The position numbers were made by a program, and so were the translations under genes. Of a stretch of DNA of 64,000 nt, positions 1 through 64,000 are shown one piece after another; the first letter of the stretch is position 1, and each line of letters opens with the position of its first letter. The DNA lies in NCBI RefSeq assembly GCF_012272835.1, contig NZ_JAAWWK010000006.1, positions 186,001 through 250,000 on the forward strand, written 5' to 3'. A model generated the notes under the pieces. It ran no database searches. It had not been told where the DNA came from and saw only the letters and a list, made by a program, of their open reading frames with translations. The stretch comes from Spongiibacter thalassae. Its GTDB lineage: Bacteria; Pseudomonadota; Gammaproteobacteria; Pseudomonadales; Spongiibacteraceae.

Positions 1-2
1 GC

Positions 3-545
3 GAAAACCTCGACGAAGTGCTTGGCATACTGCTGTCCAAAGACCTGCTGCCACTGCTGTGGAAAGCCGGCCCCGCCGACGACATCGACATGCTGTCGGT
101 ACTGCGCCCGGCCACCCTCGTGCCCGAGAGCAAGCGCCTGAACGTCCTGCTGCGTGACTTTCGGGAAAAACGCAACCACATGGCTGTCGTCATTGACGAA
201 TACGGTGGCGCCGCCGGACTCATCACCATCGAGGACATTCTCGAGCAGATCGTCGGAGACATCGAAGACGAATACGACGAAGAAGACGACCTGCCCATTC
301 GCAAAATCGCCGACAACGACTTTGTCGTAAAGGCCCTCACTCCCATTGAAGATTTTAACGATTACTTCAAGGCGGAATTGAGCGACGACGAATTCGACAC
401 CATCGGCGGCCTGCTGCTGAAATCCTTCGGTCACCTGCCCAGCCGAAACGAGGTCGCCCAGCTGGACCGCTTTGAATTCAAAGTGGTAAACGCCGACCAC
501 CGGCAGATCCACCTGCTGCGTATGCGCGAAATTACCCCGGCTTAA
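3..545 (+). CDS. corC: CorC/HlyC-type CBS-domain protein, 3' part
   Basis: The open frame runs in from the window edge, so the 5' part is missing; the codon at 18 is an internal GTG, not a start. The visible 180 residues hold the second CBS domain (motif VVIDEYGGAAGLITIED) followed by the acidic linker and the CorC_HlyC C-terminal domain (DEFDTIGGLLLKSFGHLP). This is the soluble type lacking the DUF21 membrane domain, as in E. coli CorC, implicated in Mg/Co homeostasis. It lies upstream of lnt, as in many gammaproteobacteria, although here one gene intervenes. The family call is firm; the transport role is known only from homologues. Confidence 0.9.
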   Translation, partial: ENLDEVLGILLSKDLLPLLWKAGPADDIDMLSVLRPATLVPESKRLNVLLRDFREKRNHMAVVIDEYGGAAGLITIEDILEQIVGDIEDEYDEEDDLPIRKIADNDFVVKALTPIEDFNDYFKAELSDDEFDTIGGLLLKSFGHLPSRNEVAQLDRFEFKVVNADHRQIHLLRMREITPA

Positions 546-627
546 GGCCTGCGTTGAACAATTTACTCTGACAAGGTCTACAATGACTCCGTTATCCCGC
601 GAGTCATTTACCTTTGTCGGAGTCCCC

Positions 628-2199
628 ATGCCCAGCCACCTGCTCGACAGCCTGAATGCCATTGCCGCAGGTATTCTGCACTACAGCGCCCTGTTATTTG
701 TCATTGCGATTGGCGCGATTGTCGCCTACCTCGCCGTGCTCTATATCAAGGATATGCGCCAGACCCAACACGCGATACGCCGCAACTATCCATTGATCGG
801 CCGTTTCCGCTATTTTTTTGAACATCTGGGTGAGTTTTTCCGCCAGTATTTTTTTGCGATGGATCGGGAAGAACTGCCCTTTAACCGCTCCCAGCGTTCC
901 TGGGTCTACCGCGCCGCCAAAAACGTGGACACCACCATCGCCTTTGGCTCTACCCGCCCCCTCAATCACAGCAATGAAGTGCTGTTTATGAACTGCCTGT
1001 TTGCCACCCTGAGCGAAGACGCCGCCCCCACCCACAGCGTCACCATCGGCGAAGGCTACTGCGCACACCCCCACAGCAGCTCGGCGATATTCCATATTTC
1101 AGGCATGAGCTACGGCGCCATTTCCAAACCCGCGATACAGGCCCTGTCCGCCGGGGCCAAGGAAGCGGGCATTTGGCTGAACACCGGCGAAGGGGGTCTG
1201 TCCCCCTATCACCTCGAAGCGGGCTGCGATCTGGTATTCCAGATCGGCACCGCCAAATACGGAGTACGCGATGAGCAGGGTAATCTGAGTGAAGAGCGCC
1301 TGCGCGAAATCGCCGCCTACCCTCAGGTGCGCATGTTCGAGATCAAACTCAGCCAGGGAGCCAAACCCGGCAAGGGCGGCATCCTTCCCGGCGGCAAAGT
1401 CACTCCGGAGGTCGCCCGCATACGGGGCATTCCCGAGGGACAAGACTCCATCAGCCCCAACGGCCACCCGGATATTCGCAGTATCGACGACCTGCTCGAT
1501 ATGGTGGTGCGGATTCGCCGTATCACCAACAAGCCGGTAGGGTTCAAGACCGTGCTCGGCTTTTCCGACTGGCTAGACGAACTCGGCGAAGCGATCCACC
1601 GCCGCGGCCTCGACAGTGCGCCGGACTTTATCACCATCGACAGTGCCGACGGCGGCACCGGTGCGGCACCGCAAAGCCTGATGGACTACGTGGGCCTGCC
1701 GCTGCGGCGCAGCTTGCCCCTTGTCGTCGACAAGCTCAGCGAATACCGTCTGCGCGAGCGCATCAAGGTTATTGCGTCGGGCAAAATGATCAACCCCGCC
1801 GAGGCGGCCTGGGCATTGTGCGTGGGGGCCGACTTTATCGTCAGCGCCAGGGGCTTTATGTTCGCCCTGGGCTGTATTCAGGCCCTGCAATGTAATAAAA
1901 ACACCTGCCCCACCGGGGTCACCACCCACGACCCCGACCTGCAACAGGGATTGGTGCCCGCCGATAAATCCAGGCGTGTGGCAAACTATGCCCGCAACCT
2001 GATGCACGAAGTCGGTGTTATCGCCCATTCATGCGGAGTGCGCGAGGCGCGGGCTCTGCAGCGCCGCCACGTCTACCTGATCGACGAGCGCGGCGTACCG
2101 GAGCCTCTCACCGACCGCTATCCCGATAAAACACCGCGACCGGAATACCTTATTGCCAGCGACGCCGAGTCGAGTGACACACAAAAAGACACAGCCTGA
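628..2199 (+). CDS. FMN-binding glutamate-synthase-family protein
   Basis: This is a stand-alone relative of the FMN and [3Fe-4S] domain of the glutamate synthase large subunit. An N-terminal hydrophobic stretch (about residues 9-35) anchors it in the membrane. The FMN/TIM-barrel signatures follow: GEGGLSPYH, SQGAKPGKGG, DSADGGTGAAP and the Cys cluster CNKNTCPTGVTTHDP that binds the iron-sulphur cluster. There is no glutaminase domain. The frame is open from ATG 583, but ATG 628 has GGAG seven to ten bases upstream and gives a normal N-terminus, so I place the start there (523 aa). Its substrate is unknown; homologues are annotated only as glutamate synthase-like. It is inserted between corC and lnt. 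Confidence 0.85.
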   Translation: MPSHLLDSLNAIAAGILHYSALLFVIAIGAIVAYLAVLYIKDMRQTQHAIRRNYPLIGRFRYFFEHLGEFFRQYFFAMDREELPFNRSQRSWVYRAAKNVDTTIAFGSTRPLNHSNEVLFMNCLFATLSEDAAPTHSVTIGEGYCAHPHSSSAIFHISGMSYGAISKPAIQALSAGAKEAGIWLNTGEGGLSPYHLEAGCDLVFQIGTAKYGVRDEQGNLSEERLREIAAYPQVRMFEIKLSQGAKPGKGGILPGGKVTPEVARIRGIPEGQDSISPNGHPDIRSIDDLLDMVVRIRRITNKPVGFKTVLGFSDWLDELGEAIHRRGLDSAPDFITIDSADGGTGAAPQSLMDYVGLPLRRSLPLVVDKLSEYRLRERIKVIASGKMINPAEAAWALCVGADFIVSARGFMFALGCIQALQCNKNTCPTGVTTHDPDLQQGLVPADKSRRVANYARNLMHEVGVIAHSCGVREARALQRRHVYLIDERGVPEPLTDRYPDKTPRPEYLIASDAESSDTQKDTA

Positions 2200-2289
2200 C
2201 CCCGGCCCGGGTCACACCGGGCACTGGCTAGCGCACACCCGGCTGGGTAAACTTGGGCGGCGTTGTCAGCGCTGAATGAATCTACTCTG

Positions 2290-2318
2290 CAACAGACGCG
2301 AAGAAATGCGGTCTGTTG
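2290..2318. repeat. 8-bp inverted repeat in the lnt leader
   Basis: CAACAGAC at 2290-2297 and GTCTGTTG at 2311-2318 are perfect inverted copies 13 bases apart. If lnt starts at 2348, as its ribosome-binding site suggests, this hairpin lies in the untranslated leader. There is no T-run, so it is not a standard terminator. It could be an operator or an RNA hairpin; its function is unknown. Confidence 0.5.
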
Positions 2319-2347
2319 CTACTTACACCCGATGGAGTCACCTCTGC

Positions 2348-3835
2348 ATGATGCGGATGCTCGCCCTGATCGCCGGCGCCCTGATCCCCCTGTCCCTCGC
2401 CCCATTCAACTACTGGTGGACTGGTCCGATAGCGTTGGCCGCCTTGGCCGCCTGCCTCCAGCACAGCTCCCCACGAGAGAGCTTGCTGCGCGGCTGGCTG
2501 TTCGGCAGTGGCAGCTTTCTTGCCGGAGTGTCGTGGATCTACGTGGCGATGTACGTCTATGGCAATACCTCCGCCGCCCTCTCTGCCCTGATGACAGGCT
2601 TGTTCTGCCTCGCCCTCGGCTTGGTCACCGGCCTGTTTGCTTACAGCTACAGTCGGTTTTTGCGCACCGAGGGCAGCACCAATATTCTCGGCTTCGCCGC
2701 CGCCTGGGTGATATTCGAGTGGTTCCGGGGCTGGTTTATGACCGGCTTCCCCTGGCTTTACCTGGGCTATGCCCACGTCAGTACTCCGCTTTCCGGCTGG
2801 GCCCCCATCGTCGGTATTTACGGCCTCAGTTTCTGGACCGCCCTCAGCGGCGCAGCCCTCTATGTTGCGCTGCGCGAATTGCGCTCGCGACCACTTTCCG
2901 CCACCCTGCCCCTGCTGTGCTGTGGCGCACTGATGCTGCAAGGACAGTTACTGACAAGCACCGAGTGGACCCAGCTCAAGGAACGCCCGCCCCTGCGCAT
3001 CGGCGCGGTGCAGGCCAACATTTCCCAGGATAAAAAATGGGACTACACCCATTACTGGAAAACCCTCGAACTGTATGACACCCAATCGGAAAAATTATGG
3101 GCCGATGCCGACTTGGTAATCTGGCCCGAGGCCGCAATACCGGCGCTTTATCACCACGCCTTGCCCTTCTTCGACTATATCCGCGAACGGGCCCAGGCCA
3201 ACAACTCTGCGCTGATTACCGGTGTCCCCACCCGGGACGACGAGGACATGTACAATTCGGTGATGGTCATCAGCGGTGGCGAAGGTACCTATCACAAGCA
3301 GCGACTGGTTCCCTTTGGTGAGTATGTGCCGCTGGCGCAATATATTCGCGGTTTGATCAGCTTCTTTGATTTGCCCATGTCGAGCTTCAGCTGGGGCGGC
3401 CCCGACCAGGGCCCGCTGCAGGTCAAGGACTGGCTCCTCGCCCCGTCGATTTGCTACGAAATAGTGTATCCCGACCTGGTTGCACGGAGTGCCCGCAACG
3501 CCGACGTGCTGTTCACCATCAGCAATGACGCCTGGTTCGGTAAATCCATTGGCCCTGCCCAGCATATGGAAATGGCCCAGATGCGAGCCCTGGAAAACGG
3601 CCGCGAACTGATTCGCGTCACCGGCACCGGCATCACTGCCATCACCGACCACCGGGGCCAGATCAAAACCCGCATTCCCGCCCACGAGCAAGCCCTGTTG
3701 CGCGGCGCCGTCAGTGCGCGAGAGGGACAGACCCCCTTCAATCGTCTGGGTTCAACTCCCATTATCGCAGGCTGCTTTCTGTTGATTGCTGTCTCGGTGA
3801 TCCTGCGCCGACGTCAACCATCGCGCAAGATTTAA
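2348..3835 (+). CDS. lnt: Apolipoprotein N-acyltransferase
   Basis: Inner-membrane enzyme that adds the third acyl chain to the N-terminal Cys of lipoproteins. The N-terminal half carries several membrane helices beginning MMRMLALIAGALIPLSLAPF. The C-terminal half is the nitrilase-fold domain with the expected Glu (IWPEAAIPAL), Lys (YHKQRLVPFGEY) and Cys (APSICYEIVYPD) triad. A longer frame starts at 2276, but ATG 2348 has GGAG with a ten-base spacer and gives the usual first helix, about 495 aa. It serves the lipoproteins in this window, including LptE and RlpA. It precedes leuS by about 90 bp. Confidence 0.93.
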   Translation: MMRMLALIAGALIPLSLAPFNYWWTGPIALAALAACLQHSSPRESLLRGWLFGSGSFLAGVSWIYVAMYVYGNTSAALSALMTGLFCLALGLVTGLFAYSYSRFLRTEGSTNILGFAAAWVIFEWFRGWFMTGFPWLYLGYAHVSTPLSGWAPIVGIYGLSFWTALSGAALYVALRELRSRPLSATLPLLCCGALMLQGQLLTSTEWTQLKERPPLRIGAVQANISQDKKWDYTHYWKTLELYDTQSEKLWADADLVIWPEAAIPALYHHALPFFDYIRERAQANNSALITGVPTRDDEDMYNSVMVISGGEGTYHKQRLVPFGEYVPLAQYIRGLISFFDLPMSSFSWGGPDQGPLQVKDWLLAPSICYEIVYPDLVARSARNADVLFTISNDAWFGKSIGPAQHMEMAQMRALENGRELIRVTGTGITAITDHRGQIKTRIPAHEQALLRGAVSAREGQTPFNRLGSTPIIAGCFLLIAVSVILRRRQPSRKI

Positions 3836-3850
3836 CCCTCATCGCGGTAA

Positions 3851-6885
<3,035 letters not shown>

Positions 6886-6902
<17 letters not shown>

Positions 6903-7914
6903 ACAGCTCAATGCCCAGCTTCAGAAGCAATTACTGCCCGCCTATCTCATCACCGGTGACGAGCTGCTGATTCAGCAGGAGTCCGCCGACGCCCTGCGCC
7001 ACCAGTGCCGCGAGCAAGGTATTCTTGAGCGGGAGGTGCTCGAAGTCGATCGCAGTTTTAACTGGAGTAATTTACTTGAAGCGGGGCAGTCGATGTCCCT
7101 GTTCGCCGAACGCAAGTTGATTGAATTACGCCTTAACAACGGCGGTATGGACCAGAAAAGCTCTGCTGTCCTTCAGCAATTTCTGGAAATGTCAGACGGC
7201 AGCAATATCCTCCTGATGACCTGCGGCAAGCTCGACAGCCGCAGCATGAATGCCAAATGGGTCAAGGCCATCGACAGTATCGGCGCGGTGGTACAGATCT
7301 GGCCCGTCGATCGCCGTCAGCTCGGACCGTGGATTCAACAGCGGCTCAAGGCCAATGGCATGAGCGCCGACCGCGAAGCGGCTGAGTTACTGGCCGACCG
7401 GGTAGAGGGCAACCTGCTCGCCGCCGACCAGGAAATCCAGAAGCTGAAAATTTTGGTGGGTGAAAAAGCCATCAATGTGGAAACCGTCGCCTCTGCGGTG
7501 GCCAGCAGCGCCCGCTACGATATTTTCAAACTGATCGACGCCGCCCTGGCGGGTCGCGCGGCGCAGGCCCTGCACATGCTCGACAGCCTGCTTGCCGAAG
7601 GGGGCGAAGAAATTGCCATGCTCGGCGCCCTGTGCCGGGAGCTGCGCAATCTCAGCAACTGTGCCCAGCAGATGGATCAGGGCACACCGCTGGAGCGGGC
7701 GCTGGACGCAGCGCGAGTGTGGGATAAGCGCAAGGAAATGTATCGCGGCGCCCTGCAGCGCCTGTCACTGCGCAAACTTCAGGCCTTGCTGGTCATGGCG
7801 GCGGAAATCGATCGGGCGCAAAAGGGGCAAAGCGATGCCAACAGTCAGCTGCTGATGCGCAGTCTGGTCAGTGCCCTCGGTGGGCAGCCACTGCCTGGTC
7901 GACAGCGTATCTAG
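6886..7914 (+). CDS. holA: DNA polymerase III delta subunit
   Basis: Clamp-loader subunit that opens the beta sliding clamp. 342 aa, the standard size. The N-terminal domain begins with the typical [20 protein letters not shown] and a later segment matches the family hinge ([21 protein letters not shown]). It follows lptE with a short overlap and ends convergently with lipB, the two stop regions overlapping by about 4 bp at 7911-7914, so there is no room for a separate terminator between them. Confidence 0.93.
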
Positions 7915-8591
7915 GGCTCTTCTACTCGGGACTCGGGCAGGTCATTTTCAGCCAGAATGGGTGCAGAATCGTAGCCCAAGCGACGGGCAAGTGCCGCTGC
8001 CAGAGTGTCCATCAAATTCTCGCGACTCGGCAAGCGGCCAAGCTGGCTGTGCATATCGGTCACTTCCATTCCGATATGTCCGCAGGGATTAATCCGCTGG
8101 AACACGCTCAAATCCATCTCGACATTGAGGCTCAAGCCGTGAAAGGTGCAGCCCTTTCTGACCCGCAGTCCCAACTGGGCGATTTTTGCGCCGGACTCAA
8201 CATACACTCCGGGGGCATCTGCTCTGGGGTGGGCCGGTAGTCCGAGATCAGCGAGCAGTTCGACGATGCTCTCTTCTATCGCCGTCACCAGGTCGCGAAT
8301 TCCAATGCCACGGCGACGCAAGTCAATCAGCACATAGCCCACCAACTGCCCCGGACCGTGGTAGGTGACTTGCCCACCGCGATCCACCTGCACTACAGGA
8401 ATATCCCCAGGCATAAGAATATGCTCTGCCTTACCTGCCTGCCCCTGGGTAAAGACCGCCTGGTGTTCGAGAAACCACAGCTCATCGCGACTATCCTCAC
8501 CACGGCTATCGGTGTAGGCCTGCATGGCGTGCCATACAGGCTCATAGGCCTGATCGCCCAGCAGTCGGCGCTGCCACAATTGGTTTGCCAT
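7911..8591 (-). CDS. lipB: Octanoyl-ACP:protein octanoyltransferase
   Basis: First enzyme of endogenous lipoate synthesis, moving octanoate from acyl carrier protein to lipoyl domains. It has the signature [16 protein letters not shown], the lysine region [13 protein letters not shown] and the catalytic Cys in [11 protein letters not shown]. The ATG at 8591 shares its A with the stop codon of the upstream ybeD (TGATG); a GTG one codon upstream is the alternative. 226 aa. lipB after ybeD after dacA is the conserved order. lipA is not in this window. Confidence 0.95.
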
Positions 8592-8860
8592 CACATTACC
8601 ATTTTAACAAGGCCGGTGGCCTTGAGGTCGGTGTGAATATCCTCCAGCTGGGGTTTGCCGGTAGCAATAATTTTCACCGTCATCGAAATGTATCGCCCAC
8701 CGCTGCTCAGTCGCTCACTGATGTCGACATCGGCGACCGGCGCCGCATGGCGCGCAAATACCGCCATCACTTTTTCACGGAATTCCGCCACGTTGTCGCC
8801 AATCACCTTAATGGGATAGTCGCAGGGAAACTCAATTTTTGGGGGATCAACATTCGCCAC
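8591..8860 (-). CDS. ybeD: DUF493/YbeD family protein
   Basis: Small 89-aa cytosolic protein of the YbeD (DUF493) family, with the family pattern [15 protein letters not shown] near the N-terminus and a ferredoxin-like alpha/beta size. It sits between dacA and lipB, its invariant place in gammaproteobacteria, and overlaps lipB by one base. Its molecular role is unknown; homologues have been proposed to be regulatory because of the ACT-like fold. Confidence 0.9.
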
Positions 8861-8870
8861 AACACCGGCC

Positions 8871-10031
8871 TCAGGAAATCAGATTCAGGAAGAACAGCAC
8901 TATGCTGTCCCAAAGCCGCTTGAAGATACTGCCTTCTTCCACAGCTTCCAGTGCTACCAGCGGAATGCGGATTTCCTCCTCACCCTCCAGGGTAACCAAC
9001 AGCTCACCGTACTCCTGATCGGCGGCAATGGGGGCAATCAACACGTCATCAACATTCAGCTGAGCGTCAAGTTTGTCACTTTTACCCCGGGGAATGGTCA
9101 GGTAAACGTCGTCGCGAACACCCAGCGGCACATCGAGGTTGGCGCCCTTCCAAACCTTGGCCTTGATCAACTCGCTGCCGGCGGAATAGAGGTGATGGGT
9201 TTCGTGATAGCGGAAGCCGTAGGCGAGCAGTTTCTGGGTTTCCCGCTCGCGACTGCCGGAGCTGCTGGCACCCATCACCACGGAAATCAAACGCATGCCG
9301 TCGCGTTTCGCCGACGTCACCAGGCAGTAGCCCGCATCGCTGGTATGGCCGGTTTTCAGACCATCCACACTGTCGTCCGTCCACAGCAGACCGTTGCGGT
9401 TGCTCTGGCGAATGCCGTTGTAGAGAAACTCCTTTTCACTATAAAGGGCGTATTCATCGGGGAACTCGATGATCGCCTTGGCCAGTTTGGCGAGATCCCG
9501 CGCCGACGTGTAGTGCTCCGAGTGGGGCAGGCCGTGCGAGTTCACAAAGTGGGTATTTTCCAGACCGAGCATTTGCGCATGCTGGTTCATCATTCCAGCA
9601 AAGGCATCTTCGCTACCCGCCAGATATTCGGCCACCGCCACGCTGGCATCATTACCCGATGAAATCACCACCCCCTTGTGCAAATCGCCGAGGGTCACTT
9701 GCTTGCCCACCTCGATCCACATCAGCGATGAGCCGGCGAATATCGGATTTTGTGCCCAGGCGTTTTTGCTGATGGTAACAAGGTCATCATTGCTGACCTG
9801 TCCGCGTTCCAGCTCATAGGACAATACATAACTGGTCATCAGCTTGGTCAGGCTGGCGGGGGGAATACGCTGGTCGGCGTTGTGCTCCACCAACACCTCA
9901 CCACTGTCGGCGTCCATCAGTAGGTAGGCGCTTGCCGCAATGGTCGGCGCCGCGGGCACCAGACTCTGCTGGGCAAATACCATATTTACCGACACCACAA
10001 GGGAGAGAATCACTAGAACGAAGCGCTTCAA
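8871..10031 (-). CDS. dacA: D-alanyl-D-alanine carboxypeptidase (PBP5/6 type)
   Basis: Periplasmic membrane-anchored penicillin-binding protein that trims the terminal D-Ala of peptidoglycan stem peptides. A signal peptide (MKRFVLVILSLVVSVNMVFA) is followed by the three active-site motifs SLTK, SGN (in SSGNDASVAVAEY) and KTG (LKTGHTSDAGYC). The C-terminus ends in an amphipathic, membrane-associating helix (LWDSIVLFFLNLIS). The start codon is a TTG at 10031 with AAGG about eight bases upstream; no ATG would preserve the signal peptide. 386 aa. Confidence 0.95.
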   Translation of the reverse strand: MKRFVLVILSLVVSVNMVFAQQSLVPAAPTIAASAYLLMDADSGEVLVEHNADQRIPPASLTKLMTSYVLSYELERGQVSNDDLVTISKNAWAQNPIFAGSSLMWIEVGKQVTLGDLHKGVVISSGNDASVAVAEYLAGSEDAFAGMMNQHAQMLGLENTHFVNSHGLPHSEHYTSARDLAKLAKAIIEFPDEYALYSEKEFLYNGIRQSNRNGLLWTDDSVDGLKTGHTSDAGYCLVTSAKRDGMRLISVVMGASSSGSRERETQKLLAYGFRYHETHHLYSAGSELIKAKVWKGANLDVPLGVRDDVYLTIPRGKSDKLDAQLNVDDVLIAPIAADQEYGELLVTLEGEEEIRIPLVALEAVEEGSIFKRLWDSIVLFFLNLIS

Positions 10032-10109
10032 AACAGAACCTTTTGAATGTAATGATTGTTTAAGCGAACTGCTCGGCAGTCACCCTGATTAATTGTTCGA
10101 TCCAAACCG

Positions 10110-10928
10110 TTAACTGCCGGTTTCTTCAACCAGCAGTGTCGGCTCACCGGCCCAGTATTCACGCAATTGCTTGCGCGCCGCCTGTGCGGCGGGAAAATCT
10201 CGCAGCGGCCCGATACGCACGCGATGCAGGGCGCCGCTGCCCTCTTCCTGACTGGTGATTTGTATGGGCAGCTGCATCGGTACCAGACTTTGCTGCAATT
10301 GCTCTGCCGCCGAATAATATTTGAACGCTCCCACCTGCAGGAAATAATTCGCTGTGGGGCCCGCTTGCGCTCTATTATCCGTATCTATCACTTCAATTTC
10401 CACCGGCGCAGTCCCCTGCTTGGCAAAGCCCAGCTTTACCGCCGCCGCGTAGGACAGGTCGATAATCCGGTCGGAGTGAAATGGGCCGCGATCATTGACC
10501 CGCACTATCGCCTCGCGGCCATTGTTCAGGTTTTTAACTTTGACGTAGACCGGTATGGGCAGCGTACGGTGGGCCGCTGTCATTTCGTAGAGACTATAGG
10601 TTTCGCCGTTGGAGGTCGCCTTGCCATGGAACTTGGTGCCGTACCAGGACGCCACGCCGCGCTGGCGGAATCCACGATGATCGTCCACCAGCTTATAAGT
10701 CACGCCATTGACCACATAGGGGCTCATATTCCCCGCCAGGCGCAATATCTCCGCCCGCGGCACCGCATCTGCAATCCCATCGGGATCCAGCACCTCCGGC
10801 GGTGCACCGTCCTGATCACTGGGCGGAAACACCTTGGCCTGGGATGCGCCACCTGACGGCGGCGGCACCGAGGTACAAGCGGAAAGCCACACTACGAGAA
10901 GCAGAAGCCCAAGTCCGCGACCCATCAT
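10110..10928 (-). CDS. rlpA: RlpA septal lipoprotein, lytic transglycosylase
   Basis: Lipoprotein with lipobox VWLSAC. It has a double-psi beta-barrel domain (GVASWYGTKFHGKATSNGE, then RVNDRGPFHSDRIIDLSYAA) and a C-terminal SPOR domain (YFLQVGAFKYYSAAEQLQQ) that binds denuded glycan strands at the septum. In Pseudomonas this protein cleaves glycan lacking stem peptides. 272 aa. The start overlaps the end of mltB by 4 bp (ATGA), which indicates translational coupling. Tandem ATGs occur at 10928 and 10925. Confidence 0.93.
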   Translation of the reverse strand: MMGRGLGLLLLVVWLSACTSVPPPSGGASQAKVFPPSDQDGAPPEVLDPDGIADAVPRAEILRLAGNMSPYVVNGVTYKLVDDHRGFRQRGVASWYGTKFHGKATSNGETYSLYEMTAAHRTLPIPVYVKVKNLNNGREAIVRVNDRGPFHSDRIIDLSYAAAVKLGFAKQGTAPVEIEVIDTDNRAQAGPTANYFLQVGAFKYYSAAEQLQQSLVPMQLPIQITSQEEGSGALHRVRIGPLRDFPAAQAARKQLREYWAGEPTLLVEETGS

Positions 10929-11947
10929 TCAGTTTTCTCGGCAAGGGCACGCTCGTAGTCCGCCTTCACCAACTGGCTGAGCTGGTAGGCGGCCATGGCG
11001 TACATCGCGCTGTGGTTGTAGCGGGTGATGACGTAGAAATTTTTCAGACCGATCCAGTATTCATCGCCCTTCTCACCGTCAAACTTCATCGCCGTCGCTT
11101 TCAAGTTCAGCGGCAGCTCGCGATCACTGGCAATACCACCGTGGGCCAGCTGCTTAAGGGTTTTGGTCGGTTTCAAACCGGCATTGAACAGGGTTTCGTC
11201 TACCGGTTCCGACAACACGGCACCGGTTACCACCGGAGCATCTTTCTTCCAGCCGTGCCGGGCAAAGTAGTTGGCCACACTGCCAATCGCATCGACGGGA
11301 TTGGTTAAAATATCGGCCTTGCCGTCACCGTCAAAGTCCACCGCATAGGCGCGGTAGCTGCTAGGAATAAACTGGCCGTAGCCCATGGCACCGGCGTAAC
11401 TGCCTTTGAGATCAAAAGCATCGAAGCTCTGCTCGCGAACCATCAACAGATATTCTTCAAGCTGGCCAAGGAAAAAGGCGCTGCGGCGGGGGTAGTCGAA
11501 ACCCAGTGTCGCCAGGGCATCGACCACCCGGTAGCTGCCCATATTGCGGCCAAAGCGGGTCTCGACACCGATAATGCCAACGATCATTTCAGCGGGAACG
11601 CCGTATTTTTCTTCGGCGCGCGCCAGCGTCTCGGCGTGTTCCTGCCAGAACTGAACGCCCTGGGTAATGCGCACATCCTGAATAAAGATATTGCGATACC
11701 GGGCCCAGGTCATCACCGACTCAGCGGGCCGCGACATCGCGTCCAGAATCGATTGCTTACGCTCGGCTTGGGCGAGAATATCCTCGACCCACTTTCGATC
11801 AAAGCTGTGTTTTTCGACCATTTTATCGACAAATTCACGACTTTTTTCGTGTTGCCGATAGTCTGCTGTAGCGGGCAGCGCCGCAGTGAGGCTAGCCGCA
11901 GCAAGTACCGCCGCCCACAGGCCGCGCAGTGTATTCATTCTCTTCAC
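10925..11947 (-). CDS. mltB: Lytic murein transglycosylase B
   Basis: Periplasmic enzyme cleaving the MurNAc-GlcNAc bond. The family motif with the catalytic Glu is VGIIGVETRFGRNMG, followed by FDYPRRSAFFLGQLEEYL and the MGYGQFIPSSYRAYAVDFDG segment. The N-terminus looks like a type I signal peptide ending ALPATA rather than a lipobox, so this version may be soluble. The start is either GTG 11947 or ATG 11938; GAGAG sits at a good distance from the GTG. 340 aa. It is coupled to rlpA downstream. Confidence 0.93.
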   Translation of the reverse strand: MKRMNTLRGLWAAVLAAASLTAALPATADYRQHEKSREFVDKMVEKHSFDRKWVEDILAQAERKQSILDAMSRPAESVMTWARYRNIFIQDVRITQGVQFWQEHAETLARAEEKYGVPAEMIVGIIGVETRFGRNMGSYRVVDALATLGFDYPRRSAFFLGQLEEYLLMVREQSFDAFDLKGSYAGAMGYGQFIPSSYRAYAVDFDGDGKADILTNPVDAIGSVANYFARHGWKKDAPVVTGAVLSEPVDETLFNAGLKPTKTLKQLAHGGIASDRELPLNLKATAMKFDGEKGDEYWIGLKNFYVITRYNHSAMYAMAAYQLSQLVKADYERALAEKTE

Positions 11948-11977
11948 GATATTCTCTCATTGTTATGCAAGCAGTGA

Positions 11978-13120
11978 TTATTGATGAACCAGTCGCTCAT
12001 CGGCGTAGATCCCCATCAGAATGCCAAAGCCTATCAGCAAAGTGACGATAGACGTACCACCCTGGCTCACCAACGGCAGCGGTACACCGACAACGGGCAG
12101 CAGTCCAGACACCATACCCATGTTAACAAACACATAGACAAAGAAAGTGAGCACAATACTCCCACCCAACAGGCGACCAAAGCTATGTTTTGCCTGAGAT
12201 GCCACCCAGACACCGCGACCGATAATCAGACCGTACAGCAACAGCAACAGCAACACACCCCGTAGACCATATTCTTCGGCCAACACGGCGATTATAAAGT
12301 CGGTATGGCTTTCGGGCAGAAAGTCGAGGTGCGACTGGGTGCCCTGCAGCCAGCCCTTGCCCTCAAAGCCGCCGGAACCGATGGCGGTCTTCGACTGAAT
12401 GATATTCCAACCCGCGCCCAGCTTGTCACTTTCGGGGTTCAACAGGGTGAGAACCCGCTGCCGCTGGTAGTCGTGCAACACAAATTGCCACATTGGCCAG
12501 GCCATCGCCAGTACCAGCCCCATCCCGGAAAAAATCAGCGTCCAGCTAACCCCGGCCAGAAACAGCACAAACATCCCCGACATGGCAACCAGAATCGAGG
12601 TACCGAGATCCGGCTGCATGCCGACCAGCACGGTAGGAATACCTATCAGGATCAAACTGAACACCGTGTGCTGCCAGTTGGGTGGCAGCGGATGGGAGGA
12701 ATAATACCAGGCCACCGTCATCGGTATGATCAACTTGGCCAGCTCCGACGGCTGGAAGCGAAAACCCATTATCGACAGCCAGCGCTGGGCGCCCTTCGCC
12801 CCGACACCGAGGAAATGCACAGCGCCGAGCAGAGCGATACAGGCGCAGAACACCAGCGGCGCCCAGCGCTGCAATTGCTCGGGGTGAAGCTGGGCAACCA
12901 GTATCATGGCAACAAAGGCGATTGACATGAAACGCGCCTGTCGCAGCACCGTGGCGTAGCTGCTGTCACTGGCACTGTAGAGCACAAACAGGCCCACCCC
13001 CGCCAGCGTCATCAACAACACCAGCATCACCGGGTCGATGCGCAGGCGCTGACTGAGACTGCGGCTGCCGGGCATACCGCCACCGCCGGGCAACTGGCGG
13101 ACAAAATCCGAGTTACTCAT
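11978..13120 (-). CDS. rodA: SEDS glycosyltransferase RodA
   Basis: Polytopic inner-membrane peptidoglycan polymerase of the elongasome, working with PBP2. It has about ten membrane helices and the SEDS patterns FQPSELAKL, GMQPDLGTS, TAIGSGGFEGKGW and LPESHTDFI, then PLPLVSQGGTS near the C-terminus. I place the start at ATG 13120, which lies inside the last codons of mrdA (ATGAGTAA); a GTG one codon earlier is possible. About 380 aa. The overlap with mrdA supports coupled synthesis of the RodA-PBP2 pair. Confidence 0.95.
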   Translation of the reverse strand: MSNSDFVRQLPGGGGMPGSRSLSQRLRIDPVMLVLLMTLAGVGLFVLYSASDSSYATVLRQARFMSIAFVAMILVAQLHPEQLQRWAPLVFCACIALLGAVHFLGVGAKGAQRWLSIMGFRFQPSELAKLIIPMTVAWYYSSHPLPPNWQHTVFSLILIGIPTVLVGMQPDLGTSILVAMSGMFVLFLAGVSWTLIFSGMGLVLAMAWPMWQFVLHDYQRQRVLTLLNPESDKLGAGWNIIQSKTAIGSGGFEGKGWLQGTQSHLDFLPESHTDFIIAVLAEEYGLRGVLLLLLLYGLIIGRGVWVASQAKHSFGRLLGGSIVLTFFVYVFVNMGMVSGLLPVVGVPLPLVSQGGTSIVTLLIGFGILMGIYADERLVHQ

Positions 13121-14993
13121 CACTTTCTACCTGAGTTGCGGGTGTATCAGCATCTTCGACACTCTGTGGCCCCAGTATGTAGGCATCCATCACTTTACGC
13201 GCAATGGGTCCGGCGACGCCGCCGCCACTTTCACCGTTTTCCACAATCACGGCCACGGCAATTTCCGGCGCATCAACCGGCGCAAAGGCAACAAACAGGG
13301 CGTGGTCGCGCTTGCGCTTTTCCAGTGCCGCCGAGTCATATTTCGCCCCCTCGGCGATACCCACTACCTGAGCAGTACCGGTCTTGCCGGCGAAGCGGTA
13401 TTGCACGCCTTTACTCAGTCCCCGCGCCGTACCCTGGGCACCAAAAATCACTTCCTCCATGGATCGCACCACCGCATCCCAATGGGCTTTGGGCACATCG
13501 GTCATGGTGCCCAGCAGCGGAGCCACATGCTCCTCACTGCCCACGGCCGCCAGCAGCCGTGGCGCGCGCAGTTCGCCCCTGGACGCGATCACCGAGGTCG
13601 CCACCGCCAACTGCAGCGGCGTGGCCAACATAAAGCCCTGACCTATGCCGACGTTTATGGTTTCACCGGGATACCAGTGACCACCGCGAACATCCTGCTT
13701 CCATTCGCGAGAGGGCAACAGGCCGCCACGCTCATTGGTATTGTCCACACCGGTGGCATCGCCAAGACCAAAGCGGGCGCCAAAGCTGTGCAGACGGTCG
13801 ATACCGAGCTTGTAGGCCAACTCGTAGAAATAGACGTCGCAGCTCTGGGCAATGGCCTGTTCCATGTTGATGGAATAGCCGTGACCACCCCGCTTCCAGT
13901 CGCGGTAGCGGCGGGTGTCATTGGGTAACGAGAACCAGCCGGGATCAGCAAAGCGGGTTTTTGGCGTGACCGTACCAAAGTGCAATCCCGCCAATGCCCA
14001 GATCGGTTTGATCGTCGATGCCGGCGGATACTGCCCCTGCAGGGCGCGGTTGTATAACGGCAGGTCTGGATCATCCTGAAGCGCAGTGTAATCCGCCGAG
14101 CTGATGCCGTTGACGAACAGATTGGTATCGTAGCCCGGCGCACTCACCATCGCGACAATGCCGCCGCTGCGCGGATCAATGGCGACAACTGCACCACGCA
14201 CACCGGCCATCGCGTTGTAGGCAACTTCCTGCACCCCGGCGTCGAGGTGCAGACGAATGTCCCCGCCGGGCAGAGGGTCGTGGCGCTCCAGTACCCGCAG
14301 GATTCGCCCGTGGGCATTGCTTTCGACGTTTTGATACCCCACCGTGCCGTGCAGCAGGTTCTCATAAAATTTTTCCAGACCGATTTTGCCGATGTAGTGG
14401 GTGCCGCTGTAATTCACCGGGTCGATCTTGTCCTGTTCTTTTTCGCTGATGCGGCCCACATAGCCCAGCACATGGGCAAAGATTTCCCCCTTGGGGTAAT
14501 GGCGCACCAGCTGGGCGTCGACCTCTAGACCGGGTATTCGATGGCGATTCACCGCTACTCGGGCAATTTCCTCTTCGGTCAGGCGGAATTTCAGCGGCAC
14601 CGGCTCATAGGGGCGGCGGCGTTTCAGGCGGCGGTAAAACTGCTCAATATCGTCGTCGTTGAGCTCGACAATATCGGCGATCACCTCCAGTCCCTCCGAC
14701 AGGGAGGGCATACGCTCACGCACCACCGTGAGGGTATAACTGGGAATATTCTCTGCCAGCAGCACACCGTTGCGATCGAAAATCAACCCGCGCTTGGGTG
14801 CAATGGGCATCAACTGAATGCGGTTGCGGTCTGACTGGGTAATGTATATTTCGAAGTCGAGAATTTGTAACTGCGCATAGCGGGTGACCAACACCCCGGT
14901 CAGCAGCATTACCACCAACACCGACACGAACATCCTGCGCTTGTAGATGCTGCGTTCGCGGGGGGTATTTTTCAGCGTCTGGCGTTTAGGCAT
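13113..14993 (-). CDS. mrdA: Penicillin-binding protein 2
   Basis: Elongasome transpeptidase. One N-terminal membrane helix (MFVSVLVVMLLTGVLVTRYA) is followed by a pedestal domain and the transpeptidase motifs STIK (PPASTIKPIWALAGL), SCD (AQSCDVYFYELAYKLG) and KTG (AGKTGTAQVVG). The open frame extends to 15059, but MPKRQTLK at 14993 is the expected short cytoplasmic N-terminus, giving 626 aa and a 7-bp gap after rlmH. The shape-determining pair mrdA-rodA is followed by mltB and rlpA. Confidence 0.96.
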   Translation of the reverse strand: MPKRQTLKNTPRERSIYKRRMFVSVLVVMLLTGVLVTRYAQLQILDFEIYITQSDRNRIQLMPIAPKRGLIFDRNGVLLAENIPSYTLTVVRERMPSLSEGLEVIADIVELNDDDIEQFYRRLKRRRPYEPVPLKFRLTEEEIARVAVNRHRIPGLEVDAQLVRHYPKGEIFAHVLGYVGRISEKEQDKIDPVNYSGTHYIGKIGLEKFYENLLHGTVGYQNVESNAHGRILRVLERHDPLPGGDIRLHLDAGVQEVAYNAMAGVRGAVVAIDPRSGGIVAMVSAPGYDTNLFVNGISSADYTALQDDPDLPLYNRALQGQYPPASTIKPIWALAGLHFGTVTPKTRFADPGWFSLPNDTRRYRDWKRGGHGYSINMEQAIAQSCDVYFYELAYKLGIDRLHSFGARFGLGDATGVDNTNERGGLLPSREWKQDVRGGHWYPGETINVGIGQGFMLATPLQLAVATSVIASRGELRAPRLLAAVGSEEHVAPLLGTMTDVPKAHWDAVVRSMEEVIFGAQGTARGLSKGVQYRFAGKTGTAQVVGIAEGAKYDSAALEKRKRDHALFVAFAPVDAPEIAVAVIVENGESGGGVAGPIARKVMDAYILGPQSVEDADTPATQVESDE

Positions 14994-15000
14994 GAACGGC

Positions 15001-15468
15001 CTAGCGGTGATAGGGGTGATTGGCGAGTATGGTCCAGGCGCGATACAACTGCTCCGCAAATACCACTCTCACCAGGGGATGGGGCAAGGTCATGGCAGAC
15101 AACGACCATTTCTGCCGCGCTGCGCTTAGGCACTCCGCCGCGAGCCCGTCGGGACCTCCCACCAGAATACTGATATTGTCGCCCTCCATTTGCCACTGCC
15201 GCAGTGACGCCGCCAGCGACTCGGTGCTCACGGATTTTCCCAATACGTCCAGCGCAATGACCACATCGCCCTTGGGCACCGCCGCCAGCAGGGCTTCGCC
15301 CTCCTGGGCTATGGCCCGGCGAATGTCAGTGGTTTTGCCCCGCTTGGCCATGGGCAGCTCGCGAATATCGAGCTGAATCTCGGCGGGCAGGCGCTTGCGA
15401 TACTCCGCCACTCCGTCTTCAACCCAGGCCGGCATTTTACCGCCGATACAAAGCAGACTAACTCTCAT
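15001..15468 (-). CDS. rlmH: 23S rRNA pseudouridine-1915 N3-methyltransferase
   Basis: SPOUT-class methyltransferase acting on assembled 70S ribosomes. 155 aa, full length, with the knotted SAM-binding region ([15 protein letters not shown], then ILVGGPDGL) and the C-terminal [14 protein letters not shown] and HPYHR ending typical of RlmH. The start overlaps the end of rsfS by 11 bp. The rsfS-rlmH-mrdA order is conserved. Confidence 0.96.
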
Positions 15469-15802
15469 CGTCAGCGTTGGGCACTACCTGCCAGAGGCGC
15501 TCCAGATCGTAGAACAGCCGCGCCTCGGGCAACATTACATGAACCACCACATCGCCGAAATCCACCAGCACCCAGTCGGCGCTCTGCTCACCTTCCATCC
15601 CCAGCGGGGTATATCCGGCTTTTTTGGCTTCCACCCACACGTTCTGGGCGAGTGACTTTACGTGGCGATTGGAAGTGCCACTGCACACTACCATATAGTC
15701 GGTCACACCACTGACGCCGCGTACATCCAGCGTGACGATGTCGCGACCCTTCAAATCGTCCAGGGCTTCTATCGCCAGGGCTTTCAATTGCTCAACTGCC
15801 AT
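15458..15802 (-). CDS. rsfS: Ribosomal silencing factor
   Basis: Binds L14 of the 50S subunit and blocks subunit joining when nutrients are scarce. The family pattern is clear: [20 protein letters not shown], then [16 protein letters not shown]. The frame is open upstream, but the ATG at 15802 overlaps the nadD stop codon (TAATG) and gives 114 aa, close to the family length; the longer frame would add 14 atypical residues. Confidence 0.95.
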
Positions 15803-16473
15803 TAACTTGGTATTCCTGTAGGTTGGGCCTGGTATAAGGCCCAATGATGAATCAGTTCCGCAACCCCGTCGGGTACCAGGTAACGGATGGAACGACCGCA
15901 GCGTATACGGTCGCGAATATCACTGGCCGAAATCGGCAGCTGGATCAAGCTCATGCAGTAAAAACCGCCCGCGGCCTGGCGGCCAAGCTCTGACGCCCCG
16001 GCCAAACGGCGCGGCGCGCAGAATTCAGTCACTTCGGCGGCCGGTTGCAAGGCAAAATCAGCCCGTTCAATCACCAGCACATTGGCCAGTTCGAACAGCG
16101 ACTGCCACTGCTGCCAGCGGTGAAGTTGATTATAGGCATCGCTACCCATAACCCAGGTCAGCGCCCTGTCCTCACCAAACTCCGCGCGCATTTGGCGCAG
16201 GGTGTCTACCGTGTACGAGGGACGATCCCGCAGCAACTCGCGACCATCGACCACCAGCCCCGGCGTGCCGGCGATAGCCGCCTCGACCATCGCCAGACGC
16301 TGCTTGCTGTCGGCACCCGGCGCGCCGCGCAGCGGCGGTCGATGGCTGGGCACCAGCCGAAGTTCCTCGGCGGCAAGGGCCTCGCGCAGCTCGATGGCCG
16401 AACGCAAATGCCCGTGATGTATCGGGTCAAAGGTGCCACCGAAGACGATGGTGTGGTGCCTTGCCGCTGTCAT
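15802..16473 (-). CDS. nadD: Nicotinate-nucleotide adenylyltransferase
   Basis: Converts nicotinate mononucleotide to deamido-NAD. The nucleotidyltransferase motif [15 protein letters not shown] is at the N-terminus, [14 protein letters not shown] in the middle, and the C-terminal [13 protein letters not shown] matches the ISSTxIR-type motif. 223 aa, normal size. It is adjacent to proA (no gap) and rsfS (one-base overlap), the usual gammaproteobacterial arrangement. Confidence 0.95.
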
Positions 16474-17730
16474 TTAACCGCGAATATGGCCATCGCCGAA
16501 GACCACCCACTTTTGCGACGTAAGCCCTTCCAGGCCAACGGGGCCACGGGCGTGAATTTTGTCAGTGGAAATGCCGATTTCCGCCCCCAGACCGTACTCA
16601 AAACCGTCGGCAAAACGGGTCGAGGCGTTAATCATCACCGAGCTGGAATCCACCTCGCGCAAAAATCGCCGCGCCAGGGTGTAGTTTTCGGTAACAATGG
16701 ACTCAGTATGCCCGGAGCTGTATTGGCGAATATGGTCCATTGCGGCGTCGATATCGGCGACGACTTTCACCGACAGCACCGGCGCGAGGTATTCGGTCGC
16801 CCAGTCTTCCTCAGTGGCGGCCACAGCCTGAGGCAGCAGCTCACAACTGCGCGCACAGCCGCGCAGTTCCACTCCGGCGGCGCTCATCTGTTCACCGATC
16901 GGCGGCAGCAGCTCCGCAGCCCGTCGCTCCGCGATCAGCAGTGTTTCCATGGTGTTACAGGTACCGTAGCGCTGGGTTTTGGCATTCACCGCAATCGCCA
17001 GAGCCTTGTCTGCGTCAGCGTGATCGTCGATATAAACATGACAAATGCCATCGAGGTGCTTTATCACCGTCACACTGGCGTCGCGGGAAATACGCTCAAT
17101 CAGCCCCTTGCCGCCACGGGGAACGATAACATCGACATAATCCGGCATTGTAATCAGCTCACCCACCGCAGCGCGGTCAGTGGTCTCCAGCACCTGCACG
17201 GTGGTCATGGGCAGCCCCGCTGCCGCAAGGCCTGTGCGAATACACGCGGCCAGCGCCTGATTGGAGTTGATTGCCTCGGAACCGCCGCGCAGGATGGCCG
17301 CGTTGCCCGACTTAAGGCACAGGCTGGCCGCTTCGACCGTCACATTGGGCCGCGACTCATAGATAATGCCAATCACCCCCAGAGGCACCCGCATTTTGCC
17401 CACCTGAATGCCGCTGGGGCGGTAGTTCAAGTCGGAAATCGCCCCAACGGGATCGGGCAGGGCCGCGACTTGACGCAACCCCTCAATCACACCATCCACG
17501 CCAGCGCTGTTCAGGGCAAGGCGGTCAAGCAGTGCGGCATCCAGGCCATTGGCACGACCCGCCGCCAGATCCTGTTCATTGGCTGCAATAATTTCCGAGC
17601 GTGCGGCATCGACGGCCTCGGCAATGGCGAGCAGTGCCCGGTTTTTTACACCGCTGTCAGCGGCGGCAATTGCTCGAGACGCCTCCCGTGCCTGCTGCCC
17701 CAGTTGCTGCATGTAGTGCCTGACGTCCAT
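16474..17730 (-). CDS. proA: Gamma-glutamyl phosphate reductase
   Basis: Second step of proline synthesis, NADPH-dependent reduction to glutamate semialdehyde. ALDH-fold protein of 418 aa with the catalytic Cys in [13 protein letters not shown] and the family segments [14 protein letters not shown] and [18 protein letters not shown]. It ends one base before nadD starts. proB is not in the window. Upstream, 150 bp of non-coding sequence separates it from the LON-domain gene. Confidence 0.96.
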
Positions 17731-17880
17731 CGAAAATCGTTCCCCTCACAATCAGTCGTGATGACGGCACAAAACCGCCGGAAAATAGCGGCACAGTATA
17801 CCGGAAAGCCCGACGACTCACTATGTGTGGCATTTTTTGACCTACAGACGCGCAGCGCCGTCAGCGCGGCCTCGTCGGGA

Positions 17881-18489
17881 TCAGCTCTCGAACTGCTCCA
17901 GCAAGTCGTGAAGGGCATCAAGACGATCCAGCGGCGAGTCGATCGCCAACAGAGGATAGGTATCCGACGCGGGCAAGGGCAGCAGCTGGGCGAGTCGATT
18001 CACCAGCTCCCCGGCGCCGTTCACCTCAGCCGACAAGCCGAGCCGTTCGACATGGGGGTGGGAAGTGAGCTGGCGTAACAGACTCTCCATCGACGCACAG
18101 TCCGCAGGCAGGGGAATATCCTCCACCTCCTCACACCACTGCACTTCACCAAGATGCAGGCCACTGTCAGCCCGACGGGAGGCGAGCACCTGGAAACGGC
18201 GCCCCCCTTCCACAGTTATGCCGAGTAGACCATCGGGCAGCTGATCCCAATCGACAACCCGAGCCTCACAGCCCATCGCTGACAGTTGCGGCGCTTGCTG
18301 CCCGGGGTGATCGACCTCGCTCTCACCCGGGGCCAGCAACACAATGCCAAAGCTGCTTTGTTGCCGCATACAATCCCTAATCAAATCCAGGTAGCGCCGC
18401 TCGAATATCCGCAGCGCCAGGCGGCCGCCGGGAAACAGCACCGAGCCGAGGGGAAACAGCGGGTATTCCTGTTGCACGCTCTCAGACAC
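17881..18489 (-). CDS. LON N-terminal-domain protein
   Basis: 202-aa protein made only of the substrate-binding (N-terminal) domain of Lon protease: it begins YPLFPLGSVLFPGGRLALRI and continues ERRYLDLIRDCM and FGIVLL. No AAA or protease domain follows. The start is a GTG at 18489 with GGGGAG formed by the last codons of the upstream RND gene; the gap to that gene is 6 bp. Stand-alone LON-domain proteins are common, with no settled function in bacteria. Confidence 0.85.
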   Translation of the reverse strand: MSESVQQEYPLFPLGSVLFPGGRLALRIFERRYLDLIRDCMRQQSSFGIVLLAPGESEVDHPGQQAPQLSAMGCEARVVDWDQLPDGLLGITVEGGRRFQVLASRRADSGLHLGEVQWCEEVEDIPLPADCASMESLLRQLTSHPHVERLGLSAEVNGAGELVNRLAQLLPLPASDTYPLLAIDSPLDRLDALHDLLEQFES

Positions 18490-18495
18490 CGCGAC

Positions 18496-21069
18496 TTACT
18501 CCCCTGCCCGGCGGCTTTCTCCGCTACCGGAAAACTCCGGCCCCATCGGCTTGACCATCAATATCAGCTTGGGCAGTAACATCATTGATCCCAGCAGCGC
18601 CGCCAGCATGGCCGCTGCGGTGAGCAAGCCAAAGTAAATACTGGGGGTAAAGTTCGACAGCGCGAGAATAGAGAAACCGAAGACAATAATCACCGAGGTG
18701 TAGTACATCGCCTTGCCGATACTGCCGTGACAACGATACATGGTCTCCAGATAATTGCCGCTGCTGGGGAATTCCGACATAAAGCGGTGCACGTAGTGAA
18801 TCGCATTGTCCACACCAATCCCCACGGTGATCGCCGCAATGGTGATGGTCATCATATCCAAGGGCACCCCGGCCAGCCCCATCACCCCGAGCACCACTCC
18901 TGCGGCCAGTAAATTCGGCGCAAGGGCAATCAGGGCCAGACTGAGGGAGCGGAACAGCACCAGGAACATCGCCAGAATAGCGACAAATACCGCGCTCAAG
19001 GTCAGGATCTGCGACTTGAACAGGCTTTGCAGCATATTGTTGTACAACACCAGCAAGCCGGTAATCTGTACATCCTCTTCGGCAAAACCCAATTCCTCCA
19101 CCAGGTGGCGGCGCACCTGCTTGAGTAATTCGTTGCGCTGCAGACTGCGGCTGGTTTCCTTCACCCGCAAGCTGATCCGTGCCTCGTCGATATCGGCAGA
19201 GAGATAAGGATCGATAAGAATCGAGTTGATCGACTCGGGCAGCGATCGCTGGGCCAGCGCCAGCTGCAAGTCATCCACATTGCCCATGATGATTTGCATC
19301 AACTCATAGAACGTCGCCAGAGACTGTACCTTGCCGGTTTCCGGCAGGCTGTCGAGGTAGTCGTGTACCTCCTGAATCCGGCGCATACCCGCCACGGTGA
19401 ACCATTCGCTGCTCGCCGCCGAAGCACCTGAGCCACCGCCCCCAAAGTCGTCGAAGGCATCGCCAAAGTCATCGCTGAAATCGTCTGCAGCACCGACATT
19501 GGCTGGCTCATCAAAGTCGCCGCCAAACTCATCATCTGCCACCGCCACTGCCACTGGGTCGGCGGGGCGGCGCAGAATAATATCCAGACCAATGGTGCCC
19601 CCCAACTCCTCGTCGATGGTTTCCATGCCCTGGTATATCTCGGTATCTTCATGGAAATAGTCGATGAAGCGGTTTTCCACTTTCAATTGCGAAATACCGA
19701 CGCCACTGACCACCAACATCAATACTCCAACAACGAGAATCGGCAGACCAAAGCGCTCTGTCGCCACCGCGAAATAGCGGGTAAACGATGCCGACTCATC
19801 CGCACCGCCCTTTTCCTCTTTCGGTGCCAGCAGCATCAGCAGGCAGGGCAGCACCAGAAAACTGAGGATTAACGCCACCACCACACCGATGGTCATCATC
19901 CAGCCAAAATCAATCACCGGACGTATACCGCTCACTACCAACGAGGCAAATGCCACCAGGGTCGTCAGCGAGGTATAGATACAGGGGCGCGCCATCAGCG
20001 ACACGGTATTGGCCACCCGTTGCATCTGACTGGCCGCCGGGTCGGTTGCCGACAGCTCACGGTAGCGCACCACCAGATGGATATTGATCGCCAGAGTCAG
20101 AATCAGCAGCAGGGCGACGAAATTGGCCGAGATCACCGTCAGCCGCCAATCCAGCCAGGCCAGCAAACCGAGCATGAACACAACTGTAAGCACGCAGTTC
20201 AACAGGGGAATCAACACCCAGCGCAGGCTGCGGAAAATCACCACCAACAGCACAACGATAAAGGCAAGAATGCCGCTGCCGAAAACCTTCAAATCGCTTT
20301 TCACGAAGTCGATCATGTCCACCGAAATCATCGGCACACCACCCAGGAACAGGCTGTCGCCGTTGCGGTACTTGGCCACAATCTCGCGGGCGGCGGCAAC
20401 CAACTCTTCCTGCCGTTCATGCACCTCGGCGGTGTAGTCGTCCAGGCGTTGCTGGGCCTCAGCCAAGGCGGCCTCGGCACCGGGCTCGCCTTTTAATGAC
20501 AGTGCCCGCTGCTGATCCCGTGCATCAACCAGTTCGTAAAACTTTTCGTCCCGCTGGAGGTTCACCTGCAGGGCCGTTGTGCTGCCATCAGGGCTGGTCA
20601 GCAATGAACGATAAATGGGGCTGGTGGCAAACTCCTGGCGGGCCATATCGATATCGGCCTGCCCATTAGCCAGGGTGGGAATATCGCCGGAGGTCACGTC
20701 TGACAATCCTACGGGAGGGCTCTGCAACAGCGGCACATCCAGGATCGAGTTCACCTGGGATACCCGCGGTAATGCCGCCAGGTCATCGCGCAATTTCGCC
20801 AAAGTTGCCAACTGCTCCGGGGCGAACAGGTCGCCCTCCGGCTGGAAGGTCACAATCAGAAACTCTTCCGTTTCATAGCGTTTGCTGATCTCCCGGTAGT
20901 ACTCAAGGGATTTATCCCCCTCCAGCACCAAGGCCTCCGACGAAGCATCCAGCTTGAGATCAGGCAGGTGGCTGCCCAAAAACGCGATCAACGCCAGTAG
21001 CGCAACCAACACCCAGGGTGCCTTCGCCAAAACTACCCGCTGATACAATGTCGCCAACGTTGCACTCAT
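18496..21069 (-). CDS. HAE3-type RND/MMPL exporter
   Basis: Large inner-membrane protein of the RND superfamily, HAE3/MMPL-like. It has two repeats of a periplasmic loop plus about six helices, with one helix at the N-terminus and the SSD-like helices LKVFGSGILAFIVVLLVVIF and later. The charged transport signatures PLDMMTITIAAITVGIGVDN and AIHYVHRF are in the second repeat. ATG 21069 has AAGGA seven bases upstream; the frame is open eight codons further. Length 857 aa. An unusual low-complexity Asp/Gly/Ser insert lies at about residues 506-550, in the second periplasmic loop. There is no membrane-fusion partner nearby. The substrate is unknown; HAE3 relatives move hopanoids or lipids. Confidence 0.85.
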   Translation of the reverse strand: MSATLATLYQRVVLAKAPWVLVALLALIAFLGSHLPDLKLDASSEALVLEGDKSLEYYREISKRYETEEFLIVTFQPEGDLFAPEQLATLAKLRDDLAALPRVSQVNSILDVPLLQSPPVGLSDVTSGDIPTLANGQADIDMARQEFATSPIYRSLLTSPDGSTTALQVNLQRDEKFYELVDARDQQRALSLKGEPGAEAALAEAQQRLDDYTAEVHERQEELVAAAREIVAKYRNGDSLFLGGVPMISVDMIDFVKSDLKVFGSGILAFIVVLLVVIFRSLRWVLIPLLNCVLTVVFMLGLLAWLDWRLTVISANFVALLLILTLAINIHLVVRYRELSATDPAASQMQRVANTVSLMARPCIYTSLTTLVAFASLVVSGIRPVIDFGWMMTIGVVVALILSFLVLPCLLMLLAPKEEKGGADESASFTRYFAVATERFGLPILVVGVLMLVVSGVGISQLKVENRFIDYFHEDTEIYQGMETIDEELGGTIGLDIILRRPADPVAVAVADDEFGGDFDEPANVGAADDFSDDFGDAFDDFGGGGSGASAASSEWFTVAGMRRIQEVHDYLDSLPETGKVQSLATFYELMQIIMGNVDDLQLALAQRSLPESINSILIDPYLSADIDEARISLRVKETSRSLQRNELLKQVRRHLVEELGFAEEDVQITGLLVLYNNMLQSLFKSQILTLSAVFVAILAMFLVLFRSLSLALIALAPNLLAAGVVLGVMGLAGVPLDMMTITIAAITVGIGVDNAIHYVHRFMSEFPSSGNYLETMYRCHGSIGKAMYYTSVIIVFGFSILALSNFTPSIYFGLLTAAAMLAALLGSMMLLPKLILMVKPMGPEFSGSGESRRAGE

Positions 21070-21150
21070 TCCGCTTCCTTTATAGTTAAACACCAGGCCA
21101 CGCCCGGGCTTTTAGTAGATATTCCGCTTGGTTGCGGCCGCACGCAGGGA

Positions 21151-21750
21151 TTATTCGCCCCATCGCGGCAGCAAGGCCTGCTCAACCTCAAGGTGATCCA
21201 GCACCCGCGCCACCACAAAGTCCACCACCTCCGCAACGCTGTTTGGCTTGCGGTAGAACCCCGGCGAGGCCGGCATGATGGTCGCCCCCATTTGGCTGAG
21301 ACTGAGCATATGCTGCAAGTGGATAGTGGACAAGGGCATTTCCCGGGTCACCAAAATCAATTGACGACGTTCCTTAAGCACCACATCTGCAGCGCGCTCT
21401 ATAAGGTTATTACTGGCACCACAGGCAATCGCCGAGAGAGTACCCGTGCTCGCCGGGCAAACGACCATGCGCGTCGGTGCGCCACTGCCCGACGCGACCG
21501 CCGCCATCCAGTCTTCAGCACCGTGTACCTGCAACTGTTCCGGCTCGCATTGGTAGCGCTCGCACAAGTAGCGGTGCAAGGCAGCGGGCTTGGCCGGCAG
21601 TTTTTCCTCGGTCTCGGTGGCCACCACCAACAGCGCCGCCTTGGAGATCATAAAATGTACGCGACAGCCGGCCCCCAGCAAACATTCCAGCAAACGCAAA
21701 CCATATTGCGCCCCCGAGGCACCGGTCATCGCCAGAGTGATGGCCTTCAC
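21151..21750 (-). CDS. ubiX: Flavin prenyltransferase
   Basis: Makes prenylated FMN, the cofactor of UbiD decarboxylase in ubiquinone synthesis. The flavodoxin-like N-terminus has the family motif [17 protein letters not shown], followed by [29 protein letters not shown] and the [13 protein letters not shown] segment. The start is a GTG overlapping the mpl stop codon by 4 bp. 199 aa. mpl-ubiX is a common gene pair. Confidence 0.95.
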
Positions 21751-23123
21751 ACCGCACCCCCGCGCTCGCTCAGCGCCTGCAACACGCGCTGGTGCACACC
21801 ACCAAAGCCACCGTTGCTCATAATCACAAGGTGGTCACCCGCTGCCAATTCCGCTGCCAGCTTCGTTACAGTGACCTCAAGATCACTGCTCAGGCTGGCC
21901 TTCACCGGGCTGTCCGCCAAAACACCCTCCAGCGACCAATCCAGCCCCGGCGGCTGATACCAGACAACCTCATCAGCATCGGCGGTTGAGGTCGCCAAGC
22001 GATCCTTATATATCCCCATACGCATGGTGTTGGAACGTGGTTCAATCAGCGCAACAATTCGACCGCTGCTACCTACACGGCCACGCAGCCCCTGTAGTGT
22101 GGTTGCGATGGCCGTGGGATGGTGGGCGAAGTCGTCGTAAACCGACACCCCGGCGACACAACCCAGCAACTCCATTCGGCGTTTCACGCCCTGGAACTTC
22201 GACAGCACTTCGCAGCTGGCCGCCACTGGCACCCCGACATGGCGCGCTGCCGCGATGACCGCCAGCGCATTGTGGACATTATGCAAACCGGTATGCAGCC
22301 ATTCGACCCGGCCCTGCACCTGACCTTCAAAGCAGACATCAAAACAGGAAAAGTCAGCGCTGACATTTTGCACCTGCCACTGGGCACCACCCTCTCCGGC
22401 AAAGGCTTCGCACTCGCTCCAGCAACCCATCGCCAGCACCTCGTCTACCGCGGACACATTGTCAGGCACAATTATTCGGCCGATACCCGGAACAGTGCGC
22501 ACAACATGGTGGAACTGCCGCTGAATGGCCGACAGATCATCAAAGATATCGGCGTGATCGAATTCGAGGTTATTAACGATCAGCGTTCGCGGTCGGTAAT
22601 GGACAAATTTTGAGCGCTTGTCAAAGAACGCACTGTCGTACTCATCGGCTTCGATAACGAAGAAGTCCGAACCGCCAAGCCGGGCCGACAGGCCAAAGTC
22701 GGCGGGCACCCCGCCAATTAAAAACCCTGGCTGATAACCGCAGCCCTCCAGTACCCAGGCCAGCATACTGCTGGTGGTCGTTTTGCCGTGGGTACCCGAG
22801 CATGCCAACACCCAGCGCCCCTGCAAGACCTGTTCGCTGAGCCACTGGGGGCCAGAGGTATAAGGAAGGCCGCGATCGAGCATCGTCTCAACAGCGGGAT
22901 TTCCCCGCGACATGGCATTACCCACCACCACCAAATCCGGCGCGGGATCAAGATGCTCGGCCTTATAGCCCTCCATCAATTCAATGCCCTGGGCCTCAAG
23001 CTGAGTGCTCATCGGCGGATAGACATTGGCGTCGGAACCGGTGACCCGATGTCCCAGCTCCCGGGCGAGAATGGCGACCCCACCCATAAACGTCCCGCAA
23101 ATTCCTAATATATGTATGTGCAT
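21747..23123 (-). CDS. mpl: UDP-MurNAc:tripeptide ligase
   Basis: Mur-ligase-family enzyme that re-attaches recycled L-Ala-gamma-D-Glu-meso-DAP to UDP-MurNAc. The N-terminal GICGTFMGG Rossmann motif, the ATP loop [37 protein letters not shown] and [14 protein letters not shown] are all Mpl-type. 458 aa. It starts at ATG 23123 facing a long non-coding region shared with the divergent redox operon, and it is coupled to ubiX downstream. Confidence 0.95.
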
Positions 23124-23578
23124 GGCATCACTAGTCGGCTAAACCTGCTGGCATGGTATCACCGCAACCCCTTCGACTCTACGCTGACCAAAGGCCGCCA
23201 ACGCCGACCCCGGCAACCCCGCAATGAATGAAAATGGGGCATTTTCTCGACGAAGGGCCTGCTATAAAAACGGACATATGCTTCAAAAAGTCGCACCGAG
23301 AACATTCGGCAACACACAATCGGCAGTCACTTTGCCACTGTGGAATATACCTACCCGCAAAAAAGTGTGATCCATTCGACATAAATATTACTTATTTTTC
23401 CGCGGCAAATTCGCCCCATTATTTTCCATCGTCGAGATCAACACGTCACACCCGGTGTTTTTTCGCACCACAAAAAAACAAACACGCAAATTCCATACAT
23501 TTTCCGGCACCGCAAAAAAGCGGCAAATTTTTTACGTCTTTTACGCAATTTTGGATCAATTCCCGCGTTTTTTTTCTC
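23124..23578. other. AT-rich intergenic region, no gene seen
   Basis: Between mpl and the sigma-54 site lie about 455 bases with many A and T runs. Short open frames here overlap on both strands and lack ribosome-binding sites, so I call none. Three GCACC half-sites occur at 23293, 23465 and 23507; the last is followed, after five bases, by AAAGC, a poor match to the second half of an NtrC box (GCACC-N5-GGTGC). The region is the right length for an upstream activator site, but no good palindrome is visible. Confidence 0.4.
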
Positions 23579-23594
23579 TGGCACAGCGGTTGCT
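23579..23594 (+). promoter_or_regulatory. Sigma-54 promoter, redox operon
   Basis: TGGCACAGCGGTTGCT matches the -24/-12 consensus (GG, ten bases, GC; TTGC box intact). Transcription would start near 23605, leaving a leader of about 190 bases before the first gene at 23794. The same core, TGGCACAG-N3-TTGCT, occurs upstream of nirB and narK. Confidence 0.8.
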
Positions 23595-23793
23595 ATTACC
23601 CATTTGCGCCCAACTTGAACACGGAGAGCGCTTGTAAGCCAGCGATAAAGAACACGGTCACGATTCACTAAAAGTGTAAATAACAGTACTCCAAATGTGT
23701 CCGCATACAAAAAGGCATGACAAGGAAATACCGCAATTTGCGGGCGTAAGAACGCCGAAACAGGCGACCCAACTTTGGTATTGGAGTATTGAA

Positions 23794-24876
23794 ATGGTTA
23801 TCAAAAATCTATTTTCACGGCGCACCGCAAGCGCTCTGTTACTCACCGCCGCCAGTGCTACCGGCTCACAGCTCGCCAGTGCGGAATTGTTCAACACGGG
23901 CAAAGTCCTCGCCACCGGTGGGGTAAGTATGATCGATGGCGCAGGCGGCGGTGGTATCACACCCTGGGCGACCATCACCGGCTACGCCACCCGCGACGGT
24001 ATTAACGGCGACGTGCATTATACCTACGCTAACCTGCCCAACTACGCACTGAACTCGCTGGGTGTGGCGGTGGGTTTCTGGGACCGCTTCGAGCTGTCCT
24101 ACACCAAACAAATCCTTACCACCGGCTCGACATTTAACACCGTTGGTCTGGTCACCGACACCACCAGCAGCGCAGGCGGCGGTGCCGCCGGCGAAGCCAC
24201 CACCGCCGGTGGCGAGGGCGACGAATCCACGAACCCAGGTATCGAGCCATTCAACACCACCATTAAAATGGATGTTTACGGCGCGAAAATCCGCGTGTTC
24301 GGTGAAGCCATTTACGACTCGGACAACCTTATCCCCCAGGTGGCGATTGGTGCTTTTTACAAGGACAATGAAAACACTGATCTGCTGAAAACCCTGAAGG
24401 CCAATAAAGCCAAGGACTGGGAAGCCTATATCTCGGCGACCAAGATATTCTTCCCGATCAACACCCTGATCAACATCACCGCACGCTATACCTCGGCCAA
24501 CCAAACCGGTCTTACCGGCTTTGGTGGCCCCGATGGCAACGAGAAAGAAATCCGCCCTGAAATATCAATTGCCTACCTGCTGCGCAAAGACACGGCAATA
24601 GGCATGGAGTGGGCCCAGCACGGTGACAACCTGACTGGCGAAAGCGTGCAACTCGGCTCCGTAGATGCCACCGAAGCCGGCCCGGCTCTTCAGGCCACTG
24701 GACTGGGTGGCCTCAGCGGCACCCTCACCCAGGACGAAAGCGATTGGTACGACGCATTTATCGCTTACTTCCCCAGCAAAAACCTGTCGATAACAGCGGC
24801 CTACGCGATGCTCGGCAATATCACCATCACGCCGGAGCAACACGGCTTTTACCTGTCTCTCCAGGCCAGCTTCTAA
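23794..24876 (+). CDS. DUF3034-family outer-membrane-type protein
   Basis: 360-aa exported protein beginning MVIKNLFSRRTASALLL, with signal cleavage after QLASA. The mature start LFNTGKVLATGGVSMIDGA, then GGGGITPWATITGY, fits the DUF3034 family. Alternating amphipathic strands and a terminal Phe (YLSLQASF) suggest an outer-membrane beta-barrel. A Gly/Ala/Thr-rich stretch at about residues 125-150 is probably a loop. ATG 23794 has GGAG eight bases upstream. It is the first gene of a five-gene operon behind the sigma-54 site; the haemoglobin gene follows after 36 bp. The function of the family is unknown. Confidence 0.75.
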   Translation: MVIKNLFSRRTASALLLTAASATGSQLASAELFNTGKVLATGGVSMIDGAGGGGITPWATITGYATRDGINGDVHYTYANLPNYALNSLGVAVGFWDRFELSYTKQILTTGSTFNTVGLVTDTTSSAGGGAAGEATTAGGEGDESTNPGIEPFNTTIKMDVYGAKIRVFGEAIYDSDNLIPQVAIGAFYKDNENTDLLKTLKANKAKDWEAYISATKIFFPINTLINITARYTSANQTGLTGFGGPDGNEKEIRPEISIAYLLRKDTAIGMEWAQHGDNLTGESVQLGSVDATEAGPALQATGLGGLSGTLTQDESDWYDAFIAYFPSKNLSITAAYAMLGNITITPEQHGFYLSLQASF

Positions 24877-24912
24877 GCCCGGTTTAGCATTGAGACTCAT
24901 TAGGAGATTGCC

Positions 24913-25377
24913 ATGAAATCAACACTTAGAAATATCGTTATAAGCGGCGCTATCGCCCTCGCGACTACCAACTCAGCCTTCGCGCAAACCGGGCAAACAC
25001 GGACCCTGCCCGGACTGGACTCCGACGCACTGGAACAGTGGGGCGGTGAGGAAGGCATCCGCAATTGGGTAGAAAGCCTGTTCTACTACATTATGCTGGA
25101 TAACCGCATCAACCATATCTTCCGCGAATTCGGCAACATCGAGCGGCAGATTTTCCTCAACACACAGTTGGAACAGTTGGTACTGGGTGGCGACGTCGAG
25201 TACCAGGGGGCCAGCATGGAAGCCGCCCACGCCGATCTCGGCATTACGGTCACGCAGTTTAACGCCGTGGTAGAGGCGGCTTACAACGCCTGCGAACGCA
25301 TTAACGTGACCTATGAAGCCTGCAACCAGCTGATCGCTGCACTGGCTCCTTATGAGCGCGTCATTGTTACCAAGTAA
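24913..25377 (+). CDS. Exported group 1 truncated haemoglobin
   Basis: 154-aa protein with a clear type I signal peptide (cleavage after NSAFA, residue 25) followed by a truncated-globin fold: WGGEEGIRNWVES, the B-helix FYYIMLDNR with Tyr58/59 at the B10 place, the LGGDVEYQG turn and the F-helix AHADLGIT with His106 as proximal haem ligand. Two Cys (CERINVTYEAC) lie near the C-terminus, in position for a disulphide. Truncated haemoglobins are normally cytosolic and handle NO or O2; export to the periplasm is unusual. AGGAG lies six bases before ATG. Same operon as the flavin, PepSY and copper proteins. Confidence 0.8.
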   Translation: MKSTLRNIVISGAIALATTNSAFAQTGQTRTLPGLDSDALEQWGGEEGIRNWVESLFYYIMLDNRINHIFREFGNIERQIFLNTQLEQLVLGGDVEYQGASMEAAHADLGITVTQFNAVVEAAYNACERINVTYEACNQLIAALAPYERVIVTK

Positions 25378-25412
25378 CAGTCCGTGACATTTACAAAATC
25401 ACAAGGTACACC

Positions 25413-26021
25413 ATGAGTGATATGCATTTTTCTCCAGCAACTTTGGCGCCCGCAAGGGGCGCCCTTTTTTCCAGACTTGAACTGTCGAGTCGCTACCGGA
25501 GGACACTTCTAACACTACTATTATGCACTGGATGCCTGCTCAAGCTTTCGCCTGCTCAGGCATTTGAACTTTACAAAACCTTTCAAACACCCGACCTCTT
25601 CCTTGCAGAAGTGTTTAGCAATGACGTTCCCCAGGTCAAGGTACTGATGCTGAACAGTTCGTCCCAGCAACAAATCAGCGCGGTGTTTAATCGACCTTTC
25701 CCCCAGCAGCGGGTGCGCTATTGGGAGAAAGCCGGGCGCAGCGTGTGGATCTTCGACGACATCGGCAAGGAGGGCTATGTCCCCACCACCTGCGGTTTCG
25801 TTGTTGAAAACAATGCAATCAAACAGGCGAAAGTCCTGATCTATCGCGAATCTCGCGGCGAACAGGTTGGCGAAGATGCCTTCCTCAACCAACTCAAGGG
25901 CGCCAAAGCAGCGGGCAATAAGCTCGACGTGCAAGTGGACAATATCACCGGTGCCACTCTCTCAGTAAAAATGATGGAACGCATGGCTAGAACCGCGCTC
26001 GCGCTTGCAGCGCTGCGGTAG
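25413..26021 (+). CDS. Exported FMN-binding-domain protein
   Basis: 202 aa. A hydrophobic signal (TLLLCTGCLLKLSPAQA) is preceded by about 30 charged or polar residues, an unusually long n-region. The FMN_bind domain follows and carries DNITGAT at residues 176-182, the flavinylation motif in which an ApbE enzyme links FMN to the final Thr. Such domains act in periplasmic electron relays (as in NqrC and RnfG). ATG 25413 has AAGG six bases upstream. A later GGAGG at 25497 has no start codon behind it in this frame. A strong terminator-like hairpin lies within the first codons. No apbE is present in the window. Confidence 0.75.
   Translation: MSDMHFSPATLAPARGALFSRLELSSRYRRTLLTLLLCTGCLLKLSPAQAFELYKTFQTPDLFLAEVFSNDVPQVKVLMLNSSSQQQISAVFNRPFPQQRVRYWEKAGRSVWIFDDIGKEGYVPTTCGFVVENNAIKQAKVLIYRESRGEQVGEDAFLNQLKGAKAAGNKLDVQVDNITGATLSVKMMERMARTALALAALR
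25445..25470 (+). terminator. Intrinsic terminator inside the FMN-protein ORF
   Basis: GGCGCCC (25445-25451), loop GCAAG, GGGCGCC (25457-25463), one C and six T (25465-25470): a classic rho-independent terminator. It lies 67 bases after the haemoglobin stop, where an operon terminator would be expected, yet inside the reading frame of the next gene at codons 11-20. It could act as an attenuator relieved by translation, or reduce expression of the three distal genes. Confidence 0.8.
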
Positions 26022-26043
26022 CACATGGGTCAAGGAGAAAACA

Positions 26044-26931
26044 ATGTCCAGTTCTGGCAGCAGTCTCGCAGAGAAAATCGACCTGAAGTTAGCGGAAACG
26101 GAGGCTTCTATGCCTCCCACCGCGCAACCGGTCGCGAAGGCTAGATCAAACACCAAAAGGAAAGCCAAACGAAATCTGCAGCAGACCCTGCGCAGCTTTC
26201 ACCAACGCGGCGGCCTGTTCGCCTTTTTCTTTATGGCCTGGCTGGGCTTTAGCGGCATTCTGCTCAACCAAAGTGCCGACTGGGGGCTCGACGCTATCCG
26301 CGTAAAAGCCAGCAGTATCATGGCCTTTTATGGCCTGCACACCGAGCCGCCGAAATTCGGTTATTTCTCCGGGGACGCCTGGCTGGTGCCAACGCTGGAA
26401 AATACCGTGGTCAACGGCGAGCTCGCCGAGGAACACATTCCCTCACCGCTTGGCATGGTCAGTATTGGCAGTGACGATGCCGAATTGATTTTCATCGCCA
26501 ACCACGACAGCCTGAGCATATTCACCCCGGACGTGAAACGTCTCGACAAGCTGAGCGGCTATATGCTGCCACTGGGTCAAATTCGCCGCATTGGTGCCCA
26601 CAACGGTGGCATGGTAGCGCTACAGGGCGAGTCGGTTTATCTCAGCACCGATGGTATCTCCTGGGAAACCTACGCCGGCAACGGTAGCGATATTACCTGG
26701 TCCGAGACCTCGCCACTGCCAGAGAACATCGTCACACAGAGCTTACCCCACGCCCGACCCAGTGTGGCGCTGGAGCAGCTCCTGATCGACCTCCACAGCG
26801 GTCGCCTGTTCGGCAAGCTGGGCGCGTATTTCGTCAATCTGGTTGGCATTGTGTGTATCTGGCTGTCGGTCAGTGGGGTCTGGATGATGTGGCGCACTCA
26901 GAAAATGCGCAACAACCGCAGCAAGAACTAG
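26044..26931 (+). CDS. PepSY-associated membrane protein
   Basis: 295-aa inner-membrane protein of the PepSY_TM type. The first helix (about residues 57-75, FAFFFMAWLGFSGILLNQS) follows a FHQRGG motif, a large periplasmic domain rich in beta segments follows, and the second helix (about 260-284) comes after LLIDLHSGRLFG, the characteristic pre-helix motif. His residues near both membrane edges could ligate haem, as suggested for related flavin/haem reductases. ATG 26044 has AAGGAG six bases upstream. It sits 22 bp after the FMN-binding gene, so the two proteins may form a membrane electron-transfer pair. The partner and direction of electron flow are inferred. Confidence 0.75.
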   Translation: MSSSGSSLAEKIDLKLAETEASMPPTAQPVAKARSNTKRKAKRNLQQTLRSFHQRGGLFAFFFMAWLGFSGILLNQSADWGLDAIRVKASSIMAFYGLHTEPPKFGYFSGDAWLVPTLENTVVNGELAEEHIPSPLGMVSIGSDDAELIFIANHDSLSIFTPDVKRLDKLSGYMLPLGQIRRIGAHNGGMVALQGESVYLSTDGISWETYAGNGSDITWSETSPLPENIVTQSLPHARPSVALEQLLIDLHSGRLFGKLGAYFVNLVGIVCIWLSVSGVWMMWRTQKMRNNRSKN

Positions 26932-27031
26932 CTCCTGAATTCTAACTGACGTCCTGCCGCCGCCTGAATCGCGCGGCGGCATCGTCAAGACCTAGCGATT
27001 CGTCCCCTCCTGAAGCCCGAGGACTGCAACC

Positions 27032-27880
27032 ATGTCTGCTGACACCACCAAACCCTATCGACTGCTCTACCTCAGCGCCATTGCCACCGCCGTGATTGGC
27101 ATGACAATCGCCTGTGACCTACACGCCGACGATAGTACTGCAACGCGCAAAATCAAACTGGAGCACTTCAAGGCCAGCCCAAAAACCCTCGGAGTCAAAA
27201 CCGGCGGCACCGTCGAATGGTTTAACCAGGACGGCTTGACCCACTCGGTAGAACTGGAGGGCCAAACCCTTCAACGCATGCCTGCCAACAGCAGCTTTCG
27301 CTATCAGTTTAATGTGCCTGGCACTTACAGCTACCAGTGTGGGATACACGGCTCCATGCGCGGACAAATTGTTGTCGCCGACTCTATTCCCGCCGCGACA
27401 TCCCACAGCAACTATCGCGACGGCATGAGCAGCGCCACCGCTCGAAGCAAGCCGAGCAACACCGTCAAACCTCATCGCGCCGCGCACACCGAGCTCGGTG
27501 CGCAACAACAATACAACGACCCGGCACCCTACCAGCTTCAGCCGGAAGCCATTGAGCGGCGCAGTGCAACGCCGCCAAAGGCCTACCCCGGCCCCACGTC
27601 TCCTGCAGCTACCCCGGCCCCGGCGAAAAACCAGGGCGTGGTAAAAATAGTCGATTTCATGCGTTTTGAACCCACAGTGATCAGCGTGAAGGCCGGATCA
27701 ACAATACGCTGGGAAAACGAAGATGGCTCCAACCATATGATCCTGATTGATGGCAAAAAAGGCCCGCGAATTCGTCACGGTGGACACTATGAAACCGTGC
27801 TGACTACCCCTGGTGAACACGACTATATCTGCGCGATGCACGGCAAGAAAATGAGTGGCAAAATTATTGTGACCCCTTAG
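27032..27880 (+). CDS. Di-domain cupredoxin, exported
   Basis: 282-aa periplasmic protein with two plastocyanin-like domains. The first (about residues 38-115) has a complete type 1 copper set: His71 (LTHSVEL), Cys103, His106 and Met109 (CGIHGSM). A Pro/Ala-rich linker (about 120-205) joins it to the second, with His235 (SNHMI), Cys267, His270 and Met274 (CAMHGKKM). The N-terminus is a signal or anchor helix; a Cys in MTIACDLHA is a possible but weak lipobox. GAGGA precedes ATG by eight bases. Last gene of the redox operon, 100 bp after the PepSY gene. Probably a soluble electron carrier. Confidence 0.82.
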   Translation: MSADTTKPYRLLYLSAIATAVIGMTIACDLHADDSTATRKIKLEHFKASPKTLGVKTGGTVEWFNQDGLTHSVELEGQTLQRMPANSSFRYQFNVPGTYSYQCGIHGSMRGQIVVADSIPAATSHSNYRDGMSSATARSKPSNTVKPHRAAHTELGAQQQYNDPAPYQLQPEAIERRSATPPKAYPGPTSPAATPAPAKNQGVVKIVDFMRFEPTVISVKAGSTIRWENEDGSNHMILIDGKKGPRIRHGGHYETVLTTPGEHDYICAMHGKKMSGKIIVTP

Positions 27881-28027
27881 CTCTCAGGGTAAAGTCGGCG
27901 GGCAAGAGACGATTGAGCAGTAAGCCCTTTACCCATTGCTGAAGCGTCGTTCTGCGCGTGCTGCGCCTATATTGATGGCTTGGCATAAAAAAGCACGACG
28001 CACCTCAGTCAGAAGAAGTGTCGAGGC

Positions 28028-28056
28028 AAAAAAAAAGCCCCGACAATGCGGGGCTC
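28028..28056 (-). terminator. Terminator of the porin gene
   Basis: Read on the minus strand: AGCCCCG, loop CATTGT, CGGGGCT, then a run of T. It lies 40-68 bases beyond the porin stop codon. There is no T-run on the plus strand, so it does not serve the cupredoxin operon, for which I see no clear terminator. Confidence 0.88.
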
Positions 28057-28095
28057 GAAACCCGGCCGGAGCTTCTCCAGCCGGTAGTGGAGTAT

Positions 28096-29304
28096 TTAGA
28101 AAGACACTCCCATCCACACCCACAGCTTATTGGTGTCTACGCCGAAGTCATCGGCGGAATAAGCGGCATACTTGATCCCGGCGTTGTAACTCTTGGCAAA
28201 CTTGCGGCTGTATACCACGTCAATTTCGCTACCGTAATCGGACATCGTCGGTGTATCTTCGTCGGCGCTGAATTCGTGGTACACCAGCCCCCACTGCCCA
28301 CCAGCCAGGCTGCCACCTACACTGGCATAGAGATCAACAAGGCCGGCTCCCGGCGTGCCAATAAACAGGTCTGCCCAGCCGTTAAATTTGTGCAAGGTGG
28401 CCAGAGGCGTGGCAAAGCCTACCGTGCCATCATCAGAACCAAGGACTTCGTAGCCAATTTTAGTGGTCAAGCCACCCGCAACGACGCCGCCCTCTAACAA
28501 CATGTAGCTGGTATCCGCATCACCTGCTGCCGACTCGGCCGACTGAGTAGCGTATTCCGCGGCATAGAGAAACTTCGTATCACCGGAGGCCTTGGCACCT
28601 TTGAGGCTGACACCCACGGTGTCCAGTCCGTTCTCTGCGGGAATATCCAGCTCCAGCATATAGGCGTAGGCCGTTACCTTGCCAATTGCTGTGTCGTAGG
28701 CCACGTTCATGAAATGGTCCTTGGAATCCAGATCCGCTGCCTCGGCAAAGATACGGTTACGCTGCTCGACATAGCCGTAGTTCAAGGTCAGTTTTTCACT
28801 GGGCTGATAGCTCATGGTCAAACCATCAAAGGTTTGACGATCTTGGCGCCAGCCAACATGACCGATAAAACGATGACCGTCATAGGTAATTACCTGACGC
28901 CCTAACTTAGCCACGAAGCTACCGCTTTTATATTTTACAAACGCCTGATCCAATTCAGTGGTTTCAGGATCGGCAATAACAGAATACTCTCCCGGGTTAT
29001 AACCGGCGGGGCCGACCGTATAGTCACCCTCACCTGCCACAATGCGACTGTCTTCAAATTCCAGCGTGGTCGAAAAACCGTTCACGCTTCCCGAGTTGTA
29101 ACCCAGCTTGGTGCGTAAGGTTAACGCTGTAGCGTCATCGGTCGCAGCGTTGTCATCTTCCACAGACTCGTAACGCAGACGCAAATCGCCATAGACTTTT
29201 CCCTCTGCCAGCGCCTCGCTAACAGTCTCTGCCCCTTGGGCCGCCGACATGGCGCTCAACAAAAAAATCGACGCGCTCAGCGCTTTCAGTTCAAAGGATT
29301 TCAT
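28096..29304 (-). CDS. Outer-membrane porin
   Basis: 402-aa beta-barrel protein with a signal peptide ending AAQGA, a start GKVYGDLRLRYESVEDD typical of alginate-export-type or OprD-like single-chain porins, many alternating strands and a C-terminal WVWMGVSF ending in Phe as the BAM complex requires. Acidic loops are abundant. It stands alone between the redox operon and narK, with its own terminator and a sigma-54-like site about 155 bp upstream, so its substrate is plausibly a nitrogen compound such as nitrate or nitrite. That substrate guess comes from context only. Confidence 0.8.
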   Translation of the reverse strand: MKSFELKALSASIFLLSAMSAAQGAETVSEALAEGKVYGDLRLRYESVEDDNAATDDATALTLRTKLGYNSGSVNGFSTTLEFEDSRIVAGEGDYTVGPAGYNPGEYSVIADPETTELDQAFVKYKSGSFVAKLGRQVITYDGHRFIGHVGWRQDRQTFDGLTMSYQPSEKLTLNYGYVEQRNRIFAEAADLDSKDHFMNVAYDTAIGKVTAYAYMLELDIPAENGLDTVGVSLKGAKASGDTKFLYAAEYATQSAESAAGDADTSYMLLEGGVVAGGLTTKIGYEVLGSDDGTVGFATPLATLHKFNGWADLFIGTPGAGLVDLYASVGGSLAGGQWGLVYHEFSADEDTPTMSDYGSEIDVVYSRKFAKSYNAGIKYAAYSADDFGVDTNKLWVWMGVSF

Positions 29305-29459
29305 TTAATTCTCCTGGTATGTCATACAAAATTTGTCGAAATTACTCTGCAATATTCCAATAGGATTCTTTCGGGACTTACGCTTGTGGCAATTCGCAGT
29401 AGCGATTTTTCTCATTACCGGTATCGCCTTTCGCACCACTCTTACTCCATCATCCCTAT

Positions 29460-29475
29460 TGCAACCGATATGCCA
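29460..29475 (-). promoter_or_regulatory. Sigma-54-like promoter, porin gene
   Basis: Minus-strand TGGCATATCGGTTGCA keeps GG-N10-GC and the TTGCA box; it differs from consensus only by T for C at the sixth base. Transcription would start near 29448, about 145 bases before the porin ATG. Confidence 0.65.
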
Positions 29476-29762
29476 TATATCAATATCGCGTATTATTTTT
29501 TATTTTCTTTTTATTTCAGTTAGTTACAAAAACAGGCAAAAAATACGCATCAATTTTTGGACAAAACGCCTTTATATAGTGCGTATAGATTCTTTTCCTA
29601 TGAATCATTAAATGGCTAACGCGCCCCATTTTGAGCCTTCAGCCAGTTGCTCATTGGGGGCATGGCACAGAGAACAATCAGCGCCGCGCAGGCAAAAAAA
29701 CACCAGGAAGGAGATAAACGAGAAGCGGAAAAACACTTTATAGAAAAGAGGCAAACCAGAGG
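29476..29762. other. Intergenic, nothing recognised
   Basis: About 290 AT-rich bases upstream of the porin promoter. No open frame with a credible ribosome-binding site and no RNA gene is visible. It could hold activator sites for the sigma-54 promoter, but I see no clear dyad. Confidence 0.35.
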
Positions 29763-29785
29763 AGAAAAGCCCTGAGAAACAGGGC
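29763..29785 (-). terminator. Terminator after narK-kinase operon
   Basis: On the minus strand GCCCTG, loop TTTCT, CAGGGC, then TTTTCTCC. It lies about 45 bases past the kinase stop codon at 29829. Confidence 0.75.
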
Positions 29786-29828
29786 AAGAAATGCTACGTC
29801 GGCAAAGGGGATCAGCAACCAGGGCGCC

Positions 29829-31547
29829 CTAGCGGGCCAGGCTCCACAGCAACGCCAGGGTCAACACAAAGGATACTCCCTGCCAGAAACGCAGAGGATT
29901 GCGGTGAATCAAGGGCTGATACTGACGCTTGTCATAGACCGGGTTGGGCCGCTGCAAATCCTGCACAAACTCAGCAATATCGTGATAACGCAGTTCGGGG
30001 GAAATACTTAGCGCACGCTTCAAAGCGCTGTCCAACCAGAGTGGGATATGGGGATTGTACTGGCACGCCGACACATACTGCAGGCGCGCGAAAGCTGCTG
30101 CCGACTGACATTGCTCAAGCCGACCGTCGTAGACAGGCCTGCCGGTCAGCATTTCATAGATAATCACCGCAAGAGAAAACTGATCGGCCCGCGGCCCTGG
30201 TTTACGCGCCAACACATGCTCAGGGGCAGAGTACTGCGCCGTGCCCAGTACCCGGTCTCGCTCCACCGGCGAGGCAATTTCCGCCAGCCCCGCCACATGG
30301 CAGCTACCGAAATCGATAATTCGTACACTGCCATCGCGGGCGACCAAAATATTATCGGGTTTGATATCCTGATGCAGGGTGTCGCGACGATGCATGGCCT
30401 GCAAGCCTTTGGCAATCACCACCACCAGGCTGATCGCATCACTGACCGCCGGCTTGCGGTGAGACTTCATCCACTCGCCAAGGGTTTCACCGTCGATATA
30501 TTCCGCCAGATAGTACAGCGATGTTGGACGCTGGGGCGGCTCCACCACCTTCACCACCGCCGGGTGGTCGATGCGCTTCGCGATCCAGCTTTCCAGCACA
30601 AATCGCTCGATATAGGCCGCGTCGTCGATAAAATTCGGTGACGGGGTTTTCATCACGTAATATTTATCGGCGGTGGCATCGTAGACCTTATAGAGCTGGC
30701 TGCGCGGACTGGCATGAAGCTCGGCCTCAACCACCAATCCATCGAGAACCGCCCCGGCCTGCAATGGCGGCGGGAATGGTAGTTCGGTCAGCTTGCGATA
30801 GACATCATCGGCGTCCGCCAAGGGCAAGCCATCCACCACCAACAGCTGACAGCTCAGATTGTCATCACTGCCTGCGCCAAGCGCCGCGGCGATCAACGAC
30901 TCACAGGCCGCACTCAAGTGTTCACCGTGAGCAAGAATGATGCGAGTCATCTCCTCGCCACTCAAGCTGTCGTGAATACCATCGGTGGTCAACAGGAAAA
31001 TGTCGCCGCAACTGATATCCACTGCCCGGTAATCAACATCGAGATTTATATCCAGCCCCATCGCGCGGGTCAGGTAAGCCTGATTTTGATTGATACGCCG
31101 CGCGTGATCCCGGGTAAGCTGCTCCAGATGACCATCGCGCAGACGGTAAATTCGGCTGTCACCAACATGGAATAGATGGGCAACCTGGGACTTGAATACC
31201 GCAATACTCAGGGTAGAGACATAGCCTTTTTCCGCCTGGGCGTAACCCTGCCCCTGAGCAAAGAGCCAACGATTCAGCGCGTTCAACACCTGCTGCGCCG
31301 AACGCTTCACCGACCAGGAATCCGGAGTCGAGTAGTAATCACTGAGAAAGCCGGTGACACAACTCTCCGCCGCTTCCTTGCCAGCTTCCGCCGCTGACAC
31401 GCCGTCGGCAATTACTGCCACCGCACCCTTGGTGGTCAGCGACTGATCTTCGGGCACACAAATGCCAAGACTATCTTCATTTAACGGTTTTTGCCCAGCG
31501 CTGCTGCGCTGGGCAATACTGAGTTGAAGACCACCATCAAGATGCAA
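29829..31547 (-). CDS. PP2C phosphatase / Ser-Thr kinase fusion
   Basis: 572 aa with two opposing activities. Residues about 1-245 are a PP2C phosphatase (LNEDSLGI, AVIADGVSAAEAG, FHVGDSRIYRL, LLTTDGIHD supplying the metal Asp residues). Residues about 265-535 are a Hanks-type kinase with Lys in YYVMKTPS, catalytic loop HQDIKPDN and DFGS. A C-terminal helix (SFVLTLALLWSL) anchors it in the membrane. The start is a TTG with GGAG eight bases upstream; no early ATG exists. It follows narK by 32 bp, a pairing seen repeatedly in proteobacterial assimilatory nitrate loci, suggesting it tunes nitrate uptake or reduction. The target is unknown. Confidence 0.88.
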   Translation of the reverse strand: MHLDGGLQLSIAQRSSAGQKPLNEDSLGICVPEDQSLTTKGAVAVIADGVSAAEAGKEAAESCVTGFLSDYYSTPDSWSVKRSAQQVLNALNRWLFAQGQGYAQAEKGYVSTLSIAVFKSQVAHLFHVGDSRIYRLRDGHLEQLTRDHARRINQNQAYLTRAMGLDINLDVDYRAVDISCGDIFLLTTDGIHDSLSGEEMTRIILAHGEHLSAACESLIAAALGAGSDDNLSCQLLVVDGLPLADADDVYRKLTELPFPPPLQAGAVLDGLVVEAELHASPRSQLYKVYDATADKYYVMKTPSPNFIDDAAYIERFVLESWIAKRIDHPAVVKVVEPPQRPTSLYYLAEYIDGETLGEWMKSHRKPAVSDAISLVVVIAKGLQAMHRRDTLHQDIKPDNILVARDGSVRIIDFGSCHVAGLAEIASPVERDRVLGTAQYSAPEHVLARKPGPRADQFSLAVIIYEMLTGRPVYDGRLEQCQSAAAFARLQYVSACQYNPHIPLWLDSALKRALSISPELRYHDIAEFVQDLQRPNPVYDKRQYQPLIHRNPLRFWQGVSFVLTLALLWSLAR

Positions 31548-31579
31548 GAGGGCTTCTCCGGTTAGCGCGTCAGCATCAA

Positions 31580-33052
31580 TCAGCTGACTTCAATCAAGGC
31601 AACACTGCCGTCTTCATTGTACTCAGCGATATGACCTTCGGGCTCTTCCATAAACTGCACCCCAAGAAAGACCACCGCCGCACAGCAGGCTATCACAATA
31701 AAGAATGTTGAGGAGCTGACAAAGCTCAGCGTTGTCAGGAATATCACCGCACCAACGTTACCATAGGCACCGGTCATTCCCGCAATCTGGCCGGTCATAC
31801 TGCGCTTGACCAGCGGCACAATTGCAAATACCGCACCTTCGCCGGCCTGCACAAAAAAGGAACAGCACATGGTTGCGACAACCGCCAACCAGATCGGCCA
31901 CGCACTGGTGATCTGACTCAGCACCAGATAGCCCACTGTCAGCCCGGCGATCAAAATCGTCAGTGAACGGCGGCGACCGAATCGATCTGACATATAACCG
32001 CCACTGGGACGCGCCACCAGATTCATAAAGGCAAAACCGGAGGCCAGCATACCGGCGGTCACCGCACCCAGATCAAAGGTTTCCATAAAGAACAGCGGCA
32101 GCATCGACACCACAGCCAACTCTGAGCCGAAGGTCGCCAGATAGGCCACGTTCAGAATCGCCACCTGCTTGAATTTGTACTTCTGCATTTCCGGGATCGG
32201 AACGTTGTTCAGTACATCGCTATTCACCCGTAAAATTTGACTGACCTGAAATACAAACAATACCGCCAACACCACGTAGAGCGCGATGGCCGCAACATCA
32301 TTGAGCAAACCCAGGTTGGTCGGCGACAATTTCCAGGTCAACACCGCCAGTGCGGCATACATTGGTACACACATCGCAATGTAGAACACCAGATCACGCT
32401 TGCTGGTTACTACCAACCCACCGCTTTTCTTCGGTTTGAAATACGTGGAGCCTTTGGGAGTATTACGCGCACGCCAGTAAAAGAAAAAACCATATAACAG
32501 GGCAACAACGCCGGTACTGGCAATGGCATAGCGCCAGCCATCATCACCGCCATAGATCAACGCCAGGGTCGGCAAGGTCATTGCGGCCGCTGCAGAACCG
32601 AAGTTTCCCCAGCCGCCGTAAACACCCTCAGCCAAACCCACCTGGCGAGCGGGAAACCACTCACCCACCAGACGAATACCGATAACAAAGCCGGCGCCGA
32701 TAAAGCCCATCAGGAAACGCAACAGTGCGATCATTTCGTAACTGTTGGCGAAGGCGAAAGCAATACACATTACCCCGCCGGATACCAGCAGCGCGCTGTA
32801 GATAATACGCGGCCCGAACCGATCTACTAACATACCCACTATGACGCGCGCGGGAATCGTCAATGCGACGTTCAGGATCATCAAGGCTTTGACTTGCTGC
32901 CCGGTTAAATCAAACGCCTCTTTAATAGAAGCCAGCATCGGTGCGTGGTTGAACCACACAACAAAGGTTAAAAAGAAGGCAAACCAGCTCAAGTGCAACA
33001 AGCGGATTCTTTCCTGCTTGAGATCGAGCACATTTAATGTAGAAGTAGACAT
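31580..33052 (-). CDS. narK: NarK-type nitrate/nitrite transporter
   Basis: 490-aa major-facilitator protein with twelve membrane helices. The first helix segment [14 protein letters not shown] and [19 protein letters not shown], then [13 protein letters not shown] and [15 protein letters not shown], carry the NarK nitrate signatures including the conserved Arg. The frame is open to 33130, but ATG 33052 has GGAG seven bases upstream. First gene of an operon with the phosphatase/kinase fusion, behind its own sigma-54 site, and divergent from nirBD. Assimilatory uptake is likely because nirBD, not narGHI, is adjacent. Confidence 0.92.
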
Positions 33053-33101
33053 AGCAGCTCCGAACAGCGAGACCAAATTAAAAACACAATGGCTCGACAA
33101 G

Positions 33102-33117
33102 AGCAAAGGCTGTGCCA
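33102..33117 (-). promoter_or_regulatory. Sigma-54 promoter, narK
   Basis: Minus-strand TGGCACAGCCTTTGCT fits GG-N10-GC exactly. Transcription would start near 33091, about 40 bases before narK. It is one half of a divergent pair with the nirB promoter. Confidence 0.8.
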
Positions 33118-33371
33118 AGGCGTCGCACAAAAACCATAACCCATTGTTTTTTCTTAATTTAATTTACCATAAACGACACATTTGCACCGCAATGACGCAT
33201 TAGCTCGAGAGCCTGATAGCCACTCTCGCCCCACCGACGCACCACCATGGGTCACGACGCCCCAGCAAATCCCAAATGCACCAGCAACCACTCGCACTAC
33301 AACGAACCATGACAGTGCATAAAACGAACAATATCTTTTAAAAACAACAGCTTAAATAACGATCTATTGTG
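33118..33371. promoter_or_regulatory. Shared narK/nirB control region
   Basis: About 250 bases between two divergent sigma-54 sites. TGCACC-GCAAT-GACGCA at 33183-33199 is an imperfect NtrC-type dyad (GCACC-N5-GGTGC), and GCACC half-sites recur at 33239 and 33278. The location suits an NtrC enhancer serving both directions, but none of the dyads is a strong match. Confidence 0.45.
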
Positions 33372-33387
33372 TGGCACAGGTCTTGCT
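33372..33387 (+). promoter_or_regulatory. Sigma-54 promoter, nirBD
   Basis: TGGCACAGGTCTTGCT fits GG-N10-GC. Transcription would start near 33398, giving an 80-base leader before nirB at 33477. Confidence 0.82.
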
Positions 33388-33476
33388 TTGACTTTGGGCA
33401 ACGCCACCACGTTCAACTCCATGCCTGGCACAAAGCGGACACGCCCAAGGGCATCAAAGATCTAAAGGAAGTAACC

Positions 33477-36029
33477 ATGAGCAACCCACAACGCCTGTTG
33501 ATAGTCGGGAATGGCCCGGTCGGCCATCAGTTCCTGGAGTCCATCGTCGAAAGCGGCAAGGCTGGCAATTTCGATATCACCGTTATCGGCGAAGAACCCC
33601 GCGCCGCCTACGACCGCGTGCACCTCACCGCCTGGTTCGAAACCCGCCAAGCCGAATCGCTGAATATGGTGGCTGAGGGCTTTTATGCAAACAATGGCAT
33701 TAAGGCGCAAACTTCCGAAAAGGTCGTGAGCATAGATCGCGCGGCTAAGGTGGCTACCACCGACCTGGGCAACACCTACCCCTACGACAAATTGATCCTG
33801 TCTACCGGCTCATACCCCTTTGTGCCACCGGTGCCGGGTCACGACCGTGAAAACTGCTTTGTCTACCGTACTATTGAGGACCTCGAAGCGATCACCGCCG
33901 CGGCCCAAAACGCCAAGGTCGGCGCTGTTGTCGGCGGCGGCCTGCTGGGTCTTGAAGCCGCCAAGGCGATTATGGATCTTGGACTGCAAACCCACGTTAT
34001 TGAATTCGCCCCACGCTTGATGGCCGTTCAGGTCGACGACGGCGGTGGCAACCTTCTGCGCCGCAAAATCGAAGACCTCGGCGTGAAGGTACACACCCAG
34101 AAAAACACCCAGAATATCGGTGACGGCGAAAACTGCCTGCACAAGCTGAGTTTCGCCGATGGCGAGGAACTGGAAACCGACATTCTGGTATTTTCCGCAG
34201 GCATTCGCCCCCAGGATGCACTGGCACACCAGTGCGCGCTTGAGGTAGGTCAGCGCGGCGGCATTGTGATTAACAACAACTGCCAAACTTCCGACGACGA
34301 TATCTACGCCATCGGTGAGTGCGCCCTGTGGAACCAGCGTATTTTCGGTCTGATCGCGCCCGGCTGGGATATGGCCCGTGTTGCCGCAGACCACGTTCTC
34401 GGCGGTATTGAAGGCAAACAGTTCAACGGCGCAGACATGAGCACCAAGCTCAAGCTGATGGGTGTCGATGTAGCATCCATTGGCGACGCCCACGCCAATA
34501 CGCCAGGGGCAAAATCCTACACCTATATCAACGAGCAGACAGAGGTGTATAAAAAAATCGTCGTCAGCGAGGACGGCAAGCACCTGCTGGGCTCAGTACT
34601 GGTTGGCGACGCCGAGGACTACGGCAACCTGCTGCAATTTGCGCTGAACAAGATTGAACTGCCAGAACACCCCGAGGCGATGATTCTGCCCAATCTCGAC
34701 GGCAGTGCCAGCGTCGGTCTCGGTGTCGATGCACTGCCCGATGTCGCCCAAATCTGTAGCTGTAACAACGTCAGCAAGGGCGATATCTGCGCGGCCGTAC
34801 AGGGCGGCGCCATGACCGTAGGCGACCTAAAAGCCTGCACCAAGGCGGCAACCACCTGCGGCGGCTGTACCGCGCTGGTCGGCCAGGTACTGAACGCCGA
34901 GCTGACCAAGCTGGGTGTAGAGGTCAACACCGACCTGTGTGAACACTTCCCCTATACTCGCCAGGAGATTTACCATCTGGTCCGCGTCGGTGAAATCAAA
35001 ACCTTTGACGAGCTGATCAGCAAACACGGCAAAGGCAAGGGCTGCGATATTTGCAAACCCACCGCCGCGTCAATTTTCGCCTCCTGCTGGAACGACTATA
35101 TTCTCGAGACGTCCCACGCCGGCCTGCAAGACACCAATGACCGCTTCCTGGCGAATATGCAGAACAACGGCACCTTCTCAGTGGTGCCGCGCATGGCTGG
35201 CGGCGAAGTCACCCCCGACGGTTTGATTGCCGTGGGTAGCGTCGCCAAAAAATACAATCTCTATACCAAAATTACCGGTGGCCAGCGGGTCGACCTGTTT
35301 GGCGCCACCGTCGATCAGCTGCCGCTGATCTGGAAAGAGCTGATTGACGCTGGTTTTGAAAGCGGACACGCCTACGGCAAATCGCTGCGCACAGTGAAAT
35401 CCTGCGTTGGCTCCACCTGGTGCCGCTACGGGGTTCAGGACAGCGTTGGCCAGGCCATTGATCTGGAAAACCGCTACAAAGGTCTGCGCTCTCCCCACAA
35501 ACTGAAAATGGCGGTCTCCGGCTGTACCCGCGAATGCGCCGAAGCCCAGAGCAAGGACGTAGGCGTAATCGCCACCGAAAAGGGCTGGAACCTTTACCTC
35601 TGCGGCAACGGCGGCATGAAACCCCGCCACGCGGATCTCTTTGCCTCGGATATCGACACCGCCACCCTGATCAAATACGTCGATCGCTTCCTGATGTTCT
35701 ACGTTCGTACCGCTGACCGCCTGCAACGCACCTCGGTGTGGATGGAAAACCTCGAGGGCGGACTGGATTACCTGCGCAAGGTCATTATCGACGACTCACT
35801 GGGTATCTGCGACGAACTCGAAGCCGAGATGCAGCATGTCATCAACAGCTACCAGTGCGAGTGGAAAACCACCATCGAAAATGAAGAGAAGGTCAAACAA
35901 TTCCGCAGCTTCGTCAACGCCGAGCAGGGCGACAAGGAAATTGTTTTTGTTCAGGAGCGCGGCCAGATTCGCCCCGCCACTGATGAAGAGAAGCGACTCA
36001 ACAGCAACCTGATCGCTGTGGCTTCCTGA
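33477..36029 (+). CDS. nirB: NADH nitrite reductase, large subunit
   Basis: 850 aa; reduces nitrite to ammonium in the cytoplasm. In order: FAD/NAD(P)H domain (LLIVGNGPVGHQF, GAVVGGGLLGLEAAK), BFD-like [2Fe-2S] domain (CSCNNVSKGDICAAV and CGGCTALVG) with a second Cys pair, a ferredoxin half-domain, then the sirohaem/[4Fe-4S] module with Cys near 642/648 (CVGSTWC) and 682/686 (CTREC). AAGGAAG lies before ATG 33477; the frame is open 36 codons upstream, but that start would be unusual. nirD follows after 65 bp. No nitrate reductase gene (nasA) is in the window. Confidence 0.96.
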   Translation: MSNPQRLLIVGNGPVGHQFLESIVESGKAGNFDITVIGEEPRAAYDRVHLTAWFETRQAESLNMVAEGFYANNGIKAQTSEKVVSIDRAAKVATTDLGNTYPYDKLILSTGSYPFVPPVPGHDRENCFVYRTIEDLEAITAAAQNAKVGAVVGGGLLGLEAAKAIMDLGLQTHVIEFAPRLMAVQVDDGGGNLLRRKIEDLGVKVHTQKNTQNIGDGENCLHKLSFADGEELETDILVFSAGIRPQDALAHQCALEVGQRGGIVINNNCQTSDDDIYAIGECALWNQRIFGLIAPGWDMARVAADHVLGGIEGKQFNGADMSTKLKLMGVDVASIGDAHANTPGAKSYTYINEQTEVYKKIVVSEDGKHLLGSVLVGDAEDYGNLLQFALNKIELPEHPEAMILPNLDGSASVGLGVDALPDVAQICSCNNVSKGDICAAVQGGAMTVGDLKACTKAATTCGGCTALVGQVLNAELTKLGVEVNTDLCEHFPYTRQEIYHLVRVGEIKTFDELISKHGKGKGCDICKPTAASIFASCWNDYILETSHAGLQDTNDRFLANMQNNGTFSVVPRMAGGEVTPDGLIAVGSVAKKYNLYTKITGGQRVDLFGATVDQLPLIWKELIDAGFESGHAYGKSLRTVKSCVGSTWCRYGVQDSVGQAIDLENRYKGLRSPHKLKMAVSGCTRECAEAQSKDVGVIATEKGWNLYLCGNGGMKPRHADLFASDIDTATLIKYVDRFLMFYVRTADRLQRTSVWMENLEGGLDYLRKVIIDDSLGICDELEAEMQHVINSYQCEWKTTIENEEKVKQFRSFVNAEQGDKEIVFVQERGQIRPATDEEKRLNSNLIAVAS

Positions 36030-36094
36030 TCCACCTACAACACACGACCTACGGGCGCCAAGCGCGCCCGCAGTAAAGAACGGAGAAATACCCG

Positions 36095-36412
36095 ATGAGC
36101 TGGACAACAGTTTGCTCGCTTGACGACATTCTACCCAACGCCGGTGTAGCTGCACTGGTGAACGACACCCAGATCGCCCTGTTTCGTGTCGACGACAAGG
36201 TCTACGCCCTGGCCAACAAAGACCCCTTCAGCAATGCCAATGTGCTGTCGCGGGGCATTGTCGGCAATCTGCAAGACACACTGGTAGTCGCCTCCCCCAT
36301 CTACAAGCAGCATTTCAGTCTTGAAGCAGGTACCTGCCTTGAAGACGATACCGTCTCTGTGCCCTGTTACGCAGCGCGCACCGAGGGTGGCCTGGTGCAG
36401 GTCCAGATTTAA
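36095..36412 (+). CDS. nirD: Nitrite reductase small subunit
   Basis: 105-aa Rieske-fold subunit without the Cys/His cluster ligands, as expected for NirD. It begins MSWTTVCSLDDILPNAGVAA and contains ALANKDPFSNANVLSRGIV and SPIYKQHFSLEAGTC. GGAG lies nine bases before ATG. A terminator follows at 36446, so nirBD ends here. Confidence 0.94.
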   Translation: MSWTTVCSLDDILPNAGVAALVNDTQIALFRVDDKVYALANKDPFSNANVLSRGIVGNLQDTLVVASPIYKQHFSLEAGTCLEDDTVSVPCYAARTEGGLVQVQI

Positions 36413-36445
36413 ACACGCACCACTTCAAGGATTAGTCTCCCCTTT

Positions 36446-36480
36446 GCCGGCTGCCCCCTTTGCGGGGCTGTCGGTTTTTT
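36446..36480 (+). terminator. Terminator of nirBD
   Basis: Inner stem GCCCC/GGGGC with loop CTTTGC, outer CCG/CGG pairing, then six T at 36475-36480. It lies 35 bases after the nirD stop. Confidence 0.85.
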
Positions 36481-36563
36481 AACCTCCTTTGGTATTCCCG
36501 GCCTGTGCGGTTTATAATCTGCGCCAGTTTTCTCACTCTCACACTGATAAATGGAAGCCCATA

Positions 36564-37091
36564 ATGAGCTATAACCAGATCCCGGCTGGCAAAGACCTGC
36601 CGAACGACATCTACGTCGCGATTGAAATCCCTGCCAATAGCAGCCCCATCAAGTACGAAATCGAAAAAGATTACGACGCACTGATGGTCGACCGCTTCAT
36701 GGCTACCCCCATGTTCTACCCCGCCAACTATGGCTACATCCCCAACACCCTGTCTGAAGACGGCGACGCCCTGGATGTACTGGTTGTGACCCCTTACCCC
36801 GTAGTACCTGGCTCAGTGATCCGTGCACGTCCCATCGGCATCCTGAACATGAGCGACGAAGCAGGCAAAGACGCCAAGCTGCTGGCCGTTCCCCACGACA
36901 AACTGACGGTTCTGTACAAAGACGTTAAAGAGCCCTCAGACCTGCCCGAGCTGCTGATCCAGCAAATCGAGCACTTCTTTGAGAACTACAAAGACCTCGA
37001 AAAAGGCAAGTGGGTGAAAGTTGACGGCTGGGAAGGCAGCGAAGCCGCCCGCGCTGAAGTCATGAAAGCCGCAGCAGCCTACAAGGGCTGA
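36564..37091 (+). CDS. ppa: Inorganic pyrophosphatase
   Basis: Family I soluble pyrophosphatase, 175 aa. It has the metal-binding signature [26 protein letters not shown] and [14 protein letters not shown] near the N-terminus and [20 protein letters not shown] near the C-terminus. ATG 36564 matches the conserved start [10 protein letters not shown]; the upstream open frame is not coding. Its stop codon is the first base set of a heptanucleotide tandem array, and its terminator lies only beyond that array. Confidence 0.96.
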
Positions 37092-37187
37092 GACGCTAGA
37101 CGCTAGACGCTAGACGCTAGACGCTAGACGCTAGACGCTAGACGCTAGACGCTAGACGCTAGACGCTAGACGCTAGACGCTAGACGC
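37091..37187 (+). repeat. Heptanucleotide tandem array AGACGCT
   Basis: Thirteen perfect copies of the 7-base unit AGACGCT in a row plus a six-base partial copy, starting on the last base of the ppa stop codon. No sequence variation is seen between copies, which suggests recent expansion by slippage. Open frames through it are artefacts. Confidence 0.97.
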
Positions 37188-37213
37188 GGAATAGTGTTCT
37201 GGTGATTCGAGGA

Positions 37214-37241
37214 AAGCTCCACTATTGGTGGGGCTTTTTTT
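37214..37241 (+). terminator. Terminator of ppa, between repeat arrays
   Basis: AAGCTCCAC, loop TATTG, GTGGGGCTT (one G-T pair), T-run to 37241. It lies about 120 bases from the ppa stop; the tandem array separates them. Confidence 0.85.
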
Positions 37242-37257
37242 GTGCCGGGGAAATGCT

Positions 37258-37278
37258 GGACGGGAGACGGAAGACGCG
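37258..37278 (+). repeat. Three degenerate heptamer units
   Basis: GGACGGG, AGACGGA and AGACGCG in a row resemble the AGACGCT unit and lie in the same orientation as array 1, opposite to array 2. Confidence 0.6.
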
Positions 37279-37297
37279 AAAACCCCAAAGCATCTGT

Positions 37298-37409
37298 CGC
37301 CTCTCGCCTCTCGCCTCTCGCCTCTCGCCTCTCGCATCTCGCATCTCGCATCTCCCGTCTCCCGTCTCCCGTCTCCCGTCTCCCGTCTCCCGTCTCCCGT
37401 CTCCCGTCC
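37298..37409 (+). repeat. Heptanucleotide array 2, three unit types
   Basis: Five copies of CGCCTCT, three of CGCATCT, seven of CCCGTCT and one CCCGTCC follow without interruption. All, and the reverse complement of array 1 (AGCGTCT), fit one pattern, NNCNTCT, so the two arrays are inverted relatives on either side of the ppa terminator. Confidence 0.95.
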
Positions 37410-37449
37410 AGCGTCTCCCGCCTCGCCCAACGCATCATCCACCAAACCC

Positions 37450-37481
37450 TTGACCCCGTACCCTACTACAGGGTCTATGCT
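37450..37481 (+). promoter_or_regulatory. MerR-type promoter and operator
   Basis: -35 TTGACC at 37450 and -10 TATGCT at 37476 are 20 bases apart, the overlong spacing that MerR-family activators correct by twisting DNA. Between them lies a dyad: GACCCCGTA (37452-37460), six bases, TACAGGGTC (37467-37475), eight of nine bases paired. It resembles CadR/PbrR/ZntR operators. It lies 36 bases before the MerR-family gene, so that gene and the permease are probably controlled from it. Confidence 0.85.
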
Positions 37482-37516
37482 ACAACTATCAGACTTAAAT
37501 CCGTGGAGCCAACACT

Positions 37517-37960
37517 GTGAACACCTACCGCATCGGAGAACTGGCCAGCGCGCTGAGCTGTAGCGTGGAGACTTTGCGCTATTACGAACGCGAAGGGCTG
37601 TTAACGGCCACCGGCCGCAGTAGTAATGGCTACCGTTTTTACAATGAGGACGCGGTTCGCCAATTGAAGTTTATTCTTCGCGCCAAGGCCATGGGCTTCA
37701 GTCTGGAGGATATTCGCGAGCTGCTGGCGATCCGCGTTGATCCCAAGGCTGCCTCTTGCGGCGCGGTGCGGGATATTACGGAACACAAATTGCAGTGGGT
37801 AGAACATAAAATTGCTGAGTTGCAGCGCTTCCGCGATGCCCTTCAGCGCATGGTCAATGCCTGCTGCGGCGGCGATGTACCGGCTGAACACTGCTCGATT
37901 CTGCTGGCTCTGGACGATCAACACCCCATTCCCGGTAACGAGGAACACTCCCGTGACTAA
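37517..37960 (+). CDS. MerR-family metal sensor (ZntR/CadR-like)
   Basis: 147-aa regulator. It has an N-terminal winged helix (YRIGELASALSCSVETLRYY), a long dimer helix and a metal-binding end with Cys80 in ASCGAVRD and a C-terminal loop VNACCGGDVPAEHCSI that resembles the zinc sensor ZntR. This points to a divalent soft metal (Zn, Cd or Pb) rather than the Cu(I) sensed by CueR. It is followed by the permease with an 8-bp overlap, so it probably activates its own operon in response to metal. The exact metal cannot be settled from sequence. Confidence 0.88.
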   Translation: MNTYRIGELASALSCSVETLRYYEREGLLTATGRSSNGYRFYNEDAVRQLKFILRAKAMGFSLEDIRELLAIRVDPKAASCGAVRDITEHKLQWVEHKIAELQRFRDALQRMVNACCGGDVPAEHCSILLALDDQHPIPGNEEHSRD

Positions 37961-38972
37961 CTACTTGATGAGTTTTTACGACCTCAGCCTCGACGCAGCG
38001 CCCTATCTCGTGCTCGGTTTATTGCTCGCTGGCCTGATGCGGGCATGGATTCCCGAGGCCATGCTCAACCGCCAGCTGGGTAAGCCTGGCATCGGTTCAA
38101 TTATCAAGGCCTCTATCATCGGCGCGCCGCTACCCCTGTGCTCCTGCGGAGTGCTGCCGGTCGCAATGGGGCTGCGCCGCGCCGGGGCATCAAAGGGATC
38201 AACGGTCTCCTTTCTGATTTCCACCCCCGAGACCGGAGTCGATTCCGTTGCCCTGAGCTACGGCCTGCTCGGCCCTCTGATGGCCGTAGTCAGGCCACTG
38301 GCGGCGGTCACCACCGCCATCACCGCCGGACTGCTGACTGGCTGGAGCGACGACAATCAGCCCCCCGCAGCACCTTCAACCAGTAGCTGCTGCGCCAGCA
38401 AAGCCAGCCCCGCCAGGGAAACCTGGCGCACGAGCCTGAACTACAGCTTTGGCAAGTTATTCGATGACATGCTGCCCTGGTTGCTGGTGGGTTTGCTATT
38501 TGCCGCCGCAGTGCAGGCCTTTGTGCCCCAGGCATGGCTGCAAGAGTGGGGACAAGGCCCGCTGGCAATGCTGGTCATGCTGGTGATTGGCATCCCGATG
38601 TATATCTGCGCCAGCGCCTCGACTCCCATAGCCGCGGGTTTTCTACTCGCGGGGGTCTCCCCCGGCGCGGTACTGGTGTTTTTGCTGGCCGGCCCCGCCA
38701 GCAATATTGCGGCGGTTGGCATGGTGCACAAGGAACTCGGCCGACGGGCTCTGTTGGCCTATCTGTTCGCCGTCGCCACAATGAGCATGTTATTCGGTCT
38801 GGGCCTCGACAGCGTACTGGCAAATACCAGCTTGAGCATTGACGTAACGGCAGGACACCAGCACGACATTGTGCCACTGTGGCTGAGTCTGACATGCTTG
38901 CTTTTGCTGGTCGTGTGCGCGATCAAACCGCTGCGACGAATGACCGTGGAGAAGGGACTACAGGCCGTTTGA
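37953..38972 (+). CDS. SO_0444-type Cu/Zn efflux permease
   Basis: 339-aa polytopic membrane protein of the DUF318/ArsP-like permease family. It has two repeats with the motifs PLCSCGVLPVAMGLRRAG, FLISTPETGVDS, IPMYICASASTPIAAGF and LLAGPASNIAAVGM; the Cys and Ser/Thr residues in them could coordinate the transported metal. A Ser/Cys stretch (TSSCCASKAS) lies in the central loop. The start is taken as GTG 37953 (GAGGA eight bases upstream), inside the merR end; ATG 37968 is the alternative. Function as metal exporter is inferred from family and the MerR neighbour. Confidence 0.83.
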   Translation: MTNYLMSFYDLSLDAAPYLVLGLLLAGLMRAWIPEAMLNRQLGKPGIGSIIKASIIGAPLPLCSCGVLPVAMGLRRAGASKGSTVSFLISTPETGVDSVALSYGLLGPLMAVVRPLAAVTTAITAGLLTGWSDDNQPPAAPSTSSCCASKASPARETWRTSLNYSFGKLFDDMLPWLLVGLLFAAAVQAFVPQAWLQEWGQGPLAMLVMLVIGIPMYICASASTPIAAGFLLAGVSPGAVLVFLLAGPASNIAAVGMVHKELGRRALLAYLFAVATMSMLFGLGLDSVLANTSLSIDVTAGHQHDIVPLWLSLTCLLLLVVCAIKPLRRMTVEKGLQAV

Positions 38973-38975
38973 GGG

Positions 38976-38998
38976 CCACGCCGCAGCACGCGGCGTGG
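38976..38998. terminator. GC hairpin between convergent genes
   Basis: CCACGCCGC, loop AGCAC, GCGGCGTGG: a nine-bp perfect stem 3 bases after the permease stop and 15 bases before the stop of the convergent gene. It has no T-run on either strand, so termination is plausible but unproven. Confidence 0.5.
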
Positions 38999-39013
38999 GG
39001 GCCGGGGAATACT

Positions 39014-39493
39014 TCAGCCCGCGACCTTCGGCTTGGCCTGAAGCAGGCGCTGATACAACTTGGAGTTTTTGTGGATCGACTTGTGCTTGGCATAGGCGTC
39101 AACCGCCTTGTGCCAGGCGTCTTCACTGCCGTGGGCATTCAGCGAAAAACTGGTGCACACCGTCTTCTTTTCGACCTTGGAGGCCACACCAACCTGAAAA
39201 ATAGGGGTCAGATTGCCGCTTTTCTCGGTTTTCAGCAGGTAGCTGATCCCGCGAACCGTGCCATCGGGCTTGAAACAGCGCTCTTCCTTGGTCTGTTCAA
39301 GGTATTCCCGCTGACGCGCTTCCAGCTCTTCATCCCGGGCAATCGCCTCTTTTTCGATCGCTTTCGCAGGGCGGCCTTCAAGACGCTTGCCGTCTTTTTT
39401 CAGCGAGAAATACTCCTGATAGAGTTCACCGGCGACAGTCCGCCTCACCCGATAGCCATAAAAGGCTTTGTTATCCAGTAACTTTACGCTCAC
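39014..39493 (-). CDS. Hypothetical protein, basic
   Basis: About 159 aa, lysine-rich, no signal peptide or membrane helix. The N-terminus SVKLLDNKAFYGYRVRR and EYFSLKKDGKRLEGRPAKAI is followed by a charged helix (DEELEARQREYLEQ) and a second beta-rich part ending HKAVDAYAKHKSIHK. The repeated 'strand-strand-helix' look recalls AP2 or integrase-arm DNA-binding folds, but I cannot assign it. The frame opens at GTG 39505; GGAGG sits before GTG 39493, my preferred start. Lone gene, convergent with the permease. Confidence 0.6.
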   Translation of the reverse strand: MSVKLLDNKAFYGYRVRRTVAGELYQEYFSLKKDGKRLEGRPAKAIEKEAIARDEELEARQREYLEQTKEERCFKPDGTVRGISYLLKTEKSGNLTPIFQVGVASKVEKKTVCTSFSLNAHGSEDAWHKAVDAYAKHKSIHKNSKLYQRLLQAKPKVAG

Positions 39494-39702
39494 AAGCACC
39501 TCCACCTTTGCGGTTGTGTGATATATGCGATGCGAATTGGCTACCGATTAATACAACTCGCCAGACGCAACGGCACAAAGGAATGCCACTGTAATGTAAA
39601 CACTCTGACGAGATTATCAAGCCGCTAAGTTCGAACTGTGCGCCATTCACCCTTTTCAGCACATGGTGCTGCCAATCAGGGCACTTTTGCGCTCGGCGCG
39701 GT

Positions 39703-40488
39703 CTAATTTCCGATATTCTGATCCATATCGAGGGCTGGCTGGCTGACCGAAGGAACGCCGACCTGCCTGGCGGGCACTCCCGCAACGGTGGTATGGGGTG
39801 CCACATCGATCAGCACTACGCTGCCCGCAGCAATTTTCGCCCCCTCACCCACGTCGATTTTCCCCAGCACCTTGGCGCCGGCACTAATCAGCACCCCATC
39901 GCCAATCGTCGGGTGACGCCGCCCCGGACTGCGACCGCAGCCGCCCAGCGTGACCGAGTGAAGCATCGACACATTGTTGCCCACCACCGCTGTTTCACCG
40001 ATAACGACTCCGGTTGCGTGGTCTACCATCACTCCGCAGCCGATAGTCGCCGCCGGATGAATATCCACGTCGAACACACTGGCAATACGGTTTTGCATAA
40101 ACAGGGCCATTGACTCCCGGCCCTGCTGCCACAGCCAGTGGGCGATGCGATAGGCCTGAATCGCCTGAAACCCTTTGAAATACAGGAAGGGCATGCCGTA
40201 GTGGTCGCAGGCGGGATCGCGGTCGTAGTGGGCGCAGATATCTGCGGCAGCGGCCTGCAAAATAGCGCCATCACTGGCGAAGGCCTCGTGAAAAACATCC
40301 CGAATCAACATCGCGGGCACCGAGTCACAGCCCAATTTCGCGGCGATATGAAAGCTCAAGGCCGCCGCAAAGCTGTCGTGATTCAAAATACTGGCATGAT
40401 AAAAGCTGGCCAATACCGGCTCATTACGGCCGAAGTCCCGGCCTTCTCGCTGCATTTCTTCCCAGAGTTGGTCCACTGTTAAACTCAC
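39703..40488 (-). CDS. cysE: Serine O-acetyltransferase
   Basis: First step of cysteine synthesis: acetyl-CoA plus L-serine to O-acetylserine. 261 aa with the N-terminal helical domain (DPACDHYGMPFLYFKGF) and the hexapeptide beta-helix (DIHPAATIGCGVMVDHATG, VGNNVSMLHSVTLGG, RHPTIGDGVLISAGAKVLG) with catalytic His and Asp in place. The start is GTG 40488 with GGAG eight bases upstream, overlapping the end of the M15 peptidase gene by 4 bp. The C-terminal tail may bind O-acetylserine sulphhydrylase, which is not in the window. Confidence 0.93.
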   Translation of the reverse strand: MSLTVDQLWEEMQREGRDFGRNEPVLASFYHASILNHDSFAAALSFHIAAKLGCDSVPAMLIRDVFHEAFASDGAILQAAAADICAHYDRDPACDHYGMPFLYFKGFQAIQAYRIAHWLWQQGRESMALFMQNRIASVFDVDIHPAATIGCGVMVDHATGVVIGETAVVGNNVSMLHSVTLGGCGRSPGRRHPTIGDGVLISAGAKVLGKIDVGEGAKIAAGSVVLIDVAPHTTVAGVPARQVGVPSVSQPALDMDQNIGN

Positions 40489-41222
40489 AAACCCACTCCC
40501 TCAGACAATAACGGCACATAGGCCGATGGGTACGCCGACTCCGGCACAATAACATAGCGTTGGTAGAGCTCGTACAACCGCGCCAGCACCACCTCTTTTA
40601 ACTCGACATCCCGCTGGCGCAGCAGAGTCCGCAACAGCCCCTCATCGTGCATTGCCTGACAGCGCGCCGCCAGAGGTGCGTAGCTGAGATGCCAGCGCTC
40701 CGGCGCAATGCCGCCGAAATCACAGGCGTAGGGGCGAAAAAAACCATAGCCGGCGCCGTGGGCGAGCTGGTCGTCCAGCCACCGGTGCAGGGCACCAAAG
40801 GGGCCGTCAGGCGCGACCTCTTCCGGGGTAAGCTGAACCTGATAATCTGCTGGCACCGCCGCGGCGTCATAGACATCGATGTCACTGCCCCAGTGATGGC
40901 GCGAGGCACCGGGCAGAGCCGACCAACGCATAATGCAATCGATCAGGGCATCGCTGTCGAGATCGGCGAACCTGACCGGGCAGCCCTCGCTGTCCAATAA
41001 TGTTCGCTCTCCCCTCGCCTTGGCGTTCCAGATACGACACTGGCGATCGAAACTGCGAAATCCACTGACAATTTGCAGATCAAAGCCGGCATTGGCCGCG
41101 TCGGCACGCAGCGCCTGGAACGGCGCTACAATGGCGTTGTGCACCGGCGGACCAAGAACCGCTACCATCGCGCGATCATCGCAGCCGGTGAGCAATTCAG
41201 GGGTGATGCGGAAATCGATCAT
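40485..41222 (-). CDS. M15/LAS-family D,D-carboxypeptidase
   Basis: 245-aa VanY-type zinc peptidase. The metal ligands are in SRHHWGSDIDVYD (His and Asp) and ERWHLSYAP (second His), and the substrate segment is IVSGFRSFDRQCRIWN. No signal peptide is obvious from ATG 41222, so the location is uncertain; cleaving D-Ala-D-Ala or other peptidoglycan peptides is the family role. The frame remains open upstream to 41477, but that part is antisense to the divergent patatin gene. Coupled to cysE by 4 bp, an unusual pairing. Confidence 0.82.
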   Translation of the reverse strand: MIDFRITPELLTGCDDRAMVAVLGPPVHNAIVAPFQALRADAANAGFDLQIVSGFRSFDRQCRIWNAKARGERTLLDSEGCPVRFADLDSDALIDCIMRWSALPGASRHHWGSDIDVYDAAAVPADYQVQLTPEEVAPDGPFGALHRWLDDQLAHGAGYGFFRPYACDFGGIAPERWHLSYAPLAARCQAMHDEGLLRTLLRQRDVELKEVVLARLYELYQRYVIVPESAYPSAYVPLLSEGVGL

Positions 41223-41325
41223 GGAGGTGGAGCATCCCTTGTGTGTCGTAAGGGTAACGCTAGCGCAAAAACTGTCATAATAGAACCGCCCGAAGGTATC
41301 CAGTGAAATCAGGAGTTGAAATACT

Positions 41326-42387
41326 GTGGATTCAAGCACCTCATCATACAAAAAAGTGGCATTGGCACTGGGCAGTGGCTCTGCTCGGGGCATGGCCCAT
41401 ATCGGGGTGATCCAGCGACTCGGCGAGCTGGGCATCAAGCCCGACATTATTGCCGGGACCTCTATTGGCTCGGTCATCGCCGCCTGCTACCTCACCGACC
41501 ACCTGGAGGACTTTGCCGAGTGGATTCAGTCGCTGAGCAGTGCTCAGGTGTTTCACTACATGAGTATCAGCCTGACCGCCACCGGGGGCGTCGCCCACGC
41601 GACGCGGCTGATCGAACACTTTATGGCTGAATACGGCAATCCGAACATCGAAGACCTGGACATGCCCTTCGCCGCGGTGGCCACCGACCTGATTCGCGGC
41701 CGCGAAGTCTGGCTACAGCGAGGTTCGCTATGGGAAGCTGTGCGTGCCTCAATGGCCATTCCCGGCATTCTCACCCCGGTGGCCTATAACGAGTCGTGGC
41801 TGGTTGATGGCGGTCTGGTTAACCCGGTACCGGTATCGGTGTGCCGGGCACTGGGAGCCGACATCATTATCGGCGTAGACCTCAACAGCGACCTGGTGGG
41901 ACGCAAAAAGGTCGATCGCGACGCCAAGGCACCCAATTCCACCGAGGCCGACAATATGCCGGAAGAGGATCTGGTCGAAGAGGAAGAGAGCGAAGAGGAG
42001 ACCTCCCCCGCCGAAAACGACGAGGAATCCCAACTGGCCGCCGCATTCAGCCGCTTTGCCAGCAGCGTAAAGGAAGCCGCCGCTAACTGGCGCAGCACAC
42101 CGAGCGTGAAAAAGCCCGAGCCCCCCGGCACCGTGGGCGTGATGATGAGTGCTATCAATATTATGCAGGACCGAATCACCCGCTCGCGCCTTGCCGGTGA
42201 GCCCGCCGACATTATGTTGTGGCCGCGACTGGGGCATATCGGCCTGCTCGATTTTGGCGACGCTGCCGAGGCCATCGCCGAAGGGCGTGACGCCGTCGAC
42301 CGGATGCTTCCCGCGATTCGTCACGCCTTTGACGCCGAGGGCGATCTGCGCATCGCCGCTCCCGCACCCGAGGGCGACGAGGACTGA
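41326..42387 (+). CDS. Patatin-like phospholipase (RssA type)
   Basis: 353-aa serine esterase with the oxyanion loop GSGSARGMAHIG, nucleophile GTSIGS and catalytic Asp in DGGLVNPVPV. An acidic low-complexity stretch (residues about 205-235, Glu/Asp rich) interrupts the C-terminal half after VDLNSDLVGRKK, followed by SVKEAAANWRS and a helical end. The start is GTG 41326 with AGGAG ten bases upstream. Similar to E. coli RssA/YchK. The Rieske gene begins immediately after its stop codon. Confidence 0.88.
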   Translation: MDSSTSSYKKVALALGSGSARGMAHIGVIQRLGELGIKPDIIAGTSIGSVIAACYLTDHLEDFAEWIQSLSSAQVFHYMSISLTATGGVAHATRLIEHFMAEYGNPNIEDLDMPFAAVATDLIRGREVWLQRGSLWEAVRASMAIPGILTPVAYNESWLVDGGLVNPVPVSVCRALGADIIIGVDLNSDLVGRKKVDRDAKAPNSTEADNMPEEDLVEEEESEEETSPAENDEESQLAAAFSRFASSVKEAAANWRSTPSVKKPEPPGTVGVMMSAINIMQDRITRSRLAGEPADIMLWPRLGHIGLLDFGDAAEAIAEGRDAVDRMLPAIRHAFDAEGDLRIAAPAPEGDED

Positions 42388-42744
42388 ATGGCCAAGCTCA
42401 CTGACACAACAGCCCCAGAGCACTACCTCTGCGATATCGACGACATCGCCGACCCCGGCGCCAAGGGCCTGCGCCTGGGTGACCGTTCATTGTTCGCGGT
42501 GAAACAGCGGGGCGAGGTCTATGTTTACCAAAACCGCTGCCCCCATATCGGAGTGGAACTGCATTGGCAGGAAGACCAGTTCCTCGATATCGATGAGACC
42601 CTGATTCAGTGCGCGACCCACGGCGCACTGTTTATCATCGAAACCGGCGAATGCGTCTCGGGCCCCTGCATCGGCCGCAGCCTTGAAGCAGTCACCAGCA
42701 GGGTCGACAACGGCAAACTGTATCTGGTTGAAAACGCCGATTAA
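42388..42744 (+). CDS. Rieske [2Fe-2S] protein
   Basis: 118-aa ferredoxin-type Rieske domain with the cluster ligands CPHIGVEL and CATHGALF (Cys-x-His and Cys-x2-His). No signal or membrane segment. Starts on the base after the patatin stop, so they share an operon. It ends convergently with sfsA (4-bp overlap). Small stand-alone Rieske proteins of this type usually donate electrons to an oxygenase; no such partner is adjacent. Confidence 0.88.
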   Translation: MAKLTDTTAPEHYLCDIDDIADPGAKGLRLGDRSLFAVKQRGEVYVYQNRCPHIGVELHWQEDQFLDIDETLIQCATHGALFIIETGECVSGPCIGRSLEAVTSRVDNGKLYLVENAD

Positions 42745-43445
42745 TCTACCGACACCGGCAGCGAATGGCTTAAACGCATCTCGCTAGTGGTAATTTCTGC
42801 GCGGTAGGCGAGCAGTTTTACCCCTGCCGCCTCGGCGCGGGCGAGCGCGTCGCGGTAGGCCGGGTCGATCGCCCCGGCCGCTTTCACCCGATCGATACCC
42901 CGGTGTAATACCGCAAAAAACAATACCGCAGACTGCCCGGCCTCGACCCACCCTCGCAGCTCATCAACATGCCGCAGCGCCCGACTACTGGCCGCATCGG
43001 GAAAGCGGCCACACCCCTCGGCATCGAGCAAGGTCACCGACTTCACTTCCATATGGCAGTCCGGCAGACCCTCACTACGCAATAAAAAATCAATGCGGCT
43101 GCCGGTTTCCGTCTTTACCTCTCGTCGAAAGCTGCGGTAGTGCGCCAGCTCCGTCAATCCCGAACTGCCCAGGGCCTCGCCGACCAGATTATTGGCCAGG
43201 GCCGAATGGATGCACACCGGCTGGTCATCCACTTCAACCAATTGCCACGTATAGGGGTATTTGCGTTTGGGATTATCGCTTTGACTCAGCCACACTCGGC
43301 TACCCGGCTCGGCGCAGCCGGTCATCGCTCCGGTATTGGGGCAATGAACGGTAACCTCACTGCCGTCTGCCAACACCACATCGGCAAGAAAACGCTTATA
43401 ACGCCGCTGCAGAGTGGCGGGAATTAAATCACTTGGCCATTTCAC
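42741..43445 (-). CDS. sfsA: SfsA family protein
   Basis: About 234 aa. Conserved SfsA motifs: LQRRYKRFLADVVLADGSEV, HCPNTGAMTGC, KRKYPYTWQLVEV and HMEVKSVTLL. First described as a sugar-fermentation stimulation factor; the fold has an OB-like domain and a nuclease-like domain, but its biochemical role is not established. GTG 43445 has AGAGG at 11 bases and yields the usual MKWPS-type start; GTG 43454 is the alternative. Confidence 0.92.
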   Translation of the reverse strand: MKWPSDLIPATLQRRYKRFLADVVLADGSEVTVHCPNTGAMTGCAEPGSRVWLSQSDNPKRKYPYTWQLVEVDDQPVCIHSALANNLVGEALGSSGLTELAHYRSFRREVKTETGSRIDFLLRSEGLPDCHMEVKSVTLLDAEGCGRFPDAASSRALRHVDELRGWVEAGQSAVLFFAVLHRGIDRVKAAGAIDPAYRDALARAEAAGVKLLAYRAEITTSEMRLSHSLPVSVD

Positions 43446-43573
43446 AACTACCACAACCTCTCGCGGTGAACACAGGCCAGACTATCGCTGACATATCCGC
43501 GATGATTGCAGATTGGCAGGCGAAGCTCCACACTGTTGTGTCGAACTCGCAAATTTAGGACTCGATCTGACCA

Positions 43574-46279
43574 ATGGTAAAAAAGATCCTGCTTGTTATT
43601 GGCCTGTTACTCCTGTTGATAGTGGCCGCCACCACAACCCTGGTGATTCGCCCGGACTTACTGCGGGGAGCAATCGCCAGTGGCGCACAGCGTTTTGCCG
43701 GTCTCGACTTGCACATCGCCGACATACAAAGTCATACATCGCCGGTGCGACTGGAAATTCGCGGCGTCAAACTGGCCAACCCCAGCTGGCCGGAACCCAA
43801 GTTGCTCAGTCTTGAGCACCTGACCCTGACCCTCAGCGAAGTGCCTTTTGGCGAAAAGCCTTTTTGGTCACTCAGCGGTGGTGGACTCGATGTCCGCGTA
43901 GCAAAAAATCGCGACGGCGAGTTGAATTGGCTCACTGGCAAACTTCAGGGCAGCGACGAGCAGGAGCCACCCGCTGAAAGCGGCCTGCCCCAGTTACCCG
44001 GCGATTTCAGTTTCAACAAAATCACTCTCCAGGACATCAGCATAAGCTACCGTTCACCGGACAATGAAGATCTGCAAATTGTTATTCCGGAAGTGCGTGG
44101 CGAACGTCTCGAGCACGGCAACGGCGAGCTGGAACTGCGCCTTCGCTACCGCGAGCAGGCCTTTGCCCTGCGCGGAAAAATCGACCTTTTCGACCCCGCC
44201 CAGGGCATCGTGGACTACCGTGTTGCCCTGGAGCACAGCGATCTCGACCTCAGCAGCGAGGGGCGTCTGGTACTCAATCCCAATCTGCAGGACAGCGACC
44301 TTCGCGCCGAGCTGGCCCTGCGCCGGGTTGACCGGCTGGCGTCACTCGCCCAGGTGGAACTGCCTGACCTCCCCGCCATCAAGGCATCCACCCAGCTGAC
44401 CATAACCCCGAACTACGAATTCAGCGAGCTGACTCTGGCCGTTGGCGAAAACCAACTGACCGGTGGCGTCACACTCTCGCCGGACGCCAGTCGAATTGAT
44501 GCCAAGCTGAGCAGCCAATCTCTGGCCCTCGACCCGCTTATCGCCCTGTTCGCTCCCCCGGCAGAGACCGACACCAGCACCGCCCAAACCAACACTGCAG
44601 CGGCCAAGCCGGTGGCGAGCAATGAAGCTGAAATGGACTGGACCTGGCTCAGCAAACAAACCGTCAACGCCGAGCTGGCAGTGGCCAAGCTGTCGGCCCA
44701 GGGCTGGAACATCTCCGGACTGAAACTGAACACTCGCCTCGACAAGGCGATCCACCTCGAAGCGGCGGCGTCGACCATCCGCGAGGAAGCCAGTGGCCGC
44801 GACATTCCCGATTTCACTAGCAAGCTGGTCATCACCCCACTCGCCGTCCAAACCCAGGGGGCTGACGCCGATATCGACCTGGCTATTACCCAGAGCGAAC
44901 TCAAGGTCAACGCCAGCGGCAAAGTGAACCTGAACGGCACCAGCGACAATAGCCTGAAACTCACCGCCAGCGCCCCGCGCAGCGCCGACCTGTGGGCACT
45001 GGGACTACTGCCCTGGCAGGAGGCCGGCGCCCTGAAGATCGACGCCACCATCGACAGCCCCTCATCGAAGGAATATACCGTCGACGCGCAGCTGGGCCTC
45101 GGTGAACAGCGCGCCGAGTTTGACCTGCGCTTTAACCCGGCTATCGACGACGGCGCCACCGCGCAACTCAATGGCGACATCGCCCTGAGCAAGATTTCTC
45201 TGGCATTTATGAACGATGTGGCCGCCGGAGAGGTGGTCAACACGGAGCCGGCACCGGCCCCTGCCGGCGATGGCAAGGTACTGAGCAACGAGCCACTTCC
45301 CTTCGATGCAATGAAGCAGCTCGACGCAAAATTGAATATTACCCTGACCAGCATCGACACCGGTCACCTGCTGATTTCCAAGGCGACCTTCCAGCCCACC
45401 CTCAACAAGGGCCATTTGAAATTGCCCAGCACCCGTATTTCGGTACCCGAGGGTGAGGCCTATATCGACCTGGAAATCGACGCCAGCAAGACCTCCCCAC
45501 AGATTGCCACCAGCATCAAGATAGACAGCAGCAACTATGGCAAGCTGGGGCTGGACAAGGCCGCCGGGATCAAGAAGGGTCACGGCAAAATCCGTGTCGA
45601 TTTGCGTGCAAACGGCAGCAATCCCAGGCAGCTGGCGGCCTCGGCCAGCGGCAGAGTTGATATGAAAGTGAAGGACCTCGTCGCCAAGGGCAATGCCCTC
45701 AACCTGATTGGCAGCGACGTGCTGTCAGCCACCATCGACAAGCTCAACCCTTTTCGGGAAAAGCGCACCACCACCAAGCTGGAGTGTGTGGCCACTCACT
45801 TCAAGGGTGAAAATGGTCGCTTTTATACCAAGAACGGGATTGCGGTCGAGACCAAGGAAACCAAGATTATCGGCACCGGCAGCCTCGACTTCCGCGACGA
45901 AGAACTGCTGTTCAGCGTGACTCCGATTGCCCGCACCGGTGTTGGCGTGAACGTCGGTGCCGCCGCCGGCCTGGTGCGACTGGCGGGCTCCTTCAGCAAG
46001 CCCAAGGTAGAAGCCGACCCGGCGGGAATGTTCACCTCGGGGCTATCCACCGGCGCGGCGCTGTACACCGGCGGCTTGTCGATTCTGGCCCAGGGGCTGA
46101 TTAAACGCGCACTCTACTCGGGCAGCGCCTGTGACGGTGAACTGGATGAAATTCCTGCGGCGGATGAAATTCCCGAAGAACTCCTCAACCCGCCACAACC
46201 GGCTGCCGACGGTCAGGCCACCGAGGCAGCAGGCAATGAAGCCAACAGCGCGGGCGCTGATAACAACCCAGCGCCCTGA
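43574..46279 (+). CDS. AsmA-family protein
   Basis: 901-aa protein with one N-terminal membrane helix (MVKKILLVIGLLLLLIVAAT) and a long periplasmic part. The N-terminal AsmA domain (LDLHIADIQSHTSPVRLEI) gives way to repeated beta segments, and the C-terminal AsmA_2-type domain contains RANGSNPRQLAASASGRVD, LNLIGSDVLSA and ETKIIGTGSLDFRDEEL. Members of this family are thought to form bridge-like grooves that move phospholipids between membranes. The C-terminus is Ala/Asn-rich and low in complexity. A second AsmA protein is encoded at 60608. Confidence 0.88.
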   Translation: MVKKILLVIGLLLLLIVAATTTLVIRPDLLRGAIASGAQRFAGLDLHIADIQSHTSPVRLEIRGVKLANPSWPEPKLLSLEHLTLTLSEVPFGEKPFWSLSGGGLDVRVAKNRDGELNWLTGKLQGSDEQEPPAESGLPQLPGDFSFNKITLQDISISYRSPDNEDLQIVIPEVRGERLEHGNGELELRLRYREQAFALRGKIDLFDPAQGIVDYRVALEHSDLDLSSEGRLVLNPNLQDSDLRAELALRRVDRLASLAQVELPDLPAIKASTQLTITPNYEFSELTLAVGENQLTGGVTLSPDASRIDAKLSSQSLALDPLIALFAPPAETDTSTAQTNTAAAKPVASNEAEMDWTWLSKQTVNAELAVAKLSAQGWNISGLKLNTRLDKAIHLEAAASTIREEASGRDIPDFTSKLVITPLAVQTQGADADIDLAITQSELKVNASGKVNLNGTSDNSLKLTASAPRSADLWALGLLPWQEAGALKIDATIDSPSSKEYTVDAQLGLGEQRAEFDLRFNPAIDDGATAQLNGDIALSKISLAFMNDVAAGEVVNTEPAPAPAGDGKVLSNEPLPFDAMKQLDAKLNITLTSIDTGHLLISKATFQPTLNKGHLKLPSTRISVPEGEAYIDLEIDASKTSPQIATSIKIDSSNYGKLGLDKAAGIKKGHGKIRVDLRANGSNPRQLAASASGRVDMKVKDLVAKGNALNLIGSDVLSATIDKLNPFREKRTTTKLECVATHFKGENGRFYTKNGIAVETKETKIIGTGSLDFRDEELLFSVTPIARTGVGVNVGAAAGLVRLAGSFSKPKVEADPAGMFTSGLSTGAALYTGGLSILAQGLIKRALYSGSACDGELDEIPAADEIPEELLNPPQPAADGQATEAAGNEANSAGADNNPAP

Positions 46280-46284
46280 CAGGG

Positions 46285-47319
46285 CTATTTGCGCAGCCGA
46301 ATCACCCTGAAGCCATCGCGATCAGCGATGACTTCGCTGTGGCTGAACAGGCCCTCGGCCTTGCGCTGCAGAGGAATAAACTGGTTCACCACAAACAGAG
46401 CCTGACCGTCATTGCGCAACAGGCGGTGTGTCGCCGCCAGGAAACGCTCGGTCAGACTGCCCTCCACGGCAAAGCCTTGATGAAATGGGGGATTGCACAG
46501 CACTGCATCCACCGGCCCGGAGACGCCTTCGGCACAATCTGCCAAATGCAGCTCTGCGGACAGGCCGTGTGTCTCGACATTTTTGGCACAGGCCAACAGG
46601 GCCGTCGCATTGTTATCGGTCAACAACCAGCGGCTGTCCGGCAGTTGCGCACTGGCCATCACCGGCAGATAACCATAGCCACAGCCCAGATCCGCCAGGC
46701 TGCGCGGCCGTTGCGTAAATCCGTCGAGAAAGCTGCCCAGGCTGTCGATTAACAGAGCGCTGCCGCGGTCCTGCTTTTGCCAGCCGTAGATTCCCGGCTT
46801 GCTGAACAGCAGCGGTTCGGTGGCAATCTGCCGCAGTTCGCGGTAGTCACTGTCGGGCAGGAAGTGCTCCGGCTCGGCCTGTTTTACCAGCTCTGCCACA
46901 TAAGCGTTACCCGACATCTTGCGCACATTGCTCGCGGTAGACAGCATTTTCGCCGCCTTGTCCCCATAGGTTTTCAAGCCGTCATTTTTAAACCCACTGA
47001 GCAACAACACACCGCCAATCGGCAGTCGCCGCGCGGCCTCGTTAATCAAAAAATGAACCAGCGGTTTTTCCTTTGACACCCGGTAGCAAATGGTGGCCGG
47101 GGTAGCGGCACTGGCGGCGTCAATATCAAAGTCTCCCAGCGCTACATTAAAACCGGCGGCAGTGAGTCCCGCCGCTGTGTCGCAGCGGTTGCTGAACACC
47201 CAACAATCCTCCCGCCGCGACGGTATCTCGTCGCTCACTTGCTCGTCGGCAAACCACCACAGAGGGCCAGTGCTGTTTTGCATTTTGCTGTAGAGGGCGC
47301 TCAGCGCACTATCACTCAT
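46285..47319 (-). CDS. rsmC: 16S rRNA m2G1207 methyltransferase
   Basis: 344 aa, two methyltransferase-like domains, the C-terminal one active: SAM motif LADLGCGYGYLPVMAS and catalytic NPPFHQG. The N-terminal domain is degenerate, as in E. coli RsmC (343 aa). The frame is open upstream to 47430, but ATG 47319 gives the family length and overlaps the rsuA end by 8 bp. It ends 5 bases from the convergent AsmA gene. Confidence 0.92.
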   Translation of the reverse strand: MSDSALSALYSKMQNSTGPLWWFADEQVSDEIPSRREDCWVFSNRCDTAAGLTAAGFNVALGDFDIDAASAATPATICYRVSKEKPLVHFLINEAARRLPIGGVLLLSGFKNDGLKTYGDKAAKMLSTASNVRKMSGNAYVAELVKQAEPEHFLPDSDYRELRQIATEPLLFSKPGIYGWQKQDRGSALLIDSLGSFLDGFTQRPRSLADLGCGYGYLPVMASAQLPDSRWLLTDNNATALLACAKNVETHGLSAELHLADCAEGVSGPVDAVLCNPPFHQGFAVEGSLTERFLAATHRLLRNDGQALFVVNQFIPLQRKAEGLFSHSEVIADRDGFRVIRLRK

Positions 47320-48046
47320 GGTCTTCGCTCCAGACACTGTTAATTTCCTGCTCGCTGAGGCTGCGGTAGTCACCTTCCTCCAGCATGTCATCAAGTTCAA
47401 TATGCCCGATGGCCTCGCGATGCAGCGCAATCACCGCATTGCCCAGGGCGGCAAACATACGCTTTACCTGATGATATCGCCCCTCGCAGATTTCCAGCCG
47501 CGCTTCGCAGTCATCGATAAGCACCAGCCGGGCAGGCAGGGTACGCGCCTTATCGTCCTTCAGGAACACCCCCTTGCTGAATTTATCAACGGTGTTCGCG
47601 GGTATCGGTTCAGCCGTGCGCAGCCAATAGCGTTTCCAGCAGGCGCGTTTCGGCGACGTAATCGCGTGGGACCAATTACCGTCGTCGGTCAACAACACCA
47701 GTCCCGTCGTGTCGATATCCAGCCTGCCGGCGACATGCAGACGCTCAGGATTGTCCTCATCAAGCAGGTCCAGCACAGTTAAATGCCGCCGATCCCGCGC
47801 GGCGCAAACATAGTCACGGGGCTTGTGCAGCATAAAATAGCGGGGCGCAGCGGCGCGCAGGCTGTGTCCGCGCAGGCGTACATCGGCATCGGCGGCGATC
47901 GGCTGTCGCGGGTCGCTGAGCACCGCACCATCAAGGGTGATTTCCCCGGCCTTTATCAGCCGTTTGGCTTCACTGCGGGAATAGTCGGTGACCGTGGCGA
48001 GAAAGCGATCCAGTCTGAGTGTTTGCGGCGGAGTGGATTTGGTCAC
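47312..48046 (-). CDS. rsuA: 16S rRNA pseudouridine synthase (RsuA type)
   Basis: 244 aa. An N-terminal S4 domain (LRLDRFLATVTDYSRSEAKR) is followed by the synthase domain with the catalytic Asp in AGRLDIDTTGLVLLTDDG and RYHQVKRMFAALGNAV near the end. RsuA makes pseudouridine 516 in 16S rRNA; the paralogue RluE is less likely because of the S4 domain. GTG start at 48046. Pairing with rsmC gives a two-gene rRNA-modification operon. Confidence 0.88.
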   Translation of the reverse strand: MTKSTPPQTLRLDRFLATVTDYSRSEAKRLIKAGEITLDGAVLSDPRQPIAADADVRLRGHSLRAAAPRYFMLHKPRDYVCAARDRRHLTVLDLLDEDNPERLHVAGRLDIDTTGLVLLTDDGNWSHAITSPKRACWKRYWLRTAEPIPANTVDKFSKGVFLKDDKARTLPARLVLIDDCEARLEICEGRYHQVKRMFAALGNAVIALHREAIGHIELDDMLEEGDYRSLSEQEINSVWSEDHE

Positions 48047-48170
48047 AGCTGGCCTGCGTGGCTAGGAGGTAAAGCAGGCTATTGTCGGGAATGCCCACTC
48101 TGCGATCAAGTTCTGTGTTCGAGTTCGCTGGCCAGGCAAAACAGTAGGGGCTCGTAAACCATAGCATACA

Positions 48171-48199
48171 AACAAAAACGGGAGCCGAAGCTCCCGTTT
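48171..48199 (-). terminator. Terminator of the Ala/Lys-rich gene
   Basis: Palindrome AAACGGGAGC, loop CGAA, GCTCCCGTTT. On the minus strand it continues TTGTTTG, giving a T-rich tail; it lies about 30 bases beyond the stop at 48228. Confidence 0.85.
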
Positions 48200-48227
48200 C
48201 TCCGCCGTGGCGGAATCGCAGTACAAC

Positions 48228-48749
48228 TTATTTTGCCTTGGCGTCTGCACCGGCCTCAACATTGGCGCTGGCGTTAACCTTAACGTTGGTCGCTTCGCGC
48301 AGTGCTTCCTTACGTGCCTGCATGTCTGCCTTGGCTTTGGCCTTGGCTTCAGCGCGGGCCTGGGCATCGGCTTCAGCCTTGGCTTTGCGCTCGGCTTTAC
48401 GGGCTTCAGCCGCTTTGCGCTCTTCCTCGCGCTTGGCATCCGCCGCTGCTTTACGCTCTGCCGCTTCAGCCTTGGCCGCTGCTTTACGTTCTGCCGCTTC
48501 AGCCTTGGCAGCGTCTTTCTTCGCCTCAGCCTCGGCCTTCATGTCGTCTTTCTTCTTTTTGGCCTTGTCCAGGGTAGCATCGAGACCCAGATCCGCATTG
48601 GCTTCTGCGCTGCCTTCCATTGAGCCGCCGTCAGTGGAGCCACTGCCGCTCAGACCCAGGCTGCCACCCAGACCACCGGCGGCCAATACCGCGCTGCTGC
48701 CAACGGCCAGTACCAGAGCAAAAACACCGTGTTTAAAAGTCATCGTCAT
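48228..48749 (-). CDS. Exported Ala/Lys/Glu-rich coiled-coil protein
   Basis: 173 aa with a signal peptide (MTMTFKHGVFALVLAVGSSA, cleaved near VLAAG) and a Gly/Ser-rich mature start. The rest is almost only Ala, Lys, Glu, Arg and Asp, with an 11-residue periodicity (AEAAERKAAAK repeated), predicted to be one long charged helix. No family is recognised; composition alone would produce spurious matches to TolA-like or ribosomal proteins. Monocistronic, with its own terminator. Confidence 0.75.
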   Translation of the reverse strand: MTMTFKHGVFALVLAVGSSAVLAAGGLGGSLGLSGSGSTDGGSMEGSAEANADLGLDATLDKAKKKKDDMKAEAEAKKDAAKAEAAERKAAAKAEAAERKAAADAKREEERKAAEARKAERKAKAEADAQARAEAKAKAKADMQARKEALREATNVKVNASANVEAGADAKAK

Positions 48750-48897
48750 CTCCCCTTGCTTGATTTATGTCTCACCATTCTAATGCCGGGAGTCAGCTGC
48801 ACAAGCCACACAATGGGGTAATTTTCACTGCAACTTTTCTATACTTGCGTGGTCTTCGCCATCATTTCGTCACAAATGCGTTTTCTGCCCAAGCCCT

Positions 48898-50484
48898 TTA
48901 ATGCTCTCGAGTCGCGTGGAAATTCACCTTGGGGTGGCGCTCCTCGGTAAGGGACAGATTGACCCGAGTGGGCGCGAGATAGCAAAGGTGGCCGCCGCCA
49001 TCAATCGCCAGATTATCAGCGCATTTGCGCTTGAATTCGGCAAAGGCCTTGTCATCGTCGCTGTCCACCCAACGCGCGGTATACACGTTGATAGGCTCGT
49101 AGATCGCCTCAACCTTGTATTCGTCCTTGAGACGATAGGCCACCACGTCGAACTGCAACACACCGACCGCGCCAACAATCAGGTCGCTGTTACGCTCGGG
49201 CATAAATACCTGGGTAGACCCCTCCTCCGACAACTGCTGCAAACCCTTTTGCAACTGCTTGGACTTCAATGGATCGCGCAGGCGAATGCGGCGAAACAGC
49301 TCCGGCGCAAAGTGAGGTATGCCAGTGAACTTGACCTCTTCGCCCTCAGTAAAGGTGTCGCCAATCTGAATGGTGCCGTGGTTGTGCAGACCGATAATGT
49401 CCCCCGACACGGCCTCCTCAACCAGTTCGCGGTCACCGGCGAGGAAGCTCACTGCATCGGCGATTTTGACATCTTTGCCCAGGCGCACATGGCGCATTTT
49501 CATACCTTTGCGGTAGGTGCCCGAACACACCCGCATAAACGCGATACGGTCCCGGTGTTTGGGGTCCATATTGGCCTGAATTTTAAAGATAAAGCCGCTG
49601 AAGCTTTCCTCCCGCGCGTCAACGGTACGCACATCGGTGTCGCGGTTAAGGGGGGCGGGGGCCCACTCGACAAAGCCGTCGAGCATTTCCCTGACACCGA
49701 AGTTGGACAGCGCCGTACCGAAGAACACCGGGCTCAATTGCCCGGCCAGGTATTGCTCCAATTCAAACTGGTGGCTGGCACCCCGCACCAGCTCAATCTC
49801 GTCACAGAAATCCGCGTATTCATCGTCCAGCAAGGCCTTGGCCTCGTCGGATTCCAGTCCTTCAATGCGAATGTCCTCGGCGATAACGCTGCCCTTGCCC
49901 GGCTTGAACACATGAATGGTATCGGTATAGAGGTTGTAAACTCCCTTGAAGTCCCGGCCCATGCCGATAGGCCAGTTGATCGGCGCCGCCGCAATGCCCA
50001 ACACCTCCTCGATTTCGTCGAGCAGTTCAATGGGGTCGCGAATATCCCGGTCCATTTTGTTGACGAAGCTCAAAATCGGCGTGTCCCGCAGCCGACAGAC
50101 GTTCATCAGTTTGATGGTGCGATCCTCGACACCCTTGGCGCCGTCAATCACCATCAGCGCCGAATCGACCGCGGTCAGGGTGCGATAGGTATCCTCAGAG
50201 AAATCCTCGTGGCCCGGTGTATCCAGCAGATTGACGATGCGATCGTTGTAGGGGAACTGCATCACCGAGGAGGTCACCGAAATCCCCCGCTCCTTTTCCA
50301 GCGACATCCAGTCAGAGGTCGCCGCACGGTCATTTTTCTTGCCCTTGACCGTGCCCGCCACCTGAATCAATTTGCCGAGCAGAATCAGCTTTTCGGTAAT
50401 GGTGGTCTTACCGGCATCGGGGTGGGAGATGATCGCGAAGGTGCGGCGCTTGTTGATTTCCTGCTGGACATTAAAATCGGACAT
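48898..50484 (-). CDS. prfC: Peptide chain release factor 3
   Basis: Translational GTPase that recycles RF1/RF2. 528 aa with the G1 loop [16 protein letters not shown]2 region [14 protein letters not shown]3 [16 protein letters not shown] and G4 NKMDRD, then the domain II/III RF3 sequence. Full length and intact. The TAA stop is at 48898. The convergent or downstream side holds only a 150-bp gap before the Ala/Lys-rich gene. Confidence 0.97.
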
Positions 50485-50800
50485 GAATCGGGTCTTCTGG
50501 CTCGACGTCAGCAGCGACGAAGGCCGCGTGAACGCACTGATCTATTTAGGAGGGCGGATTCTACGTCATTCCGGTCATTTTTTCATCGCGGACATTGGCG
50601 GGAACGCCGCCCACCGGCACCATTCCCAAAGGAAATTGATCAAAAAATCACCATTCATCTGGTGATTATTACAGATATGCCGTAAACTTCGGCACCGCCC
50701 CACTGGCGGAACCGCAAACCGGGGCAGCCCTATCCCTTCAGCAATACATCATACCGTGCCACCAGGGCCACCGCAGCGGCACCCCTTATTGAGATTTTCT
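50485..50800. other. Divergent prfC/rhlE promoter region
   Basis: 316 bases between two divergent starts. The open frame that continues into it from the antisense of prfC has no start or ribosome-binding site. I see no RNA gene or clear operator; promoters for both genes must lie here. Confidence 0.4.
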
Positions 50801-52078
50801 ATGCAGTTTAACGAACTGGGGCTTTCTGCTCCTATCCTCGACGCCGTTACCGAAAGCGGCTACACCGAACCCTCGCCGATTCAAGCCAAAGCCATCCCCG
50901 CCGTTCTCGAAGGACGGGATGTTATGGCCGCCGCCCAGACCGGCACCGGCAAAACCGCTGGCTTTACCCTGCCGATTCTTGAGTTGCTGTCCACTGGCCG
51001 CCCCGCGTCGCCCAATCAGGCTCGGGCACTGATCCTTACACCGACTCGGGAACTCGCCGCGCAAATTGACGAAAACGTCAGCAAATACGGCAAGAACTTA
51101 CCCCTGCGCTCCACCGTGGTGTTTGGCGGCGTCAAGATCAACCCGCAAATGATGAAGCTGCGCCGTGGCGTCGATATTCTGGTTGCCACCCCCGGCCGCT
51201 TGCTGGATCTGTATCAGCAAAATGCCGTGCGTTTTAACGAGCTGGAAATTCTGGTGCTGGATGAAGCCGACCGCATGCTCGACATGGGCTTTATCCACGA
51301 TATTCGCAAGATTCTTAAGGTGTTACCGCCAAAACGGCAGAACCTGATGTTTTCCGCGACCTTCTCCGACGATATTCGCCAACTCGCCCGGGGCATTGTC
51401 AACAACCCTGTCGAAGTCTCCGTAGCCGCACCGAACAGCACCGCTGAACGGGTCGAGCAGTGGATTTGTCCGGTGGATAAAAACCGCAAACCGGCGGTGC
51501 TGGCGCAGCTGATTCAGGACAACGACTGGCAGCAGGTGCTGGTGTTCTCCCGCACCAAACACGGCGCCAACAAACTCAGCCGTTTTCTGGATGAGCGGGG
51601 CATCAAGTCCGCGCCCATTCACGGCAACAAGAGTCAGAACGCGCGCACCAAGGCGCTGGCGGAATTCAAGAGCGGTGAAATTCGCGCACTGGTTGCCACC
51701 GACATCGCCGCCCGGGGCCTGGACATCAGCCAACTGCCCCACGTCGTCAATGTCGATCTGCCCAATGTGCCCGAAGACTACGTGCATCGCATCGGCCGCA
51801 CCGGCCGCGCAGGTGCCGCAGGACAGGCAGTTTCACTGGTCAGCGCCGACGAATTCGACATGCTGGTCGCTATTGAGCGACTGATAAAGCAGGAGTTGAA
51901 GCGGGTCGATATCGAGGGCTATACCCCGGTGCACCCACTGCCCGCCTCTGACCTCAGCGCCCGTCCGCGCCGAGCCAAGCCCCAGGGTCAACGCCGCCCC
52001 CACAGCGAGCATCGCGACGGCCAAAAGCCGCCCGCTGCACGCCGTCGTCGCCGTTCCTCAGGGCCGCGCCCAGGCTAA
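50801..52078 (+). CDS. rhlE: DEAD-box RNA helicase (RhlE-like)
   Basis: 425 aa with all helicase motifs: Q motif ([14 protein letters not shown]), [58 protein letters not shown] and [10 protein letters not shown]. The C-terminal tail is short, basic and Arg/Pro rich ([13 protein letters not shown]), as in RhlE. The frame is open to 50756 but ATG 50801 matches the family start MQFNELGLS. It overlaps the convergent cheX-like gene by 4 bp. The RhlE assignment within the DEAD family is likely but not certain. Confidence 0.9.
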
Positions 52079-52524
52079 TGTTGCAGGCAAATGACCACCG
52101 CCGCGTTATAACTGCGCCAGGTGGTCGGCACCACATAGGAGCGTAACTCCGTTGGTAAATGGATTTTCCCCGGCGCTCCTGACACCACCACAGGTACCGA
52201 AATCATAAAGTTCTTGCCCAGTTCACGGCGGGCATTACCGGAAATGGTATTGGCCACCTCCCCCACCAGATCGACCATATTTTCGTCCGAGGTATCAGGC
52301 TCTCCCAGACTCAGAATCAGATGCCTGAGCATGGCCTTCGGCGCGGTGAAATACACACAGCCCTTATTGGACCCCGACACGCCGATCAAACCGGTATAGT
52401 CCATCGACACCGGCGCGCAGTTGTCGGCCAAATAGGGGGTGCCCACCCGCAGATCGTTGTCCTTGGTGTGTTCGAAATAGCGACTCACGCCATCAATAAA
52501 TACTTGCAGGGTTTCTTCAGTCAT
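52075..52524 (-). CDS. CheX-type phosphatase
   Basis: 149 aa. It contains [20 protein letters not shown] with the E-x2-N pair that CheX/CheC phosphatases use to dephosphorylate CheY-P, and [15 protein letters not shown] upstream as in CheX. The start overlaps the end of the response regulator by 8 bp. With the response regulator and the CheA-like kinase it forms a compact module in which this protein would switch the signal off. Confidence 0.85.
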
Positions 52525-52888
52525 AAAGATGTTCCGTCAGTTCGTCCAGCGCCTCGCGCAGTTGTTCTTCGCTAAAGGGCTTGAGTAAAAAGCCACTGGC
52601 ACCGTTCTCCAAAGCCTCAATACCCGTGGCCTGATCCGAAAGGGCCGACACCACCAGAATCAGCACCTCCGGGTCGATCCGCGCCAACTTGGCAATACAT
52701 TCAAGGCCGTCAACATTGGGCATGGTCAGGTCCATGGTCACCACATCGGGACGGCATTCATGAAACATTCGCAGGGCCTCGGCTCCATCGCAGGCAATGG
52801 CGACCACATCGAAGCGCTCACTGTCATGGGCTCGACAAATTTTTGAACGGATGATGTTCGAATCATCCACAATCATCATTTTTAACAT
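52517..52888 (-). CDS. CheY-like response regulator
   Basis: 123-aa single receiver domain. The acidic pair is MMIVDDSN, the phosphoacceptor Asp is in VVTMDLTMPNVDG, and the switch Ser and Lys are in LVVSALSD and FLLKPFSE. No output domain, so it acts by protein contact. It lies 8 bases after the kinase gene and overlaps the cheX-like gene. Confidence 0.93.
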   Translation of the reverse strand: MLKMMIVDDSNIIRSKICRAHDSERFDVVAIACDGAEALRMFHECRPDVVTMDLTMPNVDGLECIAKLARIDPEVLILVVSALSDQATGIEALENGASGFLLKPFSEEQLREALDELTEHLYD

Positions 52889-52895
52889 AGCGTCC

Positions 52896-54995
52896 TCAGG
52901 CGGCAGATTTCACAGCGTTGATCTCCGCTGGAAAAAACAGTTGAAAGCGCGTGCCACGGCCGCGGCGCGACTGAATGGTGACTCGCCCGCCCAGCTCCCT
53001 TACCACTTCACGAATGGCGTGCATGCCCACTCCCCGTCCGGCGTCTTCATCGACCTCGCTGCGGGTAGACAGTTGGGGATGGAATATCAGGTTCATAATC
53101 GCCTTGCTGTCGAGGCTTTCCGCCGCCGCACCGTCAATCAGGCCACGGTCAACCGCGGTGTCGATCACCGCCTGCCGGTCGATACCGTCGCCGTCGTCTT
53201 CCACACTGAGTTGAATGCTGCCATCGGCCCTGGCAAGCAGGCGCACATCGACTTCGCCACGTGGCGGCTTTTGAGCAAGCCTGCGCTGCTCCGGCGTTTC
53301 AATACCGTGACTGATGGCGTTGCGAATTAACTGCACCGTGAGGGTATTCAGCGCCGCTTCCATGGTTTTCGGCAGCGGCACATCGTTAAATCCGCTGCAC
53401 AGCAACTCGACTTCCTTGCCCTGACGCTCGGCGACTTGTTCAGCGAACAGAGACCAGTGCGGGTAGGCGTATGTCGCGCTGGAGGAAGCAACCTGACTCG
53501 TCCCACTGAGGCCTAGAGTACCCAGCTTTTCCACCAGCCCCTGAATCGTCTCGGTCTGGGCAATCAGCTTGTTCAAATGAACCACCAGGCCAAGGAAGTC
53601 ATTGCCGGATAGCTCCGCACTGCGCCGCAGCCCGTCCAGCAGTTCCTCAAACTGATGGGCCTGGCGTGCAAAGCGGTGCAATTCCAGCGCCGCTGCCTCG
53701 CCCTTGTAGTTATGAATCAGCGCGAAGATCTGATTCGCCTTGTCGATGTACTGCTGATGGGTTTTCGCCGGCTGTTTCAGCAGGCCATTTATTTTCTGGA
53801 AACTTGCAAAGCTGTTGCTGAGGAAATGACGCAGCAGATCACCGTTGCTCTGCAGTATGGTCGACAGCAATTCCAGCTGCTCCTCCCCCTGCACCTTGGC
53901 GGCCTCAAGCTCGTCGGCCAGTTTGATCTGCCGGGAGATATCCTGCACGGTCACCAGAACATGGACGATCTCACCGTCGATCACCACTCGGGAAAAACCA
54001 AAGCTCAGGTGCTTATTGGCAAAGCTGCCATCTGGCTGGGGAATATGCACTTCAACCTGCCGCAGCGGATTCAGATCGCCGATCAGCTTCTGCTTTTTAC
54101 GGGGATCAAACAGCAGCTTGATGAAGCCGGCAGCAGTGTTGCGGTCCCGGTCAGAGACGATGCCATCCAGCAACTCGGCAAAGGCCACCCCCTCCAACTC
54201 CCGCTGCCCAAGGATATTCAGCAAGGCGTGGGAGTACTGGCTGCCGATATGCTGGTCGCGGTCGAGCAGGAACAGCCCCTCATTCACCGTGTCGAGAATT
54301 TCCCGTGTTTCCTGGCGGGCCAACTCTATCTTGCTGTCACTCTCACGCAATTGCCGCAAAAAGTGGAACATGATGATAAAGAAGTTAAGCACGGCGAGGC
54401 TGATACCCACCGTTTGAATCAGACGCAGGCGCTTGGCCTTGGAAGCAGCGACGTTTTCAAGGTCGACCGTCAGCGCATTCATCAGTCGCAACAGCGTTAA
54501 ATTATTCGCTCGCCCATAGGCCACCGCGTTGTGCAGACGCGCAGCATAACTGGCGTCACCGCCCAGCGAATGCCGGTCAATAAGCGGGTCCAGTCGCTGA
54601 AGAAAGGGCAACCAAAGGGTTTTTGCTTCCTCCAGCGCCTGACGTCCCGCCGGCGAATTCACCGCCCCTAGCATCACCCCATGCCCCTCTGCACTGAGGG
54701 TTTCCCCACCCGAGGCAAAAGCCCGCAGAGTATTGTCGAACAGGGCCACCGTTTGGCTCAGCTCAGCCATCGCCAGCTGTCGCTGCTCAACGGAGTCTGC
54801 GGCGTCCAGATCCAGCAGCGATTTCATCATTCGCTGGGACAGCATCCGCTGCCGCCCGGCGAGGTTGACCCCCACCGCATCCTCGGAAATTTCAAAGGAG
54901 ATATAAAAATTCATTAGCAGTACTGAGGCGTCCAGCAGCAGAAATAGCGCGACTGACACAATGATTCCCCGGTACTTGCCGAAATCGAGTTTCAT
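52896..54995 (-). CDS. PilJ-PAS-HPt-HATPase sensor kinase (CheA-like)
   Basis: 699 aa. N-terminal helix (residues 9-31), periplasmic PilJ/NarX-type sensor domain with AGRQRMLSQRM, second helix (about 205-225), PAS domain (about 235-355), then an HPt-like segment IHNYKGEAAAL with His428 as likely phosphoacceptor, and a CheA-type ATPase: QLIRNAISHGIE, EDDGDGID, FHPQLSTR and GRGVGMHAI. The CheW-like P5 domain of CheA is missing, so it is a membrane-bound self-contained receptor and kinase. Downstream genes are CheY- and CheX-like. The signal is unknown; PilJ-type domains in NarX bind nitrate. Confidence 0.88.
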   Translation of the reverse strand: MKLDFGKYRGIIVSVALFLLLDASVLLMNFYISFEISEDAVGVNLAGRQRMLSQRMMKSLLDLDAADSVEQRQLAMAELSQTVALFDNTLRAFASGGETLSAEGHGVMLGAVNSPAGRQALEEAKTLWLPFLQRLDPLIDRHSLGGDASYAARLHNAVAYGRANNLTLLRLMNALTVDLENVAASKAKRLRLIQTVGISLAVLNFFIIMFHFLRQLRESDSKIELARQETREILDTVNEGLFLLDRDQHIGSQYSHALLNILGQRELEGVAFAELLDGIVSDRDRNTAAGFIKLLFDPRKKQKLIGDLNPLRQVEVHIPQPDGSFANKHLSFGFSRVVIDGEIVHVLVTVQDISRQIKLADELEAAKVQGEEQLELLSTILQSNGDLLRHFLSNSFASFQKINGLLKQPAKTHQQYIDKANQIFALIHNYKGEAAALELHRFARQAHQFEELLDGLRRSAELSGNDFLGLVVHLNKLIAQTETIQGLVEKLGTLGLSGTSQVASSSATYAYPHWSLFAEQVAERQGKEVELLCSGFNDVPLPKTMEAALNTLTVQLIRNAISHGIETPEQRRLAQKPPRGEVDVRLLARADGSIQLSVEDDGDGIDRQAVIDTAVDRGLIDGAAAESLDSKAIMNLIFHPQLSTRSEVDEDAGRGVGMHAIREVVRELGGRVTIQSRRGRGTRFQLFFPAEINAVKSAA

Positions 54996-55546
54996 AGGTG
55001 CTCACCCATTTTGTTGTTGCGCCCCCACGGCGGGGCGATTTGGAATAGATTCGGTAAAGCTATGGCCGGGGGGGAATTGCAAGGAGCGCGCCCGGAATCG
55101 ACGGCGCAGCAAAATAATTACGCACCAAAGTGGCAAGTCTGAAAGGCCCTGTTTCTGCGGAAAATGACAACAGCGGGCTCGCATGGCACTGCATTGACGC
55201 ATTCCCGCTGCCACACACTGCGCCACACGCGCACCAAAACGAGACAATATAAGTACCAAGCAGCCCGCTGCGAATACGATAAAAACCAACAATATTAATA
55301 AATTAGCGCTGCATCACCACGGAGCTACACCACTATGCGCTACCGTAATAGAGGCAGCAAAAATACGGCTTATAGCGCATCGCCTTCGGTGTCATACGCG
55401 GTTGATAAAATTGGCCACAACGACACCACAATAGCGCCTATCGGCCAACCACATATGCCCCGGCTTCGCTTAACCTTGTCTGGTTAAATTCTGGATTCGA
55501 TCAGGCCCTGACACTTGGCCACACCCATCTGAAAATAGGGAACCCC
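54996..55546. other. Intergenic, no gene recognised
   Basis: 551 bases between the kinase start and the TonB receptor. CGCCCC/GGGGCG form a short stem at about 55020-55038 in the kinase 5' region. Small open frames lack ribosome-binding sites. No Fur-type palindrome could be recognised. Confidence 0.4.
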
Positions 55547-57994
55547 ATGACACAACGATCTTTGCAACACTCTCGTTTTCGTCTCTCTCCCCTCATTAAT
55601 GCACTCCTGCTCAGCACCCTGCCACTGTCGCTGAATGCCGCTCCGGCGCTGGAGGAGGTTCTGGTGACCGCCCAAAAGCGCAGTGAAAGCACCCAGGACA
55701 TTCCCGTGGCGGTAACCGGCCTGGGCGGCGACATGCTGGACAAGCTGGGCTTTGACAACGCCAATGACATCGGCGCCCAGGTGCCGAATATGCAGGTCAG
55801 CGGCGCTTACGGGGAAGTGCAGCCGATTTTCTCCATTCGCGGTGTCAGCATGTCTGACTACAGCTCCAACCAGGCCAGCCCCATCGGGGTCTATGTTGAC
55901 GAGGCCTATCTCGGCCCCACCTACAGCCACGGCGCAAGCTTCTTCGACGTAGACCGACTGGAAGTACTGCGTGGCCCCCAGGGCACCCTGTACGGCAAAA
56001 ACACCACCGGCGGTGCAATCAATATCATCACCCGTACACCGGACATTGCCGGCGAAGGCCGGCGCTACCTGAAAGCCGGCGTTGGCAATTTCAACTCCCA
56101 CAGCATTGAGGGTGCCACCGAATCGGTACTGATCGACAACACCCTGGCAGTGCGGGTGGCCGGTAGCCTGAAAAAAAGTGATGGCTGGATGGATATTGTC
56201 GGCAAAGACGCCAACGGCGCCGAAACCGACTTTCGCGGCGGGCGGATCGCCTTCAACTGGCTGATTAACGACCGCTTGGACGCGGTGCTGAAACTGACCT
56301 CTGCCGCCAACGATGGCAGCAGCACACCGCCCAAGGGTGAGCCCCGTACCGACCTACGCGGCACCGGCACCGAGGGCGACAGCAACGGCTTTATCGACTA
56401 CACCGGCTACTCGCGGCCGGAGAGTCTTGGCTTTCACCAGGTGGAGGCCAATGCCTCCGGCGCGCTGACTACCAAAACCGATCTCGCGGTTGCCACGGTC
56501 AACTATAACGCCGACAACTACACCCTGACCTCGGTCACCTCCTACCTGAATGCCGATTACTATCAGGAACAGGACACCGACGGTGGCCCCAATGGCTTGC
56601 TGGAAATTATCTGGTCGTCAGATTCACAAAGCTACAGCCAGGACCTGCGCTTCACCTCGGCCTTCGACGGCATGTTCAACATCATTGCCGGTGTCTACTA
56701 CGGCTTTGAAGAACTGTATATGCACAACACCTACCTGATCTATCGCGATCCACCGGACCCGCGGGTGTTGCTGGCCAAGCCTGACACCGCTGGCGACGCG
56801 CCCTTTTTGCTGGTCGTCGGCCAGGTCGTACAGCGCATGACCACCGAGAAGGAGAGCGCGGCGGCCTACACCCAGATGCGCTTTGACTTCACCGCCAACC
56901 TGGGCATGGATATCGGCCTGCGCTACACCCGAGACCGCAACACCATGCCCTACCTCAACCTGTCCCGTTACAGCGACGACGGCGAACCCATCGGCACCTG
57001 GGTGCCCGGCAACAACACCGGCGTCGACAATGGCTGGGTGCGCACACCGCTCACCCCCGATGCACTGCTGGCACTGGTGGCCAACCCCCAGGCCTTCTCG
57101 GCATTTACCTCGGCGGGCTACACCCACGGCCCCTTCACCCTGGATTCCGCCCCTGAGCTGGACGTGGTGGAAAGCGAAGTCACCGGCAAAGTCGGCCTCG
57201 ACTACCGCTTTAACGACGAGTGGATGGTCTACACCAGCGCCAGTCGCGGCTATCGCGCCGGCAGCTATAATGGCGGGGTTTACTACGTTGAGCGCCCGGT
57301 GGAAACCGCCTACGCGGCACCGGAGTATATCGACGCCCTGGAAATCGGCCTGAAAGCCGACCTGTTTGAAAACAGCGTGCGACTGAATATGGCGGCGTTT
57401 TCCTACGACTATACCGACCAGCAGTTTATCAACGTAGTCGGCATCTCCAACTTCCTCGAAAATGCCGGCGCCTCCAGTATTCTCGGTTTCGAGGCCGAAC
57501 TTTGGGCGCGCCTCACCGAGCGCCTGACCGTGCAAACCACCCTGGGTTACCTCGACACGGAATACTCAGAGCTGAGCCTGGCCAACACCGAAACCCTCAA
57601 CGACCCCGACGACCAGGTCGACCTGTCCGGCAATGAATTGATTTCAGCGCCAAAACTCAACCTGAGCTACTCCGTCGATTACGACCTGCTGGTGACCGAC
57701 CACGGCTACTTGAGCGCCAACGTAAACGCCAGCTTCCAGGACGACCAGTGGTACAGCGCCTACAACAACCAGAATGGCTACGGCGAAATTCGCCAGGACG
57801 CCTACTGGCTATATAACGGACGCCTCTCCTGGTACGCCAACGACGGCAGCTACAGCGTTTCAATGTGGGGCAAAAACCTGCTGGACGAGGAGTACCATGT
57901 GTACGCCCTTAACCTGCAGGCGAGCTTTGGCTTTGACGAGTATATTGCCGGAGAACCGCGTAGTTACGGTGTTGAAGTATCGATGAGCTTCTAG
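55547..57994 (+). CDS. TonB-dependent receptor
   Basis: 815-aa outer-membrane receptor. Signal peptide to about residue 31 (SLNAA), then an N-terminal box EEVLVTAQKRSESTQDIPVA, plug domain with VYVDEAYLGPTYSHG and EVLRGPQGTLYGKNTTGGAI, and a 22-strand barrel ending GVEVSMSF. This form is frequent in marine and sphingomonad-like bacteria for complex organic substrates as well as siderophores. AGGGA before ATG. No transporter partner, TonB-anti-sigma system or regulator is adjacent, so the ligand is unknown. Confidence 0.92.
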   Translation: MTQRSLQHSRFRLSPLINALLLSTLPLSLNAAPALEEVLVTAQKRSESTQDIPVAVTGLGGDMLDKLGFDNANDIGAQVPNMQVSGAYGEVQPIFSIRGVSMSDYSSNQASPIGVYVDEAYLGPTYSHGASFFDVDRLEVLRGPQGTLYGKNTTGGAINIITRTPDIAGEGRRYLKAGVGNFNSHSIEGATESVLIDNTLAVRVAGSLKKSDGWMDIVGKDANGAETDFRGGRIAFNWLINDRLDAVLKLTSAANDGSSTPPKGEPRTDLRGTGTEGDSNGFIDYTGYSRPESLGFHQVEANASGALTTKTDLAVATVNYNADNYTLTSVTSYLNADYYQEQDTDGGPNGLLEIIWSSDSQSYSQDLRFTSAFDGMFNIIAGVYYGFEELYMHNTYLIYRDPPDPRVLLAKPDTAGDAPFLLVVGQVVQRMTTEKESAAAYTQMRFDFTANLGMDIGLRYTRDRNTMPYLNLSRYSDDGEPIGTWVPGNNTGVDNGWVRTPLTPDALLALVANPQAFSAFTSAGYTHGPFTLDSAPELDVVESEVTGKVGLDYRFNDEWMVYTSASRGYRAGSYNGGVYYVERPVETAYAAPEYIDALEIGLKADLFENSVRLNMAAFSYDYTDQQFINVVGISNFLENAGASSILGFEAELWARLTERLTVQTTLGYLDTEYSELSLANTETLNDPDDQVDLSGNELISAPKLNLSYSVDYDLLVTDHGYLSANVNASFQDDQWYSAYNNQNGYGEIRQDAYWLYNGRLSWYANDGSYSVSMWGKNLLDEEYHVYALNLQASFGFDEYIAGEPRSYGVEVSMSF

Positions 57995-58001
57995 ACCAGA
58001 A

Positions 58002-58024
58002 AGGGGGCGTAACCGCCCCCTGTT
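58002..58024 (+). terminator. Terminator of the TonB receptor
   Basis: AGGGGGCG, loop TAAC, CGCCCCCT, then GTTT. Lies 8 bases after the stop codon. The T-run is short. Confidence 0.8.
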
Positions 58025-58124
58025 TCCCCGGGTGAGCCGGGCTGTTCGAGTGTCAGCTCGACTACGCAGAACATCGAACATTCTTCAGATTGGAGAATTT
58101 CATCAGAGCTGTGGTACTAACTCC

Positions 58125-58161
58125 CGGGAAGTCAGCTGCCGGACTTCCCGTTTTGTTATGC
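58125..58161. repeat. attC-like hairpin at the island edge
   Basis: CGGGAAGTC, loop AGCTGCCG, GACTTCCCG, then TTTTG (plus strand). On the minus strand it reads GCATAAC, four A, the nine-bp stem, then GGAGTTAGTA. The outer TAAC/GTTA pair is like the R-boxes of integron attC sites and the stem like their L-boxes. At about 45 bases it is shorter than known attC sites (57 or more), so it may simply be a terminator. It marks the change from GC-rich core to AT-rich island. Confidence 0.45.
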
Positions 58162-58815
58162 ATTCCTTTCATCAATATTGCCGAGCTCTCGCCATTGATT
58201 AGAGTCAATTAGCCCATCCTCTACAAGCATTTCGTAAGCTAGTGACTTTTGAAGACGAATAACCAGAGACCTTCCGTTATTGTTAAGAGGTAAAACGGTC
58301 ATTGAATAAGCTGTGGTACTCTTGAAATATTCTAACTCAATGTGATTTAGAAAATCACCAGCAGCTTTAAGCGCTGCATTCACGTCAGCCCGAGACACAC
58401 CTGGCAGTGGAGAATTTTCGCTGCCAATAGCAACAGCCAAATCATTGTGTGCAATTCGTTTATTTCGGATATGTCGGAATGTTCCTGCTCTCCCCTGAAG
58501 CTCTTCTAGCAGTTCCTTTAGCTTCTGGACTATTTCTTCCCTGCCACTCCGTTCAATTTCTTCAATGAGATAAGAGAAAGATAGATTGGAATTTCCTTTC
58601 ATTCTGGACGGATCAGTAAACTTACTTAATCCTAGAATCATGCTGTCTATTACAAGGCTTTGAAATTCAACCAGCAAGTTAGAAGCTGTTTTGTTAATAA
58701 TTTGAATTCGGTGTGAATTCGTCCCAAAAAGCTCCACATACATTATCCAACGATAGTGCAGATGAGTAAGCTCTCTTTTCGCTCGGTCAAATACAGATTT
58801 TAAATCGTCTTCCAT
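58156..58815 (-). CDS. HEPN/AbiU2-like protein
   Basis: 219-aa cytosolic helical protein. The pattern YVELFGTNSHRIQIINKTAS and LGLSKFTDPSRMKGNSNLS, followed by RNKRIAHNDL (a HEPN Rx4-6H motif near residues 116-122), matches AbiU2-type HEPN proteins. HEPN domains are often RNases in abortive infection or toxin-antitoxin systems, but no antitoxin partner is evident. TTG and other upstream starts are unlikely; ATG 58815 has GAG seven bases upstream. AT-rich compared with the neighbours; probable cassette gene in a decayed integron. Confidence 0.65.
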   Translation of the reverse strand: MEDDLKSVFDRAKRELTHLHYRWIMYVELFGTNSHRIQIINKTASNLLVEFQSLVIDSMILGLSKFTDPSRMKGNSNLSFSYLIEEIERSGREEIVQKLKELLEELQGRAGTFRHIRNKRIAHNDLAVAIGSENSPLPGVSRADVNAALKAAGDFLNHIELEYFKSTTAYSMTVLPLNNNGRSLVIRLQKSLAYEMLVEDGLIDSNQWRELGNIDERNA

Positions 58816-58830
58816 AAAATTCTCAAAATC

Positions 58831-58909
58831 GCTAATACCGCCAGCAGGCGTCCATTTGAGTGGAGCAAAGCACAACGAAAAATGGTCGCCTGCCTTACAT
58901 TTTTAGGCG
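58831..58909. repeat. attC-like inverted repeat
   Basis: GCAGGCGTCCATTT (58844-58857) and AAATGGTCGCCTGC (58880-58893) are inverted copies with one mismatch, a long imperfect hairpin as in attC sites. Outer boxes GCTAATA (58831) and TTTAGGC (about 58902-58908) are degenerate R-boxes. It lies between two minus-strand genes: the upstream gene stop is inside the right side and the next ATG 15 bases beyond the left side. Total about 79 bases, a normal attC length. The boxes are not exact. Confidence 0.5.
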
Positions 58910-59241
58910 AAGCCTGGTGGGTTGTGAACCTTGAATTTATACACGTGAACTGGGCCCTGTGTTTTACCTCCCCAAAGACACAATGACCCGACCCTTTGAT
59001 TCGGGGATACAAAAGCACCCAACTTTCTATTTATAGATTTTGCAACTTCAAGGTATTCATCGCCACTTAACGCTTTGCCGTCTTTTCCAGCCAACAAAAG
59101 CATCAAGACTTCTTTGTTCTCGCTGGAATATGCCAGAACTGTTTGTGACCTTTCTGGCCAATCAATTAAATCATACTTTCCTGCTTCAGCTCGCCCAAGA
59201 CCATCTTGGAGTGCGTGCTTTATCTCGTCTATAAACACCAT
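58903..59241 (-). CDS. Hypothetical protein, cassette-like
   Basis: 112 aa, no signal or membrane helix. Sequence MVFIDEIKHALQDGLGRAEA, then YSSENKEVLMLLLAGKDGK and QGPVHVYKFKVH. I do not recognise a family. The GAGGAG four bases before ATG 59241 is strong. Its stop codon falls in the attC-like repeat at 58831, as expected of a cassette gene. Confidence 0.65.
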   Translation of the reverse strand: MVFIDEIKHALQDGLGRAEAGKYDLIDWPERSQTVLAYSSENKEVLMLLLAGKDGKALSGDEYLEVAKSINRKLGAFVSPNQRVGSLCLWGGKTQGPVHVYKFKVHNPPGFA

Positions 59242-59325
59242 AATTCTCCTCGAGAATGATTTCGCCTAAGCCGTCGCCGCGTCGCATGGCCTTGATATGC
59301 GCACTGATATCTGACAACCCTCAGA

Positions 59326-59661
59326 CTACCGAGAAATCTTTATATCCGGAACAGACTCCATATTTGGCCTTTTTAATTCCGGATCGTCCTCTTTTAAACA
59401 CCGAAAATGTAATTCAGCGCTTGCCATCGACGAGCCCTTATCTCTATATGAATCACGCAATGGCATAAACTGCTTTCCTATAGACACGCAGTACTGGTTA
59501 GCCGACTGATAGAGCCCTGCCTTGATCTTACTCCCAGAGTAGTCAAACTCACCTCCTTGCCCTGCTATCATGTATGTATCTTTTCCTGCGGGAACCACAT
59601 CACTCGTGGAGGCGCAACCATAGACCATAAGCGCCATTATTAGGTGAATAAAAAACTTCAT
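59326..59661 (-). CDS. Small lipoprotein
   Basis: 111 aa with lipobox MVYGC (signal to residue 16). The mature protein contains PAGKDTYMIAGQGGEF and ASAELHFRCLKEDDPELKRP, with Cys residues near the middle (QYCVSIGKQ) and end; homologues occur widely in proteobacterial plasmids and islands, function unknown. GGAGG precedes ATG by seven bases. Twenty bases after the stop of the upstream membrane protein, so the two share one transcript or cassette. Confidence 0.75.
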   Translation of the reverse strand: MKFFIHLIMALMVYGCASTSDVVPAGKDTYMIAGQGGEFDYSGSKIKAGLYQSANQYCVSIGKQFMPLRDSYRDKGSSMASAELHFRCLKEDDPELKRPNMESVPDIKISR

Positions 59662-59681
59662 GCTCAGCCTCCAGAAAAGCT

Positions 59682-59975
59682 CTATTTAATTATGGAAAGT
59701 ATCAGAGCGACAACGGACACACATAGCGATCCAAAGGAGATGGATAATGAGATTAGTGACCTCCGAGAGCTACGGTACATTTCCAAGCGCCGATAAAGCT
59801 CCGCATCCGATGCAACACCGCGCAGCTTTGAATAGTCCCCTTCCTTAGTTTCCGTGGGATCGTCAATACAAGTGGGAACTCCATATTTTTCACATTGAAC
59901 AAGTAATGAACCAGAATCTTTTGGATTCTTGTTCCCAAAAAAACTCGACCAGTCAGTTTGTTTCCGGTCAGACAT
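59682..59975 (-). CDS. Small membrane protein, unknown
   Basis: 97 aa. A polar N-terminal part (MSDRKQTDWSSFFGNKNPKD) contains CEKYGVPTC, a possible metal or disulphide pair, followed by a charged helix and one C-terminal membrane helix (SLCVSVVALILSII). No family recognised. ATG 59975 has GGTGAG five bases upstream; a TTG four codons earlier is possible. The first gene next to the intI remnant, transcribed away from it. Confidence 0.65.
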   Translation of the reverse strand: MSDRKQTDWSSFFGNKNPKDSGSLLVQCEKYGVPTCIDDPTETKEGDYSKLRGVASDAELYRRLEMYRSSRRSLISLSISFGSLCVSVVALILSIIK

Positions 59976-60264
59976 TGTGCTCACCAATTGAACTCACAAA
60001 TCCACTAGATTCCGAATCGTGGGATTCGCATGACAGCCTGTTAATTAACAAGGCCTGCGACCTGATGAGAATTCTTAGCGGGCGGCCCGTGTAATATCTT
60101 AGGCTGGCCCAGAAAAAACCAGCCAAGCCCATGAAAAAATTAATATTATTTTTCACTTACCCTACGGGCCAGGCATTTTTTCAGGGCGCACCGTGCAAAC
60201 ACAGCGAACATAAAACACTGTTTAAATACACCGCATTCGGCAATTTCGGTAAGGGAGTATCGAA
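59976..60264. other. Putative attI region of the integron remnant
   Basis: 289 bases between the first cassette-like gene and the divergent intI pseudogene. It contains GTTAATTAAC at 60040-60049 within the near-palindrome GCCTGTTAATTAACAAGGC, a small hairpin CGAATC/GATTCG at about 60014, CTTAGGC at 60098 and GGCTGG/CCAGCC at 60102-60125. Any of these could be the remains of attI or attC. No gene is seen; the open frame from 60131 is not coding. Confidence 0.35.
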
Positions 60265-60471
60265 ATGTCGTCGTCAGCATCCCCATTCCTTGAGTCAATC
60301 CGCGAGTATATGTTGGTGCAGCACTATCTATCGCCGCCGTACTGTAAGTACGTACCTGTACTGAATCCGTTACTTTATTGTATTTCAGGAAAAAATACAT
60401 CCTTGCGATTTAAGCGGGCAGGCAGTAGAGCAGTTTTAAGGTGGCTAGCTGTAGACCTTCCCCCAGAGTTT
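60265..60471 (+). pseudogene. intI: Integron integrase (intI), truncated and frameshifted
   Basis: Translating in three steps gives the N-terminal (core-binding) domain of a chromosomal integron integrase. Frame 1 from ATG 60265 reads SPFLESIREYMLVQHY; after a +1 shift near 60334 frame 2 reads RRTVSTYLY, a TGA where Trp is usual (60362), IRYFIVFQEKIHPCDL and SGQAVEQF; a second shift near 60435 returns to frame 1, LRWLAV. The remainder with the catalytic Arg, His and Tyr residues is absent. So it cannot be active. Its direction, away from the minus-strand genes, is the usual intI-cassette geometry. Confidence 0.8.
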
Positions 60472-60587
60472 GCGCACACGCGTATACTGAACAAGCTGCT
60501 AACTGGCAGCAGGCTACGACCCCAGGGCCATTCAAGAGGAGCATGGGCATTGAATATTTCAACAACGGAGCGAACAATTTACCGGCG

Positions 60588-60616
60588 AATAGGCGCCAGG
60601 CAAGCGCCTATTTTTT
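60588..60616 (+). terminator. Terminator overlapping asmA stop
   Basis: AATAGGCGC, loop CAGGCAA, GCGCCTATT, then TTTT on the plus strand. The asmA stop codon lies within its right arm. On the minus strand no T-run follows, so it would stop plus-strand transcripts from the intI side. Confidence 0.75.
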
Positions 60617-63004
60617 GAAGAACTTGTTAAACAATTCCTTCGCCGCTTCGCTGTTTTCACCGCCGATTTTTTTGTCGATCGCTTCCCGGGCCTTTTCCTG
60701 CACCTTGGCCTTGGCCTTGTCTTTGGCAATATCCTCGATCACTCGAAAGTCGGGCAGGCAGCTTGTGGCCGACACGCCGTTAAAGTCGGCCTTGCAGCGA
60801 ATGGGAATCTCTCGGTCGAGGAGCTTTTCATTGCGTATGGCGCAGCCCACACCCTGCTGATCGGCCTGTTTGAGGGTCGCCCCCAGCACCACGTCAAAAC
60901 TCTCCTGGGTTAGATCGACCTTGCCTTCTCCGGTCAGGGCGAGTTTGCTCACCCCGGAATTCAGTTGCTGTATACGGGCCAGACCATCGGTAATGGTGAT
61001 ACGGGTTTTGGTGTCCCGCAGTTCACTAAAGGCGGGCCAGTCAGCGGGGTTGAAGGTCTCTTGCTGCAAACGCATCACCAGCTGGCAGAAGGCGCGCTCG
61101 ATGTTCATATTGTTCAGTCGCAATTGCTGGGCATTCAGTTCGATCAGACCGTTGAGGTTTTTTTTCACCGCCGATACCGTTGCGCCCGATGTTTTCAGTT
61201 GCAGGTCAACATCGCTCAGGCCTGCCAGCTGGCGATTGTCTGCGACGTCTTCAAGAATGCGGCCAATGGGAATTTGCTTCGCCAGGGCCTTGGCCGACAT
61301 CTTGGCGGCTTCGCCTCGGCTGTCCAGCTGTGCGTCCAGCACAAAGTTGCCGTCGTAAAGCTGCGCCTTCAACGGCGCGATACTGGTCAAACCCTGTTTG
61401 GCCGACGCCTGCAACAGCAGGTTTTTCATCGGCATTTTTTTAATCACCAGTTCGCCGATGGTGAGCTTTGCATCGGCATTGAGCGTGTTGAGTAACTCCC
61501 TGGGGATGGGCAGTTCATCTGCTGCTGGTTCCACCGGCGCAGCGGGTGCTGTGCTCTGGGCACTGGTCTGTTCCACCGGCGGCAGGTAGTGATCGGCATT
61601 GAGACGATCAATAGCCAATTCCAGGGTGTGGGCGGTTTTCCCGGAGAAATCCAGTTCGGCTTTACCGGTGAAGGTGCTGTTGTCCAACTTACCCCGCAGC
61701 GACGGCACCGACAGTTTCTGGTCATTCCCCTTAATTGTCGCCTCCAGACCCACAATAGAAAGGGTGCCCGGCCCGGCCATTTCCGGTAACGTTAATGACA
61801 GTGCCTGCGCCATCTTGCGCAGATCAAAGGGCGTGACCGCCACAGCCCCCTCATACGCCAATGGCGCAAGTTGCGCGGCAACATCGCCACTCAGGGTCAC
61901 ATCCTGACCGTTTAGCGAGGCCACCAGGCGAGTGCCCTTGGCCGCCACGGTGTCAAAGCTGGCACCGAGTTGCAAGGTGGTATCGAGGGCCATCCGCCCT
62001 TTCAATTCCTGCTGATCCGGCGCTTTATAGAGCAAATCGCCACGCAGCGAGATTGGCGCGGCCTCGCCTCCGGGGCTGACACCACCGCTGAGGGTCAGCG
62101 ACGACACTTCAGCGCGCATTCCCGCTTTATCGGCGTAACTCAGCTGGCCGTCCTTCAGTTCCAGCTTCCCCAGCGACCACTGCAGCGTCTCTGCGGTATC
62201 GACCTCGGCGGCGGCGATCACCGCGATGGTGGCATCAAGGCTTGCCTGCTCACTGCGCTGTTTTACCGCGACATCCAGCTTTACATCGTTAAAGGAAAAA
62301 TGATTCAACGCCTCGTTGAGCCCTATCTGCGCGGCTAGGCCCAGCTCGCCGGAGAGCTGCTGCCCGTTACCCTCCATTGCAAAGCCCGCATCGAGGGCAA
62401 CAGGAATAGGCTGGCCACTCAGCTGGACGTTATCCCCCCGCAGGTTCACATTGCGCAACACTACGTCCTGACCGGTAGCGGCATCGCGATAATGAATTTC
62501 TGCACCGTTAAGACGCAGCGATGCTATTGCCAACTGCAGGGGCTTAACATCTTCCCCGCCCTGTTCCGGCTCAGCAGGGGCGTCCTTAGGGGCCGCATTT
62601 TTCTCCGCATCAACAATCTTTGTCCAATTGCCTACGCCCTCCTGGTCGACACTCAGGTTCAGCACTACGCCATCGAGGCCAATACCCTGAACAATGACTT
62701 CCTTGCGCAGCAGCGGCATCAGCGCCACCGACAGGCGCGCCGCATCCAGGTGCATAAAGGTGCTCTGTTCACTGTCGTGGAGGTTCAGACTGGCCGCCCC
62801 GGTCACCAGTTGAATATCGGGGAACAACTGCCAGGACAGGTCGCCCTCAAGGGCCAGGTTCACCCCCTGTGCCTCCGCCAGGCGCTCGATATCGTCGCGA
62901 AAGATATTCGGGTCGATAATAAAAACCAGCGCGGCAAAGGCCAGTGCAACAACACCGACGACACCGGCAAGAGAGAGGGTCAGAATTTTTATAAAGCGTG
63001 GCAT
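60608..63004 (-). CDS. AsmA-family protein
   Basis: 798 aa with one N-terminal membrane helix (ILTLSLAGVVGVVALAFAAL) and the AsmA start DIERLAEAQGVNLALEGDLS, then the C-terminal AsmA_2 segment (LNMNIERAFCQLVMRLQQ, LNSGVSKLALTGEGKVDL). Ends in a Lys-rich helical tail (AKVQEKAREAIDKK). ATG 63004 has GGGAG six bases upstream. Distinct from the AsmA protein at 43574: both have the same layout but little similarity beyond family motifs. Proposed role in outer-membrane lipid transport, from the family. Confidence 0.88.
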   Translation of the reverse strand: MPRFIKILTLSLAGVVGVVALAFAALVFIIDPNIFRDDIERLAEAQGVNLALEGDLSWQLFPDIQLVTGAASLNLHDSEQSTFMHLDAARLSVALMPLLRKEVIVQGIGLDGVVLNLSVDQEGVGNWTKIVDAEKNAAPKDAPAEPEQGGEDVKPLQLAIASLRLNGAEIHYRDAATGQDVVLRNVNLRGDNVQLSGQPIPVALDAGFAMEGNGQQLSGELGLAAQIGLNEALNHFSFNDVKLDVAVKQRSEQASLDATIAVIAAAEVDTAETLQWSLGKLELKDGQLSYADKAGMRAEVSSLTLSGGVSPGGEAAPISLRGDLLYKAPDQQELKGRMALDTTLQLGASFDTVAAKGTRLVASLNGQDVTLSGDVAAQLAPLAYEGAVAVTPFDLRKMAQALSLTLPEMAGPGTLSIVGLEATIKGNDQKLSVPSLRGKLDNSTFTGKAELDFSGKTAHTLELAIDRLNADHYLPPVEQTSAQSTAPAAPVEPAADELPIPRELLNTLNADAKLTIGELVIKKMPMKNLLLQASAKQGLTSIAPLKAQLYDGNFVLDAQLDSRGEAAKMSAKALAKQIPIGRILEDVADNRQLAGLSDVDLQLKTSGATVSAVKKNLNGLIELNAQQLRLNNMNIERAFCQLVMRLQQETFNPADWPAFSELRDTKTRITITDGLARIQQLNSGVSKLALTGEGKVDLTQESFDVVLGATLKQADQQGVGCAIRNEKLLDREIPIRCKADFNGVSATSCLPDFRVIEDIAKDKAKAKVQEKAREAIDKKIGGENSEAAKELFNKFFKK

Positions 63005-63157
63005 GGTGCTCCCCAAAGGTGTACCTGCTTGACTTGAATGTTGGGTATAGACACGGAAAGTGCCTGAGGTTTCCTGAAGATGGCAAAGATGCCCGGCTCC
63101 GGCAAGTGAAATCTATACACAGGAATAAACAAGAATTGCGCCAAGAGACGGTCTGGG

Positions 63158-63691
63158 TCAGAAACTCGACCCCGGCTGCTGCAAAAATTCCAGCTCCGCC
63201 GCCGTGGATTCGCGCCCCAGTATGGCATTGCGATGGGGGTAACGACCGAAGCGATCAATGATGTGTTTGTGCCGCAACTCGAATTGATAATTATCACCGG
63301 GCGCGTGCTCTCGAAACAGCGCCTCGGCACAGATATGTACCGCCGCTGACTCACTGTGCATATAGGGCATCAGCATAAAGCTGCAACGGGTGGGTTCAAG
63401 GGTCAGATGGCAGCCCTGCGCGACCGCCTCCTGTGCCAGCGCGAGCGCCATACCGTCCTGGGCAAAAGCTCGCGGGGTGTTGCGATAAATATTGCGGGAA
63501 AACTGGTCCAGCACAATGATTTCCGCCAAACGCCCCGCAGCACTCGACCGCCAGCTATAAAACTCCCCGGCGGCGGCTTGGCACAGGGTCTTGCCGAAGC
63601 GCTGCTCAATCTGCGCATCGAGGGCCTGATCCACCGACCACCACTGGCCGGGTGAAAGCTCTGAAAACCAGAAATACAGTACGTCTTCCAT
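63158..63691 (-). CDS. DUF924-family protein
   Basis: 177 aa. It begins MEDVLYFWFSELSPGQWWS and contains LAEIIVLDQFSRNIYRNTPR, LMPYMHSESAAVH and RFGRYPHRNAILGRESTAAE, all DUF924 signatures (a helical repeat protein of unknown function). The frame is open to 63772, but ATG 63691 matches the family start. The upstream phzF-like gene ends 52 bases before. Confidence 0.9.
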   Translation of the reverse strand: MEDVLYFWFSELSPGQWWSVDQALDAQIEQRFGKTLCQAAAGEFYSWRSSAAGRLAEIIVLDQFSRNIYRNTPRAFAQDGMALALAQEAVAQGCHLTLEPTRCSFMLMPYMHSESAAVHICAEALFREHAPGDNYQFELRHKHIIDRFGRYPHRNAILGRESTAAELEFLQQPGSSF

Positions 63692-63743
63692 AGCCTGCCC
63701 CCCTGGGCAAAGTGCCCCCTTCTGGTGTTCGCCGGTGACGGCT

Positions 63744-64000
63744 CTACCGGTGCGGGATTGCCAGAACCTCACCCGCCATAGTGGTCACCGCCTGCCCGAA
63801 CAGTAACACGCGCTGATCGCGCAGGGCCACCGACAGCTCGCCGCCTCTGGGCGAGAGCTGGCGCGCGGAAAACTCTGCTTTACCCAGACGTCGCGCCCAG
63901 TAGTCGGCCAAAGCACAGTGAGCAGAGCCTGTTACCGGATCTTCATTGATGCCAAAGCGAGGGGCGAAAAATCGCGACACAATATCGCAGTCGTCACCCG
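63744..64000 (-). CDS. PhzF-family isomerase, 3' part
   Basis: The frame is open to the window edge, so the N-terminus is missing; the ORF's first Met codon at 63980 is internal. The visible 85 residues read DIVSRFFAPRFGINEDPVTG, then SAHCALADYW, the hallmark C-terminal half of PhzF-like isomerases, ending with LSPRGGELSVALRDQRVLL. The family includes phenazine enzymes and many proteins of unknown substrate; nothing nearby suggests phenazine synthesis. Confidence 0.88.
   Translation of the reverse strand, partial: GDDCDIVSRFFAPRFGINEDPVTGSAHCALADYWARRLGKAEFSARQLSPRGGELSVALRDQRVLLFGQAVTTMAGEVLAIPHR

Follow-up and report, generated by a model that had tools for sequence, protein, structure and literature searches.

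A gene set pairing a DUF3034 protein and a truncated haemoglobin with flavin, PepSY, and copper carriers suggests nitrogen-oxide handling at the cell surface

Gene content of the locus

Five plus-strand genes, encoding DUF3034, truncated haemoglobin, FMN_bind, two-helix PepSY_TM, and di-cupredoxin proteins, occupy positions 23794-27880 of the window, the 64-kb stretch of DNA analysed here (Table 1). The gaps between them measure, in order, 36, 35, 22, and 100 nt. The 100-nt gap before the cupredoxin gene yields no terminator-like site, sigma-70-like promoters around the operon show no excess (2 versus 3.0 in shuffles), and an Rfam scan of five loci at gathering scores returned no match. The first-pass annotation had named five adjacent genes of these families, and Pfam together with comparison to solved trHb1 structures bears the assignments out; within its span of 23579..27880, the five genes are present, with 23579 marking a sigma-54 site and 23794 the start of the first gene.

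Table 1. Features of the operon and the adjoining nitrate/nitrite locus (window coordinates)
Feature	Position	Strand	Basis
Two GCAC half-sites, possible NtrC-like activator sites, weak in window	23465-23468 and 23507-23510	+	Genus-level enrichment
Sigma-54 promoter, TGGCACAGCGGTTGCT	23579..23594	+	Perfect TGGCACN5TTGCW
DUF3034 protein, predicted outer-membrane β-barrel	23794..24876	+	PF11231, E 2.4e-81
Group 1 truncated haemoglobin, signal-like N-terminus	24913..25377	+	PDB trHb1 matches, E 1.7e-8
FMN_bind protein, ApbE-type motif TGAT	25413..26021	+	PF04205, E 3e-6
PepSY_TM membrane protein, two helices	26044..26931	+	PF03929, E 4e-12
Di-cupredoxin, two type-1 copper domains	27032..27880	+	Cupredoxin_1 in two stretches, 1e-17; CxxH..M motifs
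PP2C phosphatase-Ser/Thr kinase fusion, nitrate locus	29829..31547	-	Pfam
MFS transporter, NarK-type by name	31580..33052	-	MFS_1
Sigma-54 site of narK	33102..33117	-	Genome pattern scan
Sigma-54 site of nirB	33372..33387	+	Genome pattern scan
NirB assimilatory nitrite reductase	33477..36029	+	TIGR02374 over cut-off, 1123.9 bits; Pfam
NirD	36095..36412	+	Rieske_2

The DUF3034 family carries the C-terminal β-signal of an outer-membrane barrel, with F as the last residue in 44 of 46 sequences and alternating hydrophobic residues. Against solved structures, its profile matched an entry named Ika8 only in part (38 residues, E 7.8e-5); no stretch passed alone, and the match was discarded. The globin is identified as a group 1 truncated haemoglobin by its trHb1 sequence match and proximal His, and scores 19.7 bits against Pfam Bac_globin, slightly below the 21-bit cut-off. 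His106 is present in 71 of 71 aligned rows, including that of the window, and Tyr occupies position 59 in all nine FMN-type rows, a residue that is not general across the alignment. The globin is apparently exported to the envelope, judging from its N-terminus; the signal-like N-termini of the DUF3034, globin, and FMN proteins were read by eye, none of the three yielding a segment in a 19-residue hydropathy scan.

Residues 179-182 of the FMN_bind protein form the flavinylation-type motif TGAT, conserved without change in all 12 genus sequences and in line with the ApbE-type motif first proposed; the profile of this protein finds no PDB match at 0.01. The PepSY protein possesses two hydrophobic segments in the hydropathy scan (56-74 and 255-273), and His53 and His251 are its only invariant His residues among nine aligned sequences. 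It weakly matches FoxB (7abw). Of 19 loci in the class with an FMN-linked PepSY gene, 14 match its His-motif pattern and five depart from it. The cupredoxin holds the type-1 copper motifs CGIHGSM and CAMHGKKM, and its relatives are present in the same 12 genus genomes as the set formed by the first four genes.

Promoter and leader elements

The sigma-54 site upstream of the operon, claimed from the window alone, is a perfect match, and its -24/-12 element recurs at the equivalent position in all 12 genus loci, the window's own among them. Perfect sites number 14 in the 4.4-Mb genome, against one for a reversed control pattern. Among 80 DUF3034 loci, the site is found in 8/8 of the FMN-type (joined) form and 0/72 of the others, a contrast that may reflect a single origin, since the FMN-type DUF3034 proteins form one clade and three of the eight loci come from one genus. 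GCAC/GTGC half-sites are overrepresented in the 12 genus promoters (50 versus 18.6 in shuffles, sd 3.9), two of them lying within the window; their positional peak is at -60 and the nearer window copy at -72. Neither the window nor most of the promoters examined yields a significant full NtrC palindrome.

In NasT-type antitermination leaders, an AxxGxx hexaloop hairpin stands before a terminator. All five Nevskiales-like leaders contain a terminator and at least one such ANTAR-like hairpin, but the hairpins are less regular than the terminators: the sole hairpin of locus L073 sits behind the terminator, and some of those in L071, L072, and L077 overlap it. NasT relatives occur in four of these five loci. 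The Zhongshania leaders show a terminator below -20 kcal/mol in 0/12, and the NasT-type arrangement is found in none of the 12.

Nitrate and nitrite neighbourhood

The neighbouring MFS transporter is one that the first-pass annotation and we alike take to be NarK, MFS_1 being the sequence basis. The narK, nirB, and amtB genes of the window genome carry the same class of sigma-54 site as the operon, and nirB lies 4-15 kb from the operon in 9/12 genus genomes and 11-18 kb from it in 2/5 Nevskiales-like genomes. With the NasT relatives and leader terminators of the Nevskiales-like loci, these findings make the link to nitrogen oxides stronger than the first-pass annotation had it. Co-occurrence of nirB with the operon gives no signal: nirB is present in 18/18 genus genomes and the operon is missing from six, so the operon is not needed for nitrite assimilation.

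Conservation and origin of the gene set

Within the genus (Zhongshania), 12 of 18 genomes keep the first four genes in one order, and these are all of its DUF3034-positive genomes (11 relatives and the window). The same four recur, order kept, in five Nevskiales-like genomes, with a NasT gene inserted between the globin and FMN genes in L077. ApbE follows PepSY in four of these five loci, and OmpA-cupredoxin relatives are found in all five (Pfam was run on three). The possibility that relatives would lack the gene set is contradicted by these loci. The first-pass interpretation is supported, its gene families, conserved order, flavinylation-type motif, sigma-54 site, and nitrogen-oxide link all holding up, with the correction that the set consists of two joined modules and the cupredoxin is its least fixed member.

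In 78 of 80 loci the DUF3034 and globin genes are direct neighbours, and in six they share one open frame, one such fusion scoring above both Pfam cut-offs. The 72 loci outside the FMN type all lack FMN, PepSY, and the sigma-54 site. The joined form is present in 17 genomes (12 of the genus and five Nevskiales-like), and both of its halves are monophyletic, with support of 1.0 and 0.997. In most sampled genomes, FMN-PepSY and DUF3034-globin occur apart. A class sample of 369 genomes, the window's own included, has FMN relatives in 79 and DUF3034 in 18, and the five other genomes that have both place them on different contigs in each; by these counts and contigs, the view of the five-gene set as widespread was rejected.

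Judged by sequence comparison, the operon is a joining of two older modules, DUF3034-globin and FMN-PepSY, of which the DUF3034-globin pair is much the wider. DUF3034 with its predicted outer-membrane signal and the trHb1 protein is an old unit, fused in some bacteria, and in the branch of the window this unit has, by the same comparison, gained a flavinylation-type FMN protein, a half-size PepSY cytochrome-like protein, nearby copper carriers, and a sigma-54 site, in most cases next to the genes for nitrite assimilation.

Proposed function and alternatives

The conserved gene set suggests an undescribed cell-surface route for dealing with nitrogen oxides, nitric oxide among them. We read the operon as a putative nitrogen-regulated cell-envelope redox system in which a NO-oxidising globin is fed by flavin and haem (probability roughly 0.45). 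That the system belongs to the envelope, performs redox chemistry, and is nitrogen-regulated is the probable part; the NO dioxygenase step is tentative. The reading draws on the conserved gene order, the adjacency and fusion of DUF3034 and globin, the nearby ApbE and OmpA-cupredoxin genes, the sigma-54 class common to narK, nirB, and amtB, the nearby nirB, NasT, the leader terminators, and the THB1 precedent. Its most likely role would be that of an envelope NO dioxygenase or nitrogen-oxide scavenger, with a chemistry proposed from gene content.

In a PepSY homodimer, pairs of His53 and His251 would ligate two b haems across the inner membrane, and the dimer would supply the flavin with electrons taken from quinol or from a donor in the cytoplasm. 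The reduced flavin could then re-reduce the ferric globin beneath the barrel, directly or via the cupredoxin, and the globin would convert NO and O2 to nitrate, usable by the nitrate transporter and assimilatory reductases. Such a system might remove NO formed in nitrate and nitrite use, or recover NO as nitrogen. A bolder version, which we hold improbable, pictures an outer-membrane haemoglobin machine that assimilates NO: the barrel would admit or position NO for oxidation to nitrate by the globin beneath it, with membrane cytochrome, covalent flavin, and copper carriers as a dedicated reductase, nitrogen limitation would switch it on along with nitrate uptake, and DUF3034-haemoglobin would represent surface haemoglobins in general, wired to different partners in different branches.

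Several observations count against the nitrogen and NO reading: globin Tyr59 is not general, Zhongshania leaders lack the terminator, and the NtrC palindrome is not significant. So do the known roles of characterised PepSY_TM proteins, namely ferri-siderophore reduction or service to copper enzymes, not NO (PMC13038864). PepSY and flavin might instead reduce iron or copper in the periplasm for uptake, with the cupredoxin handling copper and the globin buffering oxygen or haem. FoxB and related PepSY_TM proteins reduce ferrisiderophores, CrpH supports copper oxidases (PMC13038864), PepSY-like flavinylated clusters include 167 with VIT1 and 231 with a TonB receptor (PMC8238504), the cupredoxin has two type-1 copper domains, and part or all of a TPR-ExbBD-TonB cluster adjoins 8/12 genus and 3/5 Nevskiales-like loci. 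This alternative is nevertheless unlikely in our estimate: the sigma-54 sites group the operon with narK, nirB, and amtB, DUF3034 is accompanied almost constantly by a globin, and no metal transporter was noticed among the neighbours, which were clustered and in some cases scanned.

The electron path proposed above could also serve a globin acting as a nitrite or hydroxylamine reductase or as a peroxidase, a role we consider quite unlikely; the nitrate/nitrite locus adjoins the operon and a truncated haemoglobin peroxidase has been reported, while no sequence feature examined favours this activity over NO dioxygenation or speaks against it. Elsewhere the DUF3034-globin pair often keeps company with signalling genes (of 80 DUF3034 loci, 19 have a GGDEF/EAL cluster and 24 an ECF-sigma-like one), so its core role may lie outside nitrogen, and globin and barrel might sense oxygen or NO, with the carriers reporting redox state rather than serving catalysis. 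Both clusters are absent from the eight FMN-type loci, however, and no kinase or regulator is encoded among the five genes, leaving a sensing relay very doubtful. Separation of the two modules in most sampled genomes would also fit two unrelated operons that happen to abut. We rejected this as extremely improbable, given the conserved order in 12 genus and five Nevskiales-like genomes, the monophyly of both halves, the single sigma-54 site in front, and the short gaps.

With this analysis DUF3034 acquires a partner and a role open to testing, haemoglobins are seen to associate with a protein of outer-membrane type across many proteobacteria, and a flavin-PepSY electron path is joined to nitrogen control. 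Should the proposed NO oxidation be correct, some aquatic bacteria could feed on NO or neutralise it while it is still outside the cell.

Comparison with known systems

The operon fits the operational definition of the PepSY-like flavinylated systems of Meheust et al. 2021 (PMC8238504), a PF03929/PF16357 protein clustered with FMN_bind or ApbE: a flavinylation substrate stands beside the membrane protein, with ApbE in some clusters. FMN_bind and PepSY_TM are adjacent here, both over cut-off, and TGAT fits the published [S/T]GA[S/T] motif. For the signal peptide that such flavinylated proteins bear, the window FMN protein offers a signal-like N-terminus by eye but no marked segment by hydropathy. 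Those systems are described with three transmembrane helices, a trait outside the operational definition, whereas the window protein has two by hydropathy. Of their 3220 clusters, 2833 carry DUF2271 and 1500 DUF4198, with iron roles proposed; the main text of PMC8238504 mentions globin, cupredoxin, and DUF3034 0 times.

FoxB and CrpH (7abw; PMC13038864) share helix motifs with conserved His and, for FoxB, a weak alignment, but have at least four helices and a siderophore or copper receptor, while the two-helix window protein adjoins a flavin partner. FoxB-type His pairs on both membrane faces within one chain are absent; with one invariant His per helix, pairing would need a dimer. Other DUF3034-globin loci, accompanied by cupredoxin, GGDEF/EAL, or ECF sigma, share the core and often the cupredoxin, and the literature searched yielded no description of them. 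The cable-bacteria pentahaem cytochrome-truncated haemoglobin fusions likewise join a truncated haemoglobin to a periplasmic electron carrier, but employ a multihaem cytochrome as a proposed terminal oxidase, PepSY and cupredoxin going unmentioned in that text (PMC11976967).

The closest functional parallels come from algae. Chlamydomonas THB1 is a NO dioxygenase reduced by nitrate reductase (PMC4620153), and raphidophytes fuse the two proteins into nitrate reductase-haemoglobin hybrids (PMC9837059); both place a group 1 truncated haemoglobin in nitrate metabolism and need a flavin reductase. THB1 is cytosolic, whereas the window globin has a signal-like N-terminus and is encoded with a barrel, a PepSY protein, and a cupredoxin.

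Operon composition and conservation within Zhongshania

The five adjacent plus-strand genes named by the first-pass annotation stand: DUF3034, FMN_bind, PepSY_TM and two cupredoxin domains all exceed their Pfam cut-offs, and the globin, scoring 1.3 bits below its Pfam cut-off, matches solved group 1 truncated haemoglobins (trHb1; E 1.7e-8). The ApbE-type flavinylation motif claimed for the FMN protein was borne out, with TGAT invariant in 12 genus sequences. Each of the two PepSY helices, defined by hydropathy, carries one invariant histidine (H53 and H251; 9 aligned sequences), and FoxB helices align with both, the first weakly, a pattern that would imply a PepSY dimer. F is the last residue of 44/46 DUF3034 family sequences, and positions -1, -3, -5, -7 and -9 are hydrophobic in at least 0.89 (n=46), which is a predicted beta-barrel signal. 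Export of the DUF3034, globin and FMN proteins is putative, their N-termini being judged by eye, and a hydropathy scan marked no segment in any of the three.

The gene set, whose conservation the first-pass annotation had put forward for checking, is kept in related genomes. DUF3034 is present in 12/18 Zhongshania genomes, including the 4.4 Mb genome (G000) in which the window spans C10:186001-250000, and all 12, the window and its 11 relatives, retain the order DUF3034-globin-FMN-PepSY. In 10 of these loci the cupredoxin gene follows PepSY. A genome search with the window's cupredoxin (P0005; E 1e-10) finds relatives in exactly the 12 DUF3034-positive genomes and none in the six DUF3034-negative ones; the relative lies ~11.5 kb past DUF3034 in genome G003, and ~10.6 kb past it in G014, where the match covers one domain only in a 127-residue frame. 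ApbE occurs in 18/18 Zhongshania genomes, but outside the operon.

Coordinates of features in the window and in compared loci
Feature	Position	Strand	Remark
Operon sigma-54 site	window 23579..23594	+
Operon leader	window 23603-23793
Five operon genes	window 23794-27880	+	gene calls in window
Terminator-like hairpin	window 25445-25463		GC-rich, then CTTTTTT; just within FMN gene
Alginate_exp-type porin	window 28096-29304		convergent with operon; relatives follow operon in loci L032, L033
narK	window 31580-33052	-
nirB	window 33477-36029	+
NirD	window 36095..36412	+
TPR-TPR-ExbB-ExbD-ExbD-TonB cluster	L174 (G000:C6:835000-851500) 6580-15039		own perfect sigma-54 site
Sole ANTAR match of window's genome	G000:C7:462707-462862		NasS-like open frame adjoins (by eye)
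Globin-DUF3034 fusion (example)	L099:6503-7810

Two modules and their joined form

Outside the genus, the DUF3034-globin and FMN-PepSY halves are usually separate; a class sample of 369 genomes (own included) holds an FMN relative in 79 and DUF3034 in 18. All 19 best non-genus FMN relatives have a PepSY match alongside, 14 with the two-histidine pattern; ApbE neighbours one and a Porin_O_P gene one, and a second porin-like protein has no Pfam match.

Among the best 80 of 413 confirmed DUF3034 matches, a globin lies at most 700 nt away in 78 (all except L127 and L142) and on the same strand in 77. Globin and DUF3034 form one open frame in six of the 80 (L084, L099, L118, L122, L138 and L146; hosts Duganella, Rugamonas, Pseudoduganella and an Oxalobacteraceae MAG), one exceeding both Pfam cut-offs and two confirmed by translation; their predicted products join a haemoglobin to a protein of outer-membrane type. 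Cupredoxin-like matches occur in 36 of these best 80, a GGDEF/EAL cluster (one member checked) in 19 and an ECF-sigma-like cluster (our reading) in 24, the latter two in none of the eight FMN-type loci. In the other DUF3034-globin loci (L078-L149) the pair is often accompanied by a cupredoxin, an ECF-sigma-like gene or a protein of dCache-GGDEF-EAL type.

DUF3034, globin, FMN and PepSY are joined in 8 of the best 80: three Zhongshania loci and L071 (Nevskia), L072 (gammaproteobacterial MAG), L073 (Panacagrimonas), L074 (Salinisphaerales MAG) and L077 (Solimonas), the last five labelled Nevskiales-like by us, with taxonomy checked for two names. The window and seven joined loci (without L075) form a single clade in the DUF3034 tree (support 1.0), as do 20 operon-linked sequences (three duplicates) in the FMN tree (0.997). 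ApbE follows PepSY in L071 (by Pfam), L072, L073 and L077. All five Nevskiales-like loci encode a relative of the L071 OmpA-cupredoxin protein, and a Pfam scan of three of them recovered both domains. Such a protein would keep copper bound at the peptidoglycan or outer membrane. Sigma-54-like sites, positioned by eye, also lie within a few hundred nt 5' of the OmpA-cupredoxin genes in L071, L072 and L073.

Sigma-54 sites and nitrogen setting

The sigma-54 site noted earlier recurs upstream of DUF3034 in 12/12 genus loci vs 0/5 outgroup loci, and within 400 nt in 8/8 FMN-type vs 0/72 other loci of the best 80 of 413 (Fisher p 3e-11, kinship uncorrected); a looser 500-nt scan of 77 loci added one match, L088 at -472. 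The window's genome has 14 perfect sites vs 1 in the reversed control, including those of the operon, narK, nirB, an ammonium transporter (a 16-mer identical to the operon's) and the first gene of the TPR-ExbBD-TonB cluster, the transporter and other gene names being read by eye; some further sites within reading frames are probably chance. Upstream of the genus promoters GCAC/GTGC is enriched (50 vs 18.6, sd 3.9, in shuffles), peaking at -60 (0.86 vs null maximum 0.54; 10/12 rows), with the window's own GCAC copy at -72. Judged by the NtrC consensus, this is a candidate NtrC element; in the window the full NtrC palindrome does not reach significance. In 6/12 genus loci (L024, L026, L030-L033) a further sigma-54 site, divergently oriented, lies ~600-640 nt 5' of the operon's, and in five of them it precedes a small protein rich in Gly and Leu whose N-terminus looks signal-like.

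The proposed link to nitrogen-oxide genes gained support: nirB lies 4-15 kb from DUF3034 in 9/12 genus genomes, and in the window's genome nirB and narK (an MFS transporter, NarK-type by name) each have a sigma-54 site as well. nirB is found in all five Nevskiales-like genomes, 11-18 kb off in two and on a different contig in three. The TPR-ExbBD-TonB cluster, in part or whole, adjoins the operon in 8/12 genus and 3/5 Nevskiales-like loci, and was found in 0/72 other DUF3034 loci of the best 80 of 413 within the stretch examined; in G001, G010 and G015, the remaining three of the 12 genus genomes, it is this cluster and not the operon that adjoins narK and nirB.

Leaders of the Nevskiales-like loci

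NasT relatives occur in 4/5 Nevskiales-like loci and NasS in two (by Pfam, two NasT and one NasS); among the 72 others of the best 80 of 413, one (L080) has a distant NasS match. A terminator before a T run is predicted in all five leaders (-25.6 to -30.9 kcal/mol), upstream in one of those 72 (L094) and in no Zhongshania leader. Each Nevskiales-like leader holds one to three AxxGxx hexaloop hairpins vs shuffled means of 0.11-0.18; the only one of L073 is 3' of the terminator, and some of L071, L072 and L077 overlap the terminator arm or form its loop. Nitrate assimilation in Paracoccus is under NasS-NasT antitermination (PMC5424462). Zhongshania leaders are long (145-191 nt; L027 longer, start uncertain), and folding predictions pair their conserved 5' end with the Shine-Dalgarno region in several, the window's not among them.

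Proposed function and comparison with known systems

We put the reading of the operon by its envelope placement and regulation at about 0.8, and not higher because export was judged by eye and the hexaloop evidence is irregular. Electrons would probably pass from the membrane pool through the PepSY haems and flavin to the globin, with cupredoxin as a possible side carrier or connection to the outer membrane. NO dioxygenation is the putative activity to which trHb1 and the nitrogen setting point; against it stand the six genus genomes that lack the operon among the 18 carrying nirB, and the different company that the older DUF3034-globin core keeps elsewhere.

In the open-licence PMC literature, DUF3034 is mentioned in works titled on retrons and on Streptomyces; among the matches listed none describes it together with FMN-binding or PepSY, and none was found on Zhongshania with truncated haemoglobin. 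Known PepSY proteins have iron and copper roles (PMC8238504, PMC13038864), which counts against NO dioxygenation, and precedents for it are THB1 (PMC4620153) and the algal nitrate reductase-haemoglobin hybrids (PMC9837059).
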